Source: Thermoleophilia bacterium SCSIO 60948 (GTDB taxonomy: Bacteria > Actinomycetota > Thermoleophilia > Solirubrobacterales > 70-9). Taken from it: a DNA stretch of 64,000 bases. Below, one piece after another: positions 1 through 64,000 of this stretch. How positions within the stretch are numbered: the first letter of the stretch is position 1; each line of letters opens with the position of its first letter. The notes below the pieces were generated by a model. It did no database searches. It had not been told where the DNA came from and saw only the letters and a list, made by a program, of their open reading frames with translations. The stretch lies in contig CP053031.1 of the NCBI GenBank assembly GCA_021496505.1, forward strand, positions 62,001 through 126,000, written 5' to 3'. The position numbers were made by a program, and so were the translations under genes.

Positions 1-74
1 ACGAACGCGGGTCCGAGTCCGAGTCCGACGAGTCGAAGGGCCAGCCGCGCGTCGGCCGCCCGCAGGAGGCGTGA
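1..74 (+). CDS. C-terminal end of a transporter (partial), probably OFA-type MFS
   Basis: Only the last 23 codons lie in the window, read in the frame starting at base 3. The tail is hydrophilic and Ser/Glu/Arg-rich and ends in GRPQEA. No domain is visible, so the call rests on the downstream gene. Its TGA (72-74) overlaps the next ATG (74-76) by one base, which means tight translational coupling. That next gene resembles the small partner of oxalate/formate-type MFS transporters, so this is probably the cytoplasmic tail of the large 12-helix subunit. The identity is inference from context. Confidence 0.4.
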   Translation, partial: ERGSESESDESKGQPRVGRPQEA

Positions 75-226
75 TGAGTACGAACGACGAAGCCGCGAGC
101 GGCTCGCAGAGTCAGCTCCTCACCGGGCCGGGTCCGGCGATCGCGCTCTGGATCATCGTCGTGCTCGCGCTCGGCTACGGCGTGGTGAAGACGGTCGAAA
201 CCGCTCTGGCGCTGTTCACGGCCTGA
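74..226 (+). CDS. 50-aa single-helix membrane protein, MFS transporter small-subunit type
   Basis: This 50-residue protein has a polar N-terminus (MSTNDEAASGSQSQ), a hydrophobic helix at about residues 22-38, then YGVVKTVETALALFTA. A W...V...L.YGV..T...A.ALF pattern is, from memory, that of the small proteins annotated as MFS transporter small subunits beside oxalate:formate antiporter genes in actinobacteria. It starts one base inside the preceding stop codon, so it is translationally coupled to the upstream gene. No catalytic residues are expected; it probably assembles with or stabilises the large subunit in the membrane. A hairpin with a GAAA loop (292-305) follows and could end the transcript. 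Confidence 0.6.
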   Translation: MSTNDEAASGSQSQLLTGPGPAIALWIIVVLALGYGVVKTVETALALFTA

Positions 227-308
227 GCGCGGTCCCGCCGACGCTTCCTGCCGGCTCGAACCGAACCCTTTGGTCGACGTGCCGCCGGCGGGGAGGGAAA
301 CCTCCGGG

Positions 309-352
309 GATGGAGCTAGGCGGGCTCGAACCGCCGACCTCCTGATTGCGAA
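309..352 (-). repeat. 3' half of tRNA-Ala(CGC): attachment-site-like direct repeat (left copy)
   Basis: These 44 bp are identical to 5774-5817, the 3' half of the intact tRNA-Ala(CGC) plus two flanking bases. Identity runs from the discriminator base through the T arm and the 3' anticodon-stem strand, and stops exactly at the 5' edge of the anticodon loop. The 5' half is missing, so this is not a functional tRNA. This is the usual footprint of tyrosine-recombinase integration into a tRNA gene, with the intact gene at the other end. The break at 352/353 lies in a 7-bp perfect inverted repeat (350-356 with 359-365). The surrounding 227-526 stretch holds no convincing gene; I see nothing else in 366-526. 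Confidence 0.85.
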
Positions 353-526
353 GCGGGACCGCTTCTGCGCAAGAGGGAGGCGGCTCGGCTCTAGCAAGCC
401 GAATCCGGATAGGTAGTTCGCGCGGCGCCCGAAACCGATGGCGGTGGATGCATGCGGATGTTCTCGGATTTGGGCAGCAGAACGGAGCCGGTGCCCAAAG
501 TTGTTCCGCTAGGAGAACTAGGGGCT

Positions 527-1468
527 CTAGGGCTTGCGGCGGTACTTTCGCAGTAGGGCGCGCAGGGTCGAGCCGTTGCGGTAGCCGATGTCCAGCGCGA
601 TTTGATCGATCGACTGTTCGGTCGTGGCGAGCAAGTGCTCGGCGCGCTCGGCGCGTATTCGTTGGATGAGCTCCAGCGGGGTCATGTTCGCGGTCGCTCG
701 TACGCGACGCTCGAGCGTCCGGGGAGTGGTGGCGAGCGCGCGAGCGACGGTGGTGATCGGGAGTGGGGCCGCGAGATTGGCGCGGACGTGCCGCTCGAAC
801 AGGCGCACGAGCTGATCGTCGTGACTCACGTGGTCGAGAGGGACGTACATGCTCTGCGTCGCGCGCTCGTCGATCAGCAGATGACGCGCGACGCGGTCGG
901 CGAGCTCGACGGATATGCCGCGGACGAGCGTCAGCGCGAGGTCGATGTGGGCGAACGCGGCACCCGCGGTGAGCACCTCCTCGTCCTTCACGACCATGCG
1001 GTCCGGGTCGAGCTCGGTGTCCGGGTAGCGGCGGGCAAATAGGGAGTGCAGCCACCACGAAGTCGTCGCACGACGCCCGCTCAACAGGCCCGCTTCGGCT
1101 AGGACGAACGTCCCGGTGCACGCTGCGGCAACCTGCCCGCCACTGCGGTCGAGATCGGTGAGCGCGCTCGCCATGCGGCTCGTGGTCGGCGCGTCGAGCG
1201 CGTCGACCATGCCGGACTCATCGAGCGCTCCGAGCGCGGGGACCACGACGACATCAGCGCCGGCAAGCTCATCGAGGCGGGCCGTTGTCGGGATCGCCAG
1301 CCCAGACCCGGTGCGGACGAGCGGCTGCTCGGCGACGGTCGCGACGCGGATCTCCGGCACGGCGCGATCATGGGCACGGCGGAGGACCTCGGCGACGTTG
1401 AGCGTGTCGTGAAGCAGCGTGAAACCCGAAGCGAAAACGCCATCTGCGACAAGGATTGCGAACAGCAT
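527..1468 (-). CDS. GlxA/FtrA-type transcriptional regulator (DJ-1/PfpI domain plus AraC HTH)
   Basis: A 313-residue DNA-binding regulator. Residues about 1-180 form a DJ-1/PfpI-like domain: the N-terminal strand FAILVADG, a VVVVPALG strand, and a nucleophile-elbow region AACTGTFVLAEAGLL with the family Cys. Residues about 205-313 form an AraC/XylS double helix-turn-helix, with ITTVARALATTPRTLERR followed by IDQIALDIGYRNGSTLRALLRKY. In this family the PfpI-like part usually senses rather than catalyses. The gene diverges from the monooxygenase at 1566 across 97 bp, so it probably controls that gene and perhaps the oxidoreductase genes beyond. The inducer is unknown. Confidence 0.88.
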   Translation of the reverse strand: MLFAILVADGVFASGFTLLHDTLNVAEVLRRAHDRAVPEIRVATVAEQPLVRTGSGLAIPTTARLDELAGADVVVVPALGALDESGMVDALDAPTTSRMASALTDLDRSGGQVAAACTGTFVLAEAGLLSGRRATTSWWLHSLFARRYPDTELDPDRMVVKDEEVLTAGAAFAHIDLALTLVRGISVELADRVARHLLIDERATQSMYVPLDHVSHDDQLVRLFERHVRANLAAPLPITTVARALATTPRTLERRVRATANMTPLELIQRIRAERAEHLLATTEQSIDQIALDIGYRNGSTLRALLRKYRRKP

Positions 1469-1565
1469 GTCGTAATCGGTACCAGATCGGTCGCGGCTGC
1501 GGTAGTCGTCCGGGCCGGCCCTACGTACGGTGAATGAGGCCTAGAGCTATCGAGGAGAACGCACC

Positions 1566-1859
1566 ATGAACACGCCATACGCATTCGTCGCCCGAATCGA
1601 AGCCAAGCCGGACAAGGCCGAGGACGTGGCGGCTCTGCTGGCCGGCGCGCTGCCGCTCGCTGAGGCCGAGACGGGCACCGTCGACTGGTACGCCGCGCGG
1701 ACGTCGCCGACCACGTTCTGGATCTTCGACACGTTCGGCAGTGAGCAGGACCGCACAGCACACGCCGAGGGCGAGATCGTCGCGGCATTGACGGCCAACG
1801 CCGAGTTGCTTGCCGTCGCGCCGGAGATCCTTCCCGCTGACGTACTGGCTGCTAAGTGA
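1566..1859 (+). CDS. Antibiotic-biosynthesis-monooxygenase (ABM) domain protein
   Basis: A 97-residue single-domain protein of the dimeric ferredoxin-like ABM/YgiN fold. It begins with the strand YAFVARIEAKPDKAEDVAALL, followed by ETGTVDWYAAR, TTFWIFDTFGSEQDRTAH and a C-terminal helix containing EIVAALTAN. These are the family landmarks: the first strand, the W-x-x-x-x strand, the W-I-F-D-x-F strand and the H before helix 3. Members act as cofactor-free quinol monooxygenases or in degradation; the substrate cannot be read here. Start ATG 1566 has a GGAG ribosome site just upstream. The gene is divergent from the GlxA-type regulator, which suggests local control. Confidence 0.8.
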   Translation: MNTPYAFVARIEAKPDKAEDVAALLAGALPLAEAETGTVDWYAARTSPTTFWIFDTFGSEQDRTAHAEGEIVAALTANAELLAVAPEILPADVLAAK

Positions 1860-2036
1860 CGGCGAGCGACCCTCGCCACATCCGCCGCGAGAGCCGTCGA
1901 CCGCTGCACCGGAGTTCACTCTTCGGAAAGCGCATCGCGATCTTCGAGCACTCCGCCCATTCCCAGGGGACGAGCACATGATGCCTTCGGATGTGGTTCC
2001 CGTGCGCTCGGGCCTCGCCGATTCGGAGACGATTGG

Positions 2037-2570
2037 ATGAGCACTCATTTCGAGGCGTCGCAATTTGCCGCGATCTCGTTGCGTGTCAACGGGACCCCGC
2101 ACGATCTCGAGGTCGATACGCGCTCATCGCTGCTCGACGTTCTGCGAGAGCAGCTCGATCTGACCGGCACGAAGAAGGGATGTGACCACGGCCAGTGCGG
2201 CGCCTGCACCGTGCTCGTCGATGGCCGCCGCGTGAACGGCTGCCTGACCCTGGCGGTGGCTGAAGATGGGGCCGAGGTCACGACGGTGGAAGGGCTCGCG
2301 GCAGGAAACGAGCTTCACCCCGTGCAGGCGGCGTTCATCGCCCACGACGGCTTTCAGTGCGGATACTGCACGCCGGGGCAGATCTGCTCCGCGGTCGGCA
2401 TGATCGACGAGGCGCGCCGCGGCTGGCCGAGCTTCGAGACGGCTGACGGCACGGGCGAGGAGCCCGTCACCCTCGACGAGCCGGAGATCCGGGAGCGGAT
2501 GAGCGGCAACATCTGCCGGTGCGGGGCCTACCTCGGCATCGTCGCAGCGATCCAGGAAGCGTCACGATGA
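2037..2570 (+). CDS. paoA: Aldehyde oxidoreductase, [2Fe-2S] subunit (PaoA/YagT type)
   Basis: A 177-residue small subunit of a molybdenum hydroxylase. The plant-type [2Fe-2S] cluster motif is CDHGQCGACTVLVDGRRVNGC at about residues 57-77, and the helical-domain cluster ligands are C-G-Y-C (about 111-114) and C-R-C-G (about 160-163). It passes electrons from the molybdenum site to FAD. E. coli PaoA has a twin-arginine signal; none is seen here, so the complex is probably cytoplasmic. Its TGA overlaps the ATG of the FAD subunit (ATGA at 2567-2570). Start ATG 2037 has GGAG at 2024-2027. First of a three-gene unit inside the tRNA-bounded segment. Confidence 0.93.
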   Translation: MSTHFEASQFAAISLRVNGTPHDLEVDTRSSLLDVLREQLDLTGTKKGCDHGQCGACTVLVDGRRVNGCLTLAVAEDGAEVTTVEGLAAGNELHPVQAAFIAHDGFQCGYCTPGQICSAVGMIDEARRGWPSFETADGTGEEPVTLDEPEIRERMSGNICRCGAYLGIVAAIQEASR

Positions 2571-3547
2571 GGCCGTTCACGTTCGAGCGTACCGCCGACG
2601 TCGACACGGCACTGGCGGCCCGGACCGCACACCCCGAGACCGCCTACCTCGGGGGCGGGACGAACCTCGTGGATCTCATGCGCCTCGGCGTCGAGCGCCC
2701 CGCGCATCTTGTTGATGTCACGCGCCTCGGTCACGACCGTGTCGAGGTCAGCAAGAGCGGCGCGGTGCGGATCGGGGCAGCCGTGCCGAACAGCGACCTG
2801 GCCGCGGATCCCGCCGTCCTGGAGCATCATCCGCTGCTCTCCCAGGCGCTGCTGGCCGGGGCGTCCGGGCAGCTGCGCAACAAGGCGACCGTCGGCGGGA
2901 ACCTTCTCCAGCGCACCCGGTGCGCGTACTTCCAGGACACGACCAAGCCCTGCAACAAGCGAGACCCGGGGTCGGGCTGTCCCGCGATCGAGGGCGATCA
3001 TCGCAACCTCGCGATCATCGGACACTCCCCGGCCTGCGTCGCCACGCACCCGTCAGACATGGCCGTCGCGATGCAGGCGCTCGGAGCCACCGTCTCAGTC
3101 CGCGGACCCGGCGGTGAGCGCGAGGTCCCTATGCCGGGGTTGCACCGGCTGCCCGGCGAGCACCCCGAGCGCGACACCGTGCTCGCACCTGAGGACCTCA
3201 TCGTCGCGGTCTCCCTGCCGGCCCCGATGGCCGGCGCCCGCGCGAAGTACGCGAAGATCCGGGAGCGGGCCTCCTATGCGTTCGCGCTCGTCTCCGTCGG
3301 CGTTGTCCTCGCGGTCGAGGACGGCGCCGTAAGGGACGTCGCGATCGCCTTCGGGGGCCTGGCCGCAGTGCCGTGGCGCGCCGAGGCCGCCGAGCATGCC
3401 CTTCGGGGCGGGCCGGCCACCAGCGAGGCCTTCCAGGAGGCCGCGGCCGCGGAACTGAGCCGCGCCGAACCGCTACGCGACAACGCCTACAAGGTGCCGC
3501 TCGCCACGAATGTCCTCGTTCGAACCCTGCAGGGGCTATCCGCATGA
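2567..3547 (+). CDS. paoB: Aldehyde oxidoreductase, FAD-binding subunit with extra Fe-S cysteines (PaoB/YagS type)
   Basis: A 326-residue FAD subunit (CO_deh_flav_N and C domains). FAD contacts appear as YLGGGTNLVDLMRLG near residue 30 and NKATVGGNLLQRTRC near residue 115. Cysteines in RCAYFQDTTKPCNK, GSGCPAI and SPACVATHPSD match the insertion that binds a [4Fe-4S] cluster in PaoB-type enzymes and is absent from many xanthine dehydrogenase FAD subunits. The start was set at ATG 2567, which overlaps the paoA stop and begins the natural strand MRPFTFERTADVDTAL; an upstream in-frame start would lie inside paoA. It ends overlapping the paoC start (3544). Confidence 0.93.
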   Translation: MRPFTFERTADVDTALAARTAHPETAYLGGGTNLVDLMRLGVERPAHLVDVTRLGHDRVEVSKSGAVRIGAAVPNSDLAADPAVLEHHPLLSQALLAGASGQLRNKATVGGNLLQRTRCAYFQDTTKPCNKRDPGSGCPAIEGDHRNLAIIGHSPACVATHPSDMAVAMQALGATVSVRGPGGEREVPMPGLHRLPGEHPERDTVLAPEDLIVAVSLPAPMAGARAKYAKIRERASYAFALVSVGVVLAVEDGAVRDVAIAFGGLAAVPWRAEAAEHALRGGPATSEAFQEAAAAELSRAEPLRDNAYKVPLATNVLVRTLQGLSA

Positions 3548-5667
3548 GCACCACATCCGACGCACCGCCGATGTCGATCGGTACCCCGCGCGTCCGGGCG
3601 GAGGCCCGTGACAAGGTCACCGGAGCCGCGCAGTACTCCTACGAGCGTCCGCAGGACGGGATGGGCTACGGCTGGATCGTCGGGGCGACGATCGCCCGGG
3701 GCACCGTGGTCACCGTCGACACCGACCGAGCGCTGGCCGCCCCGGGCGTCGTGGCGGTCCTTACGCACGAGAACGCACCGAAGCTCCAGCCTGACGTCAA
3801 CGCCGAACTCGAGGCGTTGCAACACGCCGGCGTCCAATTCCGCGGACAGCCGATCGCCCTGGTCGTGGCTGAGACCCTCGAGGAGGCCAGGGAGGCTGCG
3901 GGCTTCGTGAGCGCCGAGTATCGAGAGGAGGCGCACGACGTCCTGTTGCGTGAGGATCATCCCGACCTCTACGTCCCTGAGGAACTGGGCGGCGGGTCCC
4001 CGCCGTCATCGGGAGTCGGCGACCCTGACGCCGCGCTGGCGGCTGCGCCGGCGACGGTGGATGTGACCTATCGCACCCCGGCCGAGCACAACAACCCGAT
4101 GGAGCCCCACGCCACGACGGCGGCGTGGGGCGCCGCCGGCGGGCTCACCCTTTACGACTCCACGCAGGATCCGTCGGGCACGCGCGACACGGTCGCGCAG
4201 CTGTTCGGGATCGACGAAGCGGACGTGCAGGTCTGCAACGAGCACGTCGGAGGTGGATTCGGGAGCAAGGGGACCACGCGGATGAACGCCGTCCTCGCGG
4301 CGCAAGCCGCCAAGGTCACCGGCCGCCCGGTCAAGCTCGCCGTCACCCGGCAGCAGATGTTCGACCTCACCGGCTACCGGACGCCGACGATCCAGCGCGT
4401 GCGTCTCGGAGCCGAGACCGACGGCCGGCTTGTGGGGATAGCGCATCACGCCCTGGGCCAGACCGCCGACATCCCCGGCTTCCTGGAGCCGACTACGACC
4501 CCGACCCGCGTGCTCTACGCCGCCGCGCACCGCCGAACCAGCCAGGAGGTCGTCGAACTCGACGTGCCGACGCCATCGTGGATGCGGGCGCCGGGCCGCT
4601 GCCCCGGCGTCTTTGCGATCGAGACCGCGATGGACGAGCTCGCAACCCAGCTGGGCATCGACCCGATCGTCCTGCGTGAGCGCAACGAGACCGCCAACGA
4701 TCCCGAGAGCGGATCGCCGTTCAGCTCGCGCGGCCTGGTGCAATGCCTGCACGAAGGGGCTCGCCGCTTCAACTGGGCCGATCGCGACCCCCGGCCCGGC
4801 GTCCGCCTACGAGATCGCAAGCTGATCGGCACGGGTGTCGCGGGCTCGACGTACCCCGCGCAACGCAACCCCGCGCAGGCCACCGCGCGCGCCCTGCCGG
4901 GCGGGACGTTCGAGGTCGCAATCAGCGCGTCGGACATCGGCACGGGCGCGAGAACCGTGCTCGGCCAGATCGCCGCGGACGCGCTCGGAGTCGAGGCGGA
5001 TCTGGTCACCGCGTACGTCGGCGACAGCGCCCTGCCCGACGGTCCGGGGGCGGGCGACTCCGCCGGCACCGCCTCATGGGGCTCGGCCGTGCACGGCGCC
5101 TGCGTTGCCCTGCGCCGCCAGCTGCAGGACCGGGGCGGTTCGACAAGCGACCCCGTCGAGGCCACCTGGGACACAACGGACGAGATCGAAGCCGAAGGCG
5201 ACTACGCGCGCCACAGCTTCGCTGCGCACTTCGCCGAGGTCGAAGTCGACGTCGATACAGGCGTGGTCTCCGTGCCACGGCTCCTCGGCGTCTTCGCCTG
5301 CGGCCGCATCCTCAACCCGCACACCGCCCAGTCGCAGTTCGTCGGGGCCCTGATCATGGGAATCGGCATGGCCCTCATGGAGGAATCGACCGTCGACCTC
5401 GCTCACGGCGACTTCCTCAACCACGACCTCGCGCAGTACCACGTGCCGGCCAACGCGGACGTCCTCGGTGTGGAAGCCGCTTGGATCGAGGAACACGACG
5501 AACACCTCAATCCGATGGGCTCCAAGGGCATCGGCGAGATCGGCATCGTCGGGAGTCCGGCCGCCATCGGCAACGCCGTCTTCCACGCCACCGGCCACCG
5601 CTTCCGCGAACTGCCACTGCGTCCCGACCGCGTCCTGGAGGCTCTCCGAAGCAGAACGTCCTCGTGA
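3544..5667 (+). CDS. paoC: Aldehyde oxidoreductase, molybdopterin-binding catalytic subunit (PaoC/YagR type)
   Basis: A 707-residue large subunit, close to the usual size of about 730. An N-terminal a/b hammerhead domain (MSIGTPRVRAEARDKVTGAA...) is followed by the molybdenum-cofactor domains: HNNPMEPHATTAAW, the Gly-rich VGGGFGSKGTT, RAPGRCPGVFAIE and the C-terminal GSKGIGEIGIVGSPAAIGNA. The last contains the family catalytic Glu (GxGE). It oxidises an aldehyde or N-heterocycle by water-derived hydroxylation; the substrate is not readable. ATG 3544 overlaps the paoB stop. No XdhC/PaoD-type maturation gene is adjacent, so cofactor insertion must use a gene elsewhere. A hairpin follows at 5676-5694. 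Confidence 0.93.
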   Translation: MSTTSDAPPMSIGTPRVRAEARDKVTGAAQYSYERPQDGMGYGWIVGATIARGTVVTVDTDRALAAPGVVAVLTHENAPKLQPDVNAELEALQHAGVQFRGQPIALVVAETLEEAREAAGFVSAEYREEAHDVLLREDHPDLYVPEELGGGSPPSSGVGDPDAALAAAPATVDVTYRTPAEHNNPMEPHATTAAWGAAGGLTLYDSTQDPSGTRDTVAQLFGIDEADVQVCNEHVGGGFGSKGTTRMNAVLAAQAAKVTGRPVKLAVTRQQMFDLTGYRTPTIQRVRLGAETDGRLVGIAHHALGQTADIPGFLEPTTTPTRVLYAAAHRRTSQEVVELDVPTPSWMRAPGRCPGVFAIETAMDELATQLGIDPIVLRERNETANDPESGSPFSSRGLVQCLHEGARRFNWADRDPRPGVRLRDRKLIGTGVAGSTYPAQRNPAQATARALPGGTFEVAISASDIGTGARTVLGQIAADALGVEADLVTAYVGDSALPDGPGAGDSAGTASWGSAVHGACVALRRQLQDRGGSTSDPVEATWDTTDEIEAEGDYARHSFAAHFAEVEVDVDTGVVSVPRLLGVFACGRILNPHTAQSQFVGALIMGIGMALMEESTVDLAHGDFLNHDLAQYHVPANADVLGVEAAWIEEHDEHLNPMGSKGIGEIGIVGSPAAIGNAVFHATGHRFRELPLRPDRVLEALRSRTSS

Positions 5668-5675
5668 CGTACTTG

Positions 5676-5694
5676 GGAGCTCGCGCCGAGCTCC
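5676..5694 (+). terminator. Hairpin after paoC, possible terminator
   Basis: A perfect 8-bp inverted repeat (GGAGCTCG / CGAGCTCC) with a 3-nt CGC loop begins 8 nt after the paoC stop. There is no T-tract, which is common in high-GC genomes, so termination activity is inferred from position and stem strength only. Confidence 0.5.
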
Positions 5695-5773
5695 ATCGCG
5701 CCGGACCTCGGCTTCCGCCCTTCGCACCTCGCACACGAAACGCAGGTCTACCCAGAGAGGGGACTTTCTTCGA

Positions 5774-5817
5774 GATGGAGCTAGGCGGGCTCGAACCGCC
5801 GACCTCCTGATTGCGAA
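5774..5817 (-). repeat. Right copy of the 44-bp tRNA-Ala(CGC) direct repeat
   Basis: This is the copy inside the intact tRNA-Ala(CGC), from two bases beyond the discriminator to the far edge of the anticodon loop. It is identical to 309-352. The two copies bound about 5.46 kb. Confidence 0.85.
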
Positions 5818-5848
5818 CCAGGCGCTCTCCCAGCTGAGCTATAGCCCC
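5776..5848 (-). tRNA. tRNA-Ala (anticodon CGC)
   Basis: A 73-nt cloverleaf on the minus strand. The acceptor stem is GGGGCTA/TAGCTCC with the G3-U70 alanine identity pair, the D arm is AGCTCAGCTGGGAGAGC, the anticodon loop is TTCGCAA (CGC, reading GCG), the T loop is GTTCGAGCC, and the discriminator is A. The 3' CCA is not encoded. Its 3' half is duplicated at 309-352, so the gene is the likely target of an integration event. Confidence 0.97.
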
Positions 5849-6029
5849 ATTGCGCGGAACGCTCCGCGTCTCGGCACGAGGATAGCCGAGGGCACACGAT
5901 GCACCCAGCCGGGGAGGGAGTCGCCGGCGGACGGCGAAAAGTGGCCTCGAGCGAGCCGGGAGGCGGCTTGCAGCCCCGCGCGAAGGCACGGGCGTTCGCA
6001 TTAGTCTCTAGCCACTCGCATCTGATCCG

Positions 6030-7199
6030 ATGGGACTTCTCGACGACGCCATCCGCGAGCATCTCGAGTTGAAGCGCCGCCAGGGCGCCGACTCGAACGA
6101 GATCGAACGTCTCGAAGGCGAGGCGTTCGGCCCCGCGAGCCGTCCTGGCGAACCCGATTTCCCTGAGCCCGCGACCGGCGAGGAGCCGATCGACGAGCCG
6201 GCGACGACGCTGCTCGACGACCCGTCGGCCGAGGCCGAGAGCGAGCCCGCGGCAAGCACGCCCTTCGACGCCGGCGGCGACTGGGAGGAGGCCCCCTCGT
6301 CCGAGGCGGCCGTCGAGGAACCGGCGCTGACCGAGGATGCGTCCGACCCCGAGGCCGAGCTCGCCGAGGATCCGCTCGACGAGCCTGCGGCCGGGATCTT
6401 CGACATCGAGTCGACCGCGGTCGATCTCGACGACGAGGAGGACTTCGAGGAGCCGCTCGCGGGAGACGATCCGCTCGCGGGCGACGCCATCGTCGAGGAG
6501 CCGCCCTCCGAGCCCGACCCGACGACGATCTCGCGGCTGCCGGAGGAGGACCTCGTCGCCTCGCTCGGCGAGCGCCCCGAGGGCGACGCCGGGCCCGCCG
6601 CGAGCCCGGACCCCGAGGACGTCGAGCCCGAGCTCGAGGTCCAGCCCGAGGAGCCGCTCGCGCCGGAGACGTTCGACGAGCCGGTCGCAGACGAGCCGCC
6701 CCCGACGACGATTTCGCCGTCGCTGGCCGATCCGGAGTCGCTCGACGATCCGCTCGCGGACGAGCCGCCTCCCACGACGATCTCGCCGTCGCTGGCGAAT
6801 GAGCCGGCCCTCGAGGAGGAGCCGGTCGTTCCCGCCGACGAGCTCGACGCCGGGGTCGAGGACGACGACGAGGTCCTGGAGGCAGACGAGGTGCTCGACG
6901 GGCCGTCGGACGCGCCGCTCGGCACCGAGCCGCCGGCCGACGACTTCGCCGACATCGAGCTCGACGCGGACGAGGATCTCGAGCCGCCGCCGGCCGTCGA
7001 CGATCCGTTCGCGACGGTCGAGCATCCATCCGCTCGTCCCGACGCTCCGGCCGAGCCGGAGCCACCGATGGAGACGACCGAGTCGCCGGCGGCCGACGAC
7101 GAGGACGTACTCGAGGAGACGCCCGACTTCCTCCGCGATCAGCCGGAGGATGACGAGCTCTGGTTCGAACAGGGGAAGCCGAAGGACTTCGACTTCTAG
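6030..7199 (+). CDS. Acidic low-complexity protein of unknown function with Thr-Thr-Ile-Ser repeats
   Basis: 389 residues, extremely rich in Asp, Glu and Pro. The ends look ordered and conserved in style: the N-terminus MGLLDDAIREHLELKRRQGAD predicts a basic amphipathic helix, and the C-terminus ends TPDFLRDQPEDDELWFEQ followed by GKPKDFDF. Between them lies about 300 residues of predicted disorder. A 23-residue unit with DEPPPTTISPSLA occurs twice in tandem (bases about 6675-6743 and 6744-6812), and a degenerate DPTTISRLPEEDL copy lies near base 6515. I have seen similar N- and C-terminal pairs in actinobacterial hypothetical proteins but know no function. No signal peptide or membrane segment is present. 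Confidence 0.75.
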   Translation: MGLLDDAIREHLELKRRQGADSNEIERLEGEAFGPASRPGEPDFPEPATGEEPIDEPATTLLDDPSAEAESEPAASTPFDAGGDWEEAPSSEAAVEEPALTEDASDPEAELAEDPLDEPAAGIFDIESTAVDLDDEEDFEEPLAGDDPLAGDAIVEEPPSEPDPTTISRLPEEDLVASLGERPEGDAGPAASPDPEDVEPELEVQPEEPLAPETFDEPVADEPPPTTISPSLADPESLDDPLADEPPPTTISPSLANEPALEEEPVVPADELDAGVEDDDEVLEADEVLDGPSDAPLGTEPPADDFADIELDADEDLEPPPAVDDPFATVEHPSARPDAPAEPEPPMETTESPAADDEDVLEETPDFLRDQPEDDELWFEQGKPKDFDF

Positions 7200-7457
7200 C
7201 CCTGCGGGCCAGAAGTCTCAGCCCTTCGGCGCACGTTCGTCCGCGAGGGCGGGGCCTGCAAAGCGGCGCCTGAGCGGGTCATCGGTCGGTTGTGTGCGGA
7301 GCACACGGCCCTCCCTGCTTCCCCGCTCATGCTTGCTTTTCGGCCCCGTTCGGTTGACGGCGTGGACGGGTTTGCGATCTGGGCTGATTCCCCTGGTGCG
7401 GGTCGGCCTACGACCGCCGACGCGCCGCCGGCTCCGAGGACCGCGGAACCGCCGGGC

Positions 7458-8780
7458 CTAGGAGACGTAGCCGCGGGTCTTGGAGGCTTCGACGACCCTT
7501 TCGATGCCGACGAGGTAGGAGGCCTCGCGGAGGGTGATGCCCTCGAGCTTGGCGCGGGAGGAGACGTCGCGGAAGGCGCGGCGCATGACGTTGCCGAGCT
7601 TGTCGTTGACCTCGCGCTCGTCCCAGCGGAAGTGCTGGAGGTTCTGGACCCACTCGAAGTAGGAGCAGACGACGCCGCCGGCGTTTGCCATCACGTCGGG
7701 GATCACCTTGATCCCCTTGCCGGCGAGGATGTCGTCGGCCTTCGGGGTGGTCGGGCTGTTCGCGCCCTCGACGATCACCTGCGCCTGGATCTCGTCGGCG
7801 TTGCCGCCGTGGATCATCCCGCCGAGCGCCGCAGGAATCAGGACCTCGCAGGGGACCGCGAGCAGGTCAGCCGGACTGATCTCCTCGGTGCCGTCGAAGT
7901 CGGTCACGGACCCACCGCCGCCGACGTGCTCGGCGAGCGCGTCGGCGTCGATCCCATCGTCGTTTCGCGCCGCGCCGTGGACGTCTGAGGCCGCGACCAT
8001 CTTGCCGCCGAGCCCCTGGAGGATCCGGGCGGCCCACGATCCGACGTTGCCGTAGCCCTGGACGACGAAACGGCAGCCCGACGGGCTCAGGCCGAGGTGG
8101 GGAGCGGCTTCACGGAACATGTAGACGAGCCCGCGGCCCGTGGCCGCCTCGCGACCGAGCGACCCCTCGAGCGAGATCGGCTTGCCGGTGCAGATCGCCG
8201 GGTTGTGGCCGTGGAGCTTGCCGTACTCGTCCATCATCCACGCCATCGTCTGAGCGTTCGTTCCCACGTCGGGCGCGGGGATGTCACGGCTCGGCCCGAT
8301 GACCTTGCTGATCCGGTCTATGAAGCCGCGGGTGATCCGCTCGAGCTCGTCGCGCGAGAGCTCGCCGGCCGGACAGTTGACGCCGCCCTTGGCGCCGCCG
8401 AACGGGATGTTGACGAGCGCGGTCTTCCAGGTCATGAGCGAGGCCAGCGCCCGGACCTCGTCGATCTCGACCTCCGGGTGGTAGCGGATTCCGCCCTTGT
8501 AGGGACCCCGCGCTCCGTTGTGCTGAACCCGGTAGCCGGTGAAGACGTGGGTGCGGCCGTCGTCGAGCTTGATCGGGATCTGGACGGTGATCTCGCGATA
8601 AGGGCTCCAGAAGACGACGCGCAGGTCCTCGGGCACGTCGAGCCGGTCGCAGGCGCGGTCGAAGTTGTGGCGGACGATGTCGAGATTCGAGATCTCGGCG
8701 CGCTCCTGCCGTTCCGGGGGGCTCTCCTCCTCGGCGCGCTTTACGTCGCGCACGCTCGTGTCCGTCTCGACGCCCGTCAT
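7458..8780 (-). CDS. gdhA: Glutamate dehydrogenase (Glu/Leu/Phe/Val dehydrogenase family)
   Basis: 440 residues, the normal length of hexameric NAD(P)-dependent glutamate dehydrogenase, interconverting 2-oxoglutarate plus ammonium and glutamate. The substrate domain contains GPYKGGIRYHP (about 92-102) and the catalytic-Lys segment IPFGGAKGGV (Lys131), then IPAPDVGTNAQTMAW with the catalytic Asp near 171. The Rossmann motif is GYGNVG at 242-247, and NAGGVVCSYFEWVQN near 375 completes the active site. GYGNVG alone does not settle NAD versus NADP use. The gene stands alone; 7200-7457 downstream contains only a small GTGTGC/GCACAC hairpin and no gene. Confidence 0.95.
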   Translation of the reverse strand: MTGVETDTSVRDVKRAEEESPPERQERAEISNLDIVRHNFDRACDRLDVPEDLRVVFWSPYREITVQIPIKLDDGRTHVFTGYRVQHNGARGPYKGGIRYHPEVEIDEVRALASLMTWKTALVNIPFGGAKGGVNCPAGELSRDELERITRGFIDRISKVIGPSRDIPAPDVGTNAQTMAWMMDEYGKLHGHNPAICTGKPISLEGSLGREAATGRGLVYMFREAAPHLGLSPSGCRFVVQGYGNVGSWAARILQGLGGKMVAASDVHGAARNDDGIDADALAEHVGGGGSVTDFDGTEEISPADLLAVPCEVLIPAALGGMIHGGNADEIQAQVIVEGANSPTTPKADDILAGKGIKVIPDVMANAGGVVCSYFEWVQNLQHFRWDEREVNDKLGNVMRRAFRDVSSRAKLEGITLREASYLVGIERVVEASKTRGYVS

Positions 8781-8856
8781 CGCTCTCCCTCCGGAGACCC
8801 GGGCGCCCGTCGCGTCCGGCCTTCGCCGAGGCTACTCGTCGCCTCGTCGTCGCGTA

Positions 8857-8878
8857 GCCGCCACCCCGTATCGGCGGC
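8857..8878 (-). terminator. Weak hairpin between the flavoprotein gene and gdhA
   Basis: GCCGCC and GGCGGC form a 6-bp stem with a 10-nt loop just after the end of the minus-strand flavoprotein gene. It could terminate that transcript. There is no T-tract, so support is positional only. Confidence 0.3.
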
Positions 8879-8883
8879 CCGCC

Positions 8884-9987
8884 TCAACGCTGCGCGCCGA
8901 GACCGGCCTCGGGGCGAAGTCCCTCGCGAAGCGGATGGCCGAGCGCGGCCCGGGCGAGCTCTCGGCCGAGCGCCGGTGCCTGCTTGAACAGGTTGTGACC
9001 TGCGGGGATCAGGGCGCCGGGTGCCTCCCAGACGCCGAACGCGTCGCTGCCGCCAGTGAGCTCGGTGACCCAGCAATTGCGGACATCGATCGGCTCGGGG
9101 TCGAGGCCGGGCAGGGCGACGGACACGTACTCGGCGGCACGACGCGCGAGCTCGCTCAGCGCGGGCGGATCGAGCAGCGTTCCGTCCTCGCGCGCCGGCG
9201 TCGTCTGGCTGAGCCCGACGTTGAAGACGCGGTTGCCGGGCGAGGCCGCGGCGTAGACGCCCGACTCGCCGAACCGCCCGTCGCCGTCCTGCAGGCACGC
9301 GAGCACCGGCGGCGGGTCGCCGCGGACCGCGAAGCTCATCCGCGCGTGAGCCGCGAGCGCGAGCGGGATCTCCACCCCGAGCATGCGCGCGAGTCGCGCG
9401 GTATCGCGACCGGCCGCTACAACGACGCGCCGGAAACGGGTCGTCTCGCCGCCGGTGACCACCTCGACCGATCCCGACGGTGTGGTCCGGATCGAGATCA
9501 CCTCGTCGCTGACGATCCGCTCGCCCAGCGACTCGGCGAGCCGGCCGATCGCGTCGGTCGTCCGAATCGAGCCGCCACGGACGTCGAGCATCGTGGGGCC
9601 GTCGTAGGCGGCGAGGATCGGGAGGCGCTCGGCGAGCTCGTCGCCGTCGATCATCCGGGCGTCGATCCCGTCGACCCCTTCGAGGATCCCGAGCCGCTCC
9701 TCGGCACTCGGCCCGATCGCCACCACGCCGTCGGCCGAGACCAGCTCCTCGACGCCGAGCTGGTCCGCCCACTCGTCCCAGATCGCTCGGCCCTCGAGCG
9801 TGAACCGGGCCAGCCGCGGGTCGTCGTGGGCGTGACGGAAGATCCGCGCCTCGCCGCCCGACTGGCCGTTGCCAGGCCGGCCCGACTCGAACACGCGTAC
9901 CGTTCCGCCCTCGCGGACGATCGAGTACGCGGTCGCCAGCCCGACGATCCCGGCTCCGACCACTGCGACATCGGCCTCGGCGCCCAT
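8884..9987 (-). CDS. FAD-dependent oxidoreductase of the DAO / sarcosine-oxidase-like family
   Basis: 367 residues from ATG 9987. The start was chosen because the Rossmann strand follows at once (ADVAVVGAGIVGLATAYSI, GxGxxG at about residues 11-16); the longer frame adds only low-complexity residues. Other landmarks are GQSGGEARIFRHAHDD (FAD and substrate contact), VVVAAGRDTARLARMLGV, and the C-terminal LIPAGHNLFKQAPALGREL, which resembles the HGFK-type region of monomeric sarcosine and methyltryptophan oxidases. It probably oxidises a secondary amine or amino acid, yielding H2O2; the substrate is unknown. It diverges from the nuclease gene at 10095. Confidence 0.82.
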   Translation of the reverse strand: MGAEADVAVVGAGIVGLATAYSIVREGGTVRVFESGRPGNGQSGGEARIFRHAHDDPRLARFTLEGRAIWDEWADQLGVEELVSADGVVAIGPSAEERLGILEGVDGIDARMIDGDELAERLPILAAYDGPTMLDVRGGSIRTTDAIGRLAESLGERIVSDEVISIRTTPSGSVEVVTGGETTRFRRVVVAAGRDTARLARMLGVEIPLALAAHARMSFAVRGDPPPVLACLQDGDGRFGESGVYAAASPGNRVFNVGLSQTTPAREDGTLLDPPALSELARRAAEYVSVALPGLDPEPIDVRNCWVTELTGGSDAFGVWEAPGALIPAGHNLFKQAPALGRELARAALGHPLREGLRPEAGLGAQR

Positions 9988-10094
9988 GCCCACCGGGTTC
10001 CCGCGACCGGACGTTGGAAAAGGCGGCGGCAACCGACACGGTTTCGGCGCCAACTGCGCATCACCCGCGACGCCGGCTCACGTAGCTTCGCTAC

Positions 10095-10601
10095 GTGGCC
10101 CCGCTCAAGCAACTCGGCGACCTGGCAGAGCTCAAGATCGCAACCGACCTAGTGAGCCGCGGCTACCAGGTCGCGATCCCGTTCGGCGAGAACAACGATT
10201 TCGACCTGATCCTCATTAGAGGCGACTCGCTCGAGCGCGTCCAGGTGAAGTACACGCGATCGGACGGGCGAGTCATTACGGTGCGCTCGCGGAGTTCGTC
10301 GATCACGAACGGAAAGGTGCGGGTGATCAAGCGATACACCGCGGCAATGATCGACTGGCTGGCGGTCTTCGATGCGACGACCGAGACCTGCGCCTACCTT
10401 CCGGCGCGGGTGCTCGGGACGGGGATGAACATGCTGCACTTGCGGCTCACGCCGCCCGCGAACAACCAGCGGATCGGGATCCGGTACGCGAGCGATTTTG
10501 CGACGCCGGACCTAGTGCAAACGCACCTTGGATCAGATATGGAGCCAGCCGGGCTCGAACCGGCGACCTTTCGGATGCAAACCGAACGCTCTCCCAACTG
10601 A
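10095..10601 (+). CDS. PD-(D/E)XK endonuclease-like protein (intron-associated nuclease type)
   Basis: 168 residues from GTG 10095. The N-terminal half has the nuclease core: GDLAELKIATDLVSRGY (Glu12), IPFGENNDFDLILI (Asp37) and RVQVKYTR (Gln50, Lys52), i.e. the E...D...QxK signature of the PDDEXK_5-like family first described with group I introns. The open frame runs into the antisense strand of tRNA-Ala(TGC): the last about 20 residues (MEPAGLEPATF...) are antisense tRNA, so the natural C-terminus is abnormal or the gene was fused to the tRNA after rearrangement. No intron is visible nearby. Function is probably nucleolytic; the target is unknown. Confidence 0.75.
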   Translation: MAPLKQLGDLAELKIATDLVSRGYQVAIPFGENNDFDLILIRGDSLERVQVKYTRSDGRVITVRSRSSSITNGKVRVIKRYTAAMIDWLAVFDATTETCAYLPARVLGTGMNMLHLRLTPPANNQRIGIRYASDFATPDLVQTHLGSDMEPAGLEPATFRMQTERSPN

Positions 10602-10612
10602 GCTATGGCCCC
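10540..10612 (-). tRNA. tRNA-Ala (anticodon TGC)
   Basis: A 73-nt minus-strand cloverleaf. The acceptor GGGGCCA/TGGCTCC keeps the G3-U70 pair, the anticodon stem TTCGG/CCGAA encloses TTTGCAT (TGC, reading GCA), the T loop is GTTCGAGCC, and the discriminator is A with no encoded CCA. Its 3' 62 nt are overlapped antisense by the end of the nuclease gene. Confidence 0.97.
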
Positions 10613-10654
10613 AGGGCGCACAAGTCTAGATCCGAGGCTCCTAGGCTGACCACC

Positions 10655-11815
10655 ATGGGTGAGGAGGAGCTCCCACGGCCTTCGCAGGCCCGTTTCGAGC
10701 AGACGGAAGCCGGCCTTCGCGCGGCTGACGACGGCTGGTTCACGTTGAATCTCGCCGAAGCGGTCTGGGGATCGGTCGAGTCCGAGGGCCACGGCTCTTG
10801 CACGGAGTTCGAACCCGAGGATGAGACCCCCGGCTTCGCGCAGCTCGGGTTCAACGTCAAGGTGTTCGGCCCCGGCGAGCCGAGCACGAACCACCACCGC
10901 GAGACCGGTCAGGAGGGCTACCTCGTCCTCGCCGGTGAGGCGACGCTCGTCATCGACGGCGAGCGCCTGAGCATCGGGCCATGGGACTACGTCCACATCC
11001 CCGCAGACACGCCGCATTCGCTGGTCGGCGCGGGTGAGACCCGCTGCGCCGTGATGATGCTCGGCCGTCGTCCGGTCGAGACCGTCTACATCCCCGAGCC
11101 GCTGGCCGCGGAGCTCGGGGCGAGCGTCTCCGAGGTGACCGGGGAGGGCGGCGGCGCCTACTCCGAGTGGCCGCCCTGGAACGAGGTGTCGTGCGACCCG
11201 GACTGGCTTCCGACCGCCACCGGCGCGCGGTTCGAATCTCGTGCGGGCGCGGAGCGCCCGGCGAACGAGGGCGTCGCTCTCGAGCCGACCGACGCCGGAC
11301 TCGTGCCATCCGCGAGCGACCGCTGGTTCGTCCTGAACCTCGCCGACGCGCCGTGGGCCCAGGCCGACGGCGCAGGTCAATCGAGCGAGCTGCAGCCGGC
11401 CGATCGCGCGCTCGAGTTCGAGGGCTTCGGCTTCAACGTCCACGTGATCGGACCCGGGGAGCCGAACGGCCTCTACCACCGCGAAGCGGGTCAGGAGGCA
11501 TTCCTCGTTCTCGACGGCGAATGCGACCTAGTCGTGGAGGGCGAGCGCCGCCGCCTCGGACCGTGGGACTTCTTCCACTGCCCGCCCGGGACGAACCACA
11601 TCGTCGTCGGCGCCGGCGACGGGCCATGTGCCGTGGCGATGGCGGGAAGCCGCCCGGACGACCCGATCGTCTATCCCGTCGAGCCGGCCGCGATCGAGCT
11701 CGGCGCCGGACTCGAGCGCGAGGCCACCGCCGAGGAGGACCCCTACGCCGACTGGCCGGAGACGAGGACCGTCCCCTACGCGGGCTGGCTCCCGGAGTTG
11801 GTTCTTCGGCGCTGA
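10655..11815 (+). CDS. Tandem double-cupin protein
   Basis: 386 residues made of two homologous halves of about 190 residues. Each has the order WF(T/V)LNLA, GFNV.V.GPGEP, a cupin motif 1 with His and Glu (NHHRETGQEGYLVL and LYHREAGQEAFLVLDGE), then GPWD(Y/F).H.P..T.H..VGAG with the motif 2 His. Both sites keep metal-binding His/Glu residues, so both halves may bind a metal. Bicupins include oxalate decarboxylase and quercetinase types, but nothing here fixes the substrate; a sugar-isomerase or regulatory role is also possible. The gene stands alone and converges with 11838. Confidence 0.8.
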   Translation: MGEEELPRPSQARFEQTEAGLRAADDGWFTLNLAEAVWGSVESEGHGSCTEFEPEDETPGFAQLGFNVKVFGPGEPSTNHHRETGQEGYLVLAGEATLVIDGERLSIGPWDYVHIPADTPHSLVGAGETRCAVMMLGRRPVETVYIPEPLAAELGASVSEVTGEGGGAYSEWPPWNEVSCDPDWLPTATGARFESRAGAERPANEGVALEPTDAGLVPSASDRWFVLNLADAPWAQADGAGQSSELQPADRALEFEGFGFNVHVIGPGEPNGLYHREAGQEAFLVLDGECDLVVEGERRRLGPWDFFHCPPGTNHIVVGAGDGPCAVAMAGSRPDDPIVYPVEPAAIELGAGLEREATAEEDPYADWPETRTVPYAGWLPELVLRR

Positions 11816-11837
11816 GCCGGGTTCGGCCCGACGCCGC

Positions 11838-12044
11838 TCAGTCGCCGTCGCGCGGCGGGTGCAGGATCGCGCCGACGAGCCCGATCAGGATCATCACGAC
11901 GATCAGCAGCGAGACCCCGGCGAGGACGACGATGCTGAGGTTCTCGAAGCCTTCGCGGAGCAGCGCCTGGAGCGTCACGAGCGCGAGCAGGACGCAGAAG
12001 AGCGCCCCGAAGACGAGGACCAGGGTCCGTGCGACACCCCTCAA
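11838..12044 (-). CDS. Small two-helix membrane protein downstream of the RDD gene
   Basis: 68 residues with two hydrophobic helices (about 7-27 and 37-60) and a short charged tail. The likely start is TTG 12044, which overlaps the TGA of the RDD gene (TTGA at 12044-12041), so translation is coupled. No family was recognised. Its position as the last gene of the lpd-bkd-lip-RDD series suggests a membrane partner of the RDD protein; that is inference. Confidence 0.6.
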   Translation of the reverse strand: MRGVARTLVLVFGALFCVLLALVTLQALLREGFENLSIVVLAGVSLLIVVMILIGLVGAILHPPRDGD

Positions 12045-13297
12045 CGGCCGAAGACCCGCGGATCCGGTCCTGAACTCGAAGACTCCCCGTCGGGTGTCGA
12101 CGCCGCGCTCCCGCCCGAGCCGCTCGCCGGGCTGGGACCGGCGCTCTCGCCGGGAGCCGGGGAGCTCGTGTCAGACGACGCGTCCTTCTCGTCGGCCTTG
12201 ACCTCCTCGATCGATCGCCCCTCACGCCGCGCCTTCGCCTGGTGGTACTCGTCGTCCTCCTCGGGCGTCAGCAGCCGCAGCGAGAAGTCGGGGTCGATGT
12301 AGTCCACGTAGGTGCCGGCGATCACGTCGTGGAGGCCACGGCGGTCGTCGGCGAACAGGACGCGCAGGAGACCGAGCCCGAACGGTACGACCGCGATGAC
12401 GAACCCGACGAGCCGCTTCACGCTGCGCCTGAAACCGATGTACGGACTCTGATCGATCTCGACCCGCAGGCCGAGTAGGCGCATGCCGATCGTCTGGCCG
12501 GCGATCGACCAGAACGTCAGGAAGTAGGTGATCACGCCGGCGAGCGTGAGCGCGGCGCCGATCCAGAACTCGACCGGTCCGAGTCCGCCCGAGGCGCCGA
12601 GGATCGAGGTCCGGATCCAGCCGAAGACGCTCGCGCCGACGAGGAAGATCCCCTGGAGGACGAGGAGGTCGAGACCGAGGCCGAGAGCGCGCGTGATCAG
12701 TCCCGGGCGATCGCTCGGTGCCGGTCGCAGCTTCTGGAACGTGATCCGGCGGACGATCCGCTCGACCACCAGGTCGAGCTTCGCCGAGCCGTCGCGGACG
12801 CGGCGGAAGATGTCCTCGACGAACGAGACCCCCTGCGAGGAGATCGCCGAGCGAACCTCCGGCGCCTCGGCGATCCGCTTGATCAGCTTCTGGACCTCGT
12901 CCGAGTCCAGCACCTGCTCCCAGACCCGGTCGACGAGCTGGGAGTCGAGCGCGTTGCGGACCGCCTGCTCGAGGACCTCGGAGCTCAGCGAGCGCTCGAC
13001 GGCCTGCGCGACGGCGGGGCTGTCGAGCGCGGCGGCGATCGCGCGCTCGGTCGCGGGACCGTCGATGATCCGCTCGACCGCGCGCTCGACCGGCGCCGAC
13101 TCGAACGCGCGCACGATCGCCTCCTCGACGACCGACTCGACGGTGCGGTCGAGGCCGGTCGCGCCGGCCACCCGCTTCGCCGCTCCGGCGCCTCCGCCGA
13201 TCAGCCGTCCGGGCAGCGAGGGTCCGCCACCGCCCTCGCGAGGCGATGCGGCTCCTGGCGTCCCGTCCCCGGCCTCACCCTGACGTGCGATGGCCAC
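12041..13297 (-). CDS. RDD-family membrane protein with tandem 13-residue repeats
   Basis: 418 residues from GTG 13297. Residues about 54-155 are eight tandem units of exactly 13 residues (consensus S-x-x-V-x-x-A-V-x-x-x-L-D/E), for example SPAVAQAVERSLS and SEVLEQAVRNALD. Residues about 200-335 form the RDD domain with three to four membrane helices, containing GLDLLVLQ and GQTIGMRLLGLRV...FRRSVKRL. A charged, Ser/Pro-rich cytoplasmic tail of about 80 residues follows. RDD proteins have no uniform biochemical role; some have been linked to ion exchange. It lies just downstream of lipA and is co-oriented with it. Confidence 0.8.
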   Translation of the reverse strand: MAIARQGEAGDGTPGAASPREGGGGPSLPGRLIGGGAGAAKRVAGATGLDRTVESVVEEAIVRAFESAPVERAVERIIDGPATERAIAAALDSPAVAQAVERSLSSEVLEQAVRNALDSQLVDRVWEQVLDSDEVQKLIKRIAEAPEVRSAISSQGVSFVEDIFRRVRDGSAKLDLVVERIVRRITFQKLRPAPSDRPGLITRALGLGLDLLVLQGIFLVGASVFGWIRTSILGASGGLGPVEFWIGAALTLAGVITYFLTFWSIAGQTIGMRLLGLRVEIDQSPYIGFRRSVKRLVGFVIAVVPFGLGLLRVLFADDRRGLHDVIAGTYVDYIDPDFSLRLLTPEEDDEYHQAKARREGRSIEEVKADEKDASSDTSSPAPGESAGPSPASGSGGSAASTPDGESSSSGPDPRVFGR

Positions 13298-13341
13298 GGC
13301 GCGAGTCTACGGCCAGCCCGCCCGTTCGGGCAGGCCCGGTC

Positions 13342-14388
13342 TCAGACCCGGGCGGGTTCGGCCGACTGGCGCTCGGCCGCCAGGCGCGCGCTCTCGTCGG
13401 CGTGGTAGCTCGAGCGAACGAGCGGACCCGATGCGACGGACTCGAAGCCGATCTCGTACGCGGCCTCCTCAAGCGCCTTGAACTCGTCCGGGTGCCAGTA
13501 GCGCTCGACGGGCAGGTGGTTCGGCGTCGGGCGCAGGTACTGACCGACGGTGAGGATCTGGACGTCGTGCCCGCGCAGGATCTCGAACGTCTCGACCATC
13601 TCGTCGAACGTCTCGCCGAGCCCGACCATCAGCCCCGACTTCGTCAGGACGTCGGGACCACCCATCTCCTTCGCCATCCTGAGCACCCGCGCCGAGCGCA
13701 GGAAGTTCGAGCCGCGGCGCGCGTGCGAGTAGAGCCGCGGGACCGTCTCGACGTTGTGGTTGAAGACGTCCGGGCGCTCGGCGATGACCTTCGCCAGCGG
13801 CATCTCCTGGCCGCGGAAGTCCGGTGTGAGGATCTCGACCTTGCAGCCCGGGGCGAGCCTGCGGATCGAGCGGATCACGCCGACGAACGCGTGCGCGCCG
13901 TAGTCGGGCATGTCATCACGATCGACCGAGGTGACGACCGCGTGGGTCAGTCCCATGCGCTTGACCTGGTTGGCGACCCGCAGCGGCTCGAGCGGGTCGT
14001 TCCAGGTCGGCTTGCCGGTCTGGACGTTGCAGAAGCCGCACCGGCGGGTGCAGACGTCGCCGAGGATCATGAAAGTCGCCGTGCCGCGCTCCCAGCACTC
14101 GCCGACGTTCGGGCAGTTGGCCTCCTCGCAGACCGTGTGCAGGTTGTCGCCGTGGATCTTCGTCTTCAGGCGGCGGTAGTTCGGCCCGCCGGGCGCGGGC
14201 ACCTTGAGCCACGGCGGCTTGCGCTCGCGGAAGGCGAGTCCGCCGTCGATCGTCTTGCCCCCCGGGTTGGCCCGCGAACGCGTGACGTGGATGCGCTCGC
14301 CGGTGGCCGGCGGGCCGACCTCGCGCGGAGCGACATCGGCCTCGGTGGAGTCCGGCGCGGGGGGTGCTGAGGTCGGCTCCATCCCCAC
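13342..14388 (-). CDS. lipA: Lipoyl synthase
   Basis: 348 residues from GTG 14388 (an alternative ATG is at 14382). A radical-SAM enzyme inserting two sulfurs into protein-bound octanoyl groups. The auxiliary [4Fe-4S] cluster ligands are C87, C92 and C98 (CEEANCPNVGEC), with the C-terminal RSSYHADE supplying the family Ser ligand. The SAM cluster is CTRRCGFC (C113, C117, C120). The N-terminal about 40 residues are a low-complexity extension. The start lies directly against the lipB stop (14389), so lipB-lipA is one unit. Its substrate here is presumably the lipoyl domain of the E2 encoded upstream. Confidence 0.97.
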   Translation of the reverse strand: MGMEPTSAPPAPDSTEADVAPREVGPPATGERIHVTRSRANPGGKTIDGGLAFRERKPPWLKVPAPGGPNYRRLKTKIHGDNLHTVCEEANCPNVGECWERGTATFMILGDVCTRRCGFCNVQTGKPTWNDPLEPLRVANQVKRMGLTHAVVTSVDRDDMPDYGAHAFVGVIRSIRRLAPGCKVEILTPDFRGQEMPLAKVIAERPDVFNHNVETVPRLYSHARRGSNFLRSARVLRMAKEMGGPDVLTKSGLMVGLGETFDEMVETFEILRGHDVQILTVGQYLRPTPNHLPVERYWHPDEFKALEEAAYEIGFESVASGPLVRSSYHADESARLAAERQSAEPARV

Positions 14389-15180
14389 CTAGGCTACTGC
14401 GGCCCCGGCGCCGGTCTGGACGCGGCCGAGGAGCTCCGACCGTTCGATCTCGACCGCTCGCGACTCGAACAGGCCCTCCCAGCGCTCGACCAGCGGCGCC
14501 GCGAGCTCATCCGGCTCCGCGGCGCGCCCGAGCTCGCGCGTGAGCGAGGTCATGCGGCAGTCGTCGATCCCGCACGGGACGATCCACTCGAACGGCTGGA
14601 GATCGTTCGAGCAGTTGACGGCGAGGCCGTGGGTCGTCACGCCGCGCGAGACATGGACGCCGATCGAACCGATCTTCCGCGCCACCTCCGCGCCCGGCTC
14701 GGCGGGGCGATCCGGGCGCTCGCCCTGCGTCCAGACCCCGGTCAGCCCGTCGAGCGTCCGCGCCGGCACGCCGCAGTCCGACAGCGCTCCGATGATCACC
14801 TTCTCCATCCGTCGCACGTAGTCGACGACGTCGGCCTTGACCGTCGCGCCCTCGGGCGCGACCCGGCGCGAAAGGTCCTCGAGGCCGACGATCGGGTAGG
14901 CGACGAGCTGGCCCGGGCCGTGGTAGGTGACGCGCCCGCCGCGATCGGTCTGGCGGACCTCGATCCCCTGGCGCTCGTACCACTCCTCGCCCATCGGCAG
15001 CTCGGCCGCCTCGACCCTGCGTCCCTTCGAATAAACCGGGTGGTGCTCGAGCAGCAGCAGGACGTCAGCGATCCGCCCCTCGGCGCGCGCCGCCGCGAGC
15101 TCGCGCTGGAGCTCCCAGGCGTCGGTGTATGCGACGAGGCCGAGTCGGCAGACCAGCAGCTCGGATCGCGAATCGCTCAC
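14389..15180 (-). CDS. lipB: Lipoyl(octanoyl) transferase
   Basis: 263 residues. Transfers octanoate from acyl carrier protein to lipoyl domains. Visible motifs are RGGRVTYHGPGQLVAYP (His87), the catalytic Lys169 in RKIGSIGVHVSRGVTTHG and the catalytic Cys208 in PCGIDDCRMTSL; both nucleophile and Lys are intact. GTG 15180 overlaps the leucine dehydrogenase stop (GTGA). It sits between leucine dehydrogenase and lipA on the same strand, linking lipoylation to the dehydrogenase complex. Confidence 0.97.
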   Translation of the reverse strand: MSDSRSELLVCRLGLVAYTDAWELQRELAAARAEGRIADVLLLLEHHPVYSKGRRVEAAELPMGEEWYERQGIEVRQTDRGGRVTYHGPGQLVAYPIVGLEDLSRRVAPEGATVKADVVDYVRRMEKVIIGALSDCGVPARTLDGLTGVWTQGERPDRPAEPGAEVARKIGSIGVHVSRGVTTHGLAVNCSNDLQPFEWIVPCGIDDCRMTSLTRELGRAAEPDELAAPLVERWEGLFESRAVEIERSELLGRVQTGAGAAVA

Positions 15181-16265
15181 GCCACCAATCTTGGCAGCGT
15201 GGCGTCGGCGGCCGGACGCTCCGGCTCGCCGAGCCGGGCGCTCGCCAGATCGCGCGCCGCGTCGAGCGGAGTGATCGATTCAGAGCGCGCGCGTGCCAGC
15301 ACCCGGCGGGTCGAGTCGCCGATCGCCTCGACCATCCCGAGAGCCTCGGCGGCTCCGTAGCCGTGGATCTCGCGAGCGACGTTGATCAGCCCGCCCGAGT
15401 TGACCAGGAAGTCGGGCGCGTAGAGGATCCCGCGGCGCTCGAGCTCGGCGGCCATCGAGTCGTCGGCGAGCTGGTTGTTGGCCGACCCGCAGATCGCGCC
15501 GCAGTGCAGCCGGTGGACCGAGGCGTGGTCGACGACGCCGCCCAGCGCGCATGGAGCGAGCACGTCGCACTCGGACTCGGTCGCGGTGGCCGGGTCGAGC
15601 CAGGCCGCCCCGAGCTCCCCCGCACGCTCGCGTGAGGCGTCGGCGATGTCGCTCACGGCGAGGTCCGCGCCGCGCTCCGCGAGCAGCCCGGCGAGCGCAC
15701 CGCCGACGTGGCCGAGGCCGACGATGGCGATCCGCCGTCCGGCCGGATCGGGGCTGCCGAAACGCTCCTCGAGACAGGCTTCGATCGCGCGCTCGACCCC
15801 GAGCGCCGTCAGCGGGCTCGGGTCGCCCGAACCGCCGCGATCGGCGGGCAACCCGGTGACGTGCGAAGTGCGCTCGGCGATCGTGACGAGGTCCTCGGGG
15901 CTCGCCCCGACGTCCTCTGCGGTCACGTAGTCGCCGCCGAGCGATTCGACGAGGTCGCCGAAGTCCAGCAACGCGTCGCGACGAGCTTCGGCGTCGGCGA
16001 AGCCGCCCTCGGGCATGCAGATGACACCCTTCCCGCCACCGAGCTCGAGTCCGGCGGCGGCTGCCTTCAGCGTCATCCCGGCCGACAGCCGGATCGCGTC
16101 GTGGAGACCCTCGGCGTCGTCGTGGTAGCTCCAGATCCGCACGCCGCCGAGCGCCGGCCCGAGCCGGGTCGAGTGGATCGCGACGATCGCCGTCGCCCCC
16201 GAGCGCTCGCCTCGCCTCGCGACGACGCGCTCGTGGTCCAGCGAGACGTGACCGTGACTCACCAT
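15177..16265 (-). CDS. bcd: Leucine/valine dehydrogenase (branched-chain amino acid dehydrogenase)
   Basis: 362 residues from ATG 16265, matching Bacillus leucine dehydrogenase in length. It oxidatively deaminates Leu, Ile or Val to branched 2-oxoacids with NAD. Motifs: LGPALGGVRIW, GMTLKAAAAGLELGGGKG with the paired active-site lysines 67 and 79, TAEDVG (Asp118), Rossmann GLGHVGG (183-189), CDVLAPCALGG, GSANNQL and YAPDFLVNSGGLINVA. A Phe-specific variant is possible by sequence, but the neighbours (E1, E2, LipB, LipA) point to branched-chain amino acids. Its start overlaps the E2 stop by 7 nt. Confidence 0.93.
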   Translation of the reverse strand: MVSHGHVSLDHERVVARRGERSGATAIVAIHSTRLGPALGGVRIWSYHDDAEGLHDAIRLSAGMTLKAAAAGLELGGGKGVICMPEGGFADAEARRDALLDFGDLVESLGGDYVTAEDVGASPEDLVTIAERTSHVTGLPADRGGSGDPSPLTALGVERAIEACLEERFGSPDPAGRRIAIVGLGHVGGALAGLLAERGADLAVSDIADASRERAGELGAAWLDPATATESECDVLAPCALGGVVDHASVHRLHCGAICGSANNQLADDSMAAELERRGILYAPDFLVNSGGLINVAREIHGYGAAEALGMVEAIGDSTRRVLARARSESITPLDAARDLASARLGEPERPAADATLPRLVA

Positions 16266-17563
16266 GCACCTCCCTCGAGCCGAGCCCGGACCGAGCCGAG
16301 GAACCGCGCCGCGGTGATGCCGTCCAGCGCCCGATGGTCCCACGACATCGGCAGGTGGGCGATCGGCCGGATCGCGATCGAGTCGCCCTGCGGCCCCTCG
16401 ACGACCACCGGCCGTTTGACGATCGCCTCGAGGTCGAGGATCGCGACCTGCGGCTGGTTGATGATCGGCGTCGCCATCACGGCTCCGTAGCGGCCGGGAT
16501 TCGTGATCGTGAACGTACCCGCGGCCACGTCATCCGGCTCGAGCGTCCCGTCGCGCGCACGTCCCGCCGCGGCGCCGATCGCGGCGGCGAGGCCCTCGAG
16601 GTTGAGCCGTTCGGCATTCCGGATCACCGGTACGACCAGACCCGCCTCGATCGCGACGGCGATCCCCAGGTCGACGCCCCGGTGCTGGACCAGATCCTCG
16701 CCCTCGATCGATGCGTTCAGGGCCGGGAACTCGGCCAGCGAGTCGACGACCGCGCGGGCGACGAACGCCAGCGGGGTAAGCGAGACGCCGCGCTCGCGCA
16801 TCGCCGGCGCGAGCGCGGCGCGCGCTGCCATGACCGCGCCCATGTCGACCTCGGCGACCGTCGTACACGTAGCCGAGGTCTGCAGCGACTCGACCATCCG
16901 GCGCGCGATCGCCTTGCGCATCGCCGACATCGGCTCGCGATGCGCGTGGGTCCCGGCCTCGGCGACCGGCTCCGCCGCGACCGGGGCGGGGGGCGGAGCC
17001 GGTGCCGGGACGGGCTCGGGTACGTATGGCGAATCGCTGTGGAGCGGCCGCTGGGCACGCTTCCCCCCGGGCGTCTCGCCGCGCTCGATCAGAGCCAGCA
17101 GGTCGCGCTTCGAGACCCGGCCGCCGACGCCGGTGCCGCGCACGGCGCCGAGGTCGATGTGATGGCGCTCGGCGATCCGCTTGACCACGGGCGAGTGGAA
17201 ACCGGAGCGATCGAGCTCGCCCGCCGAGCCGCCCGGCTCGGGCACCTCCGTCGGCGTTCGGGGATCCGGCTCGGCGGCGCTCGGCACCGGTCCCACCGGA
17301 CCGATCTCCGCGATCGTCTCGCCGACGTCGACGGTCTCGCCGACCTCGGCGAGGATCCGGGTCAGGACGCCCGCCGCCGGAGCCGGGATCTCCACGTCGA
17401 TCTTGTCCGTCGTCACCTCGCAGATCGTCTCGCCGTCGGCGACGGCGTCCCCAGCCTGCTTGTGCCAGGTCGCGATCGTGCCCTCGGCGACCGAGATCCC
17501 CATCTTCGGCATCACGACGACGGTGGCTTCGGCGGCTCGCATCTCAGTAGGCGAGGAGCTCAT
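16259..17563 (-). CDS. bkdB: Dihydrolipoamide acyltransferase E2 of a 2-oxoacid dehydrogenase complex
   Basis: 434 residues. An N-terminal lipoyl domain carries its modification Lys54 in EVTTDKIDVEI, a Pro/Glu linker follows, then the E1/E3-binding domain (HSPVVKRIAERHHIDL...GRVSKRDLL, about 121-156), a second Ala/Pro linker and the trimer-forming catalytic domain ending PMSWDHRALDG with the HxxxDG catalytic motif. There is one lipoyl domain, as in branched-chain and many actinobacterial E2s. The start may be ATG 17563 (20-nt overlap with E1-beta) or ATG 17542 just after the E1-beta stop. A pyruvate-specific complex cannot be excluded, but the leucine dehydrogenase neighbour favours branched-chain substrates. 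Confidence 0.93.
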   Translation of the reverse strand: MSSSPTEMRAAEATVVVMPKMGISVAEGTIATWHKQAGDAVADGETICEVTTDKIDVEIPAPAAGVLTRILAEVGETVDVGETIAEIGPVGPVPSAAEPDPRTPTEVPEPGGSAGELDRSGFHSPVVKRIAERHHIDLGAVRGTGVGGRVSKRDLLALIERGETPGGKRAQRPLHSDSPYVPEPVPAPAPPPAPVAAEPVAEAGTHAHREPMSAMRKAIARRMVESLQTSATCTTVAEVDMGAVMAARAALAPAMRERGVSLTPLAFVARAVVDSLAEFPALNASIEGEDLVQHRGVDLGIAVAIEAGLVVPVIRNAERLNLEGLAAAIGAAAGRARDGTLEPDDVAAGTFTITNPGRYGAVMATPIINQPQVAILDLEAIVKRPVVVEGPQGDSIAIRPIAHLPMSWDHRALDGITAARFLGSVRARLEGGAW

Positions 17564-18581
17564 CGCAGGCCTCCTTCATCCGCTCGAGGTTCGGCAGCAC
17601 GGCCTGTTCCAGCGGTGGCGAGAACGGGATCGGTACGTCGGGCGCGGTGAGGCGCCGGACCGGCGCGTCGAGGAACTCGAACGCCTGCTCGGCGACGAGC
17701 GCCGAGACCTCGGCCCCGACGCCGCACGAGCGCGTCGCCTCGTGCGCGACGAGGACCTTGCCGGTCCGCTTCGCCGCCTCGAGGACCGCCGCGGTGTCGA
17801 GCGGCGCGAGCGTTCGCAGGTCGAGGACGGTCGCCTCGATCCCGAGCTCGTCGACGGCCCGGGTCGCGAGCTCGACCGCGGAGCCGTAGGCGATCACGGT
17901 CAGCGCATCACCTTCGCGCAGCGTCCGAGCCTTGCCGAGCTCGACCACGTACTCGCCCTCCGCAACCGGCTCGCGCAGATGCCGGTAGAGGCCCTTGTGC
18001 TCGAGGAAGCAGACCGGATTCGGGTCGCGTATGGCGGCCGTCAGCAGGCCCTTCGCGTCGCTCGGCGAGCTCGGCGCGACGACCTTGAGGCCGGGCGCCT
18101 GGAGCAGCCAGGCCTCGGGATTCTGCGAGTGGAACGGCCCGCCCGAGAAGCCGCCACCGGAGGGCAGCCGGACGACCATCGGACACGCGACTCCCTGGCG
18201 GTAGTGGAGCTTCGCCGCGACGTTGACGAGCTGGTCGAAGCCGCACGCGATGAAGTCCGCGAACTGCATCTCCGTCACCGGGCGCAGCCCCTCGACCGCG
18301 GCGCCGACGGCGGCGCCGATGATCGCGTTCTCGGCCAGTGGCGCGTCGATCACGCGAGCCGGCCCGAACTCCTCCGCGAACCCGTCGGTGACCTTGAACG
18401 CGCCGCCGAACGCGCCGACGTCCTCGCCGAGCACGAACACCGTCTCGTCCGAGCGCATCTCCTCGCGAAGCGCGTCCGAGATCGCCTCGAGGTAGGTCAT
18501 CTCACGAGTCCCACCGGCGGCTCCGCTCGCCGGCTCGGCGACCTCGGCCGGCGCCTCGGCGACTCCCTCCGGCGCGCTCAT
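17544..18581 (-). CDS. bkdA2: 2-oxoacid dehydrogenase E1 component, beta subunit
   Basis: 345 residues from ATG 18581, which overlaps the E1-alpha stop (ATGA). The transketolase pyrimidine-binding domain contains FVLGEDVGAFGGAFKVT and RVIDAPLAENAIIGAAVG, then PVTEMQFADFI; the C-terminal transketolase domain begins about residue 225. The start is set by the overlap; the first 27 residues are an Ala/Glu-rich extension before MTYLEAISDALREEM. With E1-alpha it forms the thiamine-diphosphate heterotetramer that decarboxylates the 2-oxoacid and reductively acylates E2. Confidence 0.95.
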   Translation of the reverse strand: MSAPEGVAEAPAEVAEPASGAAGGTREMTYLEAISDALREEMRSDETVFVLGEDVGAFGGAFKVTDGFAEEFGPARVIDAPLAENAIIGAAVGAAVEGLRPVTEMQFADFIACGFDQLVNVAAKLHYRQGVACPMVVRLPSGGGFSGGPFHSQNPEAWLLQAPGLKVVAPSSPSDAKGLLTAAIRDPNPVCFLEHKGLYRHLREPVAEGEYVVELGKARTLREGDALTVIAYGSAVELATRAVDELGIEATVLDLRTLAPLDTAAVLEAAKRTGKVLVAHEATRSCGVGAEVSALVAEQAFEFLDAPVRRLTAPDVPIPFSPPLEQAVLPNLERMKEACDELLAY

Positions 18582-19717
18582 GCCGCGCTCCGCTCGGTCA
18601 CGCCGGCCGATCGGCCGTTTCGCGAGCGCAGGTGACCGCGCTCGGCGTCGCGATCCCGGCTCCAGCGCGTCCACGGTGCGCGACCGTCTCCGAGTCGTCG
18701 CGACTCGGTCGCGTAGACGCCCTCGAAGGCGAGCGAGGGGTCGGGCATCGGTGAGGCGAGCGCCTTCTCGGTCGCCGCCTCGATCTCGGCGTCGACCTCG
18801 GCGGCGATCTGGCCGAGCTCGTCGTGGGAGAACCCGAACTCGGCGGCGAGGCGGTCGCGGTAGCGCTCGATCGGGTCGCGGCGCCCCCACGCCTCGAGCT
18901 CGGACTCGGGGACGTAGGAGTGATCGTCGTGGGCCCCGTGACCGTTCATCCGCATCGTCCGGCAGCCGATCAGCGTCGGTCCGCCGCCGGCGCGGGCGCG
19001 CTCGACGGCCTCGGTCGCGGCGCCGAACACGGCCTCGACGTCGTTGCCGTCGACGTGGACGCCGTCGAAGCCGTAGCCGCTCGCGCGGTCGACCGGGTCG
19101 GCCGCGAACTCGAGGTCGTTCGGCGTCGAGTAGGCGAAGCCGTTGTTCTCGAGGATGAAGACGACCGGCAGCTCCTGGACGCCGGCCATGTTCATCGCCT
19201 CGTGCCACTGGCCGTTCGCCGTCGACCCCTCGCCGAAGTAGGTCATCGCGACCCGGGCCTCGCCGCGCTGCTTGAAGGCGAGCGCCATGCCCATCGCGAC
19301 GAGCGCCATGTCGGGCAGCATCGAGACCATTCCGACGCAGCCGAGCTCGGGGTCGCCGAAGTGCAGGTTGCCGTCCTTGCCGCCCGTCACGCCGCCCGAG
19401 CGACCCATGTAGTTGGCGAGATAGCGGTCGGGCGTCACCCCGCGGACGAAGTGCGCGCCGAGGTCCCGGTGCAGGATGCACATTCGGTCCTCGGGGGCCA
19501 GCGCCCATGACGATCCGACCGGGATCGCCTCCTGGCCGCGCCCGTCGTAGAAGGAGCCCGGGATCTTCCCCTGCTTGTAGAGGCGAAGGCCACGCTCCTC
19601 GGCCTTTCGCATCAGCAGCATGTGGCGCAGCAGACCGGCTCGGTCGGCTCGCTCGAGCCCGGGCGTGGCTACGCCGGAAGGCCCATCGGCGATCGCTCGC
19701 GCGTCGCTCGTACCCAT
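18578..19717 (-). CDS. bkdA1: 2-oxoacid dehydrogenase E1 component, alpha subunit
   Basis: 379 residues. It binds thiamine diphosphate through GEGSTANG (162-169) ending ENN (190-192), the GDG-x(n)-NN motif with Glu in the second position. GSFYDGRGQEAIPVG, LHRDLGAHFVRGV and the phosphorylation-loop-like MRMNGHGAHDDHSYVP are typical of E1-alpha. The last about 35 residues are Arg-rich and unlike the family, probably a tail. It is the first gene of the E1a-E1b-E2-bcd-lipB-lipA run. A 189-bp leader upstream (19718-19906) contains a strong hairpin at 19791-19811. Confidence 0.94.
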   Translation of the reverse strand: MGTSDARAIADGPSGVATPGLERADRAGLLRHMLLMRKAEERGLRLYKQGKIPGSFYDGRGQEAIPVGSSWALAPEDRMCILHRDLGAHFVRGVTPDRYLANYMGRSGGVTGGKDGNLHFGDPELGCVGMVSMLPDMALVAMGMALAFKQRGEARVAMTYFGEGSTANGQWHEAMNMAGVQELPVVFILENNGFAYSTPNDLEFAADPVDRASGYGFDGVHVDGNDVEAVFGAATEAVERARAGGGPTLIGCRTMRMNGHGAHDDHSYVPESELEAWGRRDPIERYRDRLAAEFGFSHDELGQIAAEVDAEIEAATEKALASPMPDPSLAFEGVYATESRRLGDGRAPWTRWSRDRDAERGHLRSRNGRSAGVTERSAA

Positions 19718-19790
19718 ATCTCGTCCGCCTCTCTCACTGGCGAGCCGCTCGGGATCCCCTGACGGCCGGCCTGGCTATGTGCTCTGCCGC

Positions 19791-19811
19791 CCCGGCGGGA
19801 TCTCCGCCGGG
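19791..19811 (-). promoter_or_regulatory. Perfect 8-bp GC hairpin in the leader of the E1-alpha operon
   Basis: CCCGGCGG and CCGCCGGG pair perfectly around a 5-nt GATCT loop, 74 nt upstream of the E1-alpha start. It may terminate transcription arriving from the SRPBCC gene or act as a leader structure. Nothing else recognisable lies in the 189-bp gap, and no known riboswitch core is seen. Confidence 0.35.
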
Positions 19812-19906
19812 CGACGCCTACGGACCGAGGGTCGGAGGGGTCTCCTCCTCACCCCGACGCATATGACTTTACGCACCAGCCCGGCCGATGTCGAACCGGG
19901 GTGGGC

Positions 19907-20362
19907 TCAGCGCTCGGCACGGGCGCGGGCGGCGCGGAGCATCCGGTTCGTGACCAGGACGTGCATGCGGGTGCCGATGACGGCGGCCCTGTAGAGCCGG
20001 CCGAGCCGGCCCGGGAACTCGGCGTAGGTCCGAGCCCTGATCGTGCTGCCTGCGCCGCGGGGCTCGACGAGGAAGTCGAGCACGTAGTTCGAGAAGTGAT
20101 GGCGCCCGGCCAGGCGATAGCGCTCGCCGGCGGCCGAGTCCGTGACCCTGAAGCCGACGATCGCCGAGCCGACCCTCTCGGGCGGCCCCTCGGCCACGGC
20201 GGGTTCGCAGCGGATCAGTCGCGCGTAGCGCTCGGCGGCCGGTCCGCCCGTCGTCCCGGCCGCGACCGCCACGAGCGCGCGCCAGGTCGCGACCGGGTCC
20301 GCGTTCACCGCGACCTCGTGCTCGTCGACGAAAGGCGGCTCGTTCGAGTCGGCCGCGCTCAT
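19907..20362 (-). CDS. SRPBCC-fold (polyketide cyclase/START-like) protein
   Basis: 151 residues. The hydrophobic-ligand-binding fold is suggested by an N-terminal FVDEHEVAVNADPVATWRAL (first strand then helix), VGFRVTDSAAGERYRLAGRHHFSNYVLDFLVEP (antiparallel strands) and a long C-terminal helix TRMHVLVTNRMLRAARARA. No catalytic residues can be assigned. Its ATG region overlaps the end of the DsbA-like gene (20359-20362), so the two are coupled. Its role beside lpdA and the E1 genes is unknown. Confidence 0.7.
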   Translation of the reverse strand: MSAADSNEPPFVDEHEVAVNADPVATWRALVAVAAGTTGGPAAERYARLIRCEPAVAEGPPERVGSAIVGFRVTDSAAGERYRLAGRHHFSNYVLDFLVEPRGAGSTIRARTYAEFPGRLGRLYRAAVIGTRMHVLVTNRMLRAARARAER

Positions 20363-20958
20363 CGCGTCGCCGACTCCGCGGCCTCCTCGAGCCGATCGTC
20401 GCCCCAGAACACCTCGTCACCGACGATCACGCTCGGGACCCCGAAGACCCCGCGGTCGCCGGCGTCGTCGGTCGCCGCGCGCAACTCGTCCTTGATCGCC
20501 TGGCGCTCGACCGCCTGCGTGACGGCGCGGGGGTGCATCTCCGCGGCGGCCGCGGCGATCAACACGTTGTCGAGCTCGGTCAGGTCGCGCCCGGCGGCGA
20601 ACGCCTGGCGGAAGGCCGCGAGCGTGAACGAGGTCGAGCGTCCGATCCCCTTTGCGAACGTCGCCGCGCGCATCGCCCGCAGCGAGTCGCCCGGCCACGG
20701 GTCGGGCCAGCGAAACGGCGGCAGGCCGTAGGCGGAGGCCCGCCGCTCACACTCGGCGATACCCGCCTCGCGCTCGTCGGTCAGACCCCAGGAGGTCCGG
20801 TCGAAGCGGGCGAACAGGGCGCCGGCGAGGACGGGGCGCCACTCCGGCTGCTCGGCCCCGGCCTCGGCGAAGACGCCCGAGATCCGCTCGGCCGCCAGAT
20901 AGGAGTAGGGCGAGGCGAGGTCGAAGCAGAACACCGCCCGCGGTGCCTGCTCGGCCAT
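20359..20958 (-). CDS. DsbA-family / 2-hydroxychromene-2-carboxylate isomerase-like protein
   Basis: 199 residues of the kappa-GST/HCCA-isomerase branch of the thioredoxin fold. The first strand and active-site turn read FCFDLASPYSYLA, with Ser in place of the redox CxxC, and the cis-proline region is GVFGVPSVIVGDEVFWGDDRL. An all-helical insert occupies about 60-160. Lacking CxxC it is not a disulfide oxidoreductase; relatives isomerise glutathione-linked or aromatic intermediates. The substrate is unknown. It lies 24 nt downstream of lpdA and overlaps the SRPBCC gene by 4 nt. Confidence 0.8.
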   Translation of the reverse strand: MAEQAPRAVFCFDLASPYSYLAAERISGVFAEAGAEQPEWRPVLAGALFARFDRTSWGLTDEREAGIAECERRASAYGLPPFRWPDPWPGDSLRAMRAATFAKGIGRSTSFTLAAFRQAFAAGRDLTELDNVLIAAAAAEMHPRAVTQAVERQAIKDELRAATDDAGDRGVFGVPSVIVGDEVFWGDDRLEEAAESATR

Positions 20959-20982
20959 CGCTTCGCCCCGGTCCGGTGAGCC

Positions 20983-22350
20983 CTAGGCGTGGATCGCCCA
21001 GCCGTCGACGGCGCGGGCGCCGTCGAGTACGGCCTCCGACATCGTCGGGTGCGGGTGGATGATCCGCGCGAGCTCCTGGTAGCCGCCCTCGATCGCGATC
21101 ACGTTGACGATCTCGGAGATCATGTCGCAGGCGATGTTGCCGACGATCGAGGCCCCGAGGATCTCGCCGAACTCCGAGTCGGCGACGATCTTGATCAGGC
21201 CCTCGCGGTCGTCGTAGACCGCCGAGGCGCCGGCCCCACCGAGCTTGAACTTGCCGACCTTGACGTCGTGGCCCTTCTCCTTGGCCTCGGCCTCCGTGAT
21301 GCCCACGCTCGCGACCTGCGGGTGGCAGAAGGTCGCGCCGGGGACGAGCGCGAGATCGAGCGGATGCGCCTTCTCGCCGGCGATCAGCTCGGCCGCGATC
21401 GTTCCCTCCTCCGATGCCTTGTGGGCCAGCGCCGGGCCGCGGACGAGGTCGCCGATCGCGAACACCTTCTCGTTCGAGGTCCGGCAGTACTCGTCGACCT
21501 TGATCCGGCCGTTGTCCTCGAGCTTCACGCCGGCGTCCGAGAGGTTGAGCGCGTCGACGTCCGGCTTGCGGCCGCCGGCGATGCAGAGGAAGTCGACCTC
21601 GAGCTCGTCGTCGCCGAGCTTGACCTTGACCGAGCTCTCGCCCGCATCGACGCTCTCGACCTTCGTCCCGGTGCGGACGTCGATGCCCTGCTTCTTGAAC
21701 GAGCGCGCGACGACCTTGGCGATCTCGGGGTCCTCGGCGGGGAGCATCTGATCGGCCATCTCGATCAGCGTCACCTCGGTCCCGAAGCGCGCATAGGCCG
21801 AGGCGATCTCGGATCCCGACGCGCCCGCGCCGACGATCGCCAGCTTCGCCGGCTGCTCCTCGAACGACCAGGCTCCCCACGTGTCGACGACGCGACCGCC
21901 GAACTCGACGCCCGGGATCGCCATCGCGACGGACCCGGTGGCGAGGATCACGTTGCCGGCCTCGTACGTCGTCCCGTCGACGACGACGTTCGCGTCCGAG
22001 TCGAGCGAGGCCTCGCCGTCGATCTTGTCGATCTTGTTCTTCTTCCAAAGCATCTCGACCCCGCCCGAGAGGGTCTTCGAGACGCTCGCGCGGCGCTCGC
22101 CGAGCGCCGGCCAGTCGACCGAGATCCCCTCGACCTTGACGCCGAGGTGCTCGCCGTTCTTCGCGTCGTCGTAGACCTCGGCCGTGTGCAGGACGGTCTT
22201 GGCCGGGATGCACGCGTAGTTGAGGCAGCGCCCGCCCGACTTGTCCTTCTCGACCACGGCGGTCTTCTTGCCGAGCTGGGCGGCACGGATGGCTGCGACG
22301 TAGCCTCCGGGCCCACCCCCGATCACGATCACGTCATAAGAATCAGCCAT
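20983..22350 (-). CDS. lpdA: Dihydrolipoamide dehydrogenase (E3)
   Basis: 455 residues from ATG 22350; the longer upstream frame is Arg-rich and unlike the family. FAD site GGGPGG (11-16), redox disulfide CLNYAC (Cys42, Cys47), NAD site GAGASGSEIA, second FAD motif EKVFAIGDL, and the dimer-interface catalytic pair in HPHPTMSE (His434, Glu439). It reoxidises dihydrolipoyl E2 using NAD. It is placed upstream of the E1/E2 genes on the same strand, separated by two small genes. It can also serve pyruvate, 2-oxoglutarate and glycine-cleavage complexes. Confidence 0.96.
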   Translation of the reverse strand: MADSYDVIVIGGGPGGYVAAIRAAQLGKKTAVVEKDKSGGRCLNYACIPAKTVLHTAEVYDDAKNGEHLGVKVEGISVDWPALGERRASVSKTLSGGVEMLWKKNKIDKIDGEASLDSDANVVVDGTTYEAGNVILATGSVAMAIPGVEFGGRVVDTWGAWSFEEQPAKLAIVGAGASGSEIASAYARFGTEVTLIEMADQMLPAEDPEIAKVVARSFKKQGIDVRTGTKVESVDAGESSVKVKLGDDELEVDFLCIAGGRKPDVDALNLSDAGVKLEDNGRIKVDEYCRTSNEKVFAIGDLVRGPALAHKASEEGTIAAELIAGEKAHPLDLALVPGATFCHPQVASVGITEAEAKEKGHDVKVGKFKLGGAGASAVYDDREGLIKIVADSEFGEILGASIVGNIACDMISEIVNVIAIEGGYQELARIIHPHPTMSEAVLDGARAVDGWAIHA

Positions 22351-22406
22351 GGGGCCGACTTTAAGGGGTGAATGGGGGCGCCGGCAGCGGGCAGTAGCGC
22401 AGCCGC

Positions 22407-23140
22407 ATGATCGTCCTTCGAACGCCCGGCGTCTACGCGCCGCAGAGCGACAGTCGCCTCCTCGCACAGGCGGCCGTCTCCGAGGTGCGCCGCTCCGACA
22501 GCGTGCTCGACGTCTTCACGGGATCCGGGGTGGTGGCGGTGACGGCGGCGCTGGCCGGAGCGCGCGAGGTCGACGCGGTCGACGTCTCGCGCCGGGCCCG
22601 GCTCTGCGCGGCTTGGAACGCCAGGTTCAACGGCGTCCGTGTACGTGCTCACCGCGGCGATCTTCTCGCGCCGGTCGCGGGCCGGCGCTACGACCTCGTC
22701 ACGGCGAACCCGCCGTACGTGCCGAGCGTCGACCCGTCGGCGGTTCCGCGGGAGCGGCTCGTGCGTGGGAGGGCGGACCGGACGGCCGGCTGCTCCTCGA
22801 CCGCCTGATCTCGGCATTGCCCTCGGCGCTGCGTCCCGGTGGCAGGGCGCTGATCGTCCACGGCGAGGCGACCGGATTCGATCGCACGCTCGAGGCCCTC
22901 GAACAGGTCGGTCTCGAGGCGACGATCGCCCTGCGCCGGACCGAGCCGATCGGTCCGCTCGCTTCGGAGCGCCACGAGGTCCTCGCCGCGCGCGGGCTGC
23001 TCGACGCCGCCCGCGGCCACGAGGACATCGCGGTCTTCTGGGCTCGGCTACCCGTCGGCGCGGACTCGGCCGAGGAAGGCGACGGCGCGGTCGGGCGAGC
23101 CGTCGGCGCGCCGGCGGTGGACGTACTCCGACCTGGCTAG
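22407..23140 (+). pseudogene. HemK/PrmC-like N5-glutamine methyltransferase, broken by one frameshift
   Basis: The first frame (22407-22808) gives MIVLRTPGVYAPQSDSRLLA, a SAM motif LDVFTGSGVVAV and the NPPY substrate motif (TANPPYVPS), then goes off into unrelated residues. From about 22763 a second frame (one base earlier in phase) gives AWEGGPDGRLLLDRL, LRPGGRALIVHGE and a normal C-terminus ending at 23140. The break maps to about 22758-22763 and is explained by loss of one base. Read together it is a complete protein of about 243 residues. Either a recent mutation or a sequencing error; the last 93 nt overlap the convergent gene. Confidence 0.8.
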
Positions 23141-23791
23141 GAGGTCGGTGCTGCGCTCGAGCTCCTCGACGAGCTCGGGGTAGCCGGACTCGGCCCCCAC
23201 GGGATCGTCGCTACCCGGGAGCAGGCGCGGGGCGAGCGCGAACCCGTAGTGGCCGCCCGCGCCGAGAACCCCGATCGCTCGCCTCATCACCGGCGCGGGC
23301 ACGTGCCCGATGCCGACCGCCGAGAGCGCGAGCAGGGCCGTCGGCCGCACATGCGCGGTGAGATCGGCGAAGTCGGAGTCCGACCAGTCACCGAGGTCGG
23401 CCACGACGTACTCGTCGTAGACCCCGGGACGGTCGCGCTCGGCGGCGGTACGCGCCGCGGGCTCGATGTCGATCCCGACGATCGCTCCGACGCCGAGCGC
23501 CCGCAGCGCCTCGCCGCCGATGCCGTTGCCGGCGCCGAAGTCGACGACGCGCTCCCCCGCGGGATCGATCCCGGCCGAGTTCAGACGCTCGCCGTAGAGC
23601 CGCACGACCTCGGCGGTCGAGCGCATCCCGAGCTCGCGCCCGAAGACGCGCTCGTAGAGGCCGGGGGTCGAGTAGATCGCGTCGTAGTCGTGGAACCCGA
23701 CCCGTCTGCGCTCGTCCGGCGGGCCGAACTCGATCCATCGCTCGCCGTCGGGCGAGAAGGCGATCTCGCCGAGTGGTTCGGTCTCGGGCAT
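23048..23791 (-). CDS. SAM-dependent methyltransferase (class I)
   Basis: 247 residues with a Rossmann methyltransferase core: RVVDFGAGNGIGGEALRALG (motif I, about 95-114), IVGIDIEPAARTAAERDRP (acidic loop, SAM ribose), and a later YVVADLGDW. The N-terminus has GFHDYDAIYSTPGLYERVFG, a DY...Y...G.YE motif common in actinobacterial small-molecule methyltransferases. The acceptor is unknown. It converges with the broken methyltransferase with a 93-nt overlap and diverges from 23881. Confidence 0.75.
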   Translation of the reverse strand: MPETEPLGEIAFSPDGERWIEFGPPDERRRVGFHDYDAIYSTPGLYERVFGRELGMRSTAEVVRLYGERLNSAGIDPAGERVVDFGAGNGIGGEALRALGVGAIVGIDIEPAARTAAERDRPGVYDEYVVADLGDWSDSDFADLTAHVRPTALLALSAVGIGHVPAPVMRRAIGVLGAGGHYGFALAPRLLPGSDDPVGAESGYPELVEELERSTDLLARSEYVHRRRADGSPDRAVAFLGRVRADG

Positions 23792-23880
23792 CTGCGCCTG
23801 ACTCTCCCAGACGATCCGACACCCTGCGCGCCGGGCCGCGAGCCGTTATCGCCCGCGCACCTCGGGTAGCGCTCGAAACG

Positions 23881-24897
23881 ATGCAGGCTCCCCAGCTCCC
23901 AGCGCCACGTGGCCCACTGTCGGCCCTCGTCACCGGCGCGCTCCGCGAGGCACCCTTCGACATCGGTGAGCCCACCGTCCCGCACGTCGGCGACCCGCTC
24001 GCCGACGAGGACCTCCAGCTCACGCTCTACGTCGCCTACGAGCTCCACTACCGCGGCTTCGACGCGGTCGATGCACGCTGGGAGTGGGAGCCCTCGCTGC
24101 TGCGCCTGCGCCGCGAGCTCGAAGAGGTCTTCTGGGCGGCGGTCCTCGACGAGATCGGCGAGCGCCCGCGCGCCGGTAGCCCGTCGGAGTCCGACGTCGC
24201 GCTGCGGGCGATCCTCGAGTCCGACGACGCCCCGTCGATCTCGACGCTGCTGAGCCGCGAGGGGACGCGCGAGCAGATGCTCGAGTTCCTGATCCACCGC
24301 TCCGCCTACCAGCTCAAGGAGGCGGACCCACATTCGTTCGCGATCCCGCGGCTCACCGGTGAGCCGAAGGCAGCGATCGTCGAGATCCAGGCCGACGAGT
24401 ACGGCGGCGGGCGTGCCGATCGGATCCACGCCGTTCTGTTCGCCGCCACGCTCCGCGCCGTCGGGCTCGATGATCGCTATGGGTTCCACCTCGACCGGAT
24501 CCCCGCACCGACGCTCGCCGCCGTGAACCTGGTGTCGATGTTCGGCCTGCACCGTCGGCTGCGTGGCTGCGCCGTCGGCCACCTCGCGGCGTTCGAGATG
24601 TCGTCGTCGATCCCGAGCCGCCGCTACGCCGACGGTCTCCGCCGCCTCGGCTGGCCGCAGGCGACGCCGTTCTTCGACGAGCACGTCGAGGCCGACGCGG
24701 TGCACGAGAACATCGCCGCGGTCAACCTCGCCGGCGGATTGATGCGCACCGAGCCCCAGCTCGCCGATGACGTCCTGCTCGGAGCCGCCGCGCTGCTCGC
24801 AGTCGACGGGCGCTGGGCGGAGTTCGTCACGGAGCGCTGGTCGCGCGAGGAGAGCTCGCTGCTCGAGCCGAGCGCGCTCGCCCCGGCCGGCGCCTAG
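23881..24897 (+). CDS. Haem-oxygenase-like iron-containing redox protein
   Basis: 338 residues from ATG 23881; all-helical. Potential diiron ligands match the iron-containing redox enzyme family: YELHYRGF (about 52-59), the helix FLIHRSAYQLKEADPH, then EIQADEYGGG, GHLAAFEMSS and FFDEHVEADAVHE. Relatives (UndA, SznF-type) activate O2 for decarboxylation or N-oxygenation, but most are uncharacterised. The last 4 nt overlap the end of a CDGSH iron-sulfur gene on the other strand; these two families are often neighbours in actinobacteria, which suggests a functional link. Confidence 0.8.
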   Translation: MQAPQLPAPRGPLSALVTGALREAPFDIGEPTVPHVGDPLADEDLQLTLYVAYELHYRGFDAVDARWEWEPSLLRLRRELEEVFWAAVLDEIGERPRAGSPSESDVALRAILESDDAPSISTLLSREGTREQMLEFLIHRSAYQLKEADPHSFAIPRLTGEPKAAIVEIQADEYGGGRADRIHAVLFAATLRAVGLDDRYGFHLDRIPAPTLAAVNLVSMFGLHRRLRGCAVGHLAAFEMSSSIPSRRYADGLRRLGWPQATPFFDEHVEADAVHENIAAVNLAGGLMRTEPQLADDVLLGAAALLAVDGRWAEFVTERWSREESSLLEPSALAPAGA

Positions 24898-25208
24898 TCC
24901 GCCGCGCGCCCCCGCTGCTCGCGCGAGCTCGGAGCGCGAAACCCGGTCAGCTTGTGGCTGCCGTCGCAGAACGGCCGGATCCGCGACTTGCCGCAACGAC
25001 AGAGCGCGACGACGTCGCGCCCCGGGTCGATCCGGTTGCCGTCCTGGTCCTCGATCCGCGGGTTGCCGCGAACGAGGAGGGGTCCGTCGCGGTAGGGGGT
25101 GATGACGACCTCGGTCGCGCCCGAGCCGTCCTCGTCGGGTCGTGATGCCGTGGCTCTCTCGGTCTGATCACTCACGGGCTCAGCGCTACCCGGGCGATCC
25201 GTGCGCAA
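24894..25208 (-). CDS. CDGSH-type iron-sulfur protein
   Basis: 104 residues from the outer start; GTG 25172 is an equally plausible start and would give about 92. The cluster motif CRCGKSRIRPFCDGSH (C70, C72, C81, H85) binds a mitoNEET-type 3Cys-1His [2Fe-2S] cluster. Upstream strands TEVVITPYRDGPLLVRGN and RIEDQDGN match the family's N-terminal half. It is a soluble electron-transfer or cluster-transfer protein, convergent with the haem-oxygenase-like gene. Confidence 0.9.
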   Translation of the reverse strand: MRTDRPGSAEPVSDQTERATASRPDEDGSGATEVVITPYRDGPLLVRGNPRIEDQDGNRIDPGRDVVALCRCGKSRIRPFCDGSHKLTGFRAPSSREQRGRAAD

Positions 25209-25220
25209 CCGGCGCCCTGG

Positions 25221-25805
25221 TCAGTCCGGGACGCGGCGCTCGGGCATCTGGATGCGGGCCATCGCCTTGACCATGAACCAGAAGAGCACGCCGGCGCCGA
25301 CCATGAGCAAGAAGGCGGTGACCGCGAGCGGCACAGTCACCGCCGCGACGAGGTTGATGCCGCTGAGCACGACGACGATCCCGAGCAGCGCCTGGAAGCC
25401 GAGGACGGCCCAGTAGCGCGCTCGCCACAGCCCGTACGCCATCGCGCCGACGACGAGCAGGAACGAGACGACCCCGATGACCTGCGGGCGCTGCTCTTCT
25501 CGCAGCGCGTCCCAGAAGACGTAGCCCAGCAGGGAGGCGACCCAGACGACCGTCGAGATGACCGCGGCGACGGTCACCACGGCGGGCCGCTCGCCCTCGC
25601 CGAGCGGTTCGAGCTGCGAGCGCACGGCTTCGTTCTTGGCCTCCGTGCGCTCGCGCATCCGAGCGCGGCGCTCCGCCTGTGCCTGCTTGCGATCGGCGCT
25701 CGCCTCGGCATCACCCGCCGGCACCCCCGTCTCGGCCGCGGCGCGATCGGCGCTGCGCGCCTTGCGCTTCTGGCGAGCCGCGCGCTTTCGCTCGCGATCG
25801 GCCAT
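25221..25805 (-). CDS. Membrane protein with charged N-terminal helix, downstream of thiE
   Basis: 194 residues from ATG 25805, whose A is shared with the thiE stop (TGATG). Residues 1-70 are highly charged and Ala/Arg/Glu-rich, probably coiled-coil. Residues about 75-190 contain four predicted membrane helices (VVTVAAVISTVVWVASLLGYVFW and similar). No family recognised. Coupling to thiE may be accidental or may point to a thiamine-related role; that is inference. Confidence 0.65.
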   Translation of the reverse strand: MADRERKRAARQKRKARSADRAAAETGVPAGDAEASADRKQAQAERRARMRERTEAKNEAVRSQLEPLGEGERPAVVTVAAVISTVVWVASLLGYVFWDALREEQRPQVIGVVSFLLVVGAMAYGLWRARYWAVLGFQALLGIVVVLSGINLVAAVTVPLAVTAFLLMVGAGVLFWFMVKAMARIQMPERRVPD

Positions 25806-26521
25806 CAGGCGCCCTCGCCCGGGATCGTCTCCGGCAGCGGCACGCGCTCGAGCGCCCGGCGCAGCTCGGCCGCCGCCTTCCGCGGCATCTCGGCGTCGCG
25901 GATCGCTCGAACGACCACCGCCCGCGCGGCGCCCGCCTCGACCACCTGGTCGATCCGCTCGAGGTCGATCCCGCCGATCGCGAACCACGGGACGGGTCCC
26001 GGATCGAGCGCGGCGCGCTCGATCAGCTCAAGCCCGACGGCCGGGCGCCCCTCCTTCGTCGGCGTCTCCCAGACGGGCCCGACGCTGATCTGGTCCGGTC
26101 GCGCCGCGCCGACCGCCGAGCGCGCGTCTCGCAGCTGCTCGAAGGAGTGCGTCGAGAGCCCGACGATCGATCCCGGCGGGCAGAGCTCGCGGGCGCGCTC
26201 GACCGACTCGTCGTCCTGGCCGACGTGGACGCCGTCGGCTCCGCTCGCCTCGACGAGATCGGGCCGGTCGTTGAGGATGAACAGCGCCCCGCCCTCCTCG
26301 GCGGCGGCGCGGAACGGTTCGGCCATCGCGAGCAGCTCGTCGGCGCAGCGGGCGCTCTTCTCGCGCAGCTGGATCACGTCGACGCCCTCCTCGATCGCGC
26401 AGCGCAGCATCTTCGCCGGCGAGCGCCCGCCCGGCAGCCCTTCGCAGACGAAGTAGAGCCGCGCCTCGTGGAGGCGGCGGACGCGCTTGTCGCTGGCTCT
26501 GCCTTCGGTCGCCGGTCCCAT
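25805..26521 (-). CDS. thiE: Thiamine-phosphate synthase
   Basis: 238 residues from ATG 26521. A TIM barrel joining HMP diphosphate and the thiazole phosphate carboxylate. Landmarks: LYFVCEGL, GVDVIQLREK (pyrophosphate/Mg site), FILNDRPDLVEASGADGVHVGQDD, ISVGPVWETPTKEGRP and PWFAIGGI. The longer N-terminus starting at 26569 would overlap the TPP riboswitch on the other strand and is unlikely. It diverges from thiO; the 45-bp gap must hold both promoters, and the riboswitch lies only on the thiO side. Confidence 0.94.
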   Translation of the reverse strand: MGPATEGRASDKRVRRLHEARLYFVCEGLPGGRSPAKMLRCAIEEGVDVIQLREKSARCADELLAMAEPFRAAAEEGGALFILNDRPDLVEASGADGVHVGQDDESVERARELCPPGSIVGLSTHSFEQLRDARSAVGAARPDQISVGPVWETPTKEGRPAVGLELIERAALDPGPVPWFAIGGIDLERIDQVVEAGAARAVVVRAIRDAEMPRKAAAELRRALERVPLPETIPGEGA

Positions 26522-26566
26522 ATCTCCCGACGCAGTATCGCGACCCGCGCCGACTAGGGTTGGACC

Positions 26567-26660
26567 CACGGGAGCCCGGCGGACGAGCGGGCTGAGAGGG
26601 CGGCTACGGGGCCGCCGACCGTCAGAACCTGATCCGGGTCATTCCGGCGCAAGGGAGAGT
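26567..26660 (+). ncRNA. TPP (THI-box) riboswitch
   Basis: The conserved THI-box cores are present in order: GGGCTGAGAGGG (26589-26600), a variable GC-rich P3 arm, then GTCAGAACCTGATCCGGGTC (26621-26640) and ATTCCGGCGCAAGGGAG. The element ends 2-8 nt before the thiO GTG (26662), so ligand binding probably hides the ribosome site (AGGGAGAG) and blocks translation. A TAGGGT hexamer at 26555-26560 is a possible -10 element. It controls thiO-thiS-thiG. Confidence 0.95.
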
Positions 26661-26661
26661 C

Positions 26662-27827
26662 GTGACACCGCAAACGCAACCTTCGAGCGAAGCGCCCGGC
26701 TCCTCGGTCGACGACGTCCTGATCGTCGGCGGCGGGGTGATCGGGCTCGCCACCGCCTGGCGGCTCGCCGGCGAGGGGCTGCGTGTGCGCGTACTCGAGG
26801 CAGAGCATCCGGGTGCCGGTGCCTCCGGGGTCGCGGCCGGGATGCTCGCGCCCGTCGGCGAGGCGAGCTGGGGCGAGGACCGGCTGCTCGCGATGGCGCT
26901 GCGCTCGCATGGGCTCTGGCCCGGTTTCGCGGCCGAGCTCGAGCGGGCGAGCGGCGGCGAGGTCGGCTTCCTGCCCTTCGGCGCGATCCACGTGGCCCTC
27001 GATGCCGACGAGGCCGCGGCGCTCCACGATCGCTTCGAGCTCATGCAGGACCACGGGCTCGTCGCGAGCTGGCTGCGGCCACGCGAGTGCCGACGGCTCG
27101 AGCCGGGGCTCACCCCGGCGCTCGCCGGGGGCGTGTCGGCTCCGCACGAGGCCGCCGTCGATCCGCGGATGCTGCTCGGAGCGCTCGAGCGGGCGGCGCG
27201 CGACTCCGGCGTGGCGGTCGAGCTCGGAGCGGCAGCCGATGAGCTCCTCCTCGAGGGCGGCCGGGTCGTCGGCGTGCGATCGGGCGCCTCCGAGCTCCGC
27301 GCGGCGACGACGGTCCTCGCGGCCGGGTCGTGGTCGGCGGCCGACTGGCTGCCCGCCGATTCAAGGCCGCCGGTGCGACCGGTCAAGGGCCAGATCCTGA
27401 CCCTGAAGGGCCCGGCGGGCGAGCCGGTCTGCGAGCGGATCGTCTGCTCCGAGCGCATCTACATGGTCCCGCGCGGCGACGGGCGGTTGATCGTCGGCGC
27501 GACCGTCGAGGAGCTCGGGTTCGATCGCCGGATAACCGCCCGCGGCGTACTCGAGCTGCTTCGCGAGGGCTACCGCGCGCTCCCCGACGTCGCCGAGCTC
27601 GAGTTGGTCGAGACGATCGCGGGGCTGCGGCCCGCGACGCCGGACAACCTCCCGCTGCTGGGCCCGGCGGCGACCGAGGGACTCGTCTTCGCCACGGGGC
27701 ACTTCCGCAACGGGATCCTCCTGGCGCCGTTCTCGGCCGCGGCGATCACCGACCTGCTCCTCGGACGCGAACCCCCGGCGGAGGCCCGCGCCGCCGACCC
27801 CGCGCGGTTCACCGTCGCGCCTGCCCG

Positions 27828-27831
<4 letters not shown>
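26662..27831 (+). CDS. thiO: Glycine oxidase ThiO
   Basis: 389 residues from GTG 26662. A DAO-family flavoprotein with DDVLIVGGGVIGLATAWRLA (FAD), GASGVAAGMLAPVGEA, VDPRMLLGAL, TTVLAAGSWS, VRPVKGQILTL and TIAGLRPATPDNLPLLGP (substrate Arg region). It converts glycine to iminoglycine for thiazole synthesis with ThiS and ThiG. The ATG of thiS overlaps its stop (ATGA 27828-27831). Expression is expected to fall when TPP is plentiful. Confidence 0.94.
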
Positions 27832-28797
<966 letters not shown>

Positions 28798-28835
28798 GGC
28801 AAAACGAAGCCCGGATAGGACTGGTCGATAACCGA

Positions 28836-28861
28836 GTTTCTGGCTTGTAGAAGCTAGAAAC
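28836..28861 (+). terminator. Hairpin terminator between thiG and the sulfate operon
   Basis: GTTTCT-G-GCTT and AAGC-T-AGAAAC form an 11-bp stem (one G-U pair) with a GTAG tetraloop, 39 nt after the thiG stop. No T-tract follows. The surrounding stretch is AT-richer than the genes, consistent with an operon boundary. Confidence 0.55.
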
Positions 28862-28937
28862 GCCTATCTGCGGCGAATCCGCACGGAATCCGCGTGGGTC
28901 GGTGCTACCTTCTCGCGGTCATTCTTGACCACACTGA

Positions 28938-28953
28938 CCAAGAATATTCTTGG
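28938..28953. promoter_or_regulatory. Perfect 16-bp palindrome upstream of the sulfate transporter operon
   Basis: CCAAGAATATTCTTGG is perfectly self-complementary. A further half-site, ATTCTTGA, lies at 28921-28928, and a direct repeat GAATCCGC occurs at 28875-28882 and 28886-28893 (11-bp period). The palindrome is AT-rich in a GC-rich genome and sits 29-44 nt before the first usable start, so it is very likely a repressor or activator site for a sulfur-responsive regulator. The regulator is not identified. Confidence 0.7.
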
Positions 28954-28981
28954 CCAAACTAATCGGCTAACTTTGAAAAGG

Positions 28982-30049
28982 ATGGACGGCTTGTTCTCTT
29001 CCACCCACGGCGCCCGCCCCGGGCGCACCAAGCTGACGCGGGTCCTGCTCGCGTCGGTCGCGATGCTTCTCCTTGCGCTCGGCGTCGCCGCGTGCGGCGG
29101 CTCGTCCAGCGGTTCCGGTGGCGACGGCAGCGGCGGCAGCATCGACGTCATCGCCTACTCGACCCCGCAGGAGGTCTACGAGAACGACCTCGAGCCCGGG
29201 TTCAACGAGACGCCCGAGGGTGAGAACGTCTCGTTCTCGAACTCCTTCGGCGCATCGGGCGACCAGTCGCGCGCCGTCGAGTCCGGCCAGCCGGCCGACG
29301 TCGTCCACTTCGCGCTCGAGACCGACATGACCCGCGTCGTCGACGCCGGCGTGGTCGCCGAGGACTGGCAGGACAACGAGTACAACGGGATCGTCCAGAA
29401 CTCGGTCGTGTCGTTCGTCGTCCGTCCCGGCAACCCCAAGGACATCCAGACCTGGGACGACATCGTCCGCGAGGACGTCGAGGTCATCACGCCGAACCCG
29501 TTCACCTCGGGTGGCGCGCGCTGGAACATCATGGCCGCCTACGGCTCGCAGATCGAGCAGGGCAAGTCCGAGGAGGAGGCGCTGCAGTTCGTCGCCGACG
29601 TCCTCGGCAACACCAGCGTCCAGGACGCCAGCGCCCGTGACGCGCTCGGTACGTTCACCGGAGGCAAGGGCGACGTCCTGCTCTCGTATGAGAACGAGGC
29701 GATCCAGGCCCAGGCCGCCGGCGAGGAGGTCGACTACGTCATCCCGCCGGAGACGATCCTGATCGAGACCCCGTTCGCGGTCACCGAGAACGCTCAGGAC
29801 CCCGAGGCGGCCGAGGCCTTCTCGGACTACCTGTACTCGCCCGAGGGCCAGGCCGACTTCGCGGCCGAGGGCTTCCGCCCCGTCGACAAGAAGGTCCTGG
29901 CCGAGAACGAGGACAAGTTCCCCGAGCCCGAGACCCTGTTCACGATCGAGGAGTTCGGTGGCTGGGACACCGTCGCGACGGAGTTCTTCGACACCGAGAA
30001 CGGTTCGGTCGCCGACATCGAGCGTGAGCTCGGAGTGGCTACGGAGTAA
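28982..30049 (+). CDS. cysP: Sulfate ABC transporter substrate-binding lipoprotein
   Basis: About 355 residues. A lipoprotein signal (Arg/Lys-rich n-region, VLLASVAMLLLALG, lipobox LALGVAAC) is followed by a Ser/Gly linker and the sulfate/thiosulfate-binding fold: IDVIAYSTPQEVYENDLEPGF, NSFGASGDQSRAVESGQPADVVHF, ITPNPFTSGGARWNI (oxyanion loop), GKGDVLLSYENEA and IPPETILIETPFAV. ATG 28982 abuts the GAAAAGG ribosome site, so TTG 28991 is an alternative start with better spacing. Its TAA overlaps the permease ATG. It captures sulfate outside the membrane. Confidence 0.93.
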   Translation: MDGLFSSTHGARPGRTKLTRVLLASVAMLLLALGVAACGGSSSGSGGDGSGGSIDVIAYSTPQEVYENDLEPGFNETPEGENVSFSNSFGASGDQSRAVESGQPADVVHFALETDMTRVVDAGVVAEDWQDNEYNGIVQNSVVSFVVRPGNPKDIQTWDDIVREDVEVITPNPFTSGGARWNIMAAYGSQIEQGKSEEEALQFVADVLGNTSVQDASARDALGTFTGGKGDVLLSYENEAIQAQAAGEEVDYVIPPETILIETPFAVTENAQDPEAAEAFSDYLYSPEGQADFAAEGFRPVDKKVLAENEDKFPEPETLFTIEEFGGWDTVATEFFDTENGSVADIERELGVATE

Positions 30050-30918
30050 TGACCTCGGTCGCACAGCCGCAGCCCGGGGCCGAGCCCCGGCAGCCTGAGA
30101 CCGCCCCGAAGCCGGCACGTCGTGTCGGCTTCGGGGTCGGTCCGGGCCTCTCGCGCGGAATGGCCGTCGGCTACCTCAGCCTGATGGTCCTGATCCCGAT
30201 CGCCGCGGTCGTCACGCGCTCGTTCGACGACGGCCTCGACGCCTTCTGGAACGCGATCACCGCGCCTCAGGGTCTTGCCGCCCTCAAGCTCACCTTCTTC
30301 TCGTCGCTGATCGTCGTCGCGATCAACGCGGTGATGGGCACGATCATCGCCTGGGTGATGGTCCGCGACCAGTTTCCTGGCAAGCGGATCATCAACTCGC
30401 TGATCGACCTGCCTTTCGCGTTGCCGACGATCGTCACCGGCCTCGTCCTGCTGGCGCTCTACGGCGACACGGGGCTCCTCGGGATCCAGGGCGTCTCCTA
30501 CACCCAGGTCGGTGTGGTCATGGCGCTGCTCTTCGTGACCCTGCCGTTCGTCGTCCGGGCCGTCCAGCCGGTGCTGATCGAGCTCGACCGCGACATGGAG
30601 GAGGCCGCCGCCTCGCTCGGTGCGCGGCCGATGACGATCTTCCGCCGCATCGTGCTGCCGAACCTCGCGCCGGCGATCGCCGGCGGCGTCGCGCTGGCCT
30701 TCGCGCGATCGATCGGCGAGTTCGGCTCGCTGATCCTGATCTCGGGGAACATCCCGTTCTCGACCGAGGTCTCCTCCGTCTACATCTTCGGACAGATCGA
30801 GTCCGGCAACACGACCTCCGCCGCGGCGGTCTCGGTCCTGCTGCTGGCGATCTCGCTCGTCGTCCTGCTGCTGATCAACGCCATCGGAAGGTGGACCGGC
30901 CGTCATGACAACGCCTGA
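30049..30918 (+). CDS. cysT: Sulfate ABC transporter permease CysT
   Basis: 289 residues with six predicted membrane helices. The EAA loop that docks on the ATPase reads EEAAASLGARPMTIFRRIVLPNLAP (about 183-207). SIDLPFALPTIVTGLVLLALYG-like segments and FARSIGEFGSLILISGNIP are typical of the CysT (CysU) branch. A Pro-rich cytoplasmic N-terminus of about 35 residues precedes the first helix. It pairs with CysW; the genes overlap by 14 nt. Confidence 0.94.
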   Translation: MTSVAQPQPGAEPRQPETAPKPARRVGFGVGPGLSRGMAVGYLSLMVLIPIAAVVTRSFDDGLDAFWNAITAPQGLAALKLTFFSSLIVVAINAVMGTIIAWVMVRDQFPGKRIINSLIDLPFALPTIVTGLVLLALYGDTGLLGIQGVSYTQVGVVMALLFVTLPFVVRAVQPVLIELDRDMEEAAASLGARPMTIFRRIVLPNLAPAIAGGVALAFARSIGEFGSLILISGNIPFSTEVSSVYIFGQIESGNTTSAAAVSVLLLAISLVVLLLINAIGRWTGRHDNA

Positions 30919-31831
30919 TTCGGCCGTCGACCGCAACGTCGTCGCCGCGGGACGCGGCACGCGCCTCGGCCTCCGCTTCGTCGGACTGGCCTACCTCGCG
31001 CTGCTGCTGCTGATCCCGGTCGCGCTGGTCTTCTATTACGCGTTCGAGGACGGGATCGCCTCCGCGTTCGCATCCGTGACGACGCCCGAGGCCCAGCACG
31101 CGATCTGGCTGACCTGCGTCATGGTCCTGATCGCGGTGCCGATCAACACAGTCTTCGGGATCACCTGCGCGCTCGTGCTCGTGCGCCAGAAGTTCCGCGG
31201 CAAGGCGTTCATCAACGCCCTGATCGACATGCCGTTCGCGATCTCGCCGGTCGTCATCGGGCTCTCGCTCGTGCTCGTCTACGGCTCGGTCGACGGATGG
31301 TTCGGCGTCTGGCTCGCCGAGCAGGGGATCCAGGTCATCTTCTCGCCCGTCGGGATGGCACTCGCGACGATGTTCGTCTCGCTGCCGTTCGTCGTCCGTG
31401 AGGTCGTGCCGGTGCTCCAGGAGATCGGCGACGAGCAGGAGCAGGCCGCCAAGACACTCGGCGCCAACCCGTGGCAGACGTTCTGGAAGATCACCCTGCC
31501 GTCGATCCGCTGGGGCGTCACCTACGGCGTCATCCTCGCCACGGCGCGAGCGCTCGGCGAGTTCGGCGCCGTCGCAGTCGTCTCCGGCCGGATCTCCGGC
31601 GAGACGGAGACCCTGCCGCTCTACGTACGCAAACTCATCGACACGTTCGACGACTCGGGCGCCTTCATGGCCGCCCTCATCCTCGCCGCGCTGGCGCTGA
31701 TGACGCTGCTGGCGATGAACCTCGTCCAGCGCCGCGATCGCAACGTCGGCATCGCTCCCTCCGTCGTCGCCGAGCCGGCGGCGATCGGAGCGTCCGCAGG
31801 CGCAACCCAGGAAAGGACACCCGGATCATGA
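30905..31831 (+). CDS. cysW: Sulfate ABC transporter permease CysW
   Basis: 308 residues, six membrane helices. The EAA motif [26 protein letters not shown] lies about 180-205, followed by [26 protein letters not shown], characteristic of CysW. The C-terminal tail (about 275-308) is Ala/Pro-rich. Its stop overlaps the cysA ATG (ATGA). It forms the membrane channel with CysT. Confidence 0.94.
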
Positions 31832-32820
31832 GCATCATCGTCGAGCACGCCGAGAAGAACTTCGGCGACTTCAAGGCTCTCAACGACGTTTCGATCACGG
31901 TCCGGGACGGATCGCTGACCGCGCTGCTCGGGCCGTCGGGCAGCGGCAAGTCGACGCTCCTGCGTGCGATCGCCGGGCTCGAGACGCTCGACAACGGCAA
32001 GGTCCTGATCAACGACCGCGACGCGACCCACCTGCCGGTCCAGGAGCGCGGCGTCGGCTTCTGCTTCCAGCACTACGCCGCCTTCAAGCACATGACCGTG
32101 CGCGACAACGTCGCCTTCGGCCTCAAGATCCGCAAGACCGACAAGGCCGAGACGGACGACCGGGTCCGTGAGCTCCTGAAGCTCGTCCAGATGGAAGGAC
32201 TGATCGACCGCTACCCCTCGCAGCTCTCCGGCGGCCAGCGCCAGCGCATGGCGCTCGCCAGGGCGCTCGCGGTGCGGCCGAAGGTCCTGTTGCTCGACGA
32301 GCCGTTCGGCGCGCTCGACGCGAAGGTCCGCAAGGAGCTCCGCACCTGGCTTCGCAACCTCCACGAGGAGATGCACGTGACGACGATCTTCGTCACGCAC
32401 GACCAGGAGGAGGCGATGGACGTCGCCGAGCAGATCGTCGTCATGAACGAAGGCGGCGTCGAGCAGGCCGGCAATCCGACCGACCTCTACGAGCATCCGG
32501 CGACGCCGTTCGTGATGAGCTTCATCGGTCCGGTGAACAAGCTCGGCCCGAGCTTCGTGCGCCCACACGACGTCCAGATCCGCCGCGAATCGGCGCCGGG
32601 CGCGAGGCAGGCCCTGATCCAGCGGATCGTGATGCTCGGCTTCGAGACGCGCGTCGAGGTCACGCTCGAGGAGGGGGACGACTTCTGGGTCCAGCTCACG
32701 AAGGCCGACGCCGAGCTGCTCGAGTTGACGGAGGGCGAGATCGTCTTCCTCCAGCCGCGCCGATCGAAGTCCTTCGACGAGACCGGCCGTCCACACACGG
32801 ACGAGCTGGCGATCGCCTGA
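31828..32820 (+). CDS. cysA: Sulfate ABC transporter ATP-binding protein
   Basis: 330 residues from ATG 31828. Walker [11 protein letters not shown]-loop [14 protein letters not shown], signature [15 protein letters not shown], Walker [13 protein letters not shown] and H-loop [10 protein letters not shown] are all intact. A C-terminal TOBE-like regulatory region (about 240-330) contains [10 protein letters not shown] and [15 protein letters not shown]. It powers sulfate uptake. A 40-residue membrane peptide gene begins 4 nt after the stop. Confidence 0.95.
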
Positions 32821-32824
32821 GCCG

Positions 32825-32947
32825 ATGACGCTCGCTGCGATCGTCGCCGTCGCCTTCCTCGCGGTGATGCTCGGCTGGCTCGCCCTGGTCGCCTGGGGCA
32901 CCAAGCACACGATCGACCTCGAGCTCGACGCCGAGCGCAAGCGCTGA
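32825..32947 (+). CDS. 40-aa single-helix membrane peptide at the end of the sulfate operon
   Basis: Reads MTLAAIVAVAFLAVMLGWLA then LVAWGTKHTIDLELDAERKR. One membrane helix (about 4-24) is followed by a short charged tail, predicted inside by the positive-inside rule. The ATG lies 4 nt after the cysA stop, so it is probably co-translated with the transporter. Its size and topology suggest an accessory subunit, but no family is recognised. It is followed at once by tRNA-Lys on the other strand. Confidence 0.6.
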   Translation: MTLAAIVAVAFLAVMLGWLALVAWGTKHTIDLELDAERKR

Positions 32948-32952
32948 GGCGA

Positions 32953-33027
32953 TACCCCCGGCTGGACTCGAACCAGCGCCGCGCGGCTTAAAAGGCCGCC
33001 GCTCTAAACCAACTGAGCTACGGGGGC
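32953..33027 (-). tRNA. tRNA-Lys (anticodon TTT)
   Basis: A 75-nt minus-strand cloverleaf. Acceptor GCCCCCG/CGGGGGT (terminal G-U pair), D arm AGCTCAGTTGGTTTAGAGC, anticodon stem GCGGC/GCCGC around CTTTTAA (TTT), T loop GTTCGAGTC, discriminator A, no encoded CCA. Confidence 0.95.
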
Positions 33028-33077
33028 ACGTACCGGTCAGTCTTGCGAATCGCCGCGCGGCGCCGCGCCTATACCCC

Positions 33078-33737
33078 TCAGCTCGGCAGCCGGTAGCCCA
33101 TCCCGCGAACCGTCTCGACGATCCCGTCGCCGAGCTTGCGGCGCAGGTAGCGGACGTAGACCTCGACGACGTTCGAGCCGGGGTCGTAGTCGTAGCCCCA
33201 GACGTGGGCGAGGAGCTGCTCGCGCGAGAGCACCTGGCCGGGATGGCGCATCAGCGTCTCGAGCATCGTGAACTCCCGCGCCGTCAGGTCGACGAGCCGG
33301 CCGTCCTGCATCGCCTTGCGGGTGCGCAGGTCGAGCGAGATGCCGCCGGCCTCGAGCAGATTCGACTCTCCCGATCTACCGCCGCGCAGCTGCACCCGGA
33401 CGCGCGCGAGGAGCTCCTCGAGCTTGAACGGCTTCGTGATGTAGTCGTCGCCGCCGGCGTCGAGCCCGGAGACCATGTCGCCGGAGTCGTCGCGGGCGGT
33501 GAGGATGATCACCGGCAGGCCCTCGCCGCGGCGGCGCAGTTCACGCAGGACGCTGAAGCCGTCGATGTCGGGCAGACCCAGGTCGAGGATCAACAGGTCG
33601 AAGTCGGCGTCGCTCGCGATCGCCAGCGCGCTCGCGCCGTCGCTGACGACCTTGGTCGAGTACCCGCGCGAGCCCAGGCCCCGGTCGAGGAAGCTCGCCA
33701 TCCCGCGCTCGTCCTCGCAGATCAGTATCCGGTTCAT
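33078..33737 (-). CDS. Response regulator, OmpR/PhoB family
   Basis: 219 residues. Receiver domain with acidic pocket ED (8-9), phosphorylation site Asp52 in LLILDLGLPDIDGF, conserved Thr in IILTARDDSGD and Lys in ITKPFKLEELL. The winged-helix output domain ends VVEVYVRYLRRKLGDGIVETVRGMGYRLP. Its ATG overlaps the kinase stop by 4 nt, so the pair is co-translated. The regulon cannot be inferred from sequence. Confidence 0.95.
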   Translation of the reverse strand: MNRILICEDERGMASFLDRGLGSRGYSTKVVSDGASALAIASDADFDLLILDLGLPDIDGFSVLRELRRRGEGLPVIILTARDDSGDMVSGLDAGGDDYITKPFKLEELLARVRVQLRGGRSGESNLLEAGGISLDLRTRKAMQDGRLVDLTAREFTMLETLMRHPGQVLSREQLLAHVWGYDYDPGSNVVEVYVRYLRRKLGDGIVETVRGMGYRLPS

Positions 33738-35254
33738 GCTCGGCCTCCTTCGCCCCGTCGTCTGACCTCTTCCTCGTGGTCGAGCGGGATCTCGATCTCG
33801 AACCGCGCTCCGCCCTCCTCGGCCTCGCCGACGGACACCGACCCCCCGTGTGCCTCTGCGATCGCGCGGACGATCGCCAGGCCCATGCCGCTTCCCTCGT
33901 AGGTCTGGCGCCCCTTCGCCCCGCGTGCGAAGCGCTCGAAGATCCGCTCGCGCTCCGAGGCGGGGACCCCCGGCCCGGAGTCCGCGATCCAGATCCGCGC
34001 CGCCCCCGACTCGGCGGCCGAGCCGATCACGATCCGGTCACCAGGCTCGGTCTGGCGCACGGCGTTGGAGATCAGGCTCATCGCCGCCTGCGTCAGGCGC
34101 TGTGGGTCGCCGACCAGCGACGCCCGGCTGCGCGAATCGAGTCGCCAGTCGCGATCGGCGGTGGCCTTCGCCTTGGCGTGGATCTCTTCGGCGAGCGTGT
34201 CGAGCGCGACCGTCTGGAGTCGCAGGAAGTCGGGGTTCTCGCTTCGCGCGAGCAGCAGCAGGTCCTCGACGAAGCGGTTCATCCGGTCGAGCTCACCGGT
34301 CACGAGCGCCATCGACTCCCGCCGCTCGTCCTCGGTCGCCGTCCCTTCGCCGAGCAGCTCGAGGTGGCCGCTGACGACCGCGATCGGCGTCCGCAGCTCG
34401 TGCGAGACGTCGCGGGTGAACTCACGCTGCGAGCTGAACGCCGATTCGAGCCGGTCCATCATCCGGTTGAACGTCCGCGCCAGCTCGGCGATCTCGTCGG
34501 ATCCGCGGGCGTCGATCCGGTGGCGCAGATCCGACCCGGACGCGCTCCGGGCCGCCGCCGAGAGGTCGCGTAGCGGCGCGAGCACACGGCTCGAGATCGC
34601 GAACGCCAGCGCCGTTCCGATCAAAAGGATGCCGGCGGCGACGACCGCGAGGACGCCGACCGCCTCGGAGACCTCTTCCTGTTGGGGCCCGATGAACCCC
34701 GCGACGACGAACGTCCCGAGCGCTCCGTCGCGGCCACGCACGGGCGTCGCGACGTAGCGAACGACTCCCTGGTCGGAATCGAACTCGCCCTCCTCGGGCG
34801 CGTCGAGCCTGCGCCAGGCGTCGATCCGGTCGACGAACGGAGCTCCGACGCCTTCCTGGGGGCGCCCGCCTGGAGTCTGCGCGGTGACCCCGCCGCGCTC
34901 GGGGATCGCGATCACGACCTCGCTGTCACCAGGGACGTTGCGGGCGAAGTAGGCGTCGGCGATCTCGCCGATCGAGCGGTAGGGCATCCCGCTTCGGGTC
35001 TCACCGGCCACCGCCTCGAACTCCGATACCTCCTGGGCGAGCTCGCCCGCGATCCGGCTGTCGAGGCGCGCGTCGAGGATCTGGCGGACCAGTGCCACCG
35101 AGACGATCAGCGCCAGGGCGAGCAGCAGGACGTAGGAGGCGAGGATGCGGGCCCGCACGTCGCCGAGCAGGCGCTGGCGAAAGCGCCGCGGCGGCGGATC
35201 GGACTCGGCCGAGTATGCGCCCTCCCGCGCCTCCGGGTCAGTCGTCTCCGTCAT
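33734..35254 (-). CDS. Membrane sensor histidine kinase
   Basis: 506 residues from ATG 35254 (ATG 35269 and 35266 are alternatives). Two membrane helices (about 30-50 and 190-210) enclose a periplasmic sensor domain of about 140 residues, then HAMP (RVLAPLRDLSAAARS), the H-box REFTRDVSHELRTPIAV, N-box LISNAVRQT, and G-boxes IADSGPGVPASERERIFERF and GSGMGLAIVRAI. It is the partner of the response regulator downstream. Its first codons overlap the end of the acid-tailed gene upstream. Confidence 0.94.
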   Translation of the reverse strand: MTETTDPEAREGAYSAESDPPPRRFRQRLLGDVRARILASYVLLLALALIVSVALVRQILDARLDSRIAGELAQEVSEFEAVAGETRSGMPYRSIGEIADAYFARNVPGDSEVVIAIPERGGVTAQTPGGRPQEGVGAPFVDRIDAWRRLDAPEEGEFDSDQGVVRYVATPVRGRDGALGTFVVAGFIGPQQEEVSEAVGVLAVVAAGILLIGTALAFAISSRVLAPLRDLSAAARSASGSDLRHRIDARGSDEIAELARTFNRMMDRLESAFSSQREFTRDVSHELRTPIAVVSGHLELLGEGTATEDERRESMALVTGELDRMNRFVEDLLLLARSENPDFLRLQTVALDTLAEEIHAKAKATADRDWRLDSRSRASLVGDPQRLTQAAMSLISNAVRQTEPGDRIVIGSAAESGAARIWIADSGPGVPASERERIFERFARGAKGRQTYEGSGMGLAIVRAIAEAHGGSVSVGEAEEGGARFEIEIPLDHEEEVRRRGEGGRA

Positions 35255-35636
35255 CGTCGTCACCATCATCGTCGCCGCTCGGCGCCGGCGTCACCGGGCT
35301 GGGCGCGGGAGCCGGAGTAGGCGCGGTGACGGTCGTCGTCTGCGTCACCGCGGGCGGCGGCTCGATCGAGGCGAGGACCCGCCTGCGGAGCTCGCGCCGC
35401 TTCTGACGGCGCTCGACGCGGGTGCTTCGCGCCTCGGCGCGTCGCTCGGCACGCCGATCACGTCGCTCGGCACGCCGGTCGGCGCGGGCGGCTGCGATCT
35501 CCTGTGGGTCCGGAGCGGCCACCTGGATCGTCCTCAGCTCCGGCTCAGACCCCTGCGCGCCGAGCAACGGGACCACGACGGCGCCGACCGCGAGCACGGC
35601 CAGCGCGGCGACCATGGCTGTTCGAAGCGGCGACAT
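35238..35636 (-). CDS. Exported or membrane-anchored protein with Arg/Glu helix and Asp tail, upstream of the kinase
   Basis: About 132 residues from ATG 35636 (GTG 35645 is an alternative). One N-terminal hydrophobic segment (MVAALAVLAVGAVVVPLLGA) acts as signal or anchor, then a charged helix with repeated DRRAERR-type motifs (about 50-90), a Pro/Thr linker and an extremely acidic end (DDDGDDDDGDD). It overlaps the kinase start by about 17 nt, so the order is this gene, kinase, regulator. The Asp tail could bind Ca2+ or other cations, and the protein might modulate the sensor; both are inference. Confidence 0.65.
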   Translation of the reverse strand: MSPLRTAMVAALAVLAVGAVVVPLLGAQGSEPELRTIQVAAPDPQEIAAARADRRAERRDRRAERRAEARSTRVERRQKRRELRRRVLASIEPPPAVTQTTTVTAPTPAPAPSPVTPAPSGDDDGDDDDGDD

Positions 35637-35776
35637 CACGAGCACCGTCGCGCGCGCCGATGAGGCTCGGATTGGGCTCGGATTAGAGATTTCTCATAAC
35701 CCGCCTCAAGGGACCGTTACGCGGCATCGCGGCGAAGCGGAGTCGATGCCTCCGGAGCGCTAATCTCGGCCCGGGG

Positions 35777-37447
35777 ATGGGAGAGCTGATCATCGGACCG
35801 CTGCTTCGCTACGTCGCCGAGACGGAGGCGACGGTGTGGGTCGAGACCGACACCCCGGGGACCGTCTCGGTCCTGGGCCGCGAGGCCAGGACGTTCACGG
35901 TCGGCGGCCACCACTACGCGCTCGTCTCTCTCGACGGCCTCGAGTGCGGTAGCCGCAACCCCTACACGGTCGAACTCGACGGCGAGCAGGTCTGGCCGCC
36001 CCCCGACTATCGGTTCCCGCAGCCCGAGATCAGGACGATCGACGCCGATCAGCAGCTCCGGGTCCTCTACGGCTCGTGCCGTGTCGCCGCCCCGCACGAG
36101 CCGCCCTACAACCTCCCGAAGGATCGTGACTCGCGCGGTCGTGAGTACGACGCGCTCTACGCCAAGGCGCTCCACATGCTCGGCGACGACTCGACCGACG
36201 AGGTCGACGACGAGCAATGGCCGCACGTGATGCTGCTGCTCGGCGATCAGATCTATGCCGACGAGGTCTCTCCCGGGACGGCCGAGGTGATCGCGAAGCG
36301 CCGCGACACCGACACCGGGCCCGGCGAGCAGGTCGCCGACTTCGAGGAGTACACGGCGCTCTACCGCGAGTCGTGGACCGACCCGGTGATCCGCTGGCTG
36401 CTCTCGACGGTGTCGAGCTCGATGATCTGGGACGACCACGACATGCACGACGACTGGAACATCTCCGAGTCGTGGGTCGAGGACATGCGAGGGCTCGACT
36501 GGTGGGAGGACCGGATCCTCGGCGGGATCGTCTCCTACTGGATCCATCAGCACATCGGCAACCTCTCGCCGGGCGAGCTCGCCGCGAACGAGCAGTGGCG
36601 GCAGGTGCAGGAGCTCGATGACGCGAGCGACTACCTACGCGAGTTCGCCGGTCGCGCCGACCACCACGAGGACGGCTCGCACTGGAGCATCTACCGCGAC
36701 GTCGGCTCGAGGCGGATCGTCCTGATCGACTCGCGTGGGGGGCGCTGCCTCGATCCGGGCGATCGCCACATGGTCGACGCCAAGCAGTGGGAATGGATCG
36801 TGGACAAGTTCTCCGGCGACTTCGATCACCTGATCGTCGGGACGTCCTGTCCGTGGTTGCTGGCGACGGGCATCCACCACGCCGAGGCCTGGAACGAGGC
36901 GCTCTGCGACGGGGCCTGGGGGTCGACGGTGGCCCGCTGGAGCGAGAAGATCCGTCGCGCCGGCGACTTCGACCACTGGGCGGGATTCCGGCGGTCCTTC
37001 GAGGACCTCGGTGAGCTGATCGCGGAGAAGGGGTCGGGGCGACTCGGGCGCGCGCCTGAGTCGATCACGGTCCTCGCGGGCGACGTCCATCACGCCTATC
37101 TGAACGAGGTCGGGTTCCGTCCGGGCTCCTCGGTGACGAGCGCGGTCCACCAGGCGGTCTGCTCGCCGTTTCGCAACCCGCTCAACCGCCGCGAGCGAGT
37201 GCTGATCCGCGCGACCCGGACGCGCCCCTTCATCAGCCTCTTCCGCGGCCTCGCCCGGCGCGCGGGGGTGCCCGATCCAGCGTTCGGATGGCGACTCGGC
37301 GAGGGTCCGTTCTTCGACAATCAGGTCGGGACGCTCTGGATCGATGACGACGGCGTCATCGCTCGCCTCGAGAAGACCGTTCCCGACCGCGCGATGCAGG
37401 GTCTGAAGCCCGAGCTCGAGCTCTCCTACGAGCGTCGCCTGGTCTGA
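35777..37447 (+). CDS. PhoD-like phosphatase / alkaline phosphatase D family
   Basis: 556 residues, no signal peptide. An N-terminal beta domain (GPLLRYVAETEATVWVETD...) precedes a metallophosphatase domain with the metal-site motifs VLYGSCRVA, LLLGDQIYADE, MIWDDHDMHDDWN, and the C-terminal TVLAGDVHHAYL. These match PhoD/calcineurin-like enzymes that hydrolyse phosphodi- or monoesters with Ca/Fe. Unlike secreted PhoD it lacks a Tat signal, so it may act in the cytoplasm. It stands alone; the next gene is a small Arg-rich protein. Confidence 0.88.
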   Translation: MGELIIGPLLRYVAETEATVWVETDTPGTVSVLGREARTFTVGGHHYALVSLDGLECGSRNPYTVELDGEQVWPPPDYRFPQPEIRTIDADQQLRVLYGSCRVAAPHEPPYNLPKDRDSRGREYDALYAKALHMLGDDSTDEVDDEQWPHVMLLLGDQIYADEVSPGTAEVIAKRRDTDTGPGEQVADFEEYTALYRESWTDPVIRWLLSTVSSSMIWDDHDMHDDWNISESWVEDMRGLDWWEDRILGGIVSYWIHQHIGNLSPGELAANEQWRQVQELDDASDYLREFAGRADHHEDGSHWSIYRDVGSRRIVLIDSRGGRCLDPGDRHMVDAKQWEWIVDKFSGDFDHLIVGTSCPWLLATGIHHAEAWNEALCDGAWGSTVARWSEKIRRAGDFDHWAGFRRSFEDLGELIAEKGSGRLGRAPESITVLAGDVHHAYLNEVGFRPGSSVTSAVHQAVCSPFRNPLNRRERVLIRATRTRPFISLFRGLARRAGVPDPAFGWRLGEGPFFDNQVGTLWIDDDGVIARLEKTVPDRAMQGLKPELELSYERRLV

Positions 37448-37478
37448 CGAAGCCGGATCCGGGGTGACCGCTTCGGCC

Positions 37479-37506
37479 GTTGGAAGCTTCTAATCGCGGT
37501 CCAATC
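37479..37506 (+). promoter_or_regulatory. Leader dyad of arginine-rich microprotein 1
   Basis: GTTGGA and TCCAAT flank AGCTTCTAATCGCGG and end 91 nt before ATG 37597. The same arrangement with closely similar sequence precedes the second microprotein at 37764-37800. Shared elements (TTGGAA, TCTNATCG, TCCAATC, later CAGGCTG and CGGGCTC) show the leaders are paralogous. Confidence 0.6.
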
Positions 37507-37596
37507 CCCGTTCAAGCCGTGGGTCCCAGGCTGCCTCTCATCAAGTCAACCGGCGTGCTCGCGGATCGGGCTCGTCAGACGCAGGAGGCAGTCGAA

Positions 37597-37737
37597 ATGG
37601 GATTCAGCGCCCTCTACCCCGCAGGCCAGTCGCTCTCGAAGCGCGGCTCGAACTCGAACTCGGGCTCGAAGTCGAAGCGCTCGCGGCGCCGGCGCCGGCG
37701 TCGTCGCAACCGGTCGCGTCGCTCGCGGAGCAACTGA
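37597..37737 (+). CDS. Arginine-rich microprotein 1 (46 aa)
   Basis: Starts MGFSALYPAGQSLSKRG, has a Ser/Asn/Lys linker and ends in a nearly pure Arg tract with RSRSN at the C-terminus. ATG 37597 has a strong GGAGG ribosome site at 37584-37588, 8 nt away. The conserved N-terminal MGFSALYPA shared with the gene at 37890, followed by a variable linker and Arg-rich tail, argues for a real duplicated gene. The tail could bind nucleic acid (ribosome, RNA or DNA). No family recognised. Confidence 0.75.
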   Translation: MGFSALYPAGQSLSKRGSNSNSGSKSKRSRRRRRRRRNRSRRSRSN

Positions 37738-37763
37738 CCCGTACCGGCCGCGGGGCGCCGAGG

Positions 37764-37800
37764 GGACGATTGGAAATCTCTCATCGGGTTCCAATCGTCC
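37764..37800 (+). promoter_or_regulatory. 12-bp perfect inverted repeat in the leader of arginine-rich microprotein 2
   Basis: GGACGATTGGAA (37764-37775) and TTCCAATCGTCC (37789-37800) are exact complements around the 13-nt ATCTCTCATCGGG. It lies 26 nt after microprotein 1 and 90 nt before ATG 37890. It may be a structured leader, an operator, or a terminator for the first gene. Because a related dyad precedes the first gene at the same distance, a regulatory leader is favoured. Downstream, CCAAGGAGTAAG occurs twice (about 37826 and 37876); the second copy is the ribosome site. Confidence 0.7.
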
Positions 37801-37889
37801 GCCAATCGGCGCCCCTCAGGCTGGCCCAAGGAGTAAGGCAAACGGCGTTCCCCCAGCCACCGGGCTCTCGCCAGACCAAGGAGTAAGAC

Positions 37890-38027
37890 ATGGGCTTCAG
37901 CGCTCTCTATCCGGCCAGCCGCAAGGCGGGCCGCAACACCAACACCGGCGACAACGACCGCAGCTCGCGCCGCCGCCGCCGCCGTCGCCGCCGCCGGAAT
38001 CGCCGCTCGCGCAGCCGGACCAACTAG
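37890..38027 (+). CDS. Arginine-rich microprotein 2 (45 aa)
   Basis: Paralogue of the gene at 37597: MGFSALYPASRKAGRNTNTG, then DNDRSS, about ten consecutive Arg, and a Ser/Arg tail ending RSRTN. ATG 37890 has AAGGAG at 37878-37883. The N-terminal nine residues are identical to the first copy. A very GC-rich 13-bp hairpin (38058-38085) follows and probably terminates the transcript. Confidence 0.75.
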   Translation: MGFSALYPASRKAGRNTNTGDNDRSSRRRRRRRRRRNRRSRSRTN

Positions 38028-38057
38028 AGCCCGGTGACGAGGACCACGAACGAGAAC

Positions 38058-38085
38058 CGCGGCCCCGCCCAGGCGGGGCCGCGGG
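38058..38085 (+). terminator. Strong GC hairpin after the microprotein genes
   Basis: CCGCGGCCCCGCC pairs with GGCGGGGCCGCGG (13 bp, 2-nt spacer). It starts 31 nt after the stop of microprotein 2 and ends 5 nt before ATG 38091 of the ABC exporter. It is probably a terminator, and it argues against GTG 38034 as the exporter start because the stem would then be coding. Confidence 0.65.
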
Positions 38086-38090
38086 CGTTC

Positions 38091-39838
38091 ATGAGGCGGT
38101 TTCTGAGCCCGGCGGAGTACGCCGACTCGCAGGTCGCCGAGACGCCCGAGGTCGGCCTCCGCGACGTGCTGCGCCGTTTCTGGCCCGACGCTCGCCCGTT
38201 CCGGCGCTGGATCCCGGTGCTGCTCGGCCTCGTCGCGCTCGGTGCGGCGATCGCGACGGCCGAGATCTGGCTGTTCAAGCTCGTCGTCGACGAGGTGCTC
38301 GTCCCCGGTGAGCTCGGTCCTCTCGCCTGGATCGCCGCCGCCTATATCGGACTGACGCTGCTCGGCGGCGCCGTCTCCTTCGCCGACGATCTGCTCTCGA
38401 CGAATCTCGCCGAGCGCTTCCTGCTCGGCCTGCGTGCCCGGGTCTTCTCGCACGTCCAGGGTCTGTCGATCGACGTCTTCGATCGTCACCGCAGCGGCGA
38501 TCTGATCTCGCGCGTGACCGGCGACGTGAACGAGATCGAGGGCCTCCTGCTCTCCGGGATAACCGACGGCCTCGCCGCGGTCCTCAAGATCATCTTCTTC
38601 TCGGCCGCCCTCCTGATCCTCGACTGGCAGCTCGCGCTGATCGCGCTCGTGGTCGGGCCCTGCTTCCTCTTTCTGGCCAAGCGCTTCTCGAAGCTGATCA
38701 AGCACGCGTCGCGCGAGAAGCGCCGCCGCGCCGGCTCGCTGTCGGCGATCGCGCAGGAGAACTTCGCCAACGCCGCTCTGATCCAGTCGGCCAACGGCCA
38801 GAAGGTCGCGCTCGAGCGCTTCCGGCGCCAGAACGAGGCGGTGATCGACGCCGAGCTCGCATCGACCCGGATCCGCGGAGTCTTCGCGCCGCTCGTCGAC
38901 ATGCTCGAGCTCCTCGCCGTCCTCGCAGTCTTCGCGCTCGGGACCCTGGCGGTCGTCAACGGCTCGCTCACCGTCGGTGGGCTGCTCGTGTTCGTCGCCT
39001 ACCTCAGCCAGTTGCTCGATCCGATCCGCGAACTCGGATCGATCTCGAACCATTGGTTCAAGGCGCTGGCGGGGGCGGAGCGCGTGATCGAACTGCTCGA
39101 CACCGAGCCGCGCGTGACCGACTCGCCCGACGCGCTGCCGCTCCGCGTCAAGCGTGGGCGGATCGAGCTCGACCGCGTCGACTTCGCCTATCCGGGCCGC
39201 GACGAGCGAGCGCTCCACGACGTGAGCCTCGTGATCGAGCCCGGCGAGACCGTTGCGCTGACCGGTCCGAGCGGCGCCGGCAAGACGACGATCGCGCGAC
39301 TCGCGCTCCGCTTCTACGATCCCGGGCGAGGAGCCGTGCGCATCGACGATCAGGACCTTCGCGGCGTGACGCTCGAGTCGCTGCGTCGCGAGGTTTCGCT
39401 GCTCCTCCAGGAGGCGCCGCTTCTGAACGCGCCGGTCGCGGAGAACATCGCGCTCGCGGTTCCCGGCGCCTCGGCGCAGGAGATCGAGCGCGTCGCTCGC
39501 ATAGCCGGCGCTCACGACTTCATCGCCGCGCTTCCCGACGGCTACGCCACCGTCCTGGGCGAGCGCGGCGGCACGCTCTCCGGCGGTCAGCGCCAGCGGG
39601 TCGCGGTCGCGCGGGCCCTGCTCGCCGACGCTCCGATCCTGATCCTCGACGAGCCCACGACGGGGCTCGATGCGGCTTCGCGCCGGGCGCTGATCGGACC
39701 GCTTCGCGAGTTGATGCGCGACCGGACGACCCTGATCGTCTCCCATGACACCGAGGTGATCGCCTCGGCCGACCGGGTGGTCGAGATCGCTCCGGGCGGT
39801 AGTCGGGGAGGACCGGAGCCGGTGCTCGCGAGGGTCGC

Positions 39839-39842
<4 letters not shown>
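38091..39842 (+). CDS. ABC exporter, fused membrane and ATPase domains
   Basis: 583 residues from ATG 38091. Six membrane helices (about 35-310) form the type IV exporter domain, followed by the nucleotide-binding domain: Walker A LTGPSGAGKTTIARLAL, Q-loop LLLQEAPLLN, signature [16 protein letters not shown], Walker B ILILDEPTTGLD, H-loop VSHDTEVI. It acts as a homodimer or with another half. Substrate unknown. Its stop overlaps the kinase GTG (GTGA at 39839-39842), so the two genes are translationally coupled. Confidence 0.92.
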
Positions 39843-42290
<2,448 letters not shown>

Positions 42291-42345
42291 CGCCGCGAGT
42301 CTATGGGTGACCCGAAGCTCGCGTCATCGCTCGGCGAATGGCCTG

Positions 42346-42996
42346 CTAGGCGGGCCCGACCTCGACCACCCGAGAACCGGTCTCGTGGCGGACGGCCCCC
42401 GCCGCGAACAGCCGCACCGCCTCGGGAAGCAGCGCGTGCTCGGTCGCGTGGATGCCCTCCTCGAGCGTCGGGCGGTCGCGGTCGGCCGGGACCGGGACCG
42501 CGCGCTGGAGGATGATCGGGCCCGAGTCGACGCCCTCGTCGACGAAGTGGACCGTCACGCCCGTGACCCGCACTCCCTCGGCGAGCGCTTGACCGATCGC
42601 GTCGAGGCCGGGGAAGGCGGGAAGCAGCGCGGGGTGGACGTTGATCAGTCGCCAGCGGAAGCGCTCGACGAAGCCCGGCGACAGCAGCTGCATGTAGCCG
42701 GCGAGGACGACGAGGCCGACGTCACGAGACTCGATCCAGTCGGCGAGCGCATCGTCGCGCCCGGCGCGGTCGACGAAGTCGGAGCGCGGGAACACCCCCG
42801 TCTCGATCCCGAGCTCCGCCGCCCGCCTGAGCGCTCGCGCACCTGGCTTGTCGCTCGCGACAGCCACCACCCGGGCACCCGAGTCCGGCTCGGCGTGCGG
42901 GCCGTCGAGGATCGCCTGCAGGTTGGTGCCGGTGCCCGAGGCGAGCACCGCGATCCGGAGCTCGTCGGGGGCGGATGCGTCGCCGCCGTCCGTCAC
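42346..42996 (-). CDS. purN: Phosphoribosylglycinamide formyltransferase
   Basis: 216 residues from GTG 42996. Formyl-THF-dependent GAR transformylase: RIAVLASGTGTNLQAIL (phosphate loop), GVFPRSDF, VVLAGYMQLLSPGFVERF, INVHPALLPAFPGLDA with the catalytic Asn/His, and VTVHFVDEGVDSGPII with the catalytic Asp. Its start overlaps the recQ stop (GTGA). Confidence 0.96.
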   Translation of the reverse strand: MTDGGDASAPDELRIAVLASGTGTNLQAILDGPHAEPDSGARVVAVASDKPGARALRRAAELGIETGVFPRSDFVDRAGRDDALADWIESRDVGLVVLAGYMQLLSPGFVERFRWRLINVHPALLPAFPGLDAIGQALAEGVRVTGVTVHFVDEGVDSGPIILQRAVPVPADRDRPTLEEGIHATEHALLPEAVRLFAAGAVRHETGSRVVEVGPA

Positions 42997-44645
42997 GCCG
43001 CGGGCGCGATCGCGAGCTTCGGGAACCGCCCGCCGGTCGAGCGGAGCGCGCCCTCGTCGATCATCGCGTCGACCTGCTCGAGCAGCTCACCCGAGCTCCA
43101 GTCGGCGAGCGAGCCGTAGGCGTCGAGCTCGTCGTAGCCGTACTTCGCGACTACCTTCGAGCGTCCGCCGCGCAGGATCTCGACGGTGCGGGTGCGGCCG
43201 ACCGACGGCTCGGCCGTCCCGACGACGGCGAGGATCAGCCCGCGCGGGTCGTCGCCCGAGACCTGCCCCGGCCGCGCCCGGCGCCCGCTCTTCGCTCGCG
43301 CCTGGACGGTCGGCTCGCCGAGATCGAGATCGAGCGGGCCGTCGCAGACGTCGCAACAGCGCCCGTCGGCGCGCGGCTCGATCCGGTCGCCGAAGTGGCG
43401 CAGCAGCCGCGCCCGCCGGCACTCCTCGCCCTCGACGAAGCCCCAGATGTCGCGGTACTCGCGCCAGCGCTCGCGCTTTGCGTCCTCGTCGGGGGTGTTG
43501 TTGATGAAGTAGACGTGCAGGCGCTTGTCGCGCTTGTCGTCGAGCAGCACGCAGCGTGACGGCAGGCCGTCGCGCCCGCCTCGTCCGGCCTCCTGGTAGT
43601 AGGCCTCGAGCGAGGAGGGGACGGCGACGTGCAGAACCGTCCGGACGTTCGACTTGTCGACCCCCATCCCGAACGCGTTCGTCGCGACGACGACCTGCGC
43701 GTCGCCGGACATGAACTCGCGCTGCGCCTCGGCGCGGGCGTCGCGCTCGAGACCGGCGTGGTAGGCGGGTACACGCGTGCCGAGCTCGCGCTCGAGCCAG
43801 GTCGCGGTCTGCTCGGTCTTCTTGCGCGTCCCCGCGTAGACGATCGCCGGCAGCGCGCCGGGCTCGCGTAGCAGCGCTGACGTGGCGCGAAACCGCGCCT
43901 CGTCGGAGCGCGCGGGGACGACGTCGTAGGAGAGGTTCGGTCGCTCGAAACCCGTGATGACCCGCTTCGGGTCGCGCAGCCCGAGGCGGGCGGCGATGTC
44001 ACGCGAGACCCGCGGCGTCGCCGTCGCGGTGGCGGCGAACACCGATTGCGCGCCGATCCGTCGCGCAACGTCGCCGAGCCGCATGTAGTCGGGCCGGAAG
44101 TCGTGTCCCCACTGCGAGACGCAGTGCGCCTCGTCGACGACGAAGAGGCCGATGTCGGCCGCGGCGAGGCGCTCGGTGAAGGCACCGATCGCGAAGCGCT
44201 CCGGCGCGACGTAGAGCAGCTTGATGTCGCCGCGAATCGCGCTCTCGAGCGTGTCGCGGTTCTGGACGCCCTGGCGCTGCGCGTTGATCATCCCGGCGCG
44301 GCCGCCGAGGCCCTCGACCTGGTCGGTCATCAACGAGACGAGCGGCGAGACCACCACGGCGAGCCGGTCGGACTCGAGCGCCGGCAGCTGGTAACAGAGC
44401 GACTTGCCGGCGCCGGTGGGCATCACGAGCAGGACGTCCTGGCCGGCCATCGCCGCGCCGACGGCATCGAGCTGGCCCGGCCGGAAGCTCGCGAAGCCGA
44501 AGTGGCGGTGGAGCGCCTGTTCTGGACCCGATCCGATCACAGCCACCGATGATCGCTCGGCGGGCGGCGGAGGAGGCGCGACCGGCGTGCCGGAAGCCGC
44601 AACGGGCGGTGAGAAGAGTGAGTCCTGGACGGGGTCGTCCGCCAT
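42993..44645 (-). CDS. recQ: ATP-dependent DNA helicase RecQ
   Basis: 550 residues from ATG 44645. Superfamily 2 helicase with FRPGQLDAV (motif 0), MPTGAGKSLCYQLP (motif I), VVDEAHCVSQWGHDFRP (motif II and RecQ aromatic loop), FAATATATPRV (III), VVATNAFGMGVDKSNVR (V) and YYQEAGRGGRDG (VI). The zinc site is EECRRARLLRHFGD...CCDVCDGP. No clear HRDC domain; a short C-terminal winged-helix-like stretch follows. A DNA-repair helicase inserted between purF and purN on the same strand and overlapping purN. Confidence 0.95.
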   Translation of the reverse strand: MADDPVQDSLFSPPVAASGTPVAPPPPPAERSSVAVIGSGPEQALHRHFGFASFRPGQLDAVGAAMAGQDVLLVMPTGAGKSLCYQLPALESDRLAVVVSPLVSLMTDQVEGLGGRAGMINAQRQGVQNRDTLESAIRGDIKLLYVAPERFAIGAFTERLAAADIGLFVVDEAHCVSQWGHDFRPDYMRLGDVARRIGAQSVFAATATATPRVSRDIAARLGLRDPKRVITGFERPNLSYDVVPARSDEARFRATSALLREPGALPAIVYAGTRKKTEQTATWLERELGTRVPAYHAGLERDARAEAQREFMSGDAQVVVATNAFGMGVDKSNVRTVLHVAVPSSLEAYYQEAGRGGRDGLPSRCVLLDDKRDKRLHVYFINNTPDEDAKRERWREYRDIWGFVEGEECRRARLLRHFGDRIEPRADGRCCDVCDGPLDLDLGEPTVQARAKSGRRARPGQVSGDDPRGLILAVVGTAEPSVGRTRTVEILRGGRSKVVAKYGYDELDAYGSLADWSSGELLEQVDAMIDEGALRSTGGRFPKLAIAPAA

Positions 44646-44662
44646 CCGCGGCCCGGTCGCCT

Positions 44663-46132
44663 CTAGGAGGAGACGGGGATCGTCGCGATCGTCTCGAGCG
44701 CGAACTTGCCCTCGTGACCGCCGCTCGGGTCGCCGAGCGGGTACTCGCCCGAGAAGCAGGCGTCGCAGTGGAGCTCGCGCGGCGTGCCGACGGCCTCGTA
44801 GACGCCGTCGAGCGAGATGTAGGCGAGCGAGTCGGCGCCGAGCTCGGTGGCGATCTCCTCGACGGTGCGCTCGTGGGCGATCATCTCCTCGCGCGTCGAC
44901 ATGTCGACCCCGTAGTGACACGGGTTGCGGATCGGCGGGGCGGAGATCCGCAGGTGGACCTCCTTGGCACCGGCGTTTCGCAGCATTCCGATGATCTGGC
45001 GCGTCGTGTTGCCGCGGACGATCGAGTCGTCCACGACCACGACGCGCTGGTCGCCGACGATCTCGGGCAGCGGGTTGAACTTCATCCGCAGGCCGTGCTT
45101 TCGCAGCTCCTGACCCGGCTGGATGAAGGTCCGCTGGACATAGCGGTTCTTGATCAGGCCGTCGTCCTTGGGCAGCCCGGCCGCGCGGGCATAGCCGTTG
45201 GCCGCGGCGTTGCCGGAGTCCGGGACGGCGATCACGAGATCGGCGTCGACGGGCGCCTCGCGGTGGAGGATCTCACCCATCCGCCCGCGCACCTGCTGGA
45301 GGACCTTGCCCTCGAGCCGCGTGTCGGGACGCGAGAAGTAGATGTGCTCGAAGACGCAGTGCGCGGGCTGCTCGGAGGCAACCACCTGTCGGGTCTCGAT
45401 TCCGCGCTCGGTCAGCGCGACGAGCTCACCCGGCAGCACCTCGCGCAGGAACTCGGCGCCGATGATGTCGAAGGCGCAGCTCTCCGAGGCGACGCAGTAG
45501 CGGTCGCCGAGCTTGCCGATCGCCAGCGGCCTGACGCCGTGCGGGTCGCGGAAGGCGACGACGGCGCGCTTGGTCATCACGACGGTCGAGTAGGCGCCGC
45601 GCAGGCGCGGCATGACCGCGGCGACGGCGTTCTCGATCGGCCGCTCGGGCTCGATCGAGAGCAGCGCGGCGATGATCTCCGAGTCGGAGGTGCCACGGAA
45701 TTCGATCCCCTGCTCGCGGAGCTCGTTGTAGAGCTCGACGGCGTTGGTCAGGTTGCCGTTGTGGGCGAGCGCGAGCTCACGGCCGTCGTCGCGCCAGACG
45801 GGCTGCGAGTTCTCCCACGACCCACCGCCGGTCGTCGAGTAGCGGACGTGGCCGATCGCCATGTCGCCGTCGAGCGCCCGCAGCTTCTGCTCGTCGAAGA
45901 CCTGGCTGACCAGGCCGGCGTCCTTGAGCGCGGTGATGTGACCGCCTTCGCAGGTCGCGATGCCGGCCGACTCCTGGCCGCGATGCTGGAGTGCGTAGAG
46001 CGCGAAGTAGGCGAGGCGGGCCGGCTCGCGGCCGGGGGCGTATACGCCGAACACCCCGCACTCGTCGCGCGGGCCATCGCGTTCTGGAACGTCGGATCGG
46101 GCGGCAACCCCTGGCCGCTCTTCGGTCGACAC
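44663..46132 (-). CDS. purF: Amidophosphoribosyltransferase, 4Fe-4S type with propeptide
   Basis: 489 residues from GTG 46132. Residues 1-24 are a propeptide; the mature enzyme starts at catalytic Cys in DECGVFGVYAP. The glutaminase domain has HRGQESAGI, GHVRYSTTGG and AHNGNLTNA; the PRTase domain has VIAVPDSGNAAANGYA, KNRYVQRTFIQPG and VVVVDDSIVRGNTTRQI. Cysteines in HCVFEHIYF, NPCHYGVDM and CDACFSGEYP match the [4Fe-4S] ligands of the Bacillus-type enzyme. It catalyses the first committed step of purine synthesis. purL is separated from it by about 16 kb of other genes. Confidence 0.96.
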   Translation of the reverse strand: MSTEERPGVAARSDVPERDGPRDECGVFGVYAPGREPARLAYFALYALQHRGQESAGIATCEGGHITALKDAGLVSQVFDEQKLRALDGDMAIGHVRYSTTGGGSWENSQPVWRDDGRELALAHNGNLTNAVELYNELREQGIEFRGTSDSEIIAALLSIEPERPIENAVAAVMPRLRGAYSTVVMTKRAVVAFRDPHGVRPLAIGKLGDRYCVASESCAFDIIGAEFLREVLPGELVALTERGIETRQVVASEQPAHCVFEHIYFSRPDTRLEGKVLQQVRGRMGEILHREAPVDADLVIAVPDSGNAAANGYARAAGLPKDDGLIKNRYVQRTFIQPGQELRKHGLRMKFNPLPEIVGDQRVVVVDDSIVRGNTTRQIIGMLRNAGAKEVHLRISAPPIRNPCHYGVDMSTREEMIAHERTVEEIATELGADSLAYISLDGVYEAVGTPRELHCDACFSGEYPLGDPSGGHEGKFALETIATIPVSS

Positions 46133-46233
46133 TTGTCGCTTCTCACTCGGTCTCGAGGGAGGGACGAGGACGCGGTCGAGGGTACCAGCGGCCGCGGCGA
46201 GTGCTCGGCGGGGGAGTGGGGTGGTCGGGAATC

Positions 46234-46251
46234 CACCCGAGGTGGGTGGTG
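46234..46251 (+). promoter_or_regulatory. Propeller-regulon motif, copy 1
   Basis: CACCCGAGGTGGGTGGTG, with inner dyad CCACCC/GGGTGG. The CCC (46236) is 46 nt before ATG 46282. Confidence 0.6.
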
Positions 46252-46281
46252 GGTGCGAGCCCGTCGCGCAAGCCTCTGGCC

Positions 46282-47544
46282 ATGACTCACCCCAGAACCG
46301 CTCTCGTCCTGTTGGCCCTGCTCGGGTCGCTCTTCGCCGCGCCGGCGAGCGCCTCCGCCGGCCAGCTCGACCCCTCCTTCGGCGGGGATGGCAGGGTGGT
46401 GCGAGCCGGACTTTCCGGCGCCGATGCGATCGCGGTCGATCAGCGGGGTAGGACGCTCGCGCTCAGCGACCGTCCGCGCCCGGGTCGAAGTACCTCCGAG
46501 CTTCTCGTCACGCGATTCTCGGCGAGCGGCCGGCTCGATCGTGGGTTCGGGCGGTCCGGAAGCGTCTGGATCGATGCGACCGGGCGCCAGGACTACGCGG
46601 CCGGGATCGCGATCGGAGAGGCCGGCCGGATCACGGTCGCGACCGACACCGGCAGGAGCAATCGCTACGACGTCTGCGACGGCGGCGAGGACTGGAGCGT
46701 CGAAGTCATCAGGCTGAGGTCGTCCGGACGGCTCGACCGCGAGTTCGGGAGCCGTGGTCACCAGGTGCTGCGCGATGACCCCGGCCTCGACTTTCAGTCT
46801 CCGACCGCGGTCGACGTCGGGCCGAACGGCGCCGTCGCCGTCTCGGGCTATGGCTGGTACGGGAACGGATCGGACTGCAATCGCGTCGCGATCGCGGCTC
46901 GACTCGACGGCGCGGGCGCTCCGGACGAGGCTTTCGGGGGTGACGGCGTCGTGCGCCTGGACGAGCTCTCGACGGCGGTCGATGTCGAATTCGACTCGGC
47001 GGGCGCGATGCTCCTCGGCGCGCAGCCGCGGACGGACGGCTTCGGGGCGGCGCGGCTGCTCGGCGACGGGGGGCTCGACGAGACGTTCGGCGCGGAGGGA
47101 GTCGCGCTGGCCGATGGTGTGGGCACGGCTGATGTCTCGATCCTGGGCGACGGGCGGATCGCAGTCTCCGGGCGAGCCGGTGAGGGCTCGGCTGTCGCCG
47201 TCTTCGATCAGGGCGGAGAGCTCGCCGCCGAGTTCGGCGAGGGGGGAGAGGTCGCCACGCCGTTCGGGGACGGCGCCAGGCTGGTCCCGCGGGGGGACGG
47301 CTTCGTCGCGGCCGGGACGCTCAGCCGACCCGGCACCCGAGAGGATTTCGCAGCGGTCGCGTTCGAAGGCGACGGGGGCGTCGACGAATCGTTCGGCACG
47401 GATGGTCTCGCGCAGGCGGACCTCGGCGCCGCCGCCGACGACGAGGTGCTCAGCGCGGCACCCGGCCAGGCGGGAAAGACGGTCATAGGTGGGATCGTCG
47501 CGGGTGTGAACGAGCGCATGGGCCTTCTGCGACTGCGCCGCTGA
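46282..47544 (+). CDS. Secreted delta-60 repeat protein 1 (predicted seven-bladed propeller)
   Basis: 420 residues. A Sec signal (MTHPRTALVLLALLGSLFAA, then PASASA) is followed by seven copies of the delta-60 motif L-D-x-x-F-G-x-x-G: LDPSFGGDG, LDRGFGRSG, LDREFGSRG, PDEAFGGDG, LDETFGAEG, LAAEFGEGG, VDESFGTDG. Between them lie strands of the VA.R...DG.I.VAG type. Seven repeats suggest a seven-bladed beta-propeller. No membrane anchor or sortase motif, so it is secreted or loosely surface-bound. A pair of Cys (VCDGG and SDCN) may form a disulfide. Function unknown. Confidence 0.85.
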   Translation: MTHPRTALVLLALLGSLFAAPASASAGQLDPSFGGDGRVVRAGLSGADAIAVDQRGRTLALSDRPRPGRSTSELLVTRFSASGRLDRGFGRSGSVWIDATGRQDYAAGIAIGEAGRITVATDTGRSNRYDVCDGGEDWSVEVIRLRSSGRLDREFGSRGHQVLRDDPGLDFQSPTAVDVGPNGAVAVSGYGWYGNGSDCNRVAIAARLDGAGAPDEAFGGDGVVRLDELSTAVDVEFDSAGAMLLGAQPRTDGFGAARLLGDGGLDETFGAEGVALADGVGTADVSILGDGRIAVSGRAGEGSAVAVFDQGGELAAEFGEGGEVATPFGDGARLVPRGDGFVAAGTLSRPGTREDFAAVAFEGDGGVDESFGTDGLAQADLGAAADDEVLSAAPGQAGKTVIGGIVAGVNERMGLLRLRR

Positions 47545-47588
47545 AGTGCGGGGACACCGCGCTCGGCCGTGCCCCGGCTGCGGCTCAG

Positions 47589-48587
47589 CTAGTCGCGGAG
47601 GCGCGTGGTCTCGATGCGGCCGGGGAGGTACGCAGCCGAATCGAAGCGCCGCGACAGCATGGCCTCGACGGGTAGCCCGACGGCCCTGGGAGCGAGCAGC
47701 CGCGACTCGGCTTCCGGGTCGTCCGCGAGCCAGCGATCGAACCAAAGGCCGGTGTAGTGCGCTACGAGCCGTCGCTGGCGGTCCGAACCCGCGTTGCCGA
47801 ACTCGACGTGGTCGAACCCGCGCAACACGAGCTCCATGCTCGCCACGCCCTGCTCGCGCCAGTGGTCGAAGCCGAACTGCTTGAGGTCGCGCGGTTGGAA
47901 GCGCGGCCGGGCCTTGCACGGCGCGTCCTGAGCGAGGCCGAGCGCGGGCGCTCCGACCGGGATCTCGTGCGCGGGCGGTCCGACGCAGTTGCCGCCGACG
48001 CCGCCCGGATCGCCGTGGCGCCAGCGGCGCAGGTTGTCGAGCAGCACGACGGCGTCGATGCCAGGGTCGGCCTGGACGATGCTCGCGGTGTGGGCTCCCA
48101 GCGAGAAGCCGCCGATCCCGATTCGCCTCGGGTCGATGCGGTCGGCCAGCGGGTTCGCCGGGTCACTCGCGAAACGGACCGCGGCGCGCATCGCCTCGAC
48201 CGATCGCGGCAGCGAGCTGAGGCCGTCGCGCTGCGGCGCGCTGTAGGCGATCGCTACGTATCCGTGACCGGCGAGGTAGCGCTGGAGCCAGAAGACGTTG
48301 CAGAGCTGGCTCGAGATCCCGTGGCCGAACGTGACCACGGGTCGCGGTCCCGGGTAGCGCTCGCGATCGGCCGGCGCCATCACGACGGCGGGCAGATCGA
48401 ACTCTCCGTCGGGGATCGTCGCCTCCCGGATCACGGCGCGCCCCATCCAGTCGCGCACTTCTCCGGGGCAGACCGCCGAGTCGCCATGGGCGACCGCGCC
48501 CGAGGCGCCGGTTCCGGCGCTCGGGGATGACTCCCCGCCACAGGCGACGAGGAGCACGGCGAGTGCGGCGAGCAGGACGCTCGTCAG
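47589..48587 (-). CDS. Lipoprotein alpha/beta hydrolase (lipase/dienelactone-hydrolase-like) 1
   Basis: About 332 residues. The mature part begins at lipobox Cys in LAVLLVACGGE. Catalytic landmarks: oxyanion TFGHGISSQ, nucleophile IGGFSLGAHTASI (G-F-S-L-G), a VVLLDN strand and a C-terminal HVEFG His candidate. No ATG, GTG or TTG precedes the signal peptide in frame within the intergenic region; CTG 48587 gives a sensible lipoprotein signal, while GTG 48557 gives one that is too short. The start is therefore uncertain. Paralogue of the gene at 52179. Probably an outer-face esterase; substrate unknown. Confidence 0.75.
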   Translation of the reverse strand: MTSVLLAALAVLLVACGGESSPSAGTGASGAVAHGDSAVCPGEVRDWMGRAVIREATIPDGEFDLPAVVMAPADRERYPGPRPVVTFGHGISSQLCNVFWLQRYLAGHGYVAIAYSAPQRDGLSSLPRSVEAMRAAVRFASDPANPLADRIDPRRIGIGGFSLGAHTASIVQADPGIDAVVLLDNLRRWRHGDPGGVGGNCVGPPAHEIPVGAPALGLAQDAPCKARPRFQPRDLKQFGFDHWREQGVASMELVLRGFDHVEFGNAGSDRQRRLVAHYTGLWFDRWLADDPEAESRLLAPRAVGLPVEAMLSRRFDSAAYLPGRIETTRLRD

Positions 48588-48649
48588 ATGTCGCGCGGCC
48601 GCTGACAGAACGCAGCAGAGTAGAGGTCCGAAGAGGCGGGCTCGAGGCC

Positions 48650-49474
48650 TCAGCCGAAGTCCGGCCAGCGCGCGACGTCGATCTCGGGGCAGAGCTCCGC
48701 CAACCGCTCGACGTCTCCCCGCAGCCGTTCGACGAGCTCGGTGCGAAGCAGTGGATCGATCTCCGGCTTCTTCGCGCTGTCGGGAGCGTCGCGGGCGAGG
48801 CGCTTCGGCAGCTCGTCGAGCGGCTCGATGCCGAGGAACTCGTGCGTTCGCCGCATCTCGGAGAGTGTGTTCTCGAGCGCATGCTCGAACTGCAGGACAA
48901 GCACGCGCTCGCGCCCGAACAGTTCGAAGGCGCGCCGTACCTGCTCGAAGTAGAGGCTCCGCAGGAGGTTGTCGCCCGAGACCGCCGCGCTGCCGGCGTA
49001 GCCCTCGCGCTCGGCCTTGCGAACGTCGCGTCCGATCCCCGAGCGCCAGCGCTCGACCGGATCGCGAAGCATGATCAGCACCTTCGCCTCCGGTGCGATC
49101 TCTCGTATCATCCGCAGCGCCCAGAAGTCGGACATGTAGCGCGGCGTCCACTCACCCGCGATCTGCCCCGGGGCGCGCGGGAAGAGCTCGGCGTAGCGGG
49201 CGGCGAGCTCGGCGAGGGGCGGCGCCGGCTCGGCGAAGTACCGGTCGAAGAAGTGGATCTCCTTGCGCGGGCCGAGCGGGTCGGCGACCTGCGGATGCGG
49301 CCGGATCGCGCCGCGATACCACCACGTCGTCCCACCCCGCTGCGCGCCGACTCCGACGAAGTCGGGCGGACCCGTCGTCCACCCCTCGGGCACCTCCGGT
49401 ACGACGATCTCCTTCTGCCACTGGTGACGGACTGGTGGCGACGGAGTCTCGAGGGACTCGCCTTCGCTTTGCAT
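48650..49474 (-). CDS. Sulfotransferase family protein 1
   Basis: 274 residues from ATG 49474. The PAPS 5'-phosphosulfate loop is FVGVGAQRGGTTWWYRG (about 40-56) and the 3'-phosphate site is VLIMLRDPVERWRSG (about 125-139). The catalytic His/Glu candidate is KEIHFFDRYF. Size and motifs match bacterial carbohydrate/lipid sulfotransferases. No signal peptide, so it is cytoplasmic. It diverges from delta-60 protein 2 and is followed by the lipase-like lipoprotein gene. Confidence 0.85.
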   Translation of the reverse strand: MQSEGESLETPSPPVRHQWQKEIVVPEVPEGWTTGPPDFVGVGAQRGGTTWWYRGAIRPHPQVADPLGPRKEIHFFDRYFAEPAPPLAELAARYAELFPRAPGQIAGEWTPRYMSDFWALRMIREIAPEAKVLIMLRDPVERWRSGIGRDVRKAEREGYAGSAAVSGDNLLRSLYFEQVRRAFELFGRERVLVLQFEHALENTLSEMRRTHEFLGIEPLDELPKRLARDAPDSAKKPEIDPLLRTELVERLRGDVERLAELCPEIDVARWPDFG

Positions 49475-49499
49475 GCGGCCCAGTATGGGGCCGTCCCGC

Positions 49500-49512
49500 C
49501 CCAGGGGTGATG
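49500..49512 (+). promoter_or_regulatory. Propeller-regulon motif, copy 2
   Basis: CCCAGGGGTGATG, within CCCC-A-GGGG. CCC at 49500 is 45 nt before ATG 49545. Its complement (CCCTGGGGCGGG) lies 32 nt before the divergent sulfotransferase start, so one site may serve both genes. Confidence 0.55.
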
Positions 49513-49544
49513 CGCCTCCCGCCTCCACGACGCATGCTGAGCCG

Positions 49545-50819
49545 ATGAACGTGCGATTGCGACGCGCCGCCCTGCTCATCCTCGCCTTCGCCGCTCTTTC
49601 CGGTGCCTCTACGGCCGGCGCGGCGAGCGGGGACCTCGACCCGCGCTTCGGCCGCGACGGCAAGTTGGCACCGCCGCAACTCGCCCGTGGCCGACCCGGC
49701 GACATCGCCGTCCTTCCCTCGGGCGCCTCCCTGGTCTGTGTGACCGGTGCGCAGAGGGGACGCGAGGGCATCACGGTCGTGCGCCTCCGGCCCGACGGGT
49801 CCCTGGCTCGTGGCTTCGGCCGAGAAGGGTTGGCCAGGCTCCGGGCCCCGGCGCGCGCGACCGGCTGCCGCGTCGAGGCCCTCGGGCGTGAGGGCGCAAT
49901 CGTCTCCTACGGAATTCGCGATTACGGCAGTTCTTCGAGCTTCGAGCTCGGGGTCGCGCGTTTGACCAGAGACGGGCGCCTTGACGGCCGCTTCGACCGT
50001 GACGGCATTCAGACGTTCGGCGTCGACGATGGAACGTTCGCAGGTGGCCTCGCCATGTCGCAGGACGGCATCTACGTCGGTGGCTACACCCAGCGCCAGC
50101 GGGAGTTCGTCGTCTACCGGCTCAATCTCCGCGGGCAGATCGATTCCGGCTTCGCGGGTGACGGGCGGGCCGAGACCTCGTTCGACGAGCTCAGCGCGAG
50201 AGCGTGGGGACTCGCGAGCCTGGAGCTCGACTCAGCCGGAAGGATCGTGCTCGCCGGCACGGTCAGTATCGATCGCGGCAGTTTCACGAAGCACGCGTTC
50301 GGCCTCGCGCGGTTGACGGCCGACGGCCGGCTCGACGAGTCGTTCTCGGATGACGGGATGATCGCGGACTGGGACCGGCCCGAGATCAATGCCGCCGCGG
50401 TGGCACCCGACGGCCGCATCGCCATCGCCTCCGGTCTCGGGGACTTCACGGTCTCGGTCGTGCGACCCGACGGCACCCTGGACCCCGAGTTTGGAGCCGC
50501 CGGCACGGCGCGTGTCGACTTCACCGATGCGAACGACATCCCAGCCGATATCGCCTGGGACGGCAACGCCATCCTGGCCTCCGGGAGCACCAGGACCCAG
50601 CGGAGGGGTGAGGACTTCGCGATTGCTCGACTTCGGCCGGACGGCGAGCTCGACGGTCGCTTCTCGGGCGATGGAAAGCGAGCGATCGACTTCGGACGCG
50701 CCGACGACAACGTGACCGCCATGGCGATCGGGCCGCTCGGTCGCGTGACGCTCGCCGGCGAGACCGACCGTGAACCGGGCCAGGTCGACCGGCCGGTGTT
50801 CGCGCGGATTCGCGGCTGA
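49545..50819 (+). CDS. Secreted delta-60 repeat protein 2 (predicted seven-bladed propeller)
   Basis: 424 residues. Sec signal MNVRLRRAALLILAFAALSG then ASTAGAA. Seven repeats: LDPRFGRDG, LARGFGREG, LDGRFDRDG, IDSGFAGDG, LDESFSDDG, LDPEFGAAG, LDGRFSGDG. Two cysteines (LVCVTG, TGCRVE) may pair. Asp/Gly-rich turns could bind Ca2+. No anchor. Start supported by the motif at 49500 and the signal peptide. Confidence 0.85.
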   Translation: MNVRLRRAALLILAFAALSGASTAGAASGDLDPRFGRDGKLAPPQLARGRPGDIAVLPSGASLVCVTGAQRGREGITVVRLRPDGSLARGFGREGLARLRAPARATGCRVEALGREGAIVSYGIRDYGSSSSFELGVARLTRDGRLDGRFDRDGIQTFGVDDGTFAGGLAMSQDGIYVGGYTQRQREFVVYRLNLRGQIDSGFAGDGRAETSFDELSARAWGLASLELDSAGRIVLAGTVSIDRGSFTKHAFGLARLTADGRLDESFSDDGMIADWDRPEINAAAVAPDGRIAIASGLGDFTVSVVRPDGTLDPEFGAAGTARVDFTDANDIPADIAWDGNAILASGSTRTQRRGEDFAIARLRPDGELDGRFSGDGKRAIDFGRADDNVTAMAIGPLGRVTLAGETDREPGQVDRPVFARIRG

Positions 50820-50840
50820 ACCGCCGGGTGCCGGGGTTCA

Positions 50841-50855
50841 CACCCGGGGGTGGTG
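50841..50855 (+). promoter_or_regulatory. Propeller-regulon motif, copy 3
   Basis: CACCCGGGGGTGGTG: dyad CACC...GGTG. CCC at 50843 is 45 nt before ATG 50888. Confidence 0.6.
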
Positions 50856-50887
50856 CGCGCAGGACCACACGTGAGGAGGCTGCCGAC

Positions 50888-52204
50888 ATGACGACCTCCC
50901 CCCAGCGTGAGTCCAGTTCAAATGCCCGCCGTGCCGCTGTCGCGATAGCCGCGACGGCCGCACTCGCCGCACCGGCGCTTGCCCTCGCCGCCAAGCCGGG
51001 CGACCTCGACACCCGCTTCGGGGGCGACGGCAAGGTCCTGCGCGACCTCGGGATCGGTGACCGGGCGGAGGATCTCGTCGTCCAGCCGGATCGCAAGGTG
51101 GTCACGGTCTCGACGGTCGAGTTCCGCAACGACTACGCGATCCAGGTCAACCGCTTCCTCGCGAACGGGCGCATCGACTCGCGATTCGCCAACGAGGGCC
51201 GGCGGATCATCGCCCTGCCGGGTGACGAGTACGCGCCGGATGTCGCGCTTGCGGACCGCGGTCGGATCGTCGTCTCCTTTCGCGCCGATACGAATGACGC
51301 GCCCGTCGGCGTGGCGAGGCTCACCGCCCGCGGCGAGCCGGACGAGAGCTTCGATGGCGACGGTCTGCAGACCGTCGGGTTCGGAGCCGAGATCGACAGC
51401 TTCGACGCGCCGGTCGATGTGGCGGTCGCGCCCGGCGACGACATCGTCGTCGCCGGGTCGGGCGCACGGGCTGACGCCGACCCCCAGGGCAGTGACTTCA
51501 CGGCGATCAGACTCAACGCCAGTGGTGGACTCAGGGAGTCCTTCGGCGATGGCGGCCGTGCCGTGGTCGATGCGGGTGGGAGCGACGAGGCACGAGCGCT
51601 CGACGTCGACAACCAGGGCCGCGTCGTGATCGCCGGGGATTCCTACGTCCATCCGGGAACGCGGCAGCTTGCCGTCGCTCGGCTGACCGCCGACGGCGAA
51701 CCCGACCCGGCGTTCGCGGGCGATGGCGGCCAGACGAGCGAGCTGATGCGCGGTTCGGCCGACATCACCGTGATGCCCGGCGGGGGAGTCGCGCTCGCCG
51801 GCGTCGTCTCCGGTGACTTCGGCGCCGTCCGGATCGCCGAGAACGGCTCGCCCGACGCTTCGTTCTCCGACGATGGTCTTGCCACGGTCGACTTCGCCGA
51901 TTCGACGGACTCGGCGGTCGCGATCACGCAGGACGACGGGCGCCTGATCCTCGGCGGCCCGATCCGCACCCAGCGGCGCGGTTTCGACTTCGGCGTCGCG
52001 CGGTTGTCGGCCGCGGGCGCACCCGACCGCGGCTTCTCCGACGACGGCCGCCGAGCGACCGACTTCGGCAAGAGCTCCGACGAGGCAGCGAGCCTCGATG
52101 TCGACGGGCGCGGCGCCATCGTCGTCGGTGGAGGCATCGAGAAGCGCTCCGGCGGCGACCGCTACGACACCGGTCTGCTCAGGGTGCTCGGTCGGCGTCG
52201 CTGA
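50888..52204 (+). CDS. Secreted delta-60 repeat protein 3 (predicted seven-bladed propeller)
   Basis: 438 residues. The signal is preceded by a polar n-region (MTTSPQRESSSNARR) and ends about ALALAA. Seven repeats: LDTRFGGDG, IDSRFANEG, PDESFDGDG, LRESFGDGG, PDPAFAGDG, PDASFSDDG, PDRGFSDDG. The ribosome site GAGGAGG lies upstream of ATG 50888. Its 3' end overlaps the convergent hydrolase gene by 26 nt. Confidence 0.85.
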   Translation: MTTSPQRESSSNARRAAVAIAATAALAAPALALAAKPGDLDTRFGGDGKVLRDLGIGDRAEDLVVQPDRKVVTVSTVEFRNDYAIQVNRFLANGRIDSRFANEGRRIIALPGDEYAPDVALADRGRIVVSFRADTNDAPVGVARLTARGEPDESFDGDGLQTVGFGAEIDSFDAPVDVAVAPGDDIVVAGSGARADADPQGSDFTAIRLNASGGLRESFGDGGRAVVDAGGSDEARALDVDNQGRVVIAGDSYVHPGTRQLAVARLTADGEPDPAFAGDGGQTSELMRGSADITVMPGGGVALAGVVSGDFGAVRIAENGSPDASFSDDGLATVDFADSTDSAVAITQDDGRLILGGPIRTQRRGFDFGVARLSAAGAPDRGFSDDGRRATDFGKSSDEAASLDVDGRGAIVVGGGIEKRSGGDRYDTGLLRVLGRRR

Positions 52205-53234
52205 GCGCGCTGCGGCGCGTCGCCGCGTAGTCGAGGTCGTCGATCCGGTCGGGGAGGTAGACGCCCGAGTCGAACTCGGTGCTGAGGAGATCCCCGACCG
52301 GCTGGCCGAGGACCTCGTCGGCGAGCAGGTCAGCTTCGGCGCCACGGCGGCCGAGCAGCCAGCGGTCGAACCACGCGGACGCGAAGTAGGAGATCAGCGC
52401 TCGCTGGTAGCGCGTGCCCCCGGTGCCGAAGTCGCGATGTGAGAAGTCCGCGAGCACGAGCTCCATGCTCGGCTCGCCGACCTCGCGCCAGCGCAGCAGG
52501 CCGGGCTGCTTGAGACCGGTGCCGGCCGCCTCGGGGTGCTTCCGGCAGATCGAGTCGGACGCCATGCCGAGAGCGGGCGCCCGGGGCTCGATGTCGCCTC
52601 GCGGCTCGCCCGCGCAACCCGAGCGCACCGCCCCGGGGTCGCCCGAGCGCCAGCGATGCAGGTTGTCGAGCGCGACGACCGCCTCGATGTCGCGCTCCTC
52701 GTCGGCCTGGGCGATGCTCGCCAGCCGCGCCCCGTAGGAGAAGCCGAGCAAGCCGATCTCGCTCTGGTCGGCAGCGCGGCGGAACGGGTTCTGGGGACCC
52801 GCCGCGAAGTCGATCGCCTCGCCGAGGCGGTCGATCTGCCGCGACGCCGGAGTCGCGACATCGGACGGCGAGGAGTAGCTGACCACGATGTAGCCGCGCC
52901 CGGCCAGCCAGCGCCCGAGCCAGACGAGATCGCAGCGGTCGCCTCCCGTGTCCTGGGCGATGACGATCACCGGCCGCTCGCCCTCGAAGCGCTCCGGTGG
53001 CTTCGGCGCCAGGACGAGACCCTGCATCTCGCCTTCGCCTCCGCGAGAGGGGATCGAGACGGGCCGGCGGCGTGACGGCAGCGTTCCGTCGGGCTGGCGG
53101 ACGAAGTCGCAGATCGCGGTGTCCGGCGGCGTCGAGGTGACCGCGGTCCGGCTGCTCGGCTCAGGATCGATCGCCACGGCGACGAGCGCCAGAACGGCCG
53201 TGATCGCGGCCCAGATCAGGCTCCAGACCTTCAC
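52179..53234 (-). CDS. Alpha/beta hydrolase (lipase/dienelactone-hydrolase-like) 2
   Basis: 351 residues with one N-terminal hydrophobic helix (MKVWSLIWAAITAVLALVAV) acting as signal or anchor. Landmarks match the gene at 47589: VIVIAQDTGGDRCDLVWLGRWLAGRGYIVVSY, nucleophile LLGFSYGARLASI (G-F-S-Y-G), VVALDNLHRWRSGDPGAV. Cysteines CDFV, GDRCD and SGCAG are shared with paralogue 1 in part. Predicted extracytoplasmic esterase; substrate unknown. Confidence 0.82.
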   Translation of the reverse strand: MKVWSLIWAAITAVLALVAVAIDPEPSSRTAVTSTPPDTAICDFVRQPDGTLPSRRRPVSIPSRGGEGEMQGLVLAPKPPERFEGERPVIVIAQDTGGDRCDLVWLGRWLAGRGYIVVSYSSPSDVATPASRQIDRLGEAIDFAAGPQNPFRRAADQSEIGLLGFSYGARLASIAQADEERDIEAVVALDNLHRWRSGDPGAVRSGCAGEPRGDIEPRAPALGMASDSICRKHPEAAGTGLKQPGLLRWREVGEPSMELVLADFSHRDFGTGGTRYQRALISYFASAWFDRWLLGRRGAEADLLADEVLGQPVGDLLSTEFDSGVYLPDRIDDLDYAATRRSALSDADRAP

Positions 53235-53270
53235 GGGCGGCGATCGTAGAGGCGGGGACGACCGAGCGGT

Positions 53271-55178
53271 TCAGCGCTCGTAGGCGCTGACGGTCGAGTC
53301 GCCGAAGTTCGCGACCCAGAGCTCATTCGGGGCGAGACCGAGGTCGTTGGGCTTCGTTCCGGCCTCGAAGACCTCGGCGTCGCTCGTCGCCGTATCGATC
53401 TCGGTGACCGTGCCGGCGTCGCGACTGGCGACCCAGACCTGATCGCCGGCCGCTCTCAGACCGCGAGGTTTCGCGCCGACCTCGATCGGCTCCGCCGGCT
53501 CCTCGGACCGGGTGGAGATCCGCGTGACCGTGCCGCCGAAATTGTCGGAGACCCAGACGGCGCCTTCGTCGCTGGCCAGGTCGTTGGGGCTCTGACCGAC
53601 GTCGATCGGATTACCCAGCAGGCGTCGCCTCGCGGCGTCGATTCGCGACACCGAACCGCCACCCTGATTCGCGACCCAGACGTCTCCATCCTCGATCGTG
53701 AGCGCCGCGGGGAGGGGCCCGACGCGGATCGTGTCGGTGACCGAACCTTCGGGTTCGAGGCGGGTCACCGTGTCATCGCCACGGTTGGCGACCCAGATCG
53801 CGCGATCACCGATCGCTATGTCGACGGGCTGGGACCCGACGTCGATTCTCTGCTCGATCTCGCCCGTCGCGGGGGCGATCTGGATCAGTTCGTTGTTCGC
53901 GCGGTCGGCGACCCACGTGGATCCGAAGCCGATCGCCACCGCGACGGGTTCGCCTCCCAGGAAGATCTCCTCGGACGGGGAGTCGGCATCGGCGTCGATG
54001 ACGGAGATGGATCGCGACTGAGGCTTCGGGCTCACCACCCAGGTGCGGCCCGTGCCCGAGGCGAGCGCGACGGGCGCGGGTGGTACGTCGATCGTGGCGG
54101 TCGGCTCCCGGGAGACGACGCTCGGATCGCCCTCGGACGCGGGGTCGCCGCCGATACCGATCGCGATCGAGACCCCGATCGCGACGAGTGCCAGCACGAC
54201 ACCGGCCACGGCTCCGGCCCGCCGCCCGTCTCGGACGACTGAGAAGCGCCGGGTGGCCGCTGTGGCGTCGGCCGCGTCGGGGCGCGCGACGCCGAGTCCT
54301 CGCCGCTGACTTCGCATCGGAGCCGTCTCGTGCTCGGCCGCGCCCGCGAGCACGGAGGCGGCGTCGGCGGCGAACTCGCTCGCGCTCGCGTGGCGCTCGC
54401 CCGGGTTGATCGCCATCCCGCGACGCAGCACCTCGTCGATGCCCGCCGGCAACCCGGGCGCCCGCTCGGTCGCGGCGGGCCGCTCGGCGCTCGCGTGGGC
54501 GAACATCGTCGCGAGCTGCTCGCGCCCGCCGAACGGTGGCTCACCCGTGAGCACGTGGAACGTCACGCAGGCGAGCGAATAGACGTCGGCGCGCCTGTCG
54601 ACGTGCTCCCCGCGGATCTGCTCCGGTGCCACGTAGTCGACGCTGCCCAGGAACTGACCCGTCTCCGTGAGATCGCCACTCGCGTCGGCCAGCTTCGAGA
54701 TCCCGAAGTCGCACAGGAACGCGCGCTCACCCTGCCCGGATTCCTCGAGCAGGACGTTCGCCGGTTTGACGTCGCGGTGGATCAGGCCGGCATCGTGGGC
54801 GGCGTCCAGAGCCGCGCCGAGCTCGAACAGGATCGCCGCGCCGCGCTGCGGGCTCAGTCGCCCCTCGCCGGCGAGGACGGCGCGAAGGCTCGGCCCCTCG
54901 ACGAGTCGCATCACGAGGAACAGGCGTCCGTCGGAGGTCTCGCCGGCCGCGAGGACGGAGACGACGCTCGGATGCTCGATCGATGCGGCGAGACGAGACT
55001 CGCGCCGGAAGCGCTCCCGGAAGTCCGGATCGGAGGAGCGCTCGGCACTCAGCAGCTTGATCGCCCGCTGGCGATCGAGGTTCGGGTCGTAGGCGCGAAA
55101 GACCACGCCCATCCCGCCGCGCCCGATCTCGGGGCCGAGCTCGAGGCCCGCGATCTCCCCGCTCGGGCTTCCCTGCAC
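53271..55178 (-). CDS. Transmembrane Ser/Thr kinase with extracellular beta-propeller sensor
   Basis: 635 residues from GTG 55178. A complete PknB-like kinase: GRGGMGVVFRAY (19-30), AIK Lys41, HRDVKPAN (134-141), DFG (157-159), GSVDYVAPEQI. A Thr/Arg-rich juxtamembrane segment leads to one helix (about 322-343). The outer part (about 365-635) contains six to seven repeats of the type V..G..P..IA.G...WVAN...TV.RI, as in YVTN/Vgb-like propellers. So a cytoplasmic kinase carries a propeller sensor outside, in a region full of secreted propeller proteins. It diverges from the FHA-HTH gene across 42 bp. Confidence 0.92.
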   Translation of the reverse strand: MQGSPSGEIAGLELGPEIGRGGMGVVFRAYDPNLDRQRAIKLLSAERSSDPDFRERFRRESRLAASIEHPSVVSVLAAGETSDGRLFLVMRLVEGPSLRAVLAGEGRLSPQRGAAILFELGAALDAAHDAGLIHRDVKPANVLLEESGQGERAFLCDFGISKLADASGDLTETGQFLGSVDYVAPEQIRGEHVDRRADVYSLACVTFHVLTGEPPFGGREQLATMFAHASAERPAATERAPGLPAGIDEVLRRGMAINPGERHASASEFAADAASVLAGAAEHETAPMRSQRRGLGVARPDAADATAATRRFSVVRDGRRAGAVAGVVLALVAIGVSIAIGIGGDPASEGDPSVVSREPTATIDVPPAPVALASGTGRTWVVSPKPQSRSISVIDADADSPSEEIFLGGEPVAVAIGFGSTWVADRANNELIQIAPATGEIEQRIDVGSQPVDIAIGDRAIWVANRGDDTVTRLEPEGSVTDTIRVGPLPAALTIEDGDVWVANQGGGSVSRIDAARRRLLGNPIDVGQSPNDLASDEGAVWVSDNFGGTVTRISTRSEEPAEPIEVGAKPRGLRAAGDQVWVASRDAGTVTEIDTATSDAEVFEAGTKPNDLGLAPNELWVANFGDSTVSAYER

Positions 55179-55220
55179 GCGGCGATTCTAGGTGCCGTCC
55201 CTGGGACAATCGCCGGGTAG

Positions 55221-55895
55221 GTGGACGATCGAGTGCCAACCGAAGGTCAGTCGGCGACCGACCTCAAACGCCAGATCGAGCTCGAGCGTGACGGCCGCAG
55301 CTTCGTCGTCTGGCGCTCCGAGGACGGGGTCAACACGATGCCGCTCGGACGCGCGACGGTCCTGGTGGGGCGCTCCGCGGACGCGACGATCTCACTCGCG
55401 GCCGACAAGGAGGTCTCCTCGCTACACGCCGAGCTTGAACCCGTGGGCGGCGAATGGCTACTCGTCGACGACGGACTATCTCGCAACGGGACCTACGTCA
55501 ACGCCGAGCGGATCGCCGGACGGCGCCGACTCCGCGATCGTGACCTGATCCGCTGCGGGCGCACCACGATCCTCTTCCGCACGCCCGCGGCGGGCGCGCG
55601 TGACGCGACCGCGGTCGCGACCGACCGACCGGCGCCGCGGGTCACCGACGCGCAACGCCGCGTGCTCGTCGCGCTCTGCCGGCCGTTCGCATCGGGAAGC
55701 GAGTTCGCGACGACGGCGACCAACCGCGAGATCGCTGACGAGCTCTTCCTGTCGGTCGACGCCGTCAAGTCACACCTGCGCGCGCTGTTCGATGCCTTCG
55801 AGCTCGGGGAGGTGGCGCAGAACGAGAAGCGGGTGAGGCTCGCGGAGGCGGCCGTTCGCAGCGGGACCGTGACCGCGCGCGAGCTGCTCGACTAG
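55221..55895 (+). CDS. FHA-domain protein with C-terminal helix-turn-helix
   Basis: 224 residues from GTG 55221. The FHA domain (about 35-120) keeps the phosphothreonine-binding residues: VLVGRSADATI (Arg51), VSSLHAEL (Ser67, His69) and DGLSRNGTYVN (Asn89, Gly90). A linker follows, then a C-terminal DNA-binding-like segment TNREIADELFLSVDAVKSHLRALFDAFEL (about 166-194), similar to LuxR/winged-helix readers. It could be the phospho-dependent transcription factor of the divergent kinase. No receiver domain is present. That partnership is inferred from adjacency. Confidence 0.88.
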   Translation: MDDRVPTEGQSATDLKRQIELERDGRSFVVWRSEDGVNTMPLGRATVLVGRSADATISLAADKEVSSLHAELEPVGGEWLLVDDGLSRNGTYVNAERIAGRRRLRDRDLIRCGRTTILFRTPAAGARDATAVATDRPAPRVTDAQRRVLVALCRPFASGSEFATTATNREIADELFLSVDAVKSHLRALFDAFELGEVAQNEKRVRLAEAAVRSGTVTARELLD

Positions 55896-55966
55896 CCGCG
55901 AGGGGGCGACCAGGTCGCCGAGGGCGGTCATCGCGGCGCGAATCGGCTCGGGTGTGGGAGAGCCGA

Positions 55967-55981
55967 CACCCGAGGATGGTG
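55967..55981 (+). promoter_or_regulatory. Propeller-regulon motif, copy 4
   Basis: CACCCGAGGATGGTG: dyad CACC...GGTG with the same 7-nt centre length as copy 3. CCC at 55969 is 46 nt before ATG 56015 (34 nt before ATG 56003). Confidence 0.6.
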
Positions 55982-56014
55982 CCCGGAGGCGCTGATCGAC
56001 TCATGATCAGGCGC

Positions 56015-57340
56015 ATGAGACGAGCGGTTCCCATCTTCGCGGTGTCCTTGACGATCGCCGTGTCCGCGACGGCTATCGCCGCTCCCGGTGCGCTCGACCG
56101 CGACTTCGGCACCGACGGCCGCGCCACCATCCGCCTCGGTGGCCCCTCGAACGGCGTCGACGCCGCCGTCGATCCTCGCGGTCGAGCGCTGCTCGCCGGC
56201 CGGGAGGCTTTCGGCAACGGCGGCTCGGCAGTGGTCCGCCTAGCCCGCGACGGCGGGCTCGATCGCAGTTTCTCGGGCGACGGCAGAGCCGTCGTGGACT
56301 TCAGCGCCCGGTCTGACGCACGCGTGTTCTCGAGCGTCGAGGCCCTGGCGTCGGCGCGCGGCGGCGTCCTCGTCGCCGGACGAATCGGTCCGAAGCGAGC
56401 CGGCGACGAGTTCGACTTCCAGATCGGCGTCGAGAAGCTGACCGGCGCAGGAAGACCCGACCCCCGATTCGCCGCCGCCGGTCGCCTCGAGCTCGATACC
56501 GGCCCGGGTGGCGACACGGCCACGGACGTCGCCGTCGATGAGCAGGGACGAATCCTCCTCGCCGGCCGGACTGGCGAAGGCACGCCGGAGGGCCCGAGGT
56601 TCGCTCTCGTGCGATTGCTCGCCGATGGCACGCCGGACCCCGATTTCGGGGTTAGGGGCGTCGCCGATCCCGCGACTCTGCCCGAGGGGAACGCCGTCGC
56701 GGTCGAGCCCGACGCGGCGGGCGGGGTCATCGTGCTCGGCACATCTCCCGGCGATGGATCGGACCTCCTCGCAACGCGCTTCATGCAGAACGGCACGCTC
56801 GACGCCGGCTTCGGCTCCGGTGGCCGGACGCGGATCTCGTTCCCGGGCGGCGGATCGGAGGACATCGCGGCCGACCTCGCGATCGCCGGCGACGGGGACC
56901 TGCTCGTCGTCGGGAGCCGGGTTCTGAAGGCCGGGTCTGCTCCTCGCCACGGCGATGCGATCGTTGCTCGGTTGCTCGCCGACGGTACCCCCGATTCCGG
57001 GTTCGCCGCCGGAGGAGCCCGTCGGCTCGATCTACGCGGCGGTCGCGACATGGCGACCGCTGTGATGCCGTATCGCGACGGGCTGGTCCTGGCGGCCGCA
57101 ACGACCTCGGAGCGCTCGCGGGGGGTCGCTACGAGCCTCGCCGCCCTCGATCCGGCCGGCGAGCTCGACGAGCGCTTCGGCCGCGGCGGAGTGGCCACTT
57201 TCAAGGCGCGTGGCGACCGACGTGGTCAACTCACGCCGAGGGCGCTGGTCAGCTCGAGGAGCCGGATCATCGTCGCCGGCACGTTGAGTCGTGGGGACGA
57301 CGAGACGGCGATCTCCGCCATCGCGGTCTCGGGCCGCTAG
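56015..57340 (+). CDS. Secreted delta-60 repeat protein 4 (predicted seven-bladed propeller)
   Basis: 441 residues from ATG 56015 (ATG 56003 adds MIRR). The start was chosen from motif spacing and the signal MRRAVPIFAVSLTIAVSATA then IAA. Seven repeats: LDRDFGTDG, LDRSFSGDG, PDPRFAAAG, PDPDFGVRG, LDAGFGSGG, PDSGFAAGG, LDERFGRGG. No Cys and no anchor. Follows the FHA gene by about 120 nt with its own upstream motif. Confidence 0.84.
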   Translation: MRRAVPIFAVSLTIAVSATAIAAPGALDRDFGTDGRATIRLGGPSNGVDAAVDPRGRALLAGREAFGNGGSAVVRLARDGGLDRSFSGDGRAVVDFSARSDARVFSSVEALASARGGVLVAGRIGPKRAGDEFDFQIGVEKLTGAGRPDPRFAAAGRLELDTGPGGDTATDVAVDEQGRILLAGRTGEGTPEGPRFALVRLLADGTPDPDFGVRGVADPATLPEGNAVAVEPDAAGGVIVLGTSPGDGSDLLATRFMQNGTLDAGFGSGGRTRISFPGGGSEDIAADLAIAGDGDLLVVGSRVLKAGSAPRHGDAIVARLLADGTPDSGFAAGGARRLDLRGGRDMATAVMPYRDGLVLAAATTSERSRGVATSLAALDPAGELDERFGRGGVATFKARGDRRGQLTPRALVSSRSRIIVAGTLSRGDDETAISAIAVSGR

Positions 57341-57407
57341 AGGGGCCGCTGGTTCAGCGCCGGCCGTCTGCTCGTCGCGGTGGCCCGGCGGGGTGAAGCG
57401 CTTTCAG

Positions 57408-57425
57408 CCCGAGGGGGATGGGCGG
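57408..57425 (+). promoter_or_regulatory. Propeller-regulon motif, copy 5 (sulfotransferase)
   Basis: CCCGAGGGGGATGGGCGG. CCC at 57408 is 47 nt before GTG 57455. It lacks the final GGTG but keeps CCCGAGG at the same spacing. Confidence 0.45.
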
Positions 57426-57454
57426 GACATCCCGAGCGATCGAGACTCGGACAC

Positions 57455-58390
57455 GTGGGTTCGGACGGCTCTCACGCGGCGCCGGTGTTCATCGGTGGCT
57501 TCGGTCGCAGCGGAACGCATGCCGTCGGCGGCCTGATCGGCGCCGACCCCGGATTTCATCTCGTCGAGACCGAGATCCGGCTGCACGCTCACGGCGGCGG
57601 CTTGGCCGACCTCGTCGCGGGGAGGACCGATCTCGAGAGCTTCGTCCGGCGCTGCGAGGAGCGCTGGTGGAGCCGCGGTGCGAAGCGACCGCAGGGCATC
57701 CGGCGCCTGCTGTCGCGCGAGGCGTTCGACCGCGCGCTCGACCGGTTTCGTGAGGAGTTCGCCGACCATCCGTTGCCCGCCTCGCGCGAGTTGGTCGCCG
57801 AGATCGTCGGACCGGGGCTCGAGCGCTCCGGACGGCCGCGGTGGGCCGAGCTGACGGGCCGAAGCGCCGTCTGCGCCACCGAGCTCCATCGGATCTGGCC
57901 GGACGCCGTCTTCGTGAACATGATCCGTGACGGGCGGGCCGTCGCGGCCGGGCACGTGCAGAAGGCGGACATGACCGACGATCCGCTCAAGGCCCTCGAC
58001 GGCTGGGAGCGAATGATCCGTGGTTCGTTCGCGGGCCTCGCCGCGGTGCCGGCGGATCGGGTGCTCGTCATCGACCTCGATCATCTGGCGCATTCGGACC
58101 GCGAGGGCGTGCTCGGGCAGCTCGCCGGGGTGCTCGGGGTCGAGGACCTCGGCCCGATGCGCGGTCACATGCGGGCGAACATCACCGCCGGGCGCGCGCA
58201 CGTCGGCGCTTGGCGCGAGCGCATGCCGCCACCGGAGGCGCGCAAGGTCGAGCGTCGCTACCTACGGATCCTGCGCGGTCTGCGAGCCGATGGGATCGGC
58301 TGGTTCTCCGATCCGCGCGACCAGACACGCCTCGCCCGTCTCGGCGCCCGGTTGCCCTCGATCCACCCCAACCGCCTAGCCGCGCAGTAG
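57455..58390 (+). CDS. Sulfotransferase family protein 2
   Basis: 311 residues from GTG 57455; the start is supported by the upstream motif and by the PAPS loop at once after it (VFIGGFGRSGTHAVGGLI). The 3'-phosphate site reads VFVNMIRDGRAVAAGHV. Low similarity to sulfotransferase 1, so not a recent duplicate. Cytoplasmic. The downstream hydrolase starts 2 nt after its stop, so the two are co-transcribed. Confidence 0.82.
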   Translation: MGSDGSHAAPVFIGGFGRSGTHAVGGLIGADPGFHLVETEIRLHAHGGGLADLVAGRTDLESFVRRCEERWWSRGAKRPQGIRRLLSREAFDRALDRFREEFADHPLPASRELVAEIVGPGLERSGRPRWAELTGRSAVCATELHRIWPDAVFVNMIRDGRAVAAGHVQKADMTDDPLKALDGWERMIRGSFAGLAAVPADRVLVIDLDHLAHSDREGVLGQLAGVLGVEDLGPMRGHMRANITAGRAHVGAWRERMPPPEARKVERRYLRILRGLRADGIGWFSDPRDQTRLARLGARLPSIHPNRLAAQ

Positions 58391-58392
58391 CG

Positions 58393-59235
58393 GTGGCCCA
58401 TGCCCTGCCCCGGGTCGAGGGCGTCGAGAACGTCTTCCTCAGGATCGGCGAGCGCGGATTCCACGTCGCCGCGGCCGGCGCGGGTACTCCGGTCGTGCTG
58501 CTGCACGGCTGGCCTCAGCACTGGTGGTGCTGGCGTGAGGTGATGCCCCGCCTCGCGGCGGGCGGTCGCCGTGCTCTGGCGCCCGATCTGCGCGGGTTCG
58601 GCTGGTCGGACGTCGCTTGGTCGGGGCTCGACCGCCGGATGATGGCAGCCGACGTCGCGGCGCTCATGGACGAGCTCGACGTTCCGCGCGCCACGATCGT
58701 CGGGCAGGGCTGGGGAGGCTGGGTGGCCGCGACGCTCGCCTCGGCCGCGCCCGAGCGCGTCGACCGGCTCGTCCTCCTCGGCGCGCCGGCGCCGGGGGCG
58801 CGGCTCGGACCGACCGACCTGGCCCGGCTCTCAGCCGCCGCCGGTCACGTTCCCGTGCTCTCGACACGATTCGGCATGCGGCGAGTCGAGAGGCGGTTCT
58901 GGACGATGCGAATCCTGCGGCGGATGGCCGCGGGTGAAGACCAGGTCGACAAGGACGTTCAGCGACGCTACGCCCGCGACGCCAACGCGGTGACCCGAGC
59001 GCGCGCGTCGATGCTGCTCCACCGCGGGTTCCTGACCCACGACCTCTTTCCTCTCCTCTGCACACGGTTCGCCCCGGGCGCGAGCTCCAGAGTCACCTCG
59101 CTTCTCGGTGAGCTCGATCGCTTCTGCTCGGCACGTCTCGCGGGAGCCGGCGACGCGGACCTGTCGATCGTCCCGGGTGCGGGCCATCTGCTCGCCGAGG
59201 AGCGTCCCGAGGCGGTTGTTCGAAGCGTCCTCTGA
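58393..59235 (+). CDS. Alpha/beta hydrolase fold protein with glycine at the nucleophile position
   Basis: 280 residues from GTG 58393. The fold is clear: VVLLHGWPQHWWCWREVMPRL (oxyanion HGWP), APDLRGFGWSD, and a final GAGHLLAEERP with the His. The nucleophile elbow, which in epoxide hydrolase/dehalogenase relatives is GHDWGG, reads VGQGWGG (104-109), so the nucleophile Asp/Ser is Gly106. It is probably not a normal hydrolase: either non-catalytic, a binding protein, or using another residue. Co-transcribed with sulfotransferase 2. Confidence 0.82.
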   Translation: MAHALPRVEGVENVFLRIGERGFHVAAAGAGTPVVLLHGWPQHWWCWREVMPRLAAGGRRALAPDLRGFGWSDVAWSGLDRRMMAADVAALMDELDVPRATIVGQGWGGWVAATLASAAPERVDRLVLLGAPAPGARLGPTDLARLSAAAGHVPVLSTRFGMRRVERRFWTMRILRRMAAGEDQVDKDVQRRYARDANAVTRARASMLLHRGFLTHDLFPLLCTRFAPGASSRVTSLLGELDRFCSARLAGAGDADLSIVPGAGHLLAEERPEAVVRSVL

Positions 59236-59256
59236 GCCGCCCGCGGGGGTGGCACC

Positions 59257-59276
59257 GAACCGCCCTGGGGCGGTGG
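59257..59276 (+). promoter_or_regulatory. Propeller-regulon motif, copy 6
   Basis: ACCGCCC-TG-GGGCGGT is a perfect 7-bp dyad followed by GG. CCC at 59263 is 46 nt before ATG 59309. Confidence 0.6.
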
Positions 59277-59308
59277 TCGTCCGGGCCCGGCGATGCCACG
59301 CTCGGAAC

Positions 59309-60892
59309 ATGGCCAGATCCCTGATCGCTTTCGCGACGACGCTGATGACCCTGGTCGGGGTGCTCGCCCTTCCCGCGCAGGGGATCGGCGCGACGCCGGA
59401 TTTCGACCTCCTGTCGGGAGCTTCGGTAGAGGCCCGTGACTTCGACGTCCGCTCCCCGATGACCTCGGCCGATGCGCGAACGACGTTCTTCACGACCGAG
59501 CAGCGACTCGTCGCCCGCGACCGAGATCGAAGCGACGACCTCTACGTGACCCGCGAGTCGCGTACGCGCCTGGTGACGATCGGATCGAGCGCAGCGCGGT
59601 CAGGAGGTCGAGTGGGACTCGAGGCCGTCTCGCCGGACGGCCGGCGGGCCTTCTTCACCTCGGCGGCCAGGTTCGTCCGGGCGGATCGCGATTCGCGGCC
59701 GGATCTCTATGTGAGCGAAGGCCGAGACCTGCGACTGGTCAGCACAGGGTCGCAGGACCCTCCCGGCGAGGGACCGAGCTATGCGTATTCACCCGTCACC
59801 TACTCACCCGGCGTGCGCTCCGTCGCCTTCGAGACGAACGAGCCGCTGAGCTCGGAGGACCGCGACAAGGACTCGGATGTCTACGTCTGGGCCGGGGGGA
59901 AGGCGAGGCTCGCGAGCGGAGCGTTCCGTCCATCGGGATGCGGCGGCTGCTTCATCGTCGGTGGCGTCAGCGACGACGGGGCGTCCGTCGTCTTCTCAAC
60001 CGCGGAGCTCAGCGATCGCAGCGACCTCGACGACTGGGACGCGTGGCGGTGGACCGACGGTGAGCTCGAGTTGCTGGCCGATGCGCCCTTCGCCTCGCGC
60101 GATCTGAATCCGCCGACGAGCGTCTCCGACGGTCTCTCGACCGTCGTATTCGTGACGACCGACCCGTTGCTCGCCGAGGACCGCGACGAGAACGATGACG
60201 TCTACGTCTCGCGCGGCGGTGAGCTCGATGCGGTCTCGATCTCGGCGCTCGCCGATGGTGAGGCCGAGGGCGATTCCTCGCTCTCGACCGAGATCTCGGC
60301 CGACGGCCGGCAGTTCCTGTTCACGACGCCCGACAGGCTCACCGCCGCCGACGATGACGACGAGCTCGACACCTACCGCTGGCGTGACGGTGAGATCGAC
60401 TTCTTCTTCGACGGCGCGATTCAGATGCCGCCCGACGCTCGGTCGATCCCACCGCAGCTCTCGGACGACGGCTCACGAGTGGTCTTCTCGAGCGTCGAAC
60501 GTCTCTCGGGCGACGATGCGGACCGCGGTCTCGACGTCTACGAGGCGACGCAGGGTGAGGCGGCGACACTGATCTCAGACCAGCAGGGCGCTCCGGGCCG
60601 GTTGCCCGTCTACCTGCGGGCGATCAGCGATGACTTCGAGACGGTGTTCGTGCATACGAAGGGGTCGCTCTCTCCGAACGACGCCGATCCATCGCAGGAC
60701 GTCTACCGCTGGTCGGGCGGAGAGTTCGAGGGCGTGTCGGTTCGATCCGCCGACGCGTCGCGGGGGTCATCCGAGCTCATCGGCGCGTCGCCGGACGGTT
60801 CCTCGGCCGTCATCCTGACGGGCGAGTCACTCAGCCGGGAGGACCGTGACGGAGGCCTCGAGGATGTCTACCTCGCGGAGCTCGGTCGATGA
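59309..60892 (+). CDS. Secreted TolB/PD40-like beta-propeller protein
   Basis: 527 residues. Sec signal MARSLIAFATTLMTLVGVLA then LPAQGIGA. About nine repeats built as S.DG..V.F.T...L...DRD...D(V/L)Y(V/W)...G, e.g. ARDRDRSDDLYV, SEDRDKDSDVYV, AEDRDENDDVYV, GDDADRGLDVYE, REDRDGGLEDVYL. The D-x-D-x-x-x-D turns look like Ca2+ sites. A CGGC pair sits mid-protein. Not a delta-60 protein, but it shares the upstream motif and overlaps the following delta-60 gene (ATGA), so it belongs to the same set. Confidence 0.84.
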   Translation: MARSLIAFATTLMTLVGVLALPAQGIGATPDFDLLSGASVEARDFDVRSPMTSADARTTFFTTEQRLVARDRDRSDDLYVTRESRTRLVTIGSSAARSGGRVGLEAVSPDGRRAFFTSAARFVRADRDSRPDLYVSEGRDLRLVSTGSQDPPGEGPSYAYSPVTYSPGVRSVAFETNEPLSSEDRDKDSDVYVWAGGKARLASGAFRPSGCGGCFIVGGVSDDGASVVFSTAELSDRSDLDDWDAWRWTDGELELLADAPFASRDLNPPTSVSDGLSTVVFVTTDPLLAEDRDENDDVYVSRGGELDAVSISALADGEAEGDSSLSTEISADGRQFLFTTPDRLTAADDDDELDTYRWRDGEIDFFFDGAIQMPPDARSIPPQLSDDGSRVVFSSVERLSGDDADRGLDVYEATQGEAATLISDQQGAPGRLPVYLRAISDDFETVFVHTKGSLSPNDADPSQDVYRWSGGEFEGVSVRSADASRGSSELIGASPDGSSAVILTGESLSREDRDGGLEDVYLAELGR

Positions 60893-62259
60893 GCAGCGGG
60901 TTCCCCCGGAGAGCGTTCTCGGCGCTGGGCGCGCTCGCGCTCTCCGCTGCGCTGTCGGTGAGCGCGTTCGCGGCGAGCGGCGATCTCGACTCGGGCTTCA
61001 GCACCGATGGGCGGGCCCGGGTCGACTTCGGCGCGCCCGATCGCCCGGGCGGGATCGCGACCGATCGCCGCGGTCGCGTCGTCGTCGTCGGCACGAGCGC
61101 CGAGGGTGCGCGCGCGGGCTTCGACAATTTCGCCGTTGCCCGGCTGCGCCCGGGAGGGGGGCTCGATCGAAGCTTCTCCGGGGACGGGCGGCGCACGCTC
61201 GACCTCGGCCACGAGGACAGCGCCTATGCAGTGGCGATTCAGCCGGACGGCAAGATCCTCGTCGCGGGCGAGACGGGCTTCTACGAGGACGGTGGCTCGC
61301 CGACCTACTCGTACCGGTTCGCCGTCGCCAGGCTCGAGCGCGACGGCAGAATCGACCGTTCCTTCGGGCGGCGCGGGACGCGAGAGATCGAGATCGACCC
61401 GGGCGGTGGCGACGCGGCCTTCGACGTTGCTCTCGATGGCCGCGGCAGGATCCTGCTCGCCGGCGAATCGGGCAGCGGATCCGATGCGTTGCAGCCGTCT
61501 CTCTTCGCGCTCACGCGGCTGGACGCCGCGGGGGATCTCGACCGGTCGTTCAGCGGCGACGGGATCGCCGAGGTCCAGTTCGGCGACTACGCGGTCGCCA
61601 AGGACGTTGAGCTCGACTCGCTGGGCAGAATTGTCCTCGCGGGCTACGGAGCCTCGGACGTCCCGCGCGCCGGCGCCGACATCGCGCTCGCCCGGTTCCT
61701 TCCCGACGGAACCCTCGACCCATCGTTCGGCGACGACGGCCGGGTGACGGCCGCGCCCGGGCCGCTCGCCTACGCGGAATCGGCCGCGGCCCTGAGCGTC
61801 GGTGCGGACGACGAGCTCACGATCGCCGGTCAGTTCGCGCCGAGCTTCGACGGTCCCGCCGACGACACGGACATGATCGTCGCTCGCTTCGCAGAGGACG
61901 GCGCGCCGGACGCGTCGTTCTCCGGCGACGGATTCCGGCGACTCGACCTACTGGGCGGATACGACTCGGCCCGCGGGCTCCTTCCACGCGGCTCCGGGTT
62001 GATAGTCGGGGGTGATGTTGCGAGCGGCGCACGCGGTGCGCGAACCCGCCTCGGGTTCAGAGCGCTGCGCGCCTCGGGGCGGATCGACCGCAGCTTCGCG
62101 GGCGACGGAACGATGACGGTCCGCGCCGCGGCCTCCTCGGCCGACCTCCGCATGTCCGATCTGACCCGTCGAGGTGATCGGATCCTGTCGCTGAACGGGG
62201 TCGACGCCTCCGGCTCTGACGCTGATCTCTCCGTGGTCCAGCTTCGGGATCGTCGCTAG
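60889..62259 (+). CDS. Secreted delta-60 repeat protein 5 (predicted seven-bladed propeller)
   Basis: 456 residues. ATG 60889 overlaps the PD40-like gene stop, so it is translationally coupled and lacks its own motif. Signal MSSGFPRRAFSALGALALSA then ALSVSAFAA. Seven repeats: LDSGFSTDG, LDRSFSGDG, IDRSFGRRG, LDRSFSGDG, LDPSFGDDG, PDASFSGDG, IDRSFAGDG. No anchor. It converges with purL. Confidence 0.85.
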   Translation: MSSGFPRRAFSALGALALSAALSVSAFAASGDLDSGFSTDGRARVDFGAPDRPGGIATDRRGRVVVVGTSAEGARAGFDNFAVARLRPGGGLDRSFSGDGRRTLDLGHEDSAYAVAIQPDGKILVAGETGFYEDGGSPTYSYRFAVARLERDGRIDRSFGRRGTREIEIDPGGGDAAFDVALDGRGRILLAGESGSGSDALQPSLFALTRLDAAGDLDRSFSGDGIAEVQFGDYAVAKDVELDSLGRIVLAGYGASDVPRAGADIALARFLPDGTLDPSFGDDGRVTAAPGPLAYAESAAALSVGADDELTIAGQFAPSFDGPADDTDMIVARFAEDGAPDASFSGDGFRRLDLLGGYDSARGLLPRGSGLIVGGDVASGARGARTRLGFRALRASGRIDRSFAGDGTMTVRAAASSADLRMSDLTRRGDRILSLNGVDASGSDADLSVVQLRDRR

Positions 62260-62302
62260 CCGGCTCGGCGATCCGAGAGACGGGCGAGCCCGACCGCGAG
62301 CT

Positions 62303-64000
62303 CTACGTGAGCGCCGGCGTCTGCTCGACGAGCTCGCCGAGCGATGACCAGGCCGCCTCGGCGTCGGCGACGGGCATCGATACCTGATCGCCGCGGACCC
62401 TGATCTCGATCCGGTCGCCGCCCGTCGTGCCGAGCGCGAGCGCTCCGACCCCCGCTGCACGGGCGCGATCGATCAGCGCCTCGATGCGACCGGAGTCCGC
62501 CGCGACGACGAAGCCGCCGACGCCCTCGCCGTATAGCGCCGCCTCGCCGGCGGCCGAGAGCGACTCCGAGGCCTCGCCGCCGAGCCGGTCCTCGAGCCCT
62601 TCGAGGTCACAGTCGAGCCCGACCCCGCCGGCGATCGCCATCTCTGCGAGCGCGACGCCGAGGCCTCCGTCGGAGACGTCGTGGGCGGCCTCGACCTCGC
62701 CGGCGCGGACGGCGTCGCGGACGAGCTCGATCGCGTTCGCGACATCGCCGAAGCCGGCCTCCGGCAATCCCGGGCCGAGCTCGCCACGGAGCTTCGCGAG
62801 CTCCGAGCCGGCGAGCGCCGGGGCGAACGGCCCGATCAGCGCGATCGCCTGGTCCTCGCGCAGTGCGACGACCCCCGCGCGCTCGGGATCCGGGACCTCA
62901 CCGACCATGCCGACGACCGGCGTCGGATAGATCGGGCCCTCGTCGGTCTCGTTGTAGAGCGAGACGTTGCCGCCGACGACCGGCACGCCGAGCGCCTCGC
63001 ACGCGTCGGCCATCGCCTGGGTCGACTGGTCGAGCTGCCAGGCGACGGGCGGCTTCTCGGGGTTACCGAAGTTGAGGCAGTTGGTCAGCCCCAGCGGCTC
63101 GGCGCCGACGCAGGCGAGGTTCTGCGCGCACTCGAGCACCGCCTCGACCGTCCCGGCGTAGGGATCGCAGGCGACGCGGCGGCCGTTGCCGTCGATCGAC
63201 ATCGCGATCGCCACCCCGGACTCGGGGACGAGCAGGACGGCGGCGTCGGCTCCCTCCGGGCGGCGAATCGTGCGCGAGCCGACGATCTGGTCGTATTGCT
63301 CGAACGCCCAGCGCTTCGAGGCGATCGTCGGCGCGGCGAGCAGCGCGAGCAGCTCCGAGTTCGGGTCGGCGGCGTCACCGACGGCACCGCGCCGCGGCGC
63401 CGTTCCCTCGCGACCCGCATAGAGCCAGCCCTCCGGCTCGGCCGGCGCGAGGTCGTAGACCGGGCACTCGTCGACGAGCGCGGTGACCGGCATCTCGCCG
63501 ACGACCTCGCCCTCGCGCAGGATTCGCATCACGCGCTCGGAGATCACCTCGCCGATCACCGCCGAGCCGGTCTCCCACTTCTCGCAGACGGCGAGGACCT
63601 CGTCGATCCGGTCCGGATCGCAGACGGCGAGCATCCGCTCCTGGGACTCGGAGACCATGATCTCGAACGGCTCCATGTCGGCTTCGCGAAGCGGCACGTT
63701 GGCGACGTCGATCGCCATCCCGACCTCGCCCTTGGCCGCCATCTCGGAGGCGGAGGACGTCAGGCCGGCGGCGCCGAGGTCCTGGAGCGAGACGATCAGG
63801 TCGCGCTCGAGCAGCTCGAGGCAGCACTCGAGGACCTTCTTCTCCTCGAACGGATCTCCGATCTGGACCGTCGGTCGCTTCTCCGATCCCTCCTCGAGCT
63901 CGGCCGAGGCGAGCACCGATGCGCCGCCGATCCCGTCGCGACCCGTCGAGGCGCCGAACAGGACGATCGCATTGCCGACCCCGGTCGCGGCCGAGCGCAT
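62303..64000 (-). CDS. purL: Phosphoribosylformylglycinamidine synthase subunit PurL (C-terminal part)
   Basis: The last 565 residues of PurL; the N-terminus is beyond the window, so the left-hand ATG-like codon at 64000 is internal. Visible: FGASTGRDGIGGASVLAS, IQDL-type loop IVSLQDLGAAGLTSSASEMA, SESQERMLAVC, GLTNCLNFGNPEKP, VVGGNVSLYNET and the second AIRS domain AAHDVSDGGLGVALAEMA. It makes FGAM from FGAR. It is on the same strand as purF but about 16 kb upstream of it. Confidence 0.97.
   Translation of the reverse strand: MRSAATGVGNAIVLFGASTGRDGIGGASVLASAELEEGSEKRPTVQIGDPFEEKKVLECCLELLERDLIVSLQDLGAAGLTSSASEMAAKGEVGMAIDVANVPLREADMEPFEIMVSESQERMLAVCDPDRIDEVLAVCEKWETGSAVIGEVISERVMRILREGEVVGEMPVTALVDECPVYDLAPAEPEGWLYAGREGTAPRRGAVGDAADPNSELLALLAAPTIASKRWAFEQYDQIVGSRTIRRPEGADAAVLLVPESGVAIAMSIDGNGRRVACDPYAGTVEAVLECAQNLACVGAEPLGLTNCLNFGNPEKPPVAWQLDQSTQAMADACEALGVPVVGGNVSLYNETDEGPIYPTPVVGMVGEVPDPERAGVVALREDQAIALIGPFAPALAGSELAKLRGELGPGLPEAGFGDVANAIELVRDAVRAGEVEAAHDVSDGGLGVALAEMAIAGGVGLDCDLEGLEDRLGGEASESLSAAGEAALYGEGVGGFVVAADSGRIEALIDRARAAGVGALALGTTGGDRIEIRVRGDQVSMPVADAEAAWSSLGELVEQTPALT

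What the first reader, a model, noticed from the sequence alone, without database searches (positions are those of the whole stretch)
37597..38027. Tandem pair of arginine-rich microproteins with a shared MGFSALYPA start
Two genes of 46 and 45 codons encode identical first nine residues, then a polar linker, then about ten Arg and an Arg/Ser tail. Both have good ribosome sites. An ordered, conserved N-terminus on a polycationic tail is unlike random ORFs. Possible roles include ribosome or RNA binding, nucleoid compaction, or stress protection. I know no named family.
Basis: seen in the sequence. Interest (0 to 1): 0.75.

Follow-up and report, generated by a model that had tools for sequence, protein, structure and literature searches.

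The report
Sensor-controlled arginine-rich microproteins beside an exporter
The two tiny arginine-rich genes are real members of an undescribed, widely spread microprotein family that sits next to a membrane exporter, a protein kinase and a stress-sensing system, probably as the cargo or partner of that exporter.

Summary
In detail: two ORFs of 46 and 45 codons, identical first nine residues, good ribosome sites. They are not orphans. A profile finds the family (M-x-F-x(4)-P-A, N/S/T linker, 8-14 Arg/Lys, N/S/T end) in 13 of 232 genomes of the order (one weak hit) and 7 of 39 genomes of a family in another class. In about 20 module loci it lies directly upstream of one exporter-kinase gene pair (MsbA-like ABC, Ser/Thr kinase-like), usually with a two-component system and a membrane-anchored protein ending in poly-Asp. 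The two microprotein promoters and the two-component operon promoter carry the same 11-bp-period triple direct repeat; these are the three best such sites in the 64-kb window.

Best reading: a response regulator switches on a polycationic microprotein that is handled, most likely exported, by the neighbouring ABC transporter, with the poly-Asp protein as its outside partner. Gene set, box and conservation are shown; regulation, export and binding are inferred. A poly-Arg leader-peptide attenuator is less likely: one genus has no room for a terminator, Lys replaces Arg, both ends are conserved, and tandem copies arose separately in two lineages. No matching Pfam, NCBIfam, PADLOC or PDB family was found.

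The parts
37597..37737 (+). microprotein gene 1 (46 aa)
37890..38027 (+). microprotein gene 2 (45 aa), the copy next to the ABC gene
37489..37521 (+). triple 11-bp direct repeat TCTAATCGCGG-TCCAATCCCCG-TTCAAGCCGTG, proposed response-regulator box of gene 1; CAGGCT at 37527-37532 as -10-like element (inferred)
37779..37811 (+). triple 11-bp direct repeat TCTCATCGGGT-TCCAATCGTCC-GCCAATCGGCG, box of gene 2; CAGGCT at 37817-37822 (inferred -10)
35655..35687 (-). the same kind of box (TCTAATCCGAG-CCCAATCCGAG-CCTCATCGGCG) upstream of the two-component operon
38057..38084 (+). 12-bp perfect hairpin (-30.5 kcal/mol) between gene 2 and the ABC gene, possible partial terminator
38091..39842 (+). MsbA-like ABC exporter (membrane plus ATPase domains; no C39 peptidase); the ORF extends to a GTG at 38034 but the start is more likely ATG 38091
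39839..40714 (+). Ser/Thr kinase-like protein, overlapping the ABC stop by 4 nt; catalytic Lys, HLD(V/L)KPxN and Asp kept, glycine-rich loop replaced by HLxRSxxxDVY/F
35238..35645 (-). membrane-anchored (N-in, C-out predicted) protein with Arg/Glu-rich middle and poly-Asp tail, first gene of the two-component operon
33734..35269 (-). sensor histidine kinase (HAMP, HisKA, HATPase)
33078..33737 (-). OmpR/PhoB-type response regulator

Best explanation
The two ORFs are duplicated members of a family of polycationic microproteins belonging to a six-gene module: microprotein, ABC exporter, kinase, histidine kinase, response regulator and poly-Asp membrane-anchored protein. The histidine kinase, by an unknown signal, phosphorylates the response regulator; this binds the 11-bp-period repeats and activates both the microprotein(s) and its own operon. 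The microprotein (conserved N-terminal tag M-x-F-x(4)-P-A, disordered linker, poly-Arg block) is the substrate or partner of the adjacent ABC transporter and is probably exported; the kinase gates the exporter or phosphorylates the Ser/Thr-rich parts of the peptide; outside, the poly-Asp tail binds the poly-Arg block, as immunity, anchor or feedback to the sensor. Shown: ORFs, family, co-location, shared box, hairpin. Inferred: regulator binding, export, phosphorylation, poly-Asp binding.
For: Family conserved in two classes. In the order, microprotein and kinase occur in the same genomes (Fisher p about 8e-13). Arg-rich microORF upstream of every module ABC gene whose upstream region could be read (about 20 loci, one divergent variant L100). 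Box: lag-11 self-similarity 78 versus 6.9 +/- 4.5 in shuffles at microprotein promoters and 44 versus 3.7 at two-component promoters; the top three triple sites of the window are the two microprotein and the two-component promoters. Poly-Asp membrane proteins in the two-component operon or directly after the kinase gene (L122; lipoproteins in L124, L139). The ABC membrane part has conserved acidic residues in TM2 (D118) and TM5 (E292), neutral in MsbA and two paralogues.
Against: No expression, secretion or binding data. The closest solved ABCs are lipid and drug exporters, so the cargo may be something else. Two extra copies with the box stand alone, one near a TerC-like gene and one convergent with a CorA-like gene, so ABC linkage is not absolute. 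No double-glycine leader and no peptidase domain. The acidic-residue argument rests on few comparison sequences. The window's own genus relative G001 (54% complete) lacks the microproteins, ABC and kinase at this locus.
Confidence: 0.42

Rival explanations
1. Cytoplasmic regulator: the microprotein binds the cytoplasmic side of its sensor kinase, the Ser/Thr kinase or the ABC ATPase and tunes it, as small Arg-rich DUF1127 proteins bind the sensor kinase PhoR.
For: Permanent linkage to a histidine kinase, a Ser/Thr kinase and an ABC ATPase; precedent PMC12501420; stand-alone copies exist.
Against: Not DUF1127 by Pfam. The poly-Asp partner is predicted to lie outside the membrane.
Confidence: 0.18
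2. Leader-peptide attenuator: translation of the poly-Arg ORF controls read-through at the hairpin into the ABC-kinase genes.
For: Run of Arg codons followed by a strong hairpin (-24 to -38 kcal/mol) before the ABC gene in 11 of the 14 loci tested that adjoin an ABC gene, with a T run in L124 and L127.
Against: In three loci of one genus the ABC starts about 10 nt after the stop with no such hairpin. Arg codons mix CGC, CGT and CGG, and Lys replaces Arg. N-terminus and the N/S/T end after the Arg block are conserved. Tandem copies in two lineages; the first copy in the window has no strong hairpin of its own.
Confidence: 0.15
3. Intracellular polycation that binds RNA, ribosome, DNA or polyphosphate under stress; the ABC and kinase are merely co-regulated.
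For: Composition; box-controlled stand-alone copies.
Against: Does not explain the conserved adjacency to one ABC-kinase pair in two classes; no similarity to ribosomal or nucleoid proteins in Pfam, NCBIfam or PDB.
Confidence: 0.15

Closest known systems
Peptide pheromone/bacteriocin systems with two-component control (ComCDE-ComAB, blp, pln; from own knowledge)
   Same: Small peptide gene, ABC exporter, histidine kinase and response regulator in one module; regulator-type direct repeats before the peptide gene and before the regulator operon.
   Different: No double-glycine leader, no C39 peptidase; OmpR-type regulator and HAMP/HisKA kinase; added Ser/Thr kinase and poly-Asp membrane protein; poly-Arg peptide.
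Small DUF1127 proteins (YjiS and rhizobial paralogues; PMC12501420)
   Same: Arginine-rich, often under 50 aa, tied to a two-component system.
   Different: No DUF1127 match; different architecture; conserved ABC-kinase linkage.
Protamines
   Same: Arg blocks with Ser/Thr.
   Different: Only one of 11 members gives a weak Pfam hit (E 0.092); bacterial, with conserved N-terminal tag.
MsbA/Sav1866/BmrA-type ABC exporters
   Same: The adjacent ABC belongs to this structural class.
   Different: Extra conserved acidic residues in TM2 and TM5; coupled to a kinase and a microprotein.

Membership tests
DUF1127 small proteins | Match to the Pfam model | tested here: not met
Protamine | Match to Pfam Protamine_P1 above its gathering score | tested here: not met
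   one of 11 members at E 0.092
Double-glycine peptide with peptidase-containing ABC exporter | GG cleavage motif in a leader peptide | tested here: not met
   no conserved GG in the alignment
Double-glycine peptide with peptidase-containing ABC exporter | N-terminal C39 peptidase on the ABC protein | tested here: not met
   only membrane and ATPase domains (and their relatives)
OmpR-type two-component regulon | 11-bp-period direct repeats at target and own promoters | tested here: met
OmpR-type two-component regulon | Regulator binds the repeats | not testable with these tools
   needs a DNA-binding experiment
Leader-peptide attenuator | Terminator between leader ORF and regulated gene in all members | tested here: not met
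   absent in L101, L102, L121
Leader-peptide attenuator | Run of regulatory codons | tested here: inconclusive
   Arg runs present, but codons vary and Lys replaces Arg
Active Ser/Thr protein kinase (neighbour gene) | Catalytic Lys, HxDxKxxN and metal-binding Asp | tested here: met
Active Ser/Thr protein kinase (neighbour gene) | Glycine-rich loop | tested here: not met
   HLxRSxxxDVY/F instead

The most novel reading that the evidence does not exclude
An electrostatic signalling or antimicrobial circuit: a poly-Arg peptide is exported by its own ABC transporter, caught outside by a membrane-anchored poly-Asp receptor, and the free/bound state feeds the histidine kinase that controls peptide and receptor, with the Ser/Thr kinase adjusting peptide charge before export.
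Probability: 0.2. Interest if true: 0.85.

Novelty: new variant of a known kind. Interest (0 to 1): 0.62.

Why it matters
It puts an unnamed microprotein family, missed by the annotation libraries searched, into a defined six-gene context found in two classes of one phylum. Member genomes include one that appears to be Rubrobacter xylanophilus, a cultivated species, so regulation, export and poly-Arg/poly-Asp binding could be tested directly. If the peptide is exported, this would be a peptide export system without the usual leader or peptidase.

Tried and rejected
Exact MGFSALYPA DNA pattern in relatives and class: only this genome, because the conserved core is M-x-F-x(4)-P-A. The relaxed pattern gave G014 plus chance hits inside longer proteins; scans of genome contigs and viral contigs gave one true hit, the same contig as G014, plus unrelated taxa. 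ABC-kinase gene fusion: suspected from long open frames, rejected. Longer TTG start of ORF 1 at 37480: rejected, conservation begins at ATG 37597. The 762-aa minus-strand ORF 37614-39902 is taken as a G+C artefact. G374 hit (E 6e-4) rejected, no matching context. The sixth box-like site at 2020(-) is treated as chance. Literature searches found no description of the family or module.

Full report
Observation. Both ORFs exist as described, with good ribosome sites. The shared nine codons differ by five synonymous and no amino-acid changes. Similarity continues upstream: the two are copies of one promoter-leader-ORF unit.

Relatives. The exact motif is found only in this genome. Following the neighbouring histidine kinase to genome G014, the same contig as Solirubrobacterales MAG Dino_bin17 (25,025 bases), revealed MAFQAIYPARRTSSKRSRSGGGRSRSRRRGGRGRGRSRSRNRSRS directly before the same ABC and kinase genes. 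Following the kinase through the order gave ten further loci, each with an Arg-rich microORF with a ribosome site before the ABC gene. These include a second module in the window's own genome, about 1.69 Mb away (MFKALKPASRGGRGGRTRTRTRGRTRTRTRGRTRTRTRG, L099), and one odd variant with an Arg run followed by an acidic part (L100). A profile of 11 members finds 13 of 232 genomes in the order, one of them a weak hit judged false. Ten of these genomes had supplied the rows of the profile; G255 and G386 are independent finds. In the phylum the profile finds four more genomes, all of one family in another class; with a 16-row profile that family has 7 of 39 genomes, again mostly beside the same ABC, kinase and two-component genes.

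Anatomy of the family. About 36-50 residues: M-x(0-3)-F-x(4)-[PA]-A, a linker rich in Asn, Ser, Thr, 8-14 Arg with some Lys, and an Asn/Ser/Thr end. AlphaFold2 gives no fold (mean pLDDT 64; first ten residues 77). No match in Pfam, NCBIfam, PADLOC or PDB beyond one weak protamine hit.

Module. The gene after the microprotein is an MsbA-like ABC exporter without peptidase domain, followed by a kinase-like gene with intact catalytic residues but the loop HLxRSxxxDVY/F in place of the glycine-rich loop. They are separate genes. A histidine kinase and an OmpR-type regulator lie divergent or nearby. A protein with an N-terminal membrane anchor and a poly-Asp tail is the first gene of the two-component operon in the window, L048, L093, L094, L097 and L098, or follows the kinase gene (L122, and lipoproteins in L124 and L139). 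The lipobox forms and the positive N-terminus indicate an outside location.

Control. Upstream regions of 12 microprotein genes show self-similarity at a lag of 11 bp (78 against 6.9 +/- 4.5 in shuffles, none of 500 reaching it) and, more weakly, at 22 bp; no other lag comes near the 11-bp value. Six two-component promoters show the same (44 against 3.7). The motif is TCTCA(C/T/G) in most genomes and TCTAATC/TCCAATC in the window, changed at both promoter types. In the whole window the three best triple sites are the two microprotein promoters and the two-component promoter. This predicts that the response regulator controls both; binding is not shown.

Mechanism. The conserved link to one exporter, in two classes, makes cargo or partner of the ABC the most economical reading. 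Supporting but weak: conserved acidic residues in TM2 and TM5 of the module ABCs, neutral in MsbA and in two paralogues, and the oppositely charged outside protein. The hairpin between microprotein and ABC genes would give more peptide than exporter, as in many peptide operons (own knowledge), but also fits an attenuator. Against the attenuator: three loci without it, Lys for Arg, conserved ends, and tandem copies in the window and in G504 (L133), where both copies precede the ABC gene. Stand-alone copies with the box (L132, L135) show that the peptide can be wanted without an adjacent ABC gene, which keeps cytoplasmic roles open; the DUF1127-PhoR precedent (PMC12501420) is the best model for these.

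Absence nearby. In the only other genome of the genus examined (54% complete) the phoD and purH genes that flank this region are adjacent, so microproteins, ABC and kinase are missing there.

Limits.

Noticed in passing
outside the window: G000:C1:1792573-1792692 (L099:4574): A second Arg-rich microprotein with TRTRTRG repeats before a second ABC-kinase pair in the same genome, with no clear 11-bp box.
   Followed up: partly
G000:C1:1411950-1413374 (L051) and G014:C110 (L050): Paralogous two-component systems with a TCTCAT repeat upstream in L051 and a secreted LPFTG-type protein encoded on the opposite strand in both.
   Followed up: partly
L100 (G416), about 4385-4622 (-): Variant microprotein: start, 18 Arg, then an acidic tail in the same chain, at the usual place before the ABC gene.
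   Followed up: no
L132 (G791) and L135/L137 (G633): Stand-alone microprotein copies, one upstream of a TerC-like gene, one convergent with a CorA-like gene and near a small protein with an acidic tail.
   Followed up: partly
26558-26673 (+): TPP riboswitch (Rfam RF00059, 61.7 bits).
   Followed up: no
35777-37447 (+): PhoD-like phosphatase with DUF7800 domain; in the sister genome G001 it is directly followed by purH, so the island here was gained or lost within the genus.
   Followed up: partly

Follow-up and report, generated by a model that had tools for sequence, protein, structure and literature searches.

The window analyzed here, a stretch of 64,000 nucleotides from Thermoleophilia bacterium SCSIO 60948, contains an island of ~16 kb between purF (44663–46054) and purL (62303–64000), both on the minus strand. 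Of 29 relatives examined, 20 have purL at most 1.5 kb upstream of purF, which makes the island look like a lineage-specific insertion. Other relatives carry differing small inserts at the same place, and the purL–purF junction (46054–62303 in the window) can be described as an insertion-prone site. Several relatives (G012, G019, G004 and G002; L243, L244, L247 and L250) have sulfotransferase-like genes close to purL.

Six plus-strand genes of the island are the subject of this study. Those at 46282–47544, 49545–50819, 50888–52204 and 56015–57340 encode delta-60/DUF5122 propeller proteins, the first being a delta-60 repeat protein that falls just under the NCBIfam cut-off; the products of 46282 and 49545 have signal-peptide-like N-termini. 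The gene at 57455–58390 encodes a sulfotransferase (PF13469) and has a hydrolase gene (58393) directly downstream, and the gene at 59309–60892 encodes a protein with a signal-peptide-like N-terminus for which no Pfam or NCBIfam match was found. An earlier note on this DNA, made from the letters alone, had counted five propeller genes sharing an upstream motif; this holds for the four delta-60/DUF5122 genes, whereas the 59309 gene is without a family match. The latter is the first of a pair, as a further delta-60 propeller gene (60889–62259, plus strand) overlaps its end by 4 nt. This arrangement is consistent with translational coupling to the preceding gene, which the note had put forward for the one propeller gene that lacks the motif.

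A conserved box at a fixed distance from six start codons

Each of the six genes is preceded on the plus strand by a box that, registered on its CCC, exactly matches the consensus CCCNRGGNNGRTG. In copy 1 (CCCGAGGTGGGTG, 46236–46248) the CCC lies 46 nt upstream of the ATG at 46282, in copy 2 (CCCAGGGGTGATG, 49500–49512) 45 nt upstream of the ATG at 49545, and in copy 3 (CCCGGGGGTGGTG, 50843–50855) 45 nt upstream of the ATG at 50888. The distances are 46 nt to the ATG at 56015 for copy 4 (CCCGAGGATGGTG, 55969–55981), 47 nt to the GTG at 57455 for copy 5 (CCCGAGGGGGATG, 57408–57420), and 46 nt to the ATG at 59309 for copy 6 (CCCTGGGGCGGTG, 59263–59275). Re-reading the window thus bore out the sequences and CCC distances reported earlier, with a consensus tighter than the one first noted. 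A codon-usage gene caller independently picked four of the six starts (46282, 49545, 50888 and 59309). For 56015, it favored an in-frame ATG at 56003, 12 nt upstream, and for 57455 an in-frame alternative at 57485, 30 nt downstream, so that the choice of these two starts depends in part on the motif and is not certain. Island genes in the plus direction have the box, apart from 60889, which has none of its own, 58393, which comes directly after the sulfotransferase gene, and 55221, which has none at the spacing of the six.

When an anchored search was run de novo over −62 to −18, with 13 columns and a jitter of ±1, it recovered exactly the six box positions. The set scores 68.7, compared with 38.4 ± 2.7 and a maximum of 50.5 for 1,152 random sextets taken from a pool of 227 further upstream regions in this genome (z = 11). 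Identity between copies amounts to 76% in the box columns, against 38% in the preceding 16 nt and 35% in the spacer, with a random expectation of 29%.

These values bear on whether the copies are functionless leftovers of a tandem duplication of a propeller gene together with its promoter. Such an origin would fit the four boxed genes that are paralogs, but the delta-60 paralogs are only 32–38% identical as proteins, and the near-random identity of the DNA around so well conserved a box largely refutes the idea. In addition, a family search indicates that the sulfotransferase and the 59309 protein share no family with the delta-60 genes. We therefore regard a leftover of duplication as very improbable.

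A −10-like element and putative leaderless starts

A second element, missed in the earlier note, is present in all six promoters: an A-N3-T word with the A at −12 or −11 and the T at −8 or −7, in which the T lies 38 or 39 nt from the CCC of the box. It was first spotted by eye; a scan run afterward, covering every gapped word of two letters in the 34 nt that precede the starts, returned it as the sole word present in 6/6 with P below 1e-4 (P = 6.6e-9 uncorrected, ~3e-5 once the approximately 4,000 words and positions are corrected for). The corresponding −10-like hexamers, all on the plus strand, are AAGCCT (46270–46275), CATGCT (49533–49538), GAGGCT (50876–50881), and CACGCT (59297–59302) with the T at −7, and CATGAT (56002–56007) and GAGACT (57442–57447) with the T at −8. 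The GAGGCT hexamer of copy 3 overlaps GAGGAGG, which could serve for ribosome binding and would be an uncommon feature in a leaderless gene.

Leaderless promoters of the TANNNT type, in which the −10 element immediately precedes the start codon and there is little or no −35 element, have been described for Actinobacteria (PMC3160421). In the genome studied here, 33 of the 233 genes with an intergenic gap are preceded by a TANNNT whose T falls at −7, −8 or −9, with none at −6 and a background of about one per position outside −7 to −9. This enrichment implies that leaderless starts are normal in this genome, and the −35 signal of its TANNNT leaderless promoters is slight. The six island promoters resemble the described ones in the position of the −10 element, with ANNNT at the right place in 6/6, but they lack the first T of TANNNT, again in 6/6, and have in addition a strong box at −47 to −33. 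As about three quarters of the leaderless ANNNT boxes in the genome are estimated, by background subtraction, to have the first T, the six promoters without it look like a distinct promoter class. The position of the element suggests that the mRNA of all six genes starts at the start codon. Three minus-strand island genes that were checked have no box at the spacing of the six; their −10 sequences (CATACT, TACGAT and TAGAAT) are of the ordinary leaderless type.

Could the box instead act in the mRNA, as a leader hairpin of the attenuator or riboswitch-like kind? The earlier note had offered this possibility on the basis of dyads, and dyads are indeed present in several copies: CACC-n7-GGTG occurs in three of them (1, 3 and 4) rather than the two reported, and copy 6 is perfect (ACCGCCC-TG-GGGCGGT). 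However, the dyad center varies among copies, the CACC/GGTG pairing is broken in two of the six (copies 2 and 5), and not a single pair has changed on both sides. Moreover, if the starts are leaderless, the box lies outside the mRNA and would not be transcribed from these promoters. With covariation absent and the likely transcription start downstream of the box, the leader hairpin was dropped, and we consider it hardly credible.

Occurrence of the box in the genome and in relatives

The motif stands out against the genomic background: among 390 upstream regions of 100 nt, taken from a genome sample of ~0.54 Mb, the six island genes alone match. Ten further box matches in this sample comprise five in coding sequence and five in intergenic sequence, the latter at least 147 nt from the next same-strand start. 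Pattern searches covered the whole genome. The full arrangement, box + N21–22 + ANNNT + N6–7 + RTG, has 6 matches in 3,421,728 bases, all on the island, and 0 in the reversed control; as this pattern was fitted to the six promoters, the informative result is its absence elsewhere. A relaxed pattern gave two extra matches genome-wide, one intragenic and the other ahead of an unrelated gene (1149814), compared with two in the control, and matching with two mismatches was uninformative (72 matches versus 96 with the reversed control). A wider regulon in the genome was rejected, given that the strict pattern finds the six island genes alone and the relaxed extras are no better than the control. 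The same genome has a second delta-60 locus at about 2.818–2.824 Mb (L040:6458–12611), which is without the box; two of its genes (7834–9240 and 11274–12611, minus strand) have near-duplicate N-terminal regions.

When 60 close genomes and a 50-genome family set were scanned for the pattern, the matches were scattered, about half of them within coding DNA and none before a delta-60 gene, as judged by eye from translations. No box was found in the delta-60 neighborhoods of relatives (93 and 47 upstream regions). The lone match in the delta-60 neighborhood set lies ~70 kb from the delta-60 gene of its contig (L194), which had been selected because of the pattern itself. Evolutionary conservation in relatives was dropped as a line of evidence, as the matches are sporadic and often intragenic and leave no footprint. 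On the present evidence, the box appears to be private to this locus, the comparison within the genus comprising one other member, 54% complete.

A candidate regulator and its divergent kinase gene

Among the island proteins scanned, the sole DNA-binding candidate is the product of 55221–55895 (plus strand), which combines an FHA domain (PF00498) with a LuxR/NarL-type HTH. In a profile search, this HTH matches response-regulator domains (LiaR-like, VpsT, VraR and ComA; E 1.5e-4 to 8e-3). In the predicted structure (mean pLDDT 83), the FHA part forms a beta-sandwich and a helical domain stands apart from it, and a fold search with this model returned FHA matches, EmbR included. Divergent from 55221 is a gene for a Ser/Thr kinase whose C-terminal region is propeller-like (53271–55178, minus strand); it has an ordinary leaderless TAGAAT promoter and no box at the spacing of the six. 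The 42-nt divergent region between the two genes (55179–55220) contains a perfect 11-bp palindrome, GTCCCTGGGAC, with a core that fits CCCNRGG at another spacing; this may reflect autoregulation, or may be due to chance.

Linkage of an FHA-containing transcription factor to a Ser/Thr kinase is known from the EmbR/PknH pair of Mycobacterium tuberculosis (PMC9239209, PMC4601284). Similarly, 55221 has an FHA domain on a DNA-binding protein and an adjoining Ser/Thr kinase gene, and its FHA part (query positions 38–117) resembles that of EmbR in sequence and fold. Within the protein, the match to EmbR is confined to the FHA part: the DNA-binding part of 55221 matches LuxR/NarL-type domains, whereas that of EmbR is of the SARP-type winged-helix/BTAD kind.

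In relatives, 6 of 8 FHA-HTH neighborhoods include a kinase gene adjacent to the FHA-HTH gene or close to it. FHA-LuxR-type HTH relatives, 43–58% identical, occur across the family and order (L189, L200, L201, L204, L205 and L206), usually in the vicinity of a Ser/Thr kinase gene and away from delta-60 genes. The recognition-helix region is nearly unchanged in the FHA-HTH proteins of relatives that are 50–58% identical, and no box was found in the FHA-HTH neighborhoods of relatives (84 upstream regions). That the HTH is kept in relatives in which no conserved box was found counts somewhat against 55221 as the box binder. Its linkage to the island makes 55221 the best, and a plausible, regulator candidate; that it binds the box itself is possible, although we would give this appreciably less than an even chance.

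Discussion

What is the function of the box? In class II activation by LuxR/NarL-type proteins, the activator site lies around −41, overlaps the −35 region, and has a partial dyad. The box likewise lies near −41 at a fixed site overlapping the −35 region, 38–39 nt from the T of the −10 element in 6/6, and has a partial dyad, although CCCNRGGNNGRTG was matched to no described site. We consider it somewhat more probable than otherwise, judging from these sequence features, that the box is a class II activator site serving a local regulon of six promoters on one island. The earlier proposal of a promoter or operator that defines a regulon is well supported, with a motif far beyond chance, a fixed spacing to a −10-like element and a full pattern that genome-wide precedes these six genes only, and loses its leader-hairpin part.

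In the mechanism we propose, transcription would begin at the start codon to yield a leaderless mRNA, and an activator would bind CCCNRGGNNGRTG between roughly −47 and −33, a stretch that lies upstream of the −35 region and extends into it. The 3′ end of the box, RTG, would take the place of the −35 TTG, 17–18 bp before a degenerate −10 element (NANNNT without the first T). With such a −10 element and RTG in place of TTG, RNA polymerase would need the bound activator. Both the binding of a protein to the box and activation by that protein are deduced from promoter layout. The binder may perhaps be the FHA-HTH protein of the island, possibly controlled by the divergent Ser/Thr kinase.

The same layout may be read in two other ways. 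First, an alternative sigma factor could read the box as its −35 element and NANNNT as its −10; in favor of this are the fixed 38–39 nt to the −10-like element, the RTG end at the −35 position, and the absence of the T that is common to most leaderless promoters of the genome. Yet a 13-bp box beginning at −46 is longer and extends further upstream than a −35 element, the A and T of a housekeeping-type −10 are retained, the island proteins scanned included no sigma factor, and the use of a sigma factor at six sites of a single island would be unusual. An alternative sigma factor thus seems unlikely to us. Second, the overlap with the −35 region and the partial dyad (CACC-n7-GGTG in copies 1, 3, and 4) would equally suit an operator at which a dimeric repressor blocks the −35 region. 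The degenerate −10 element in 6/6 is more easily reconciled with promoters that need activation than with strong promoters under repression, and we judge a repressor operator to be improbable as well.

Taking the class II activator site as the preferred reading, a fuller scenario can be drawn, which we offer tentatively and hold to be rather doubtful as a whole: the island kinase and the FHA-LuxR-type regulator would read phosphothreonine and switch on the secreted delta-60 propellers and the sulfotransferase via a private box and degenerate leaderless promoters.

A literature search on the delta-60 family names found no paper. The box shared across the island suggests that the propeller genes and the sulfotransferase would be expressed together under a common signal, and it may provide a handle for finding that signal. 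The locus would present a clear case of a private regulon built on leaderless promoters, to which a kinase and a candidate FHA-HTH protein are linked.
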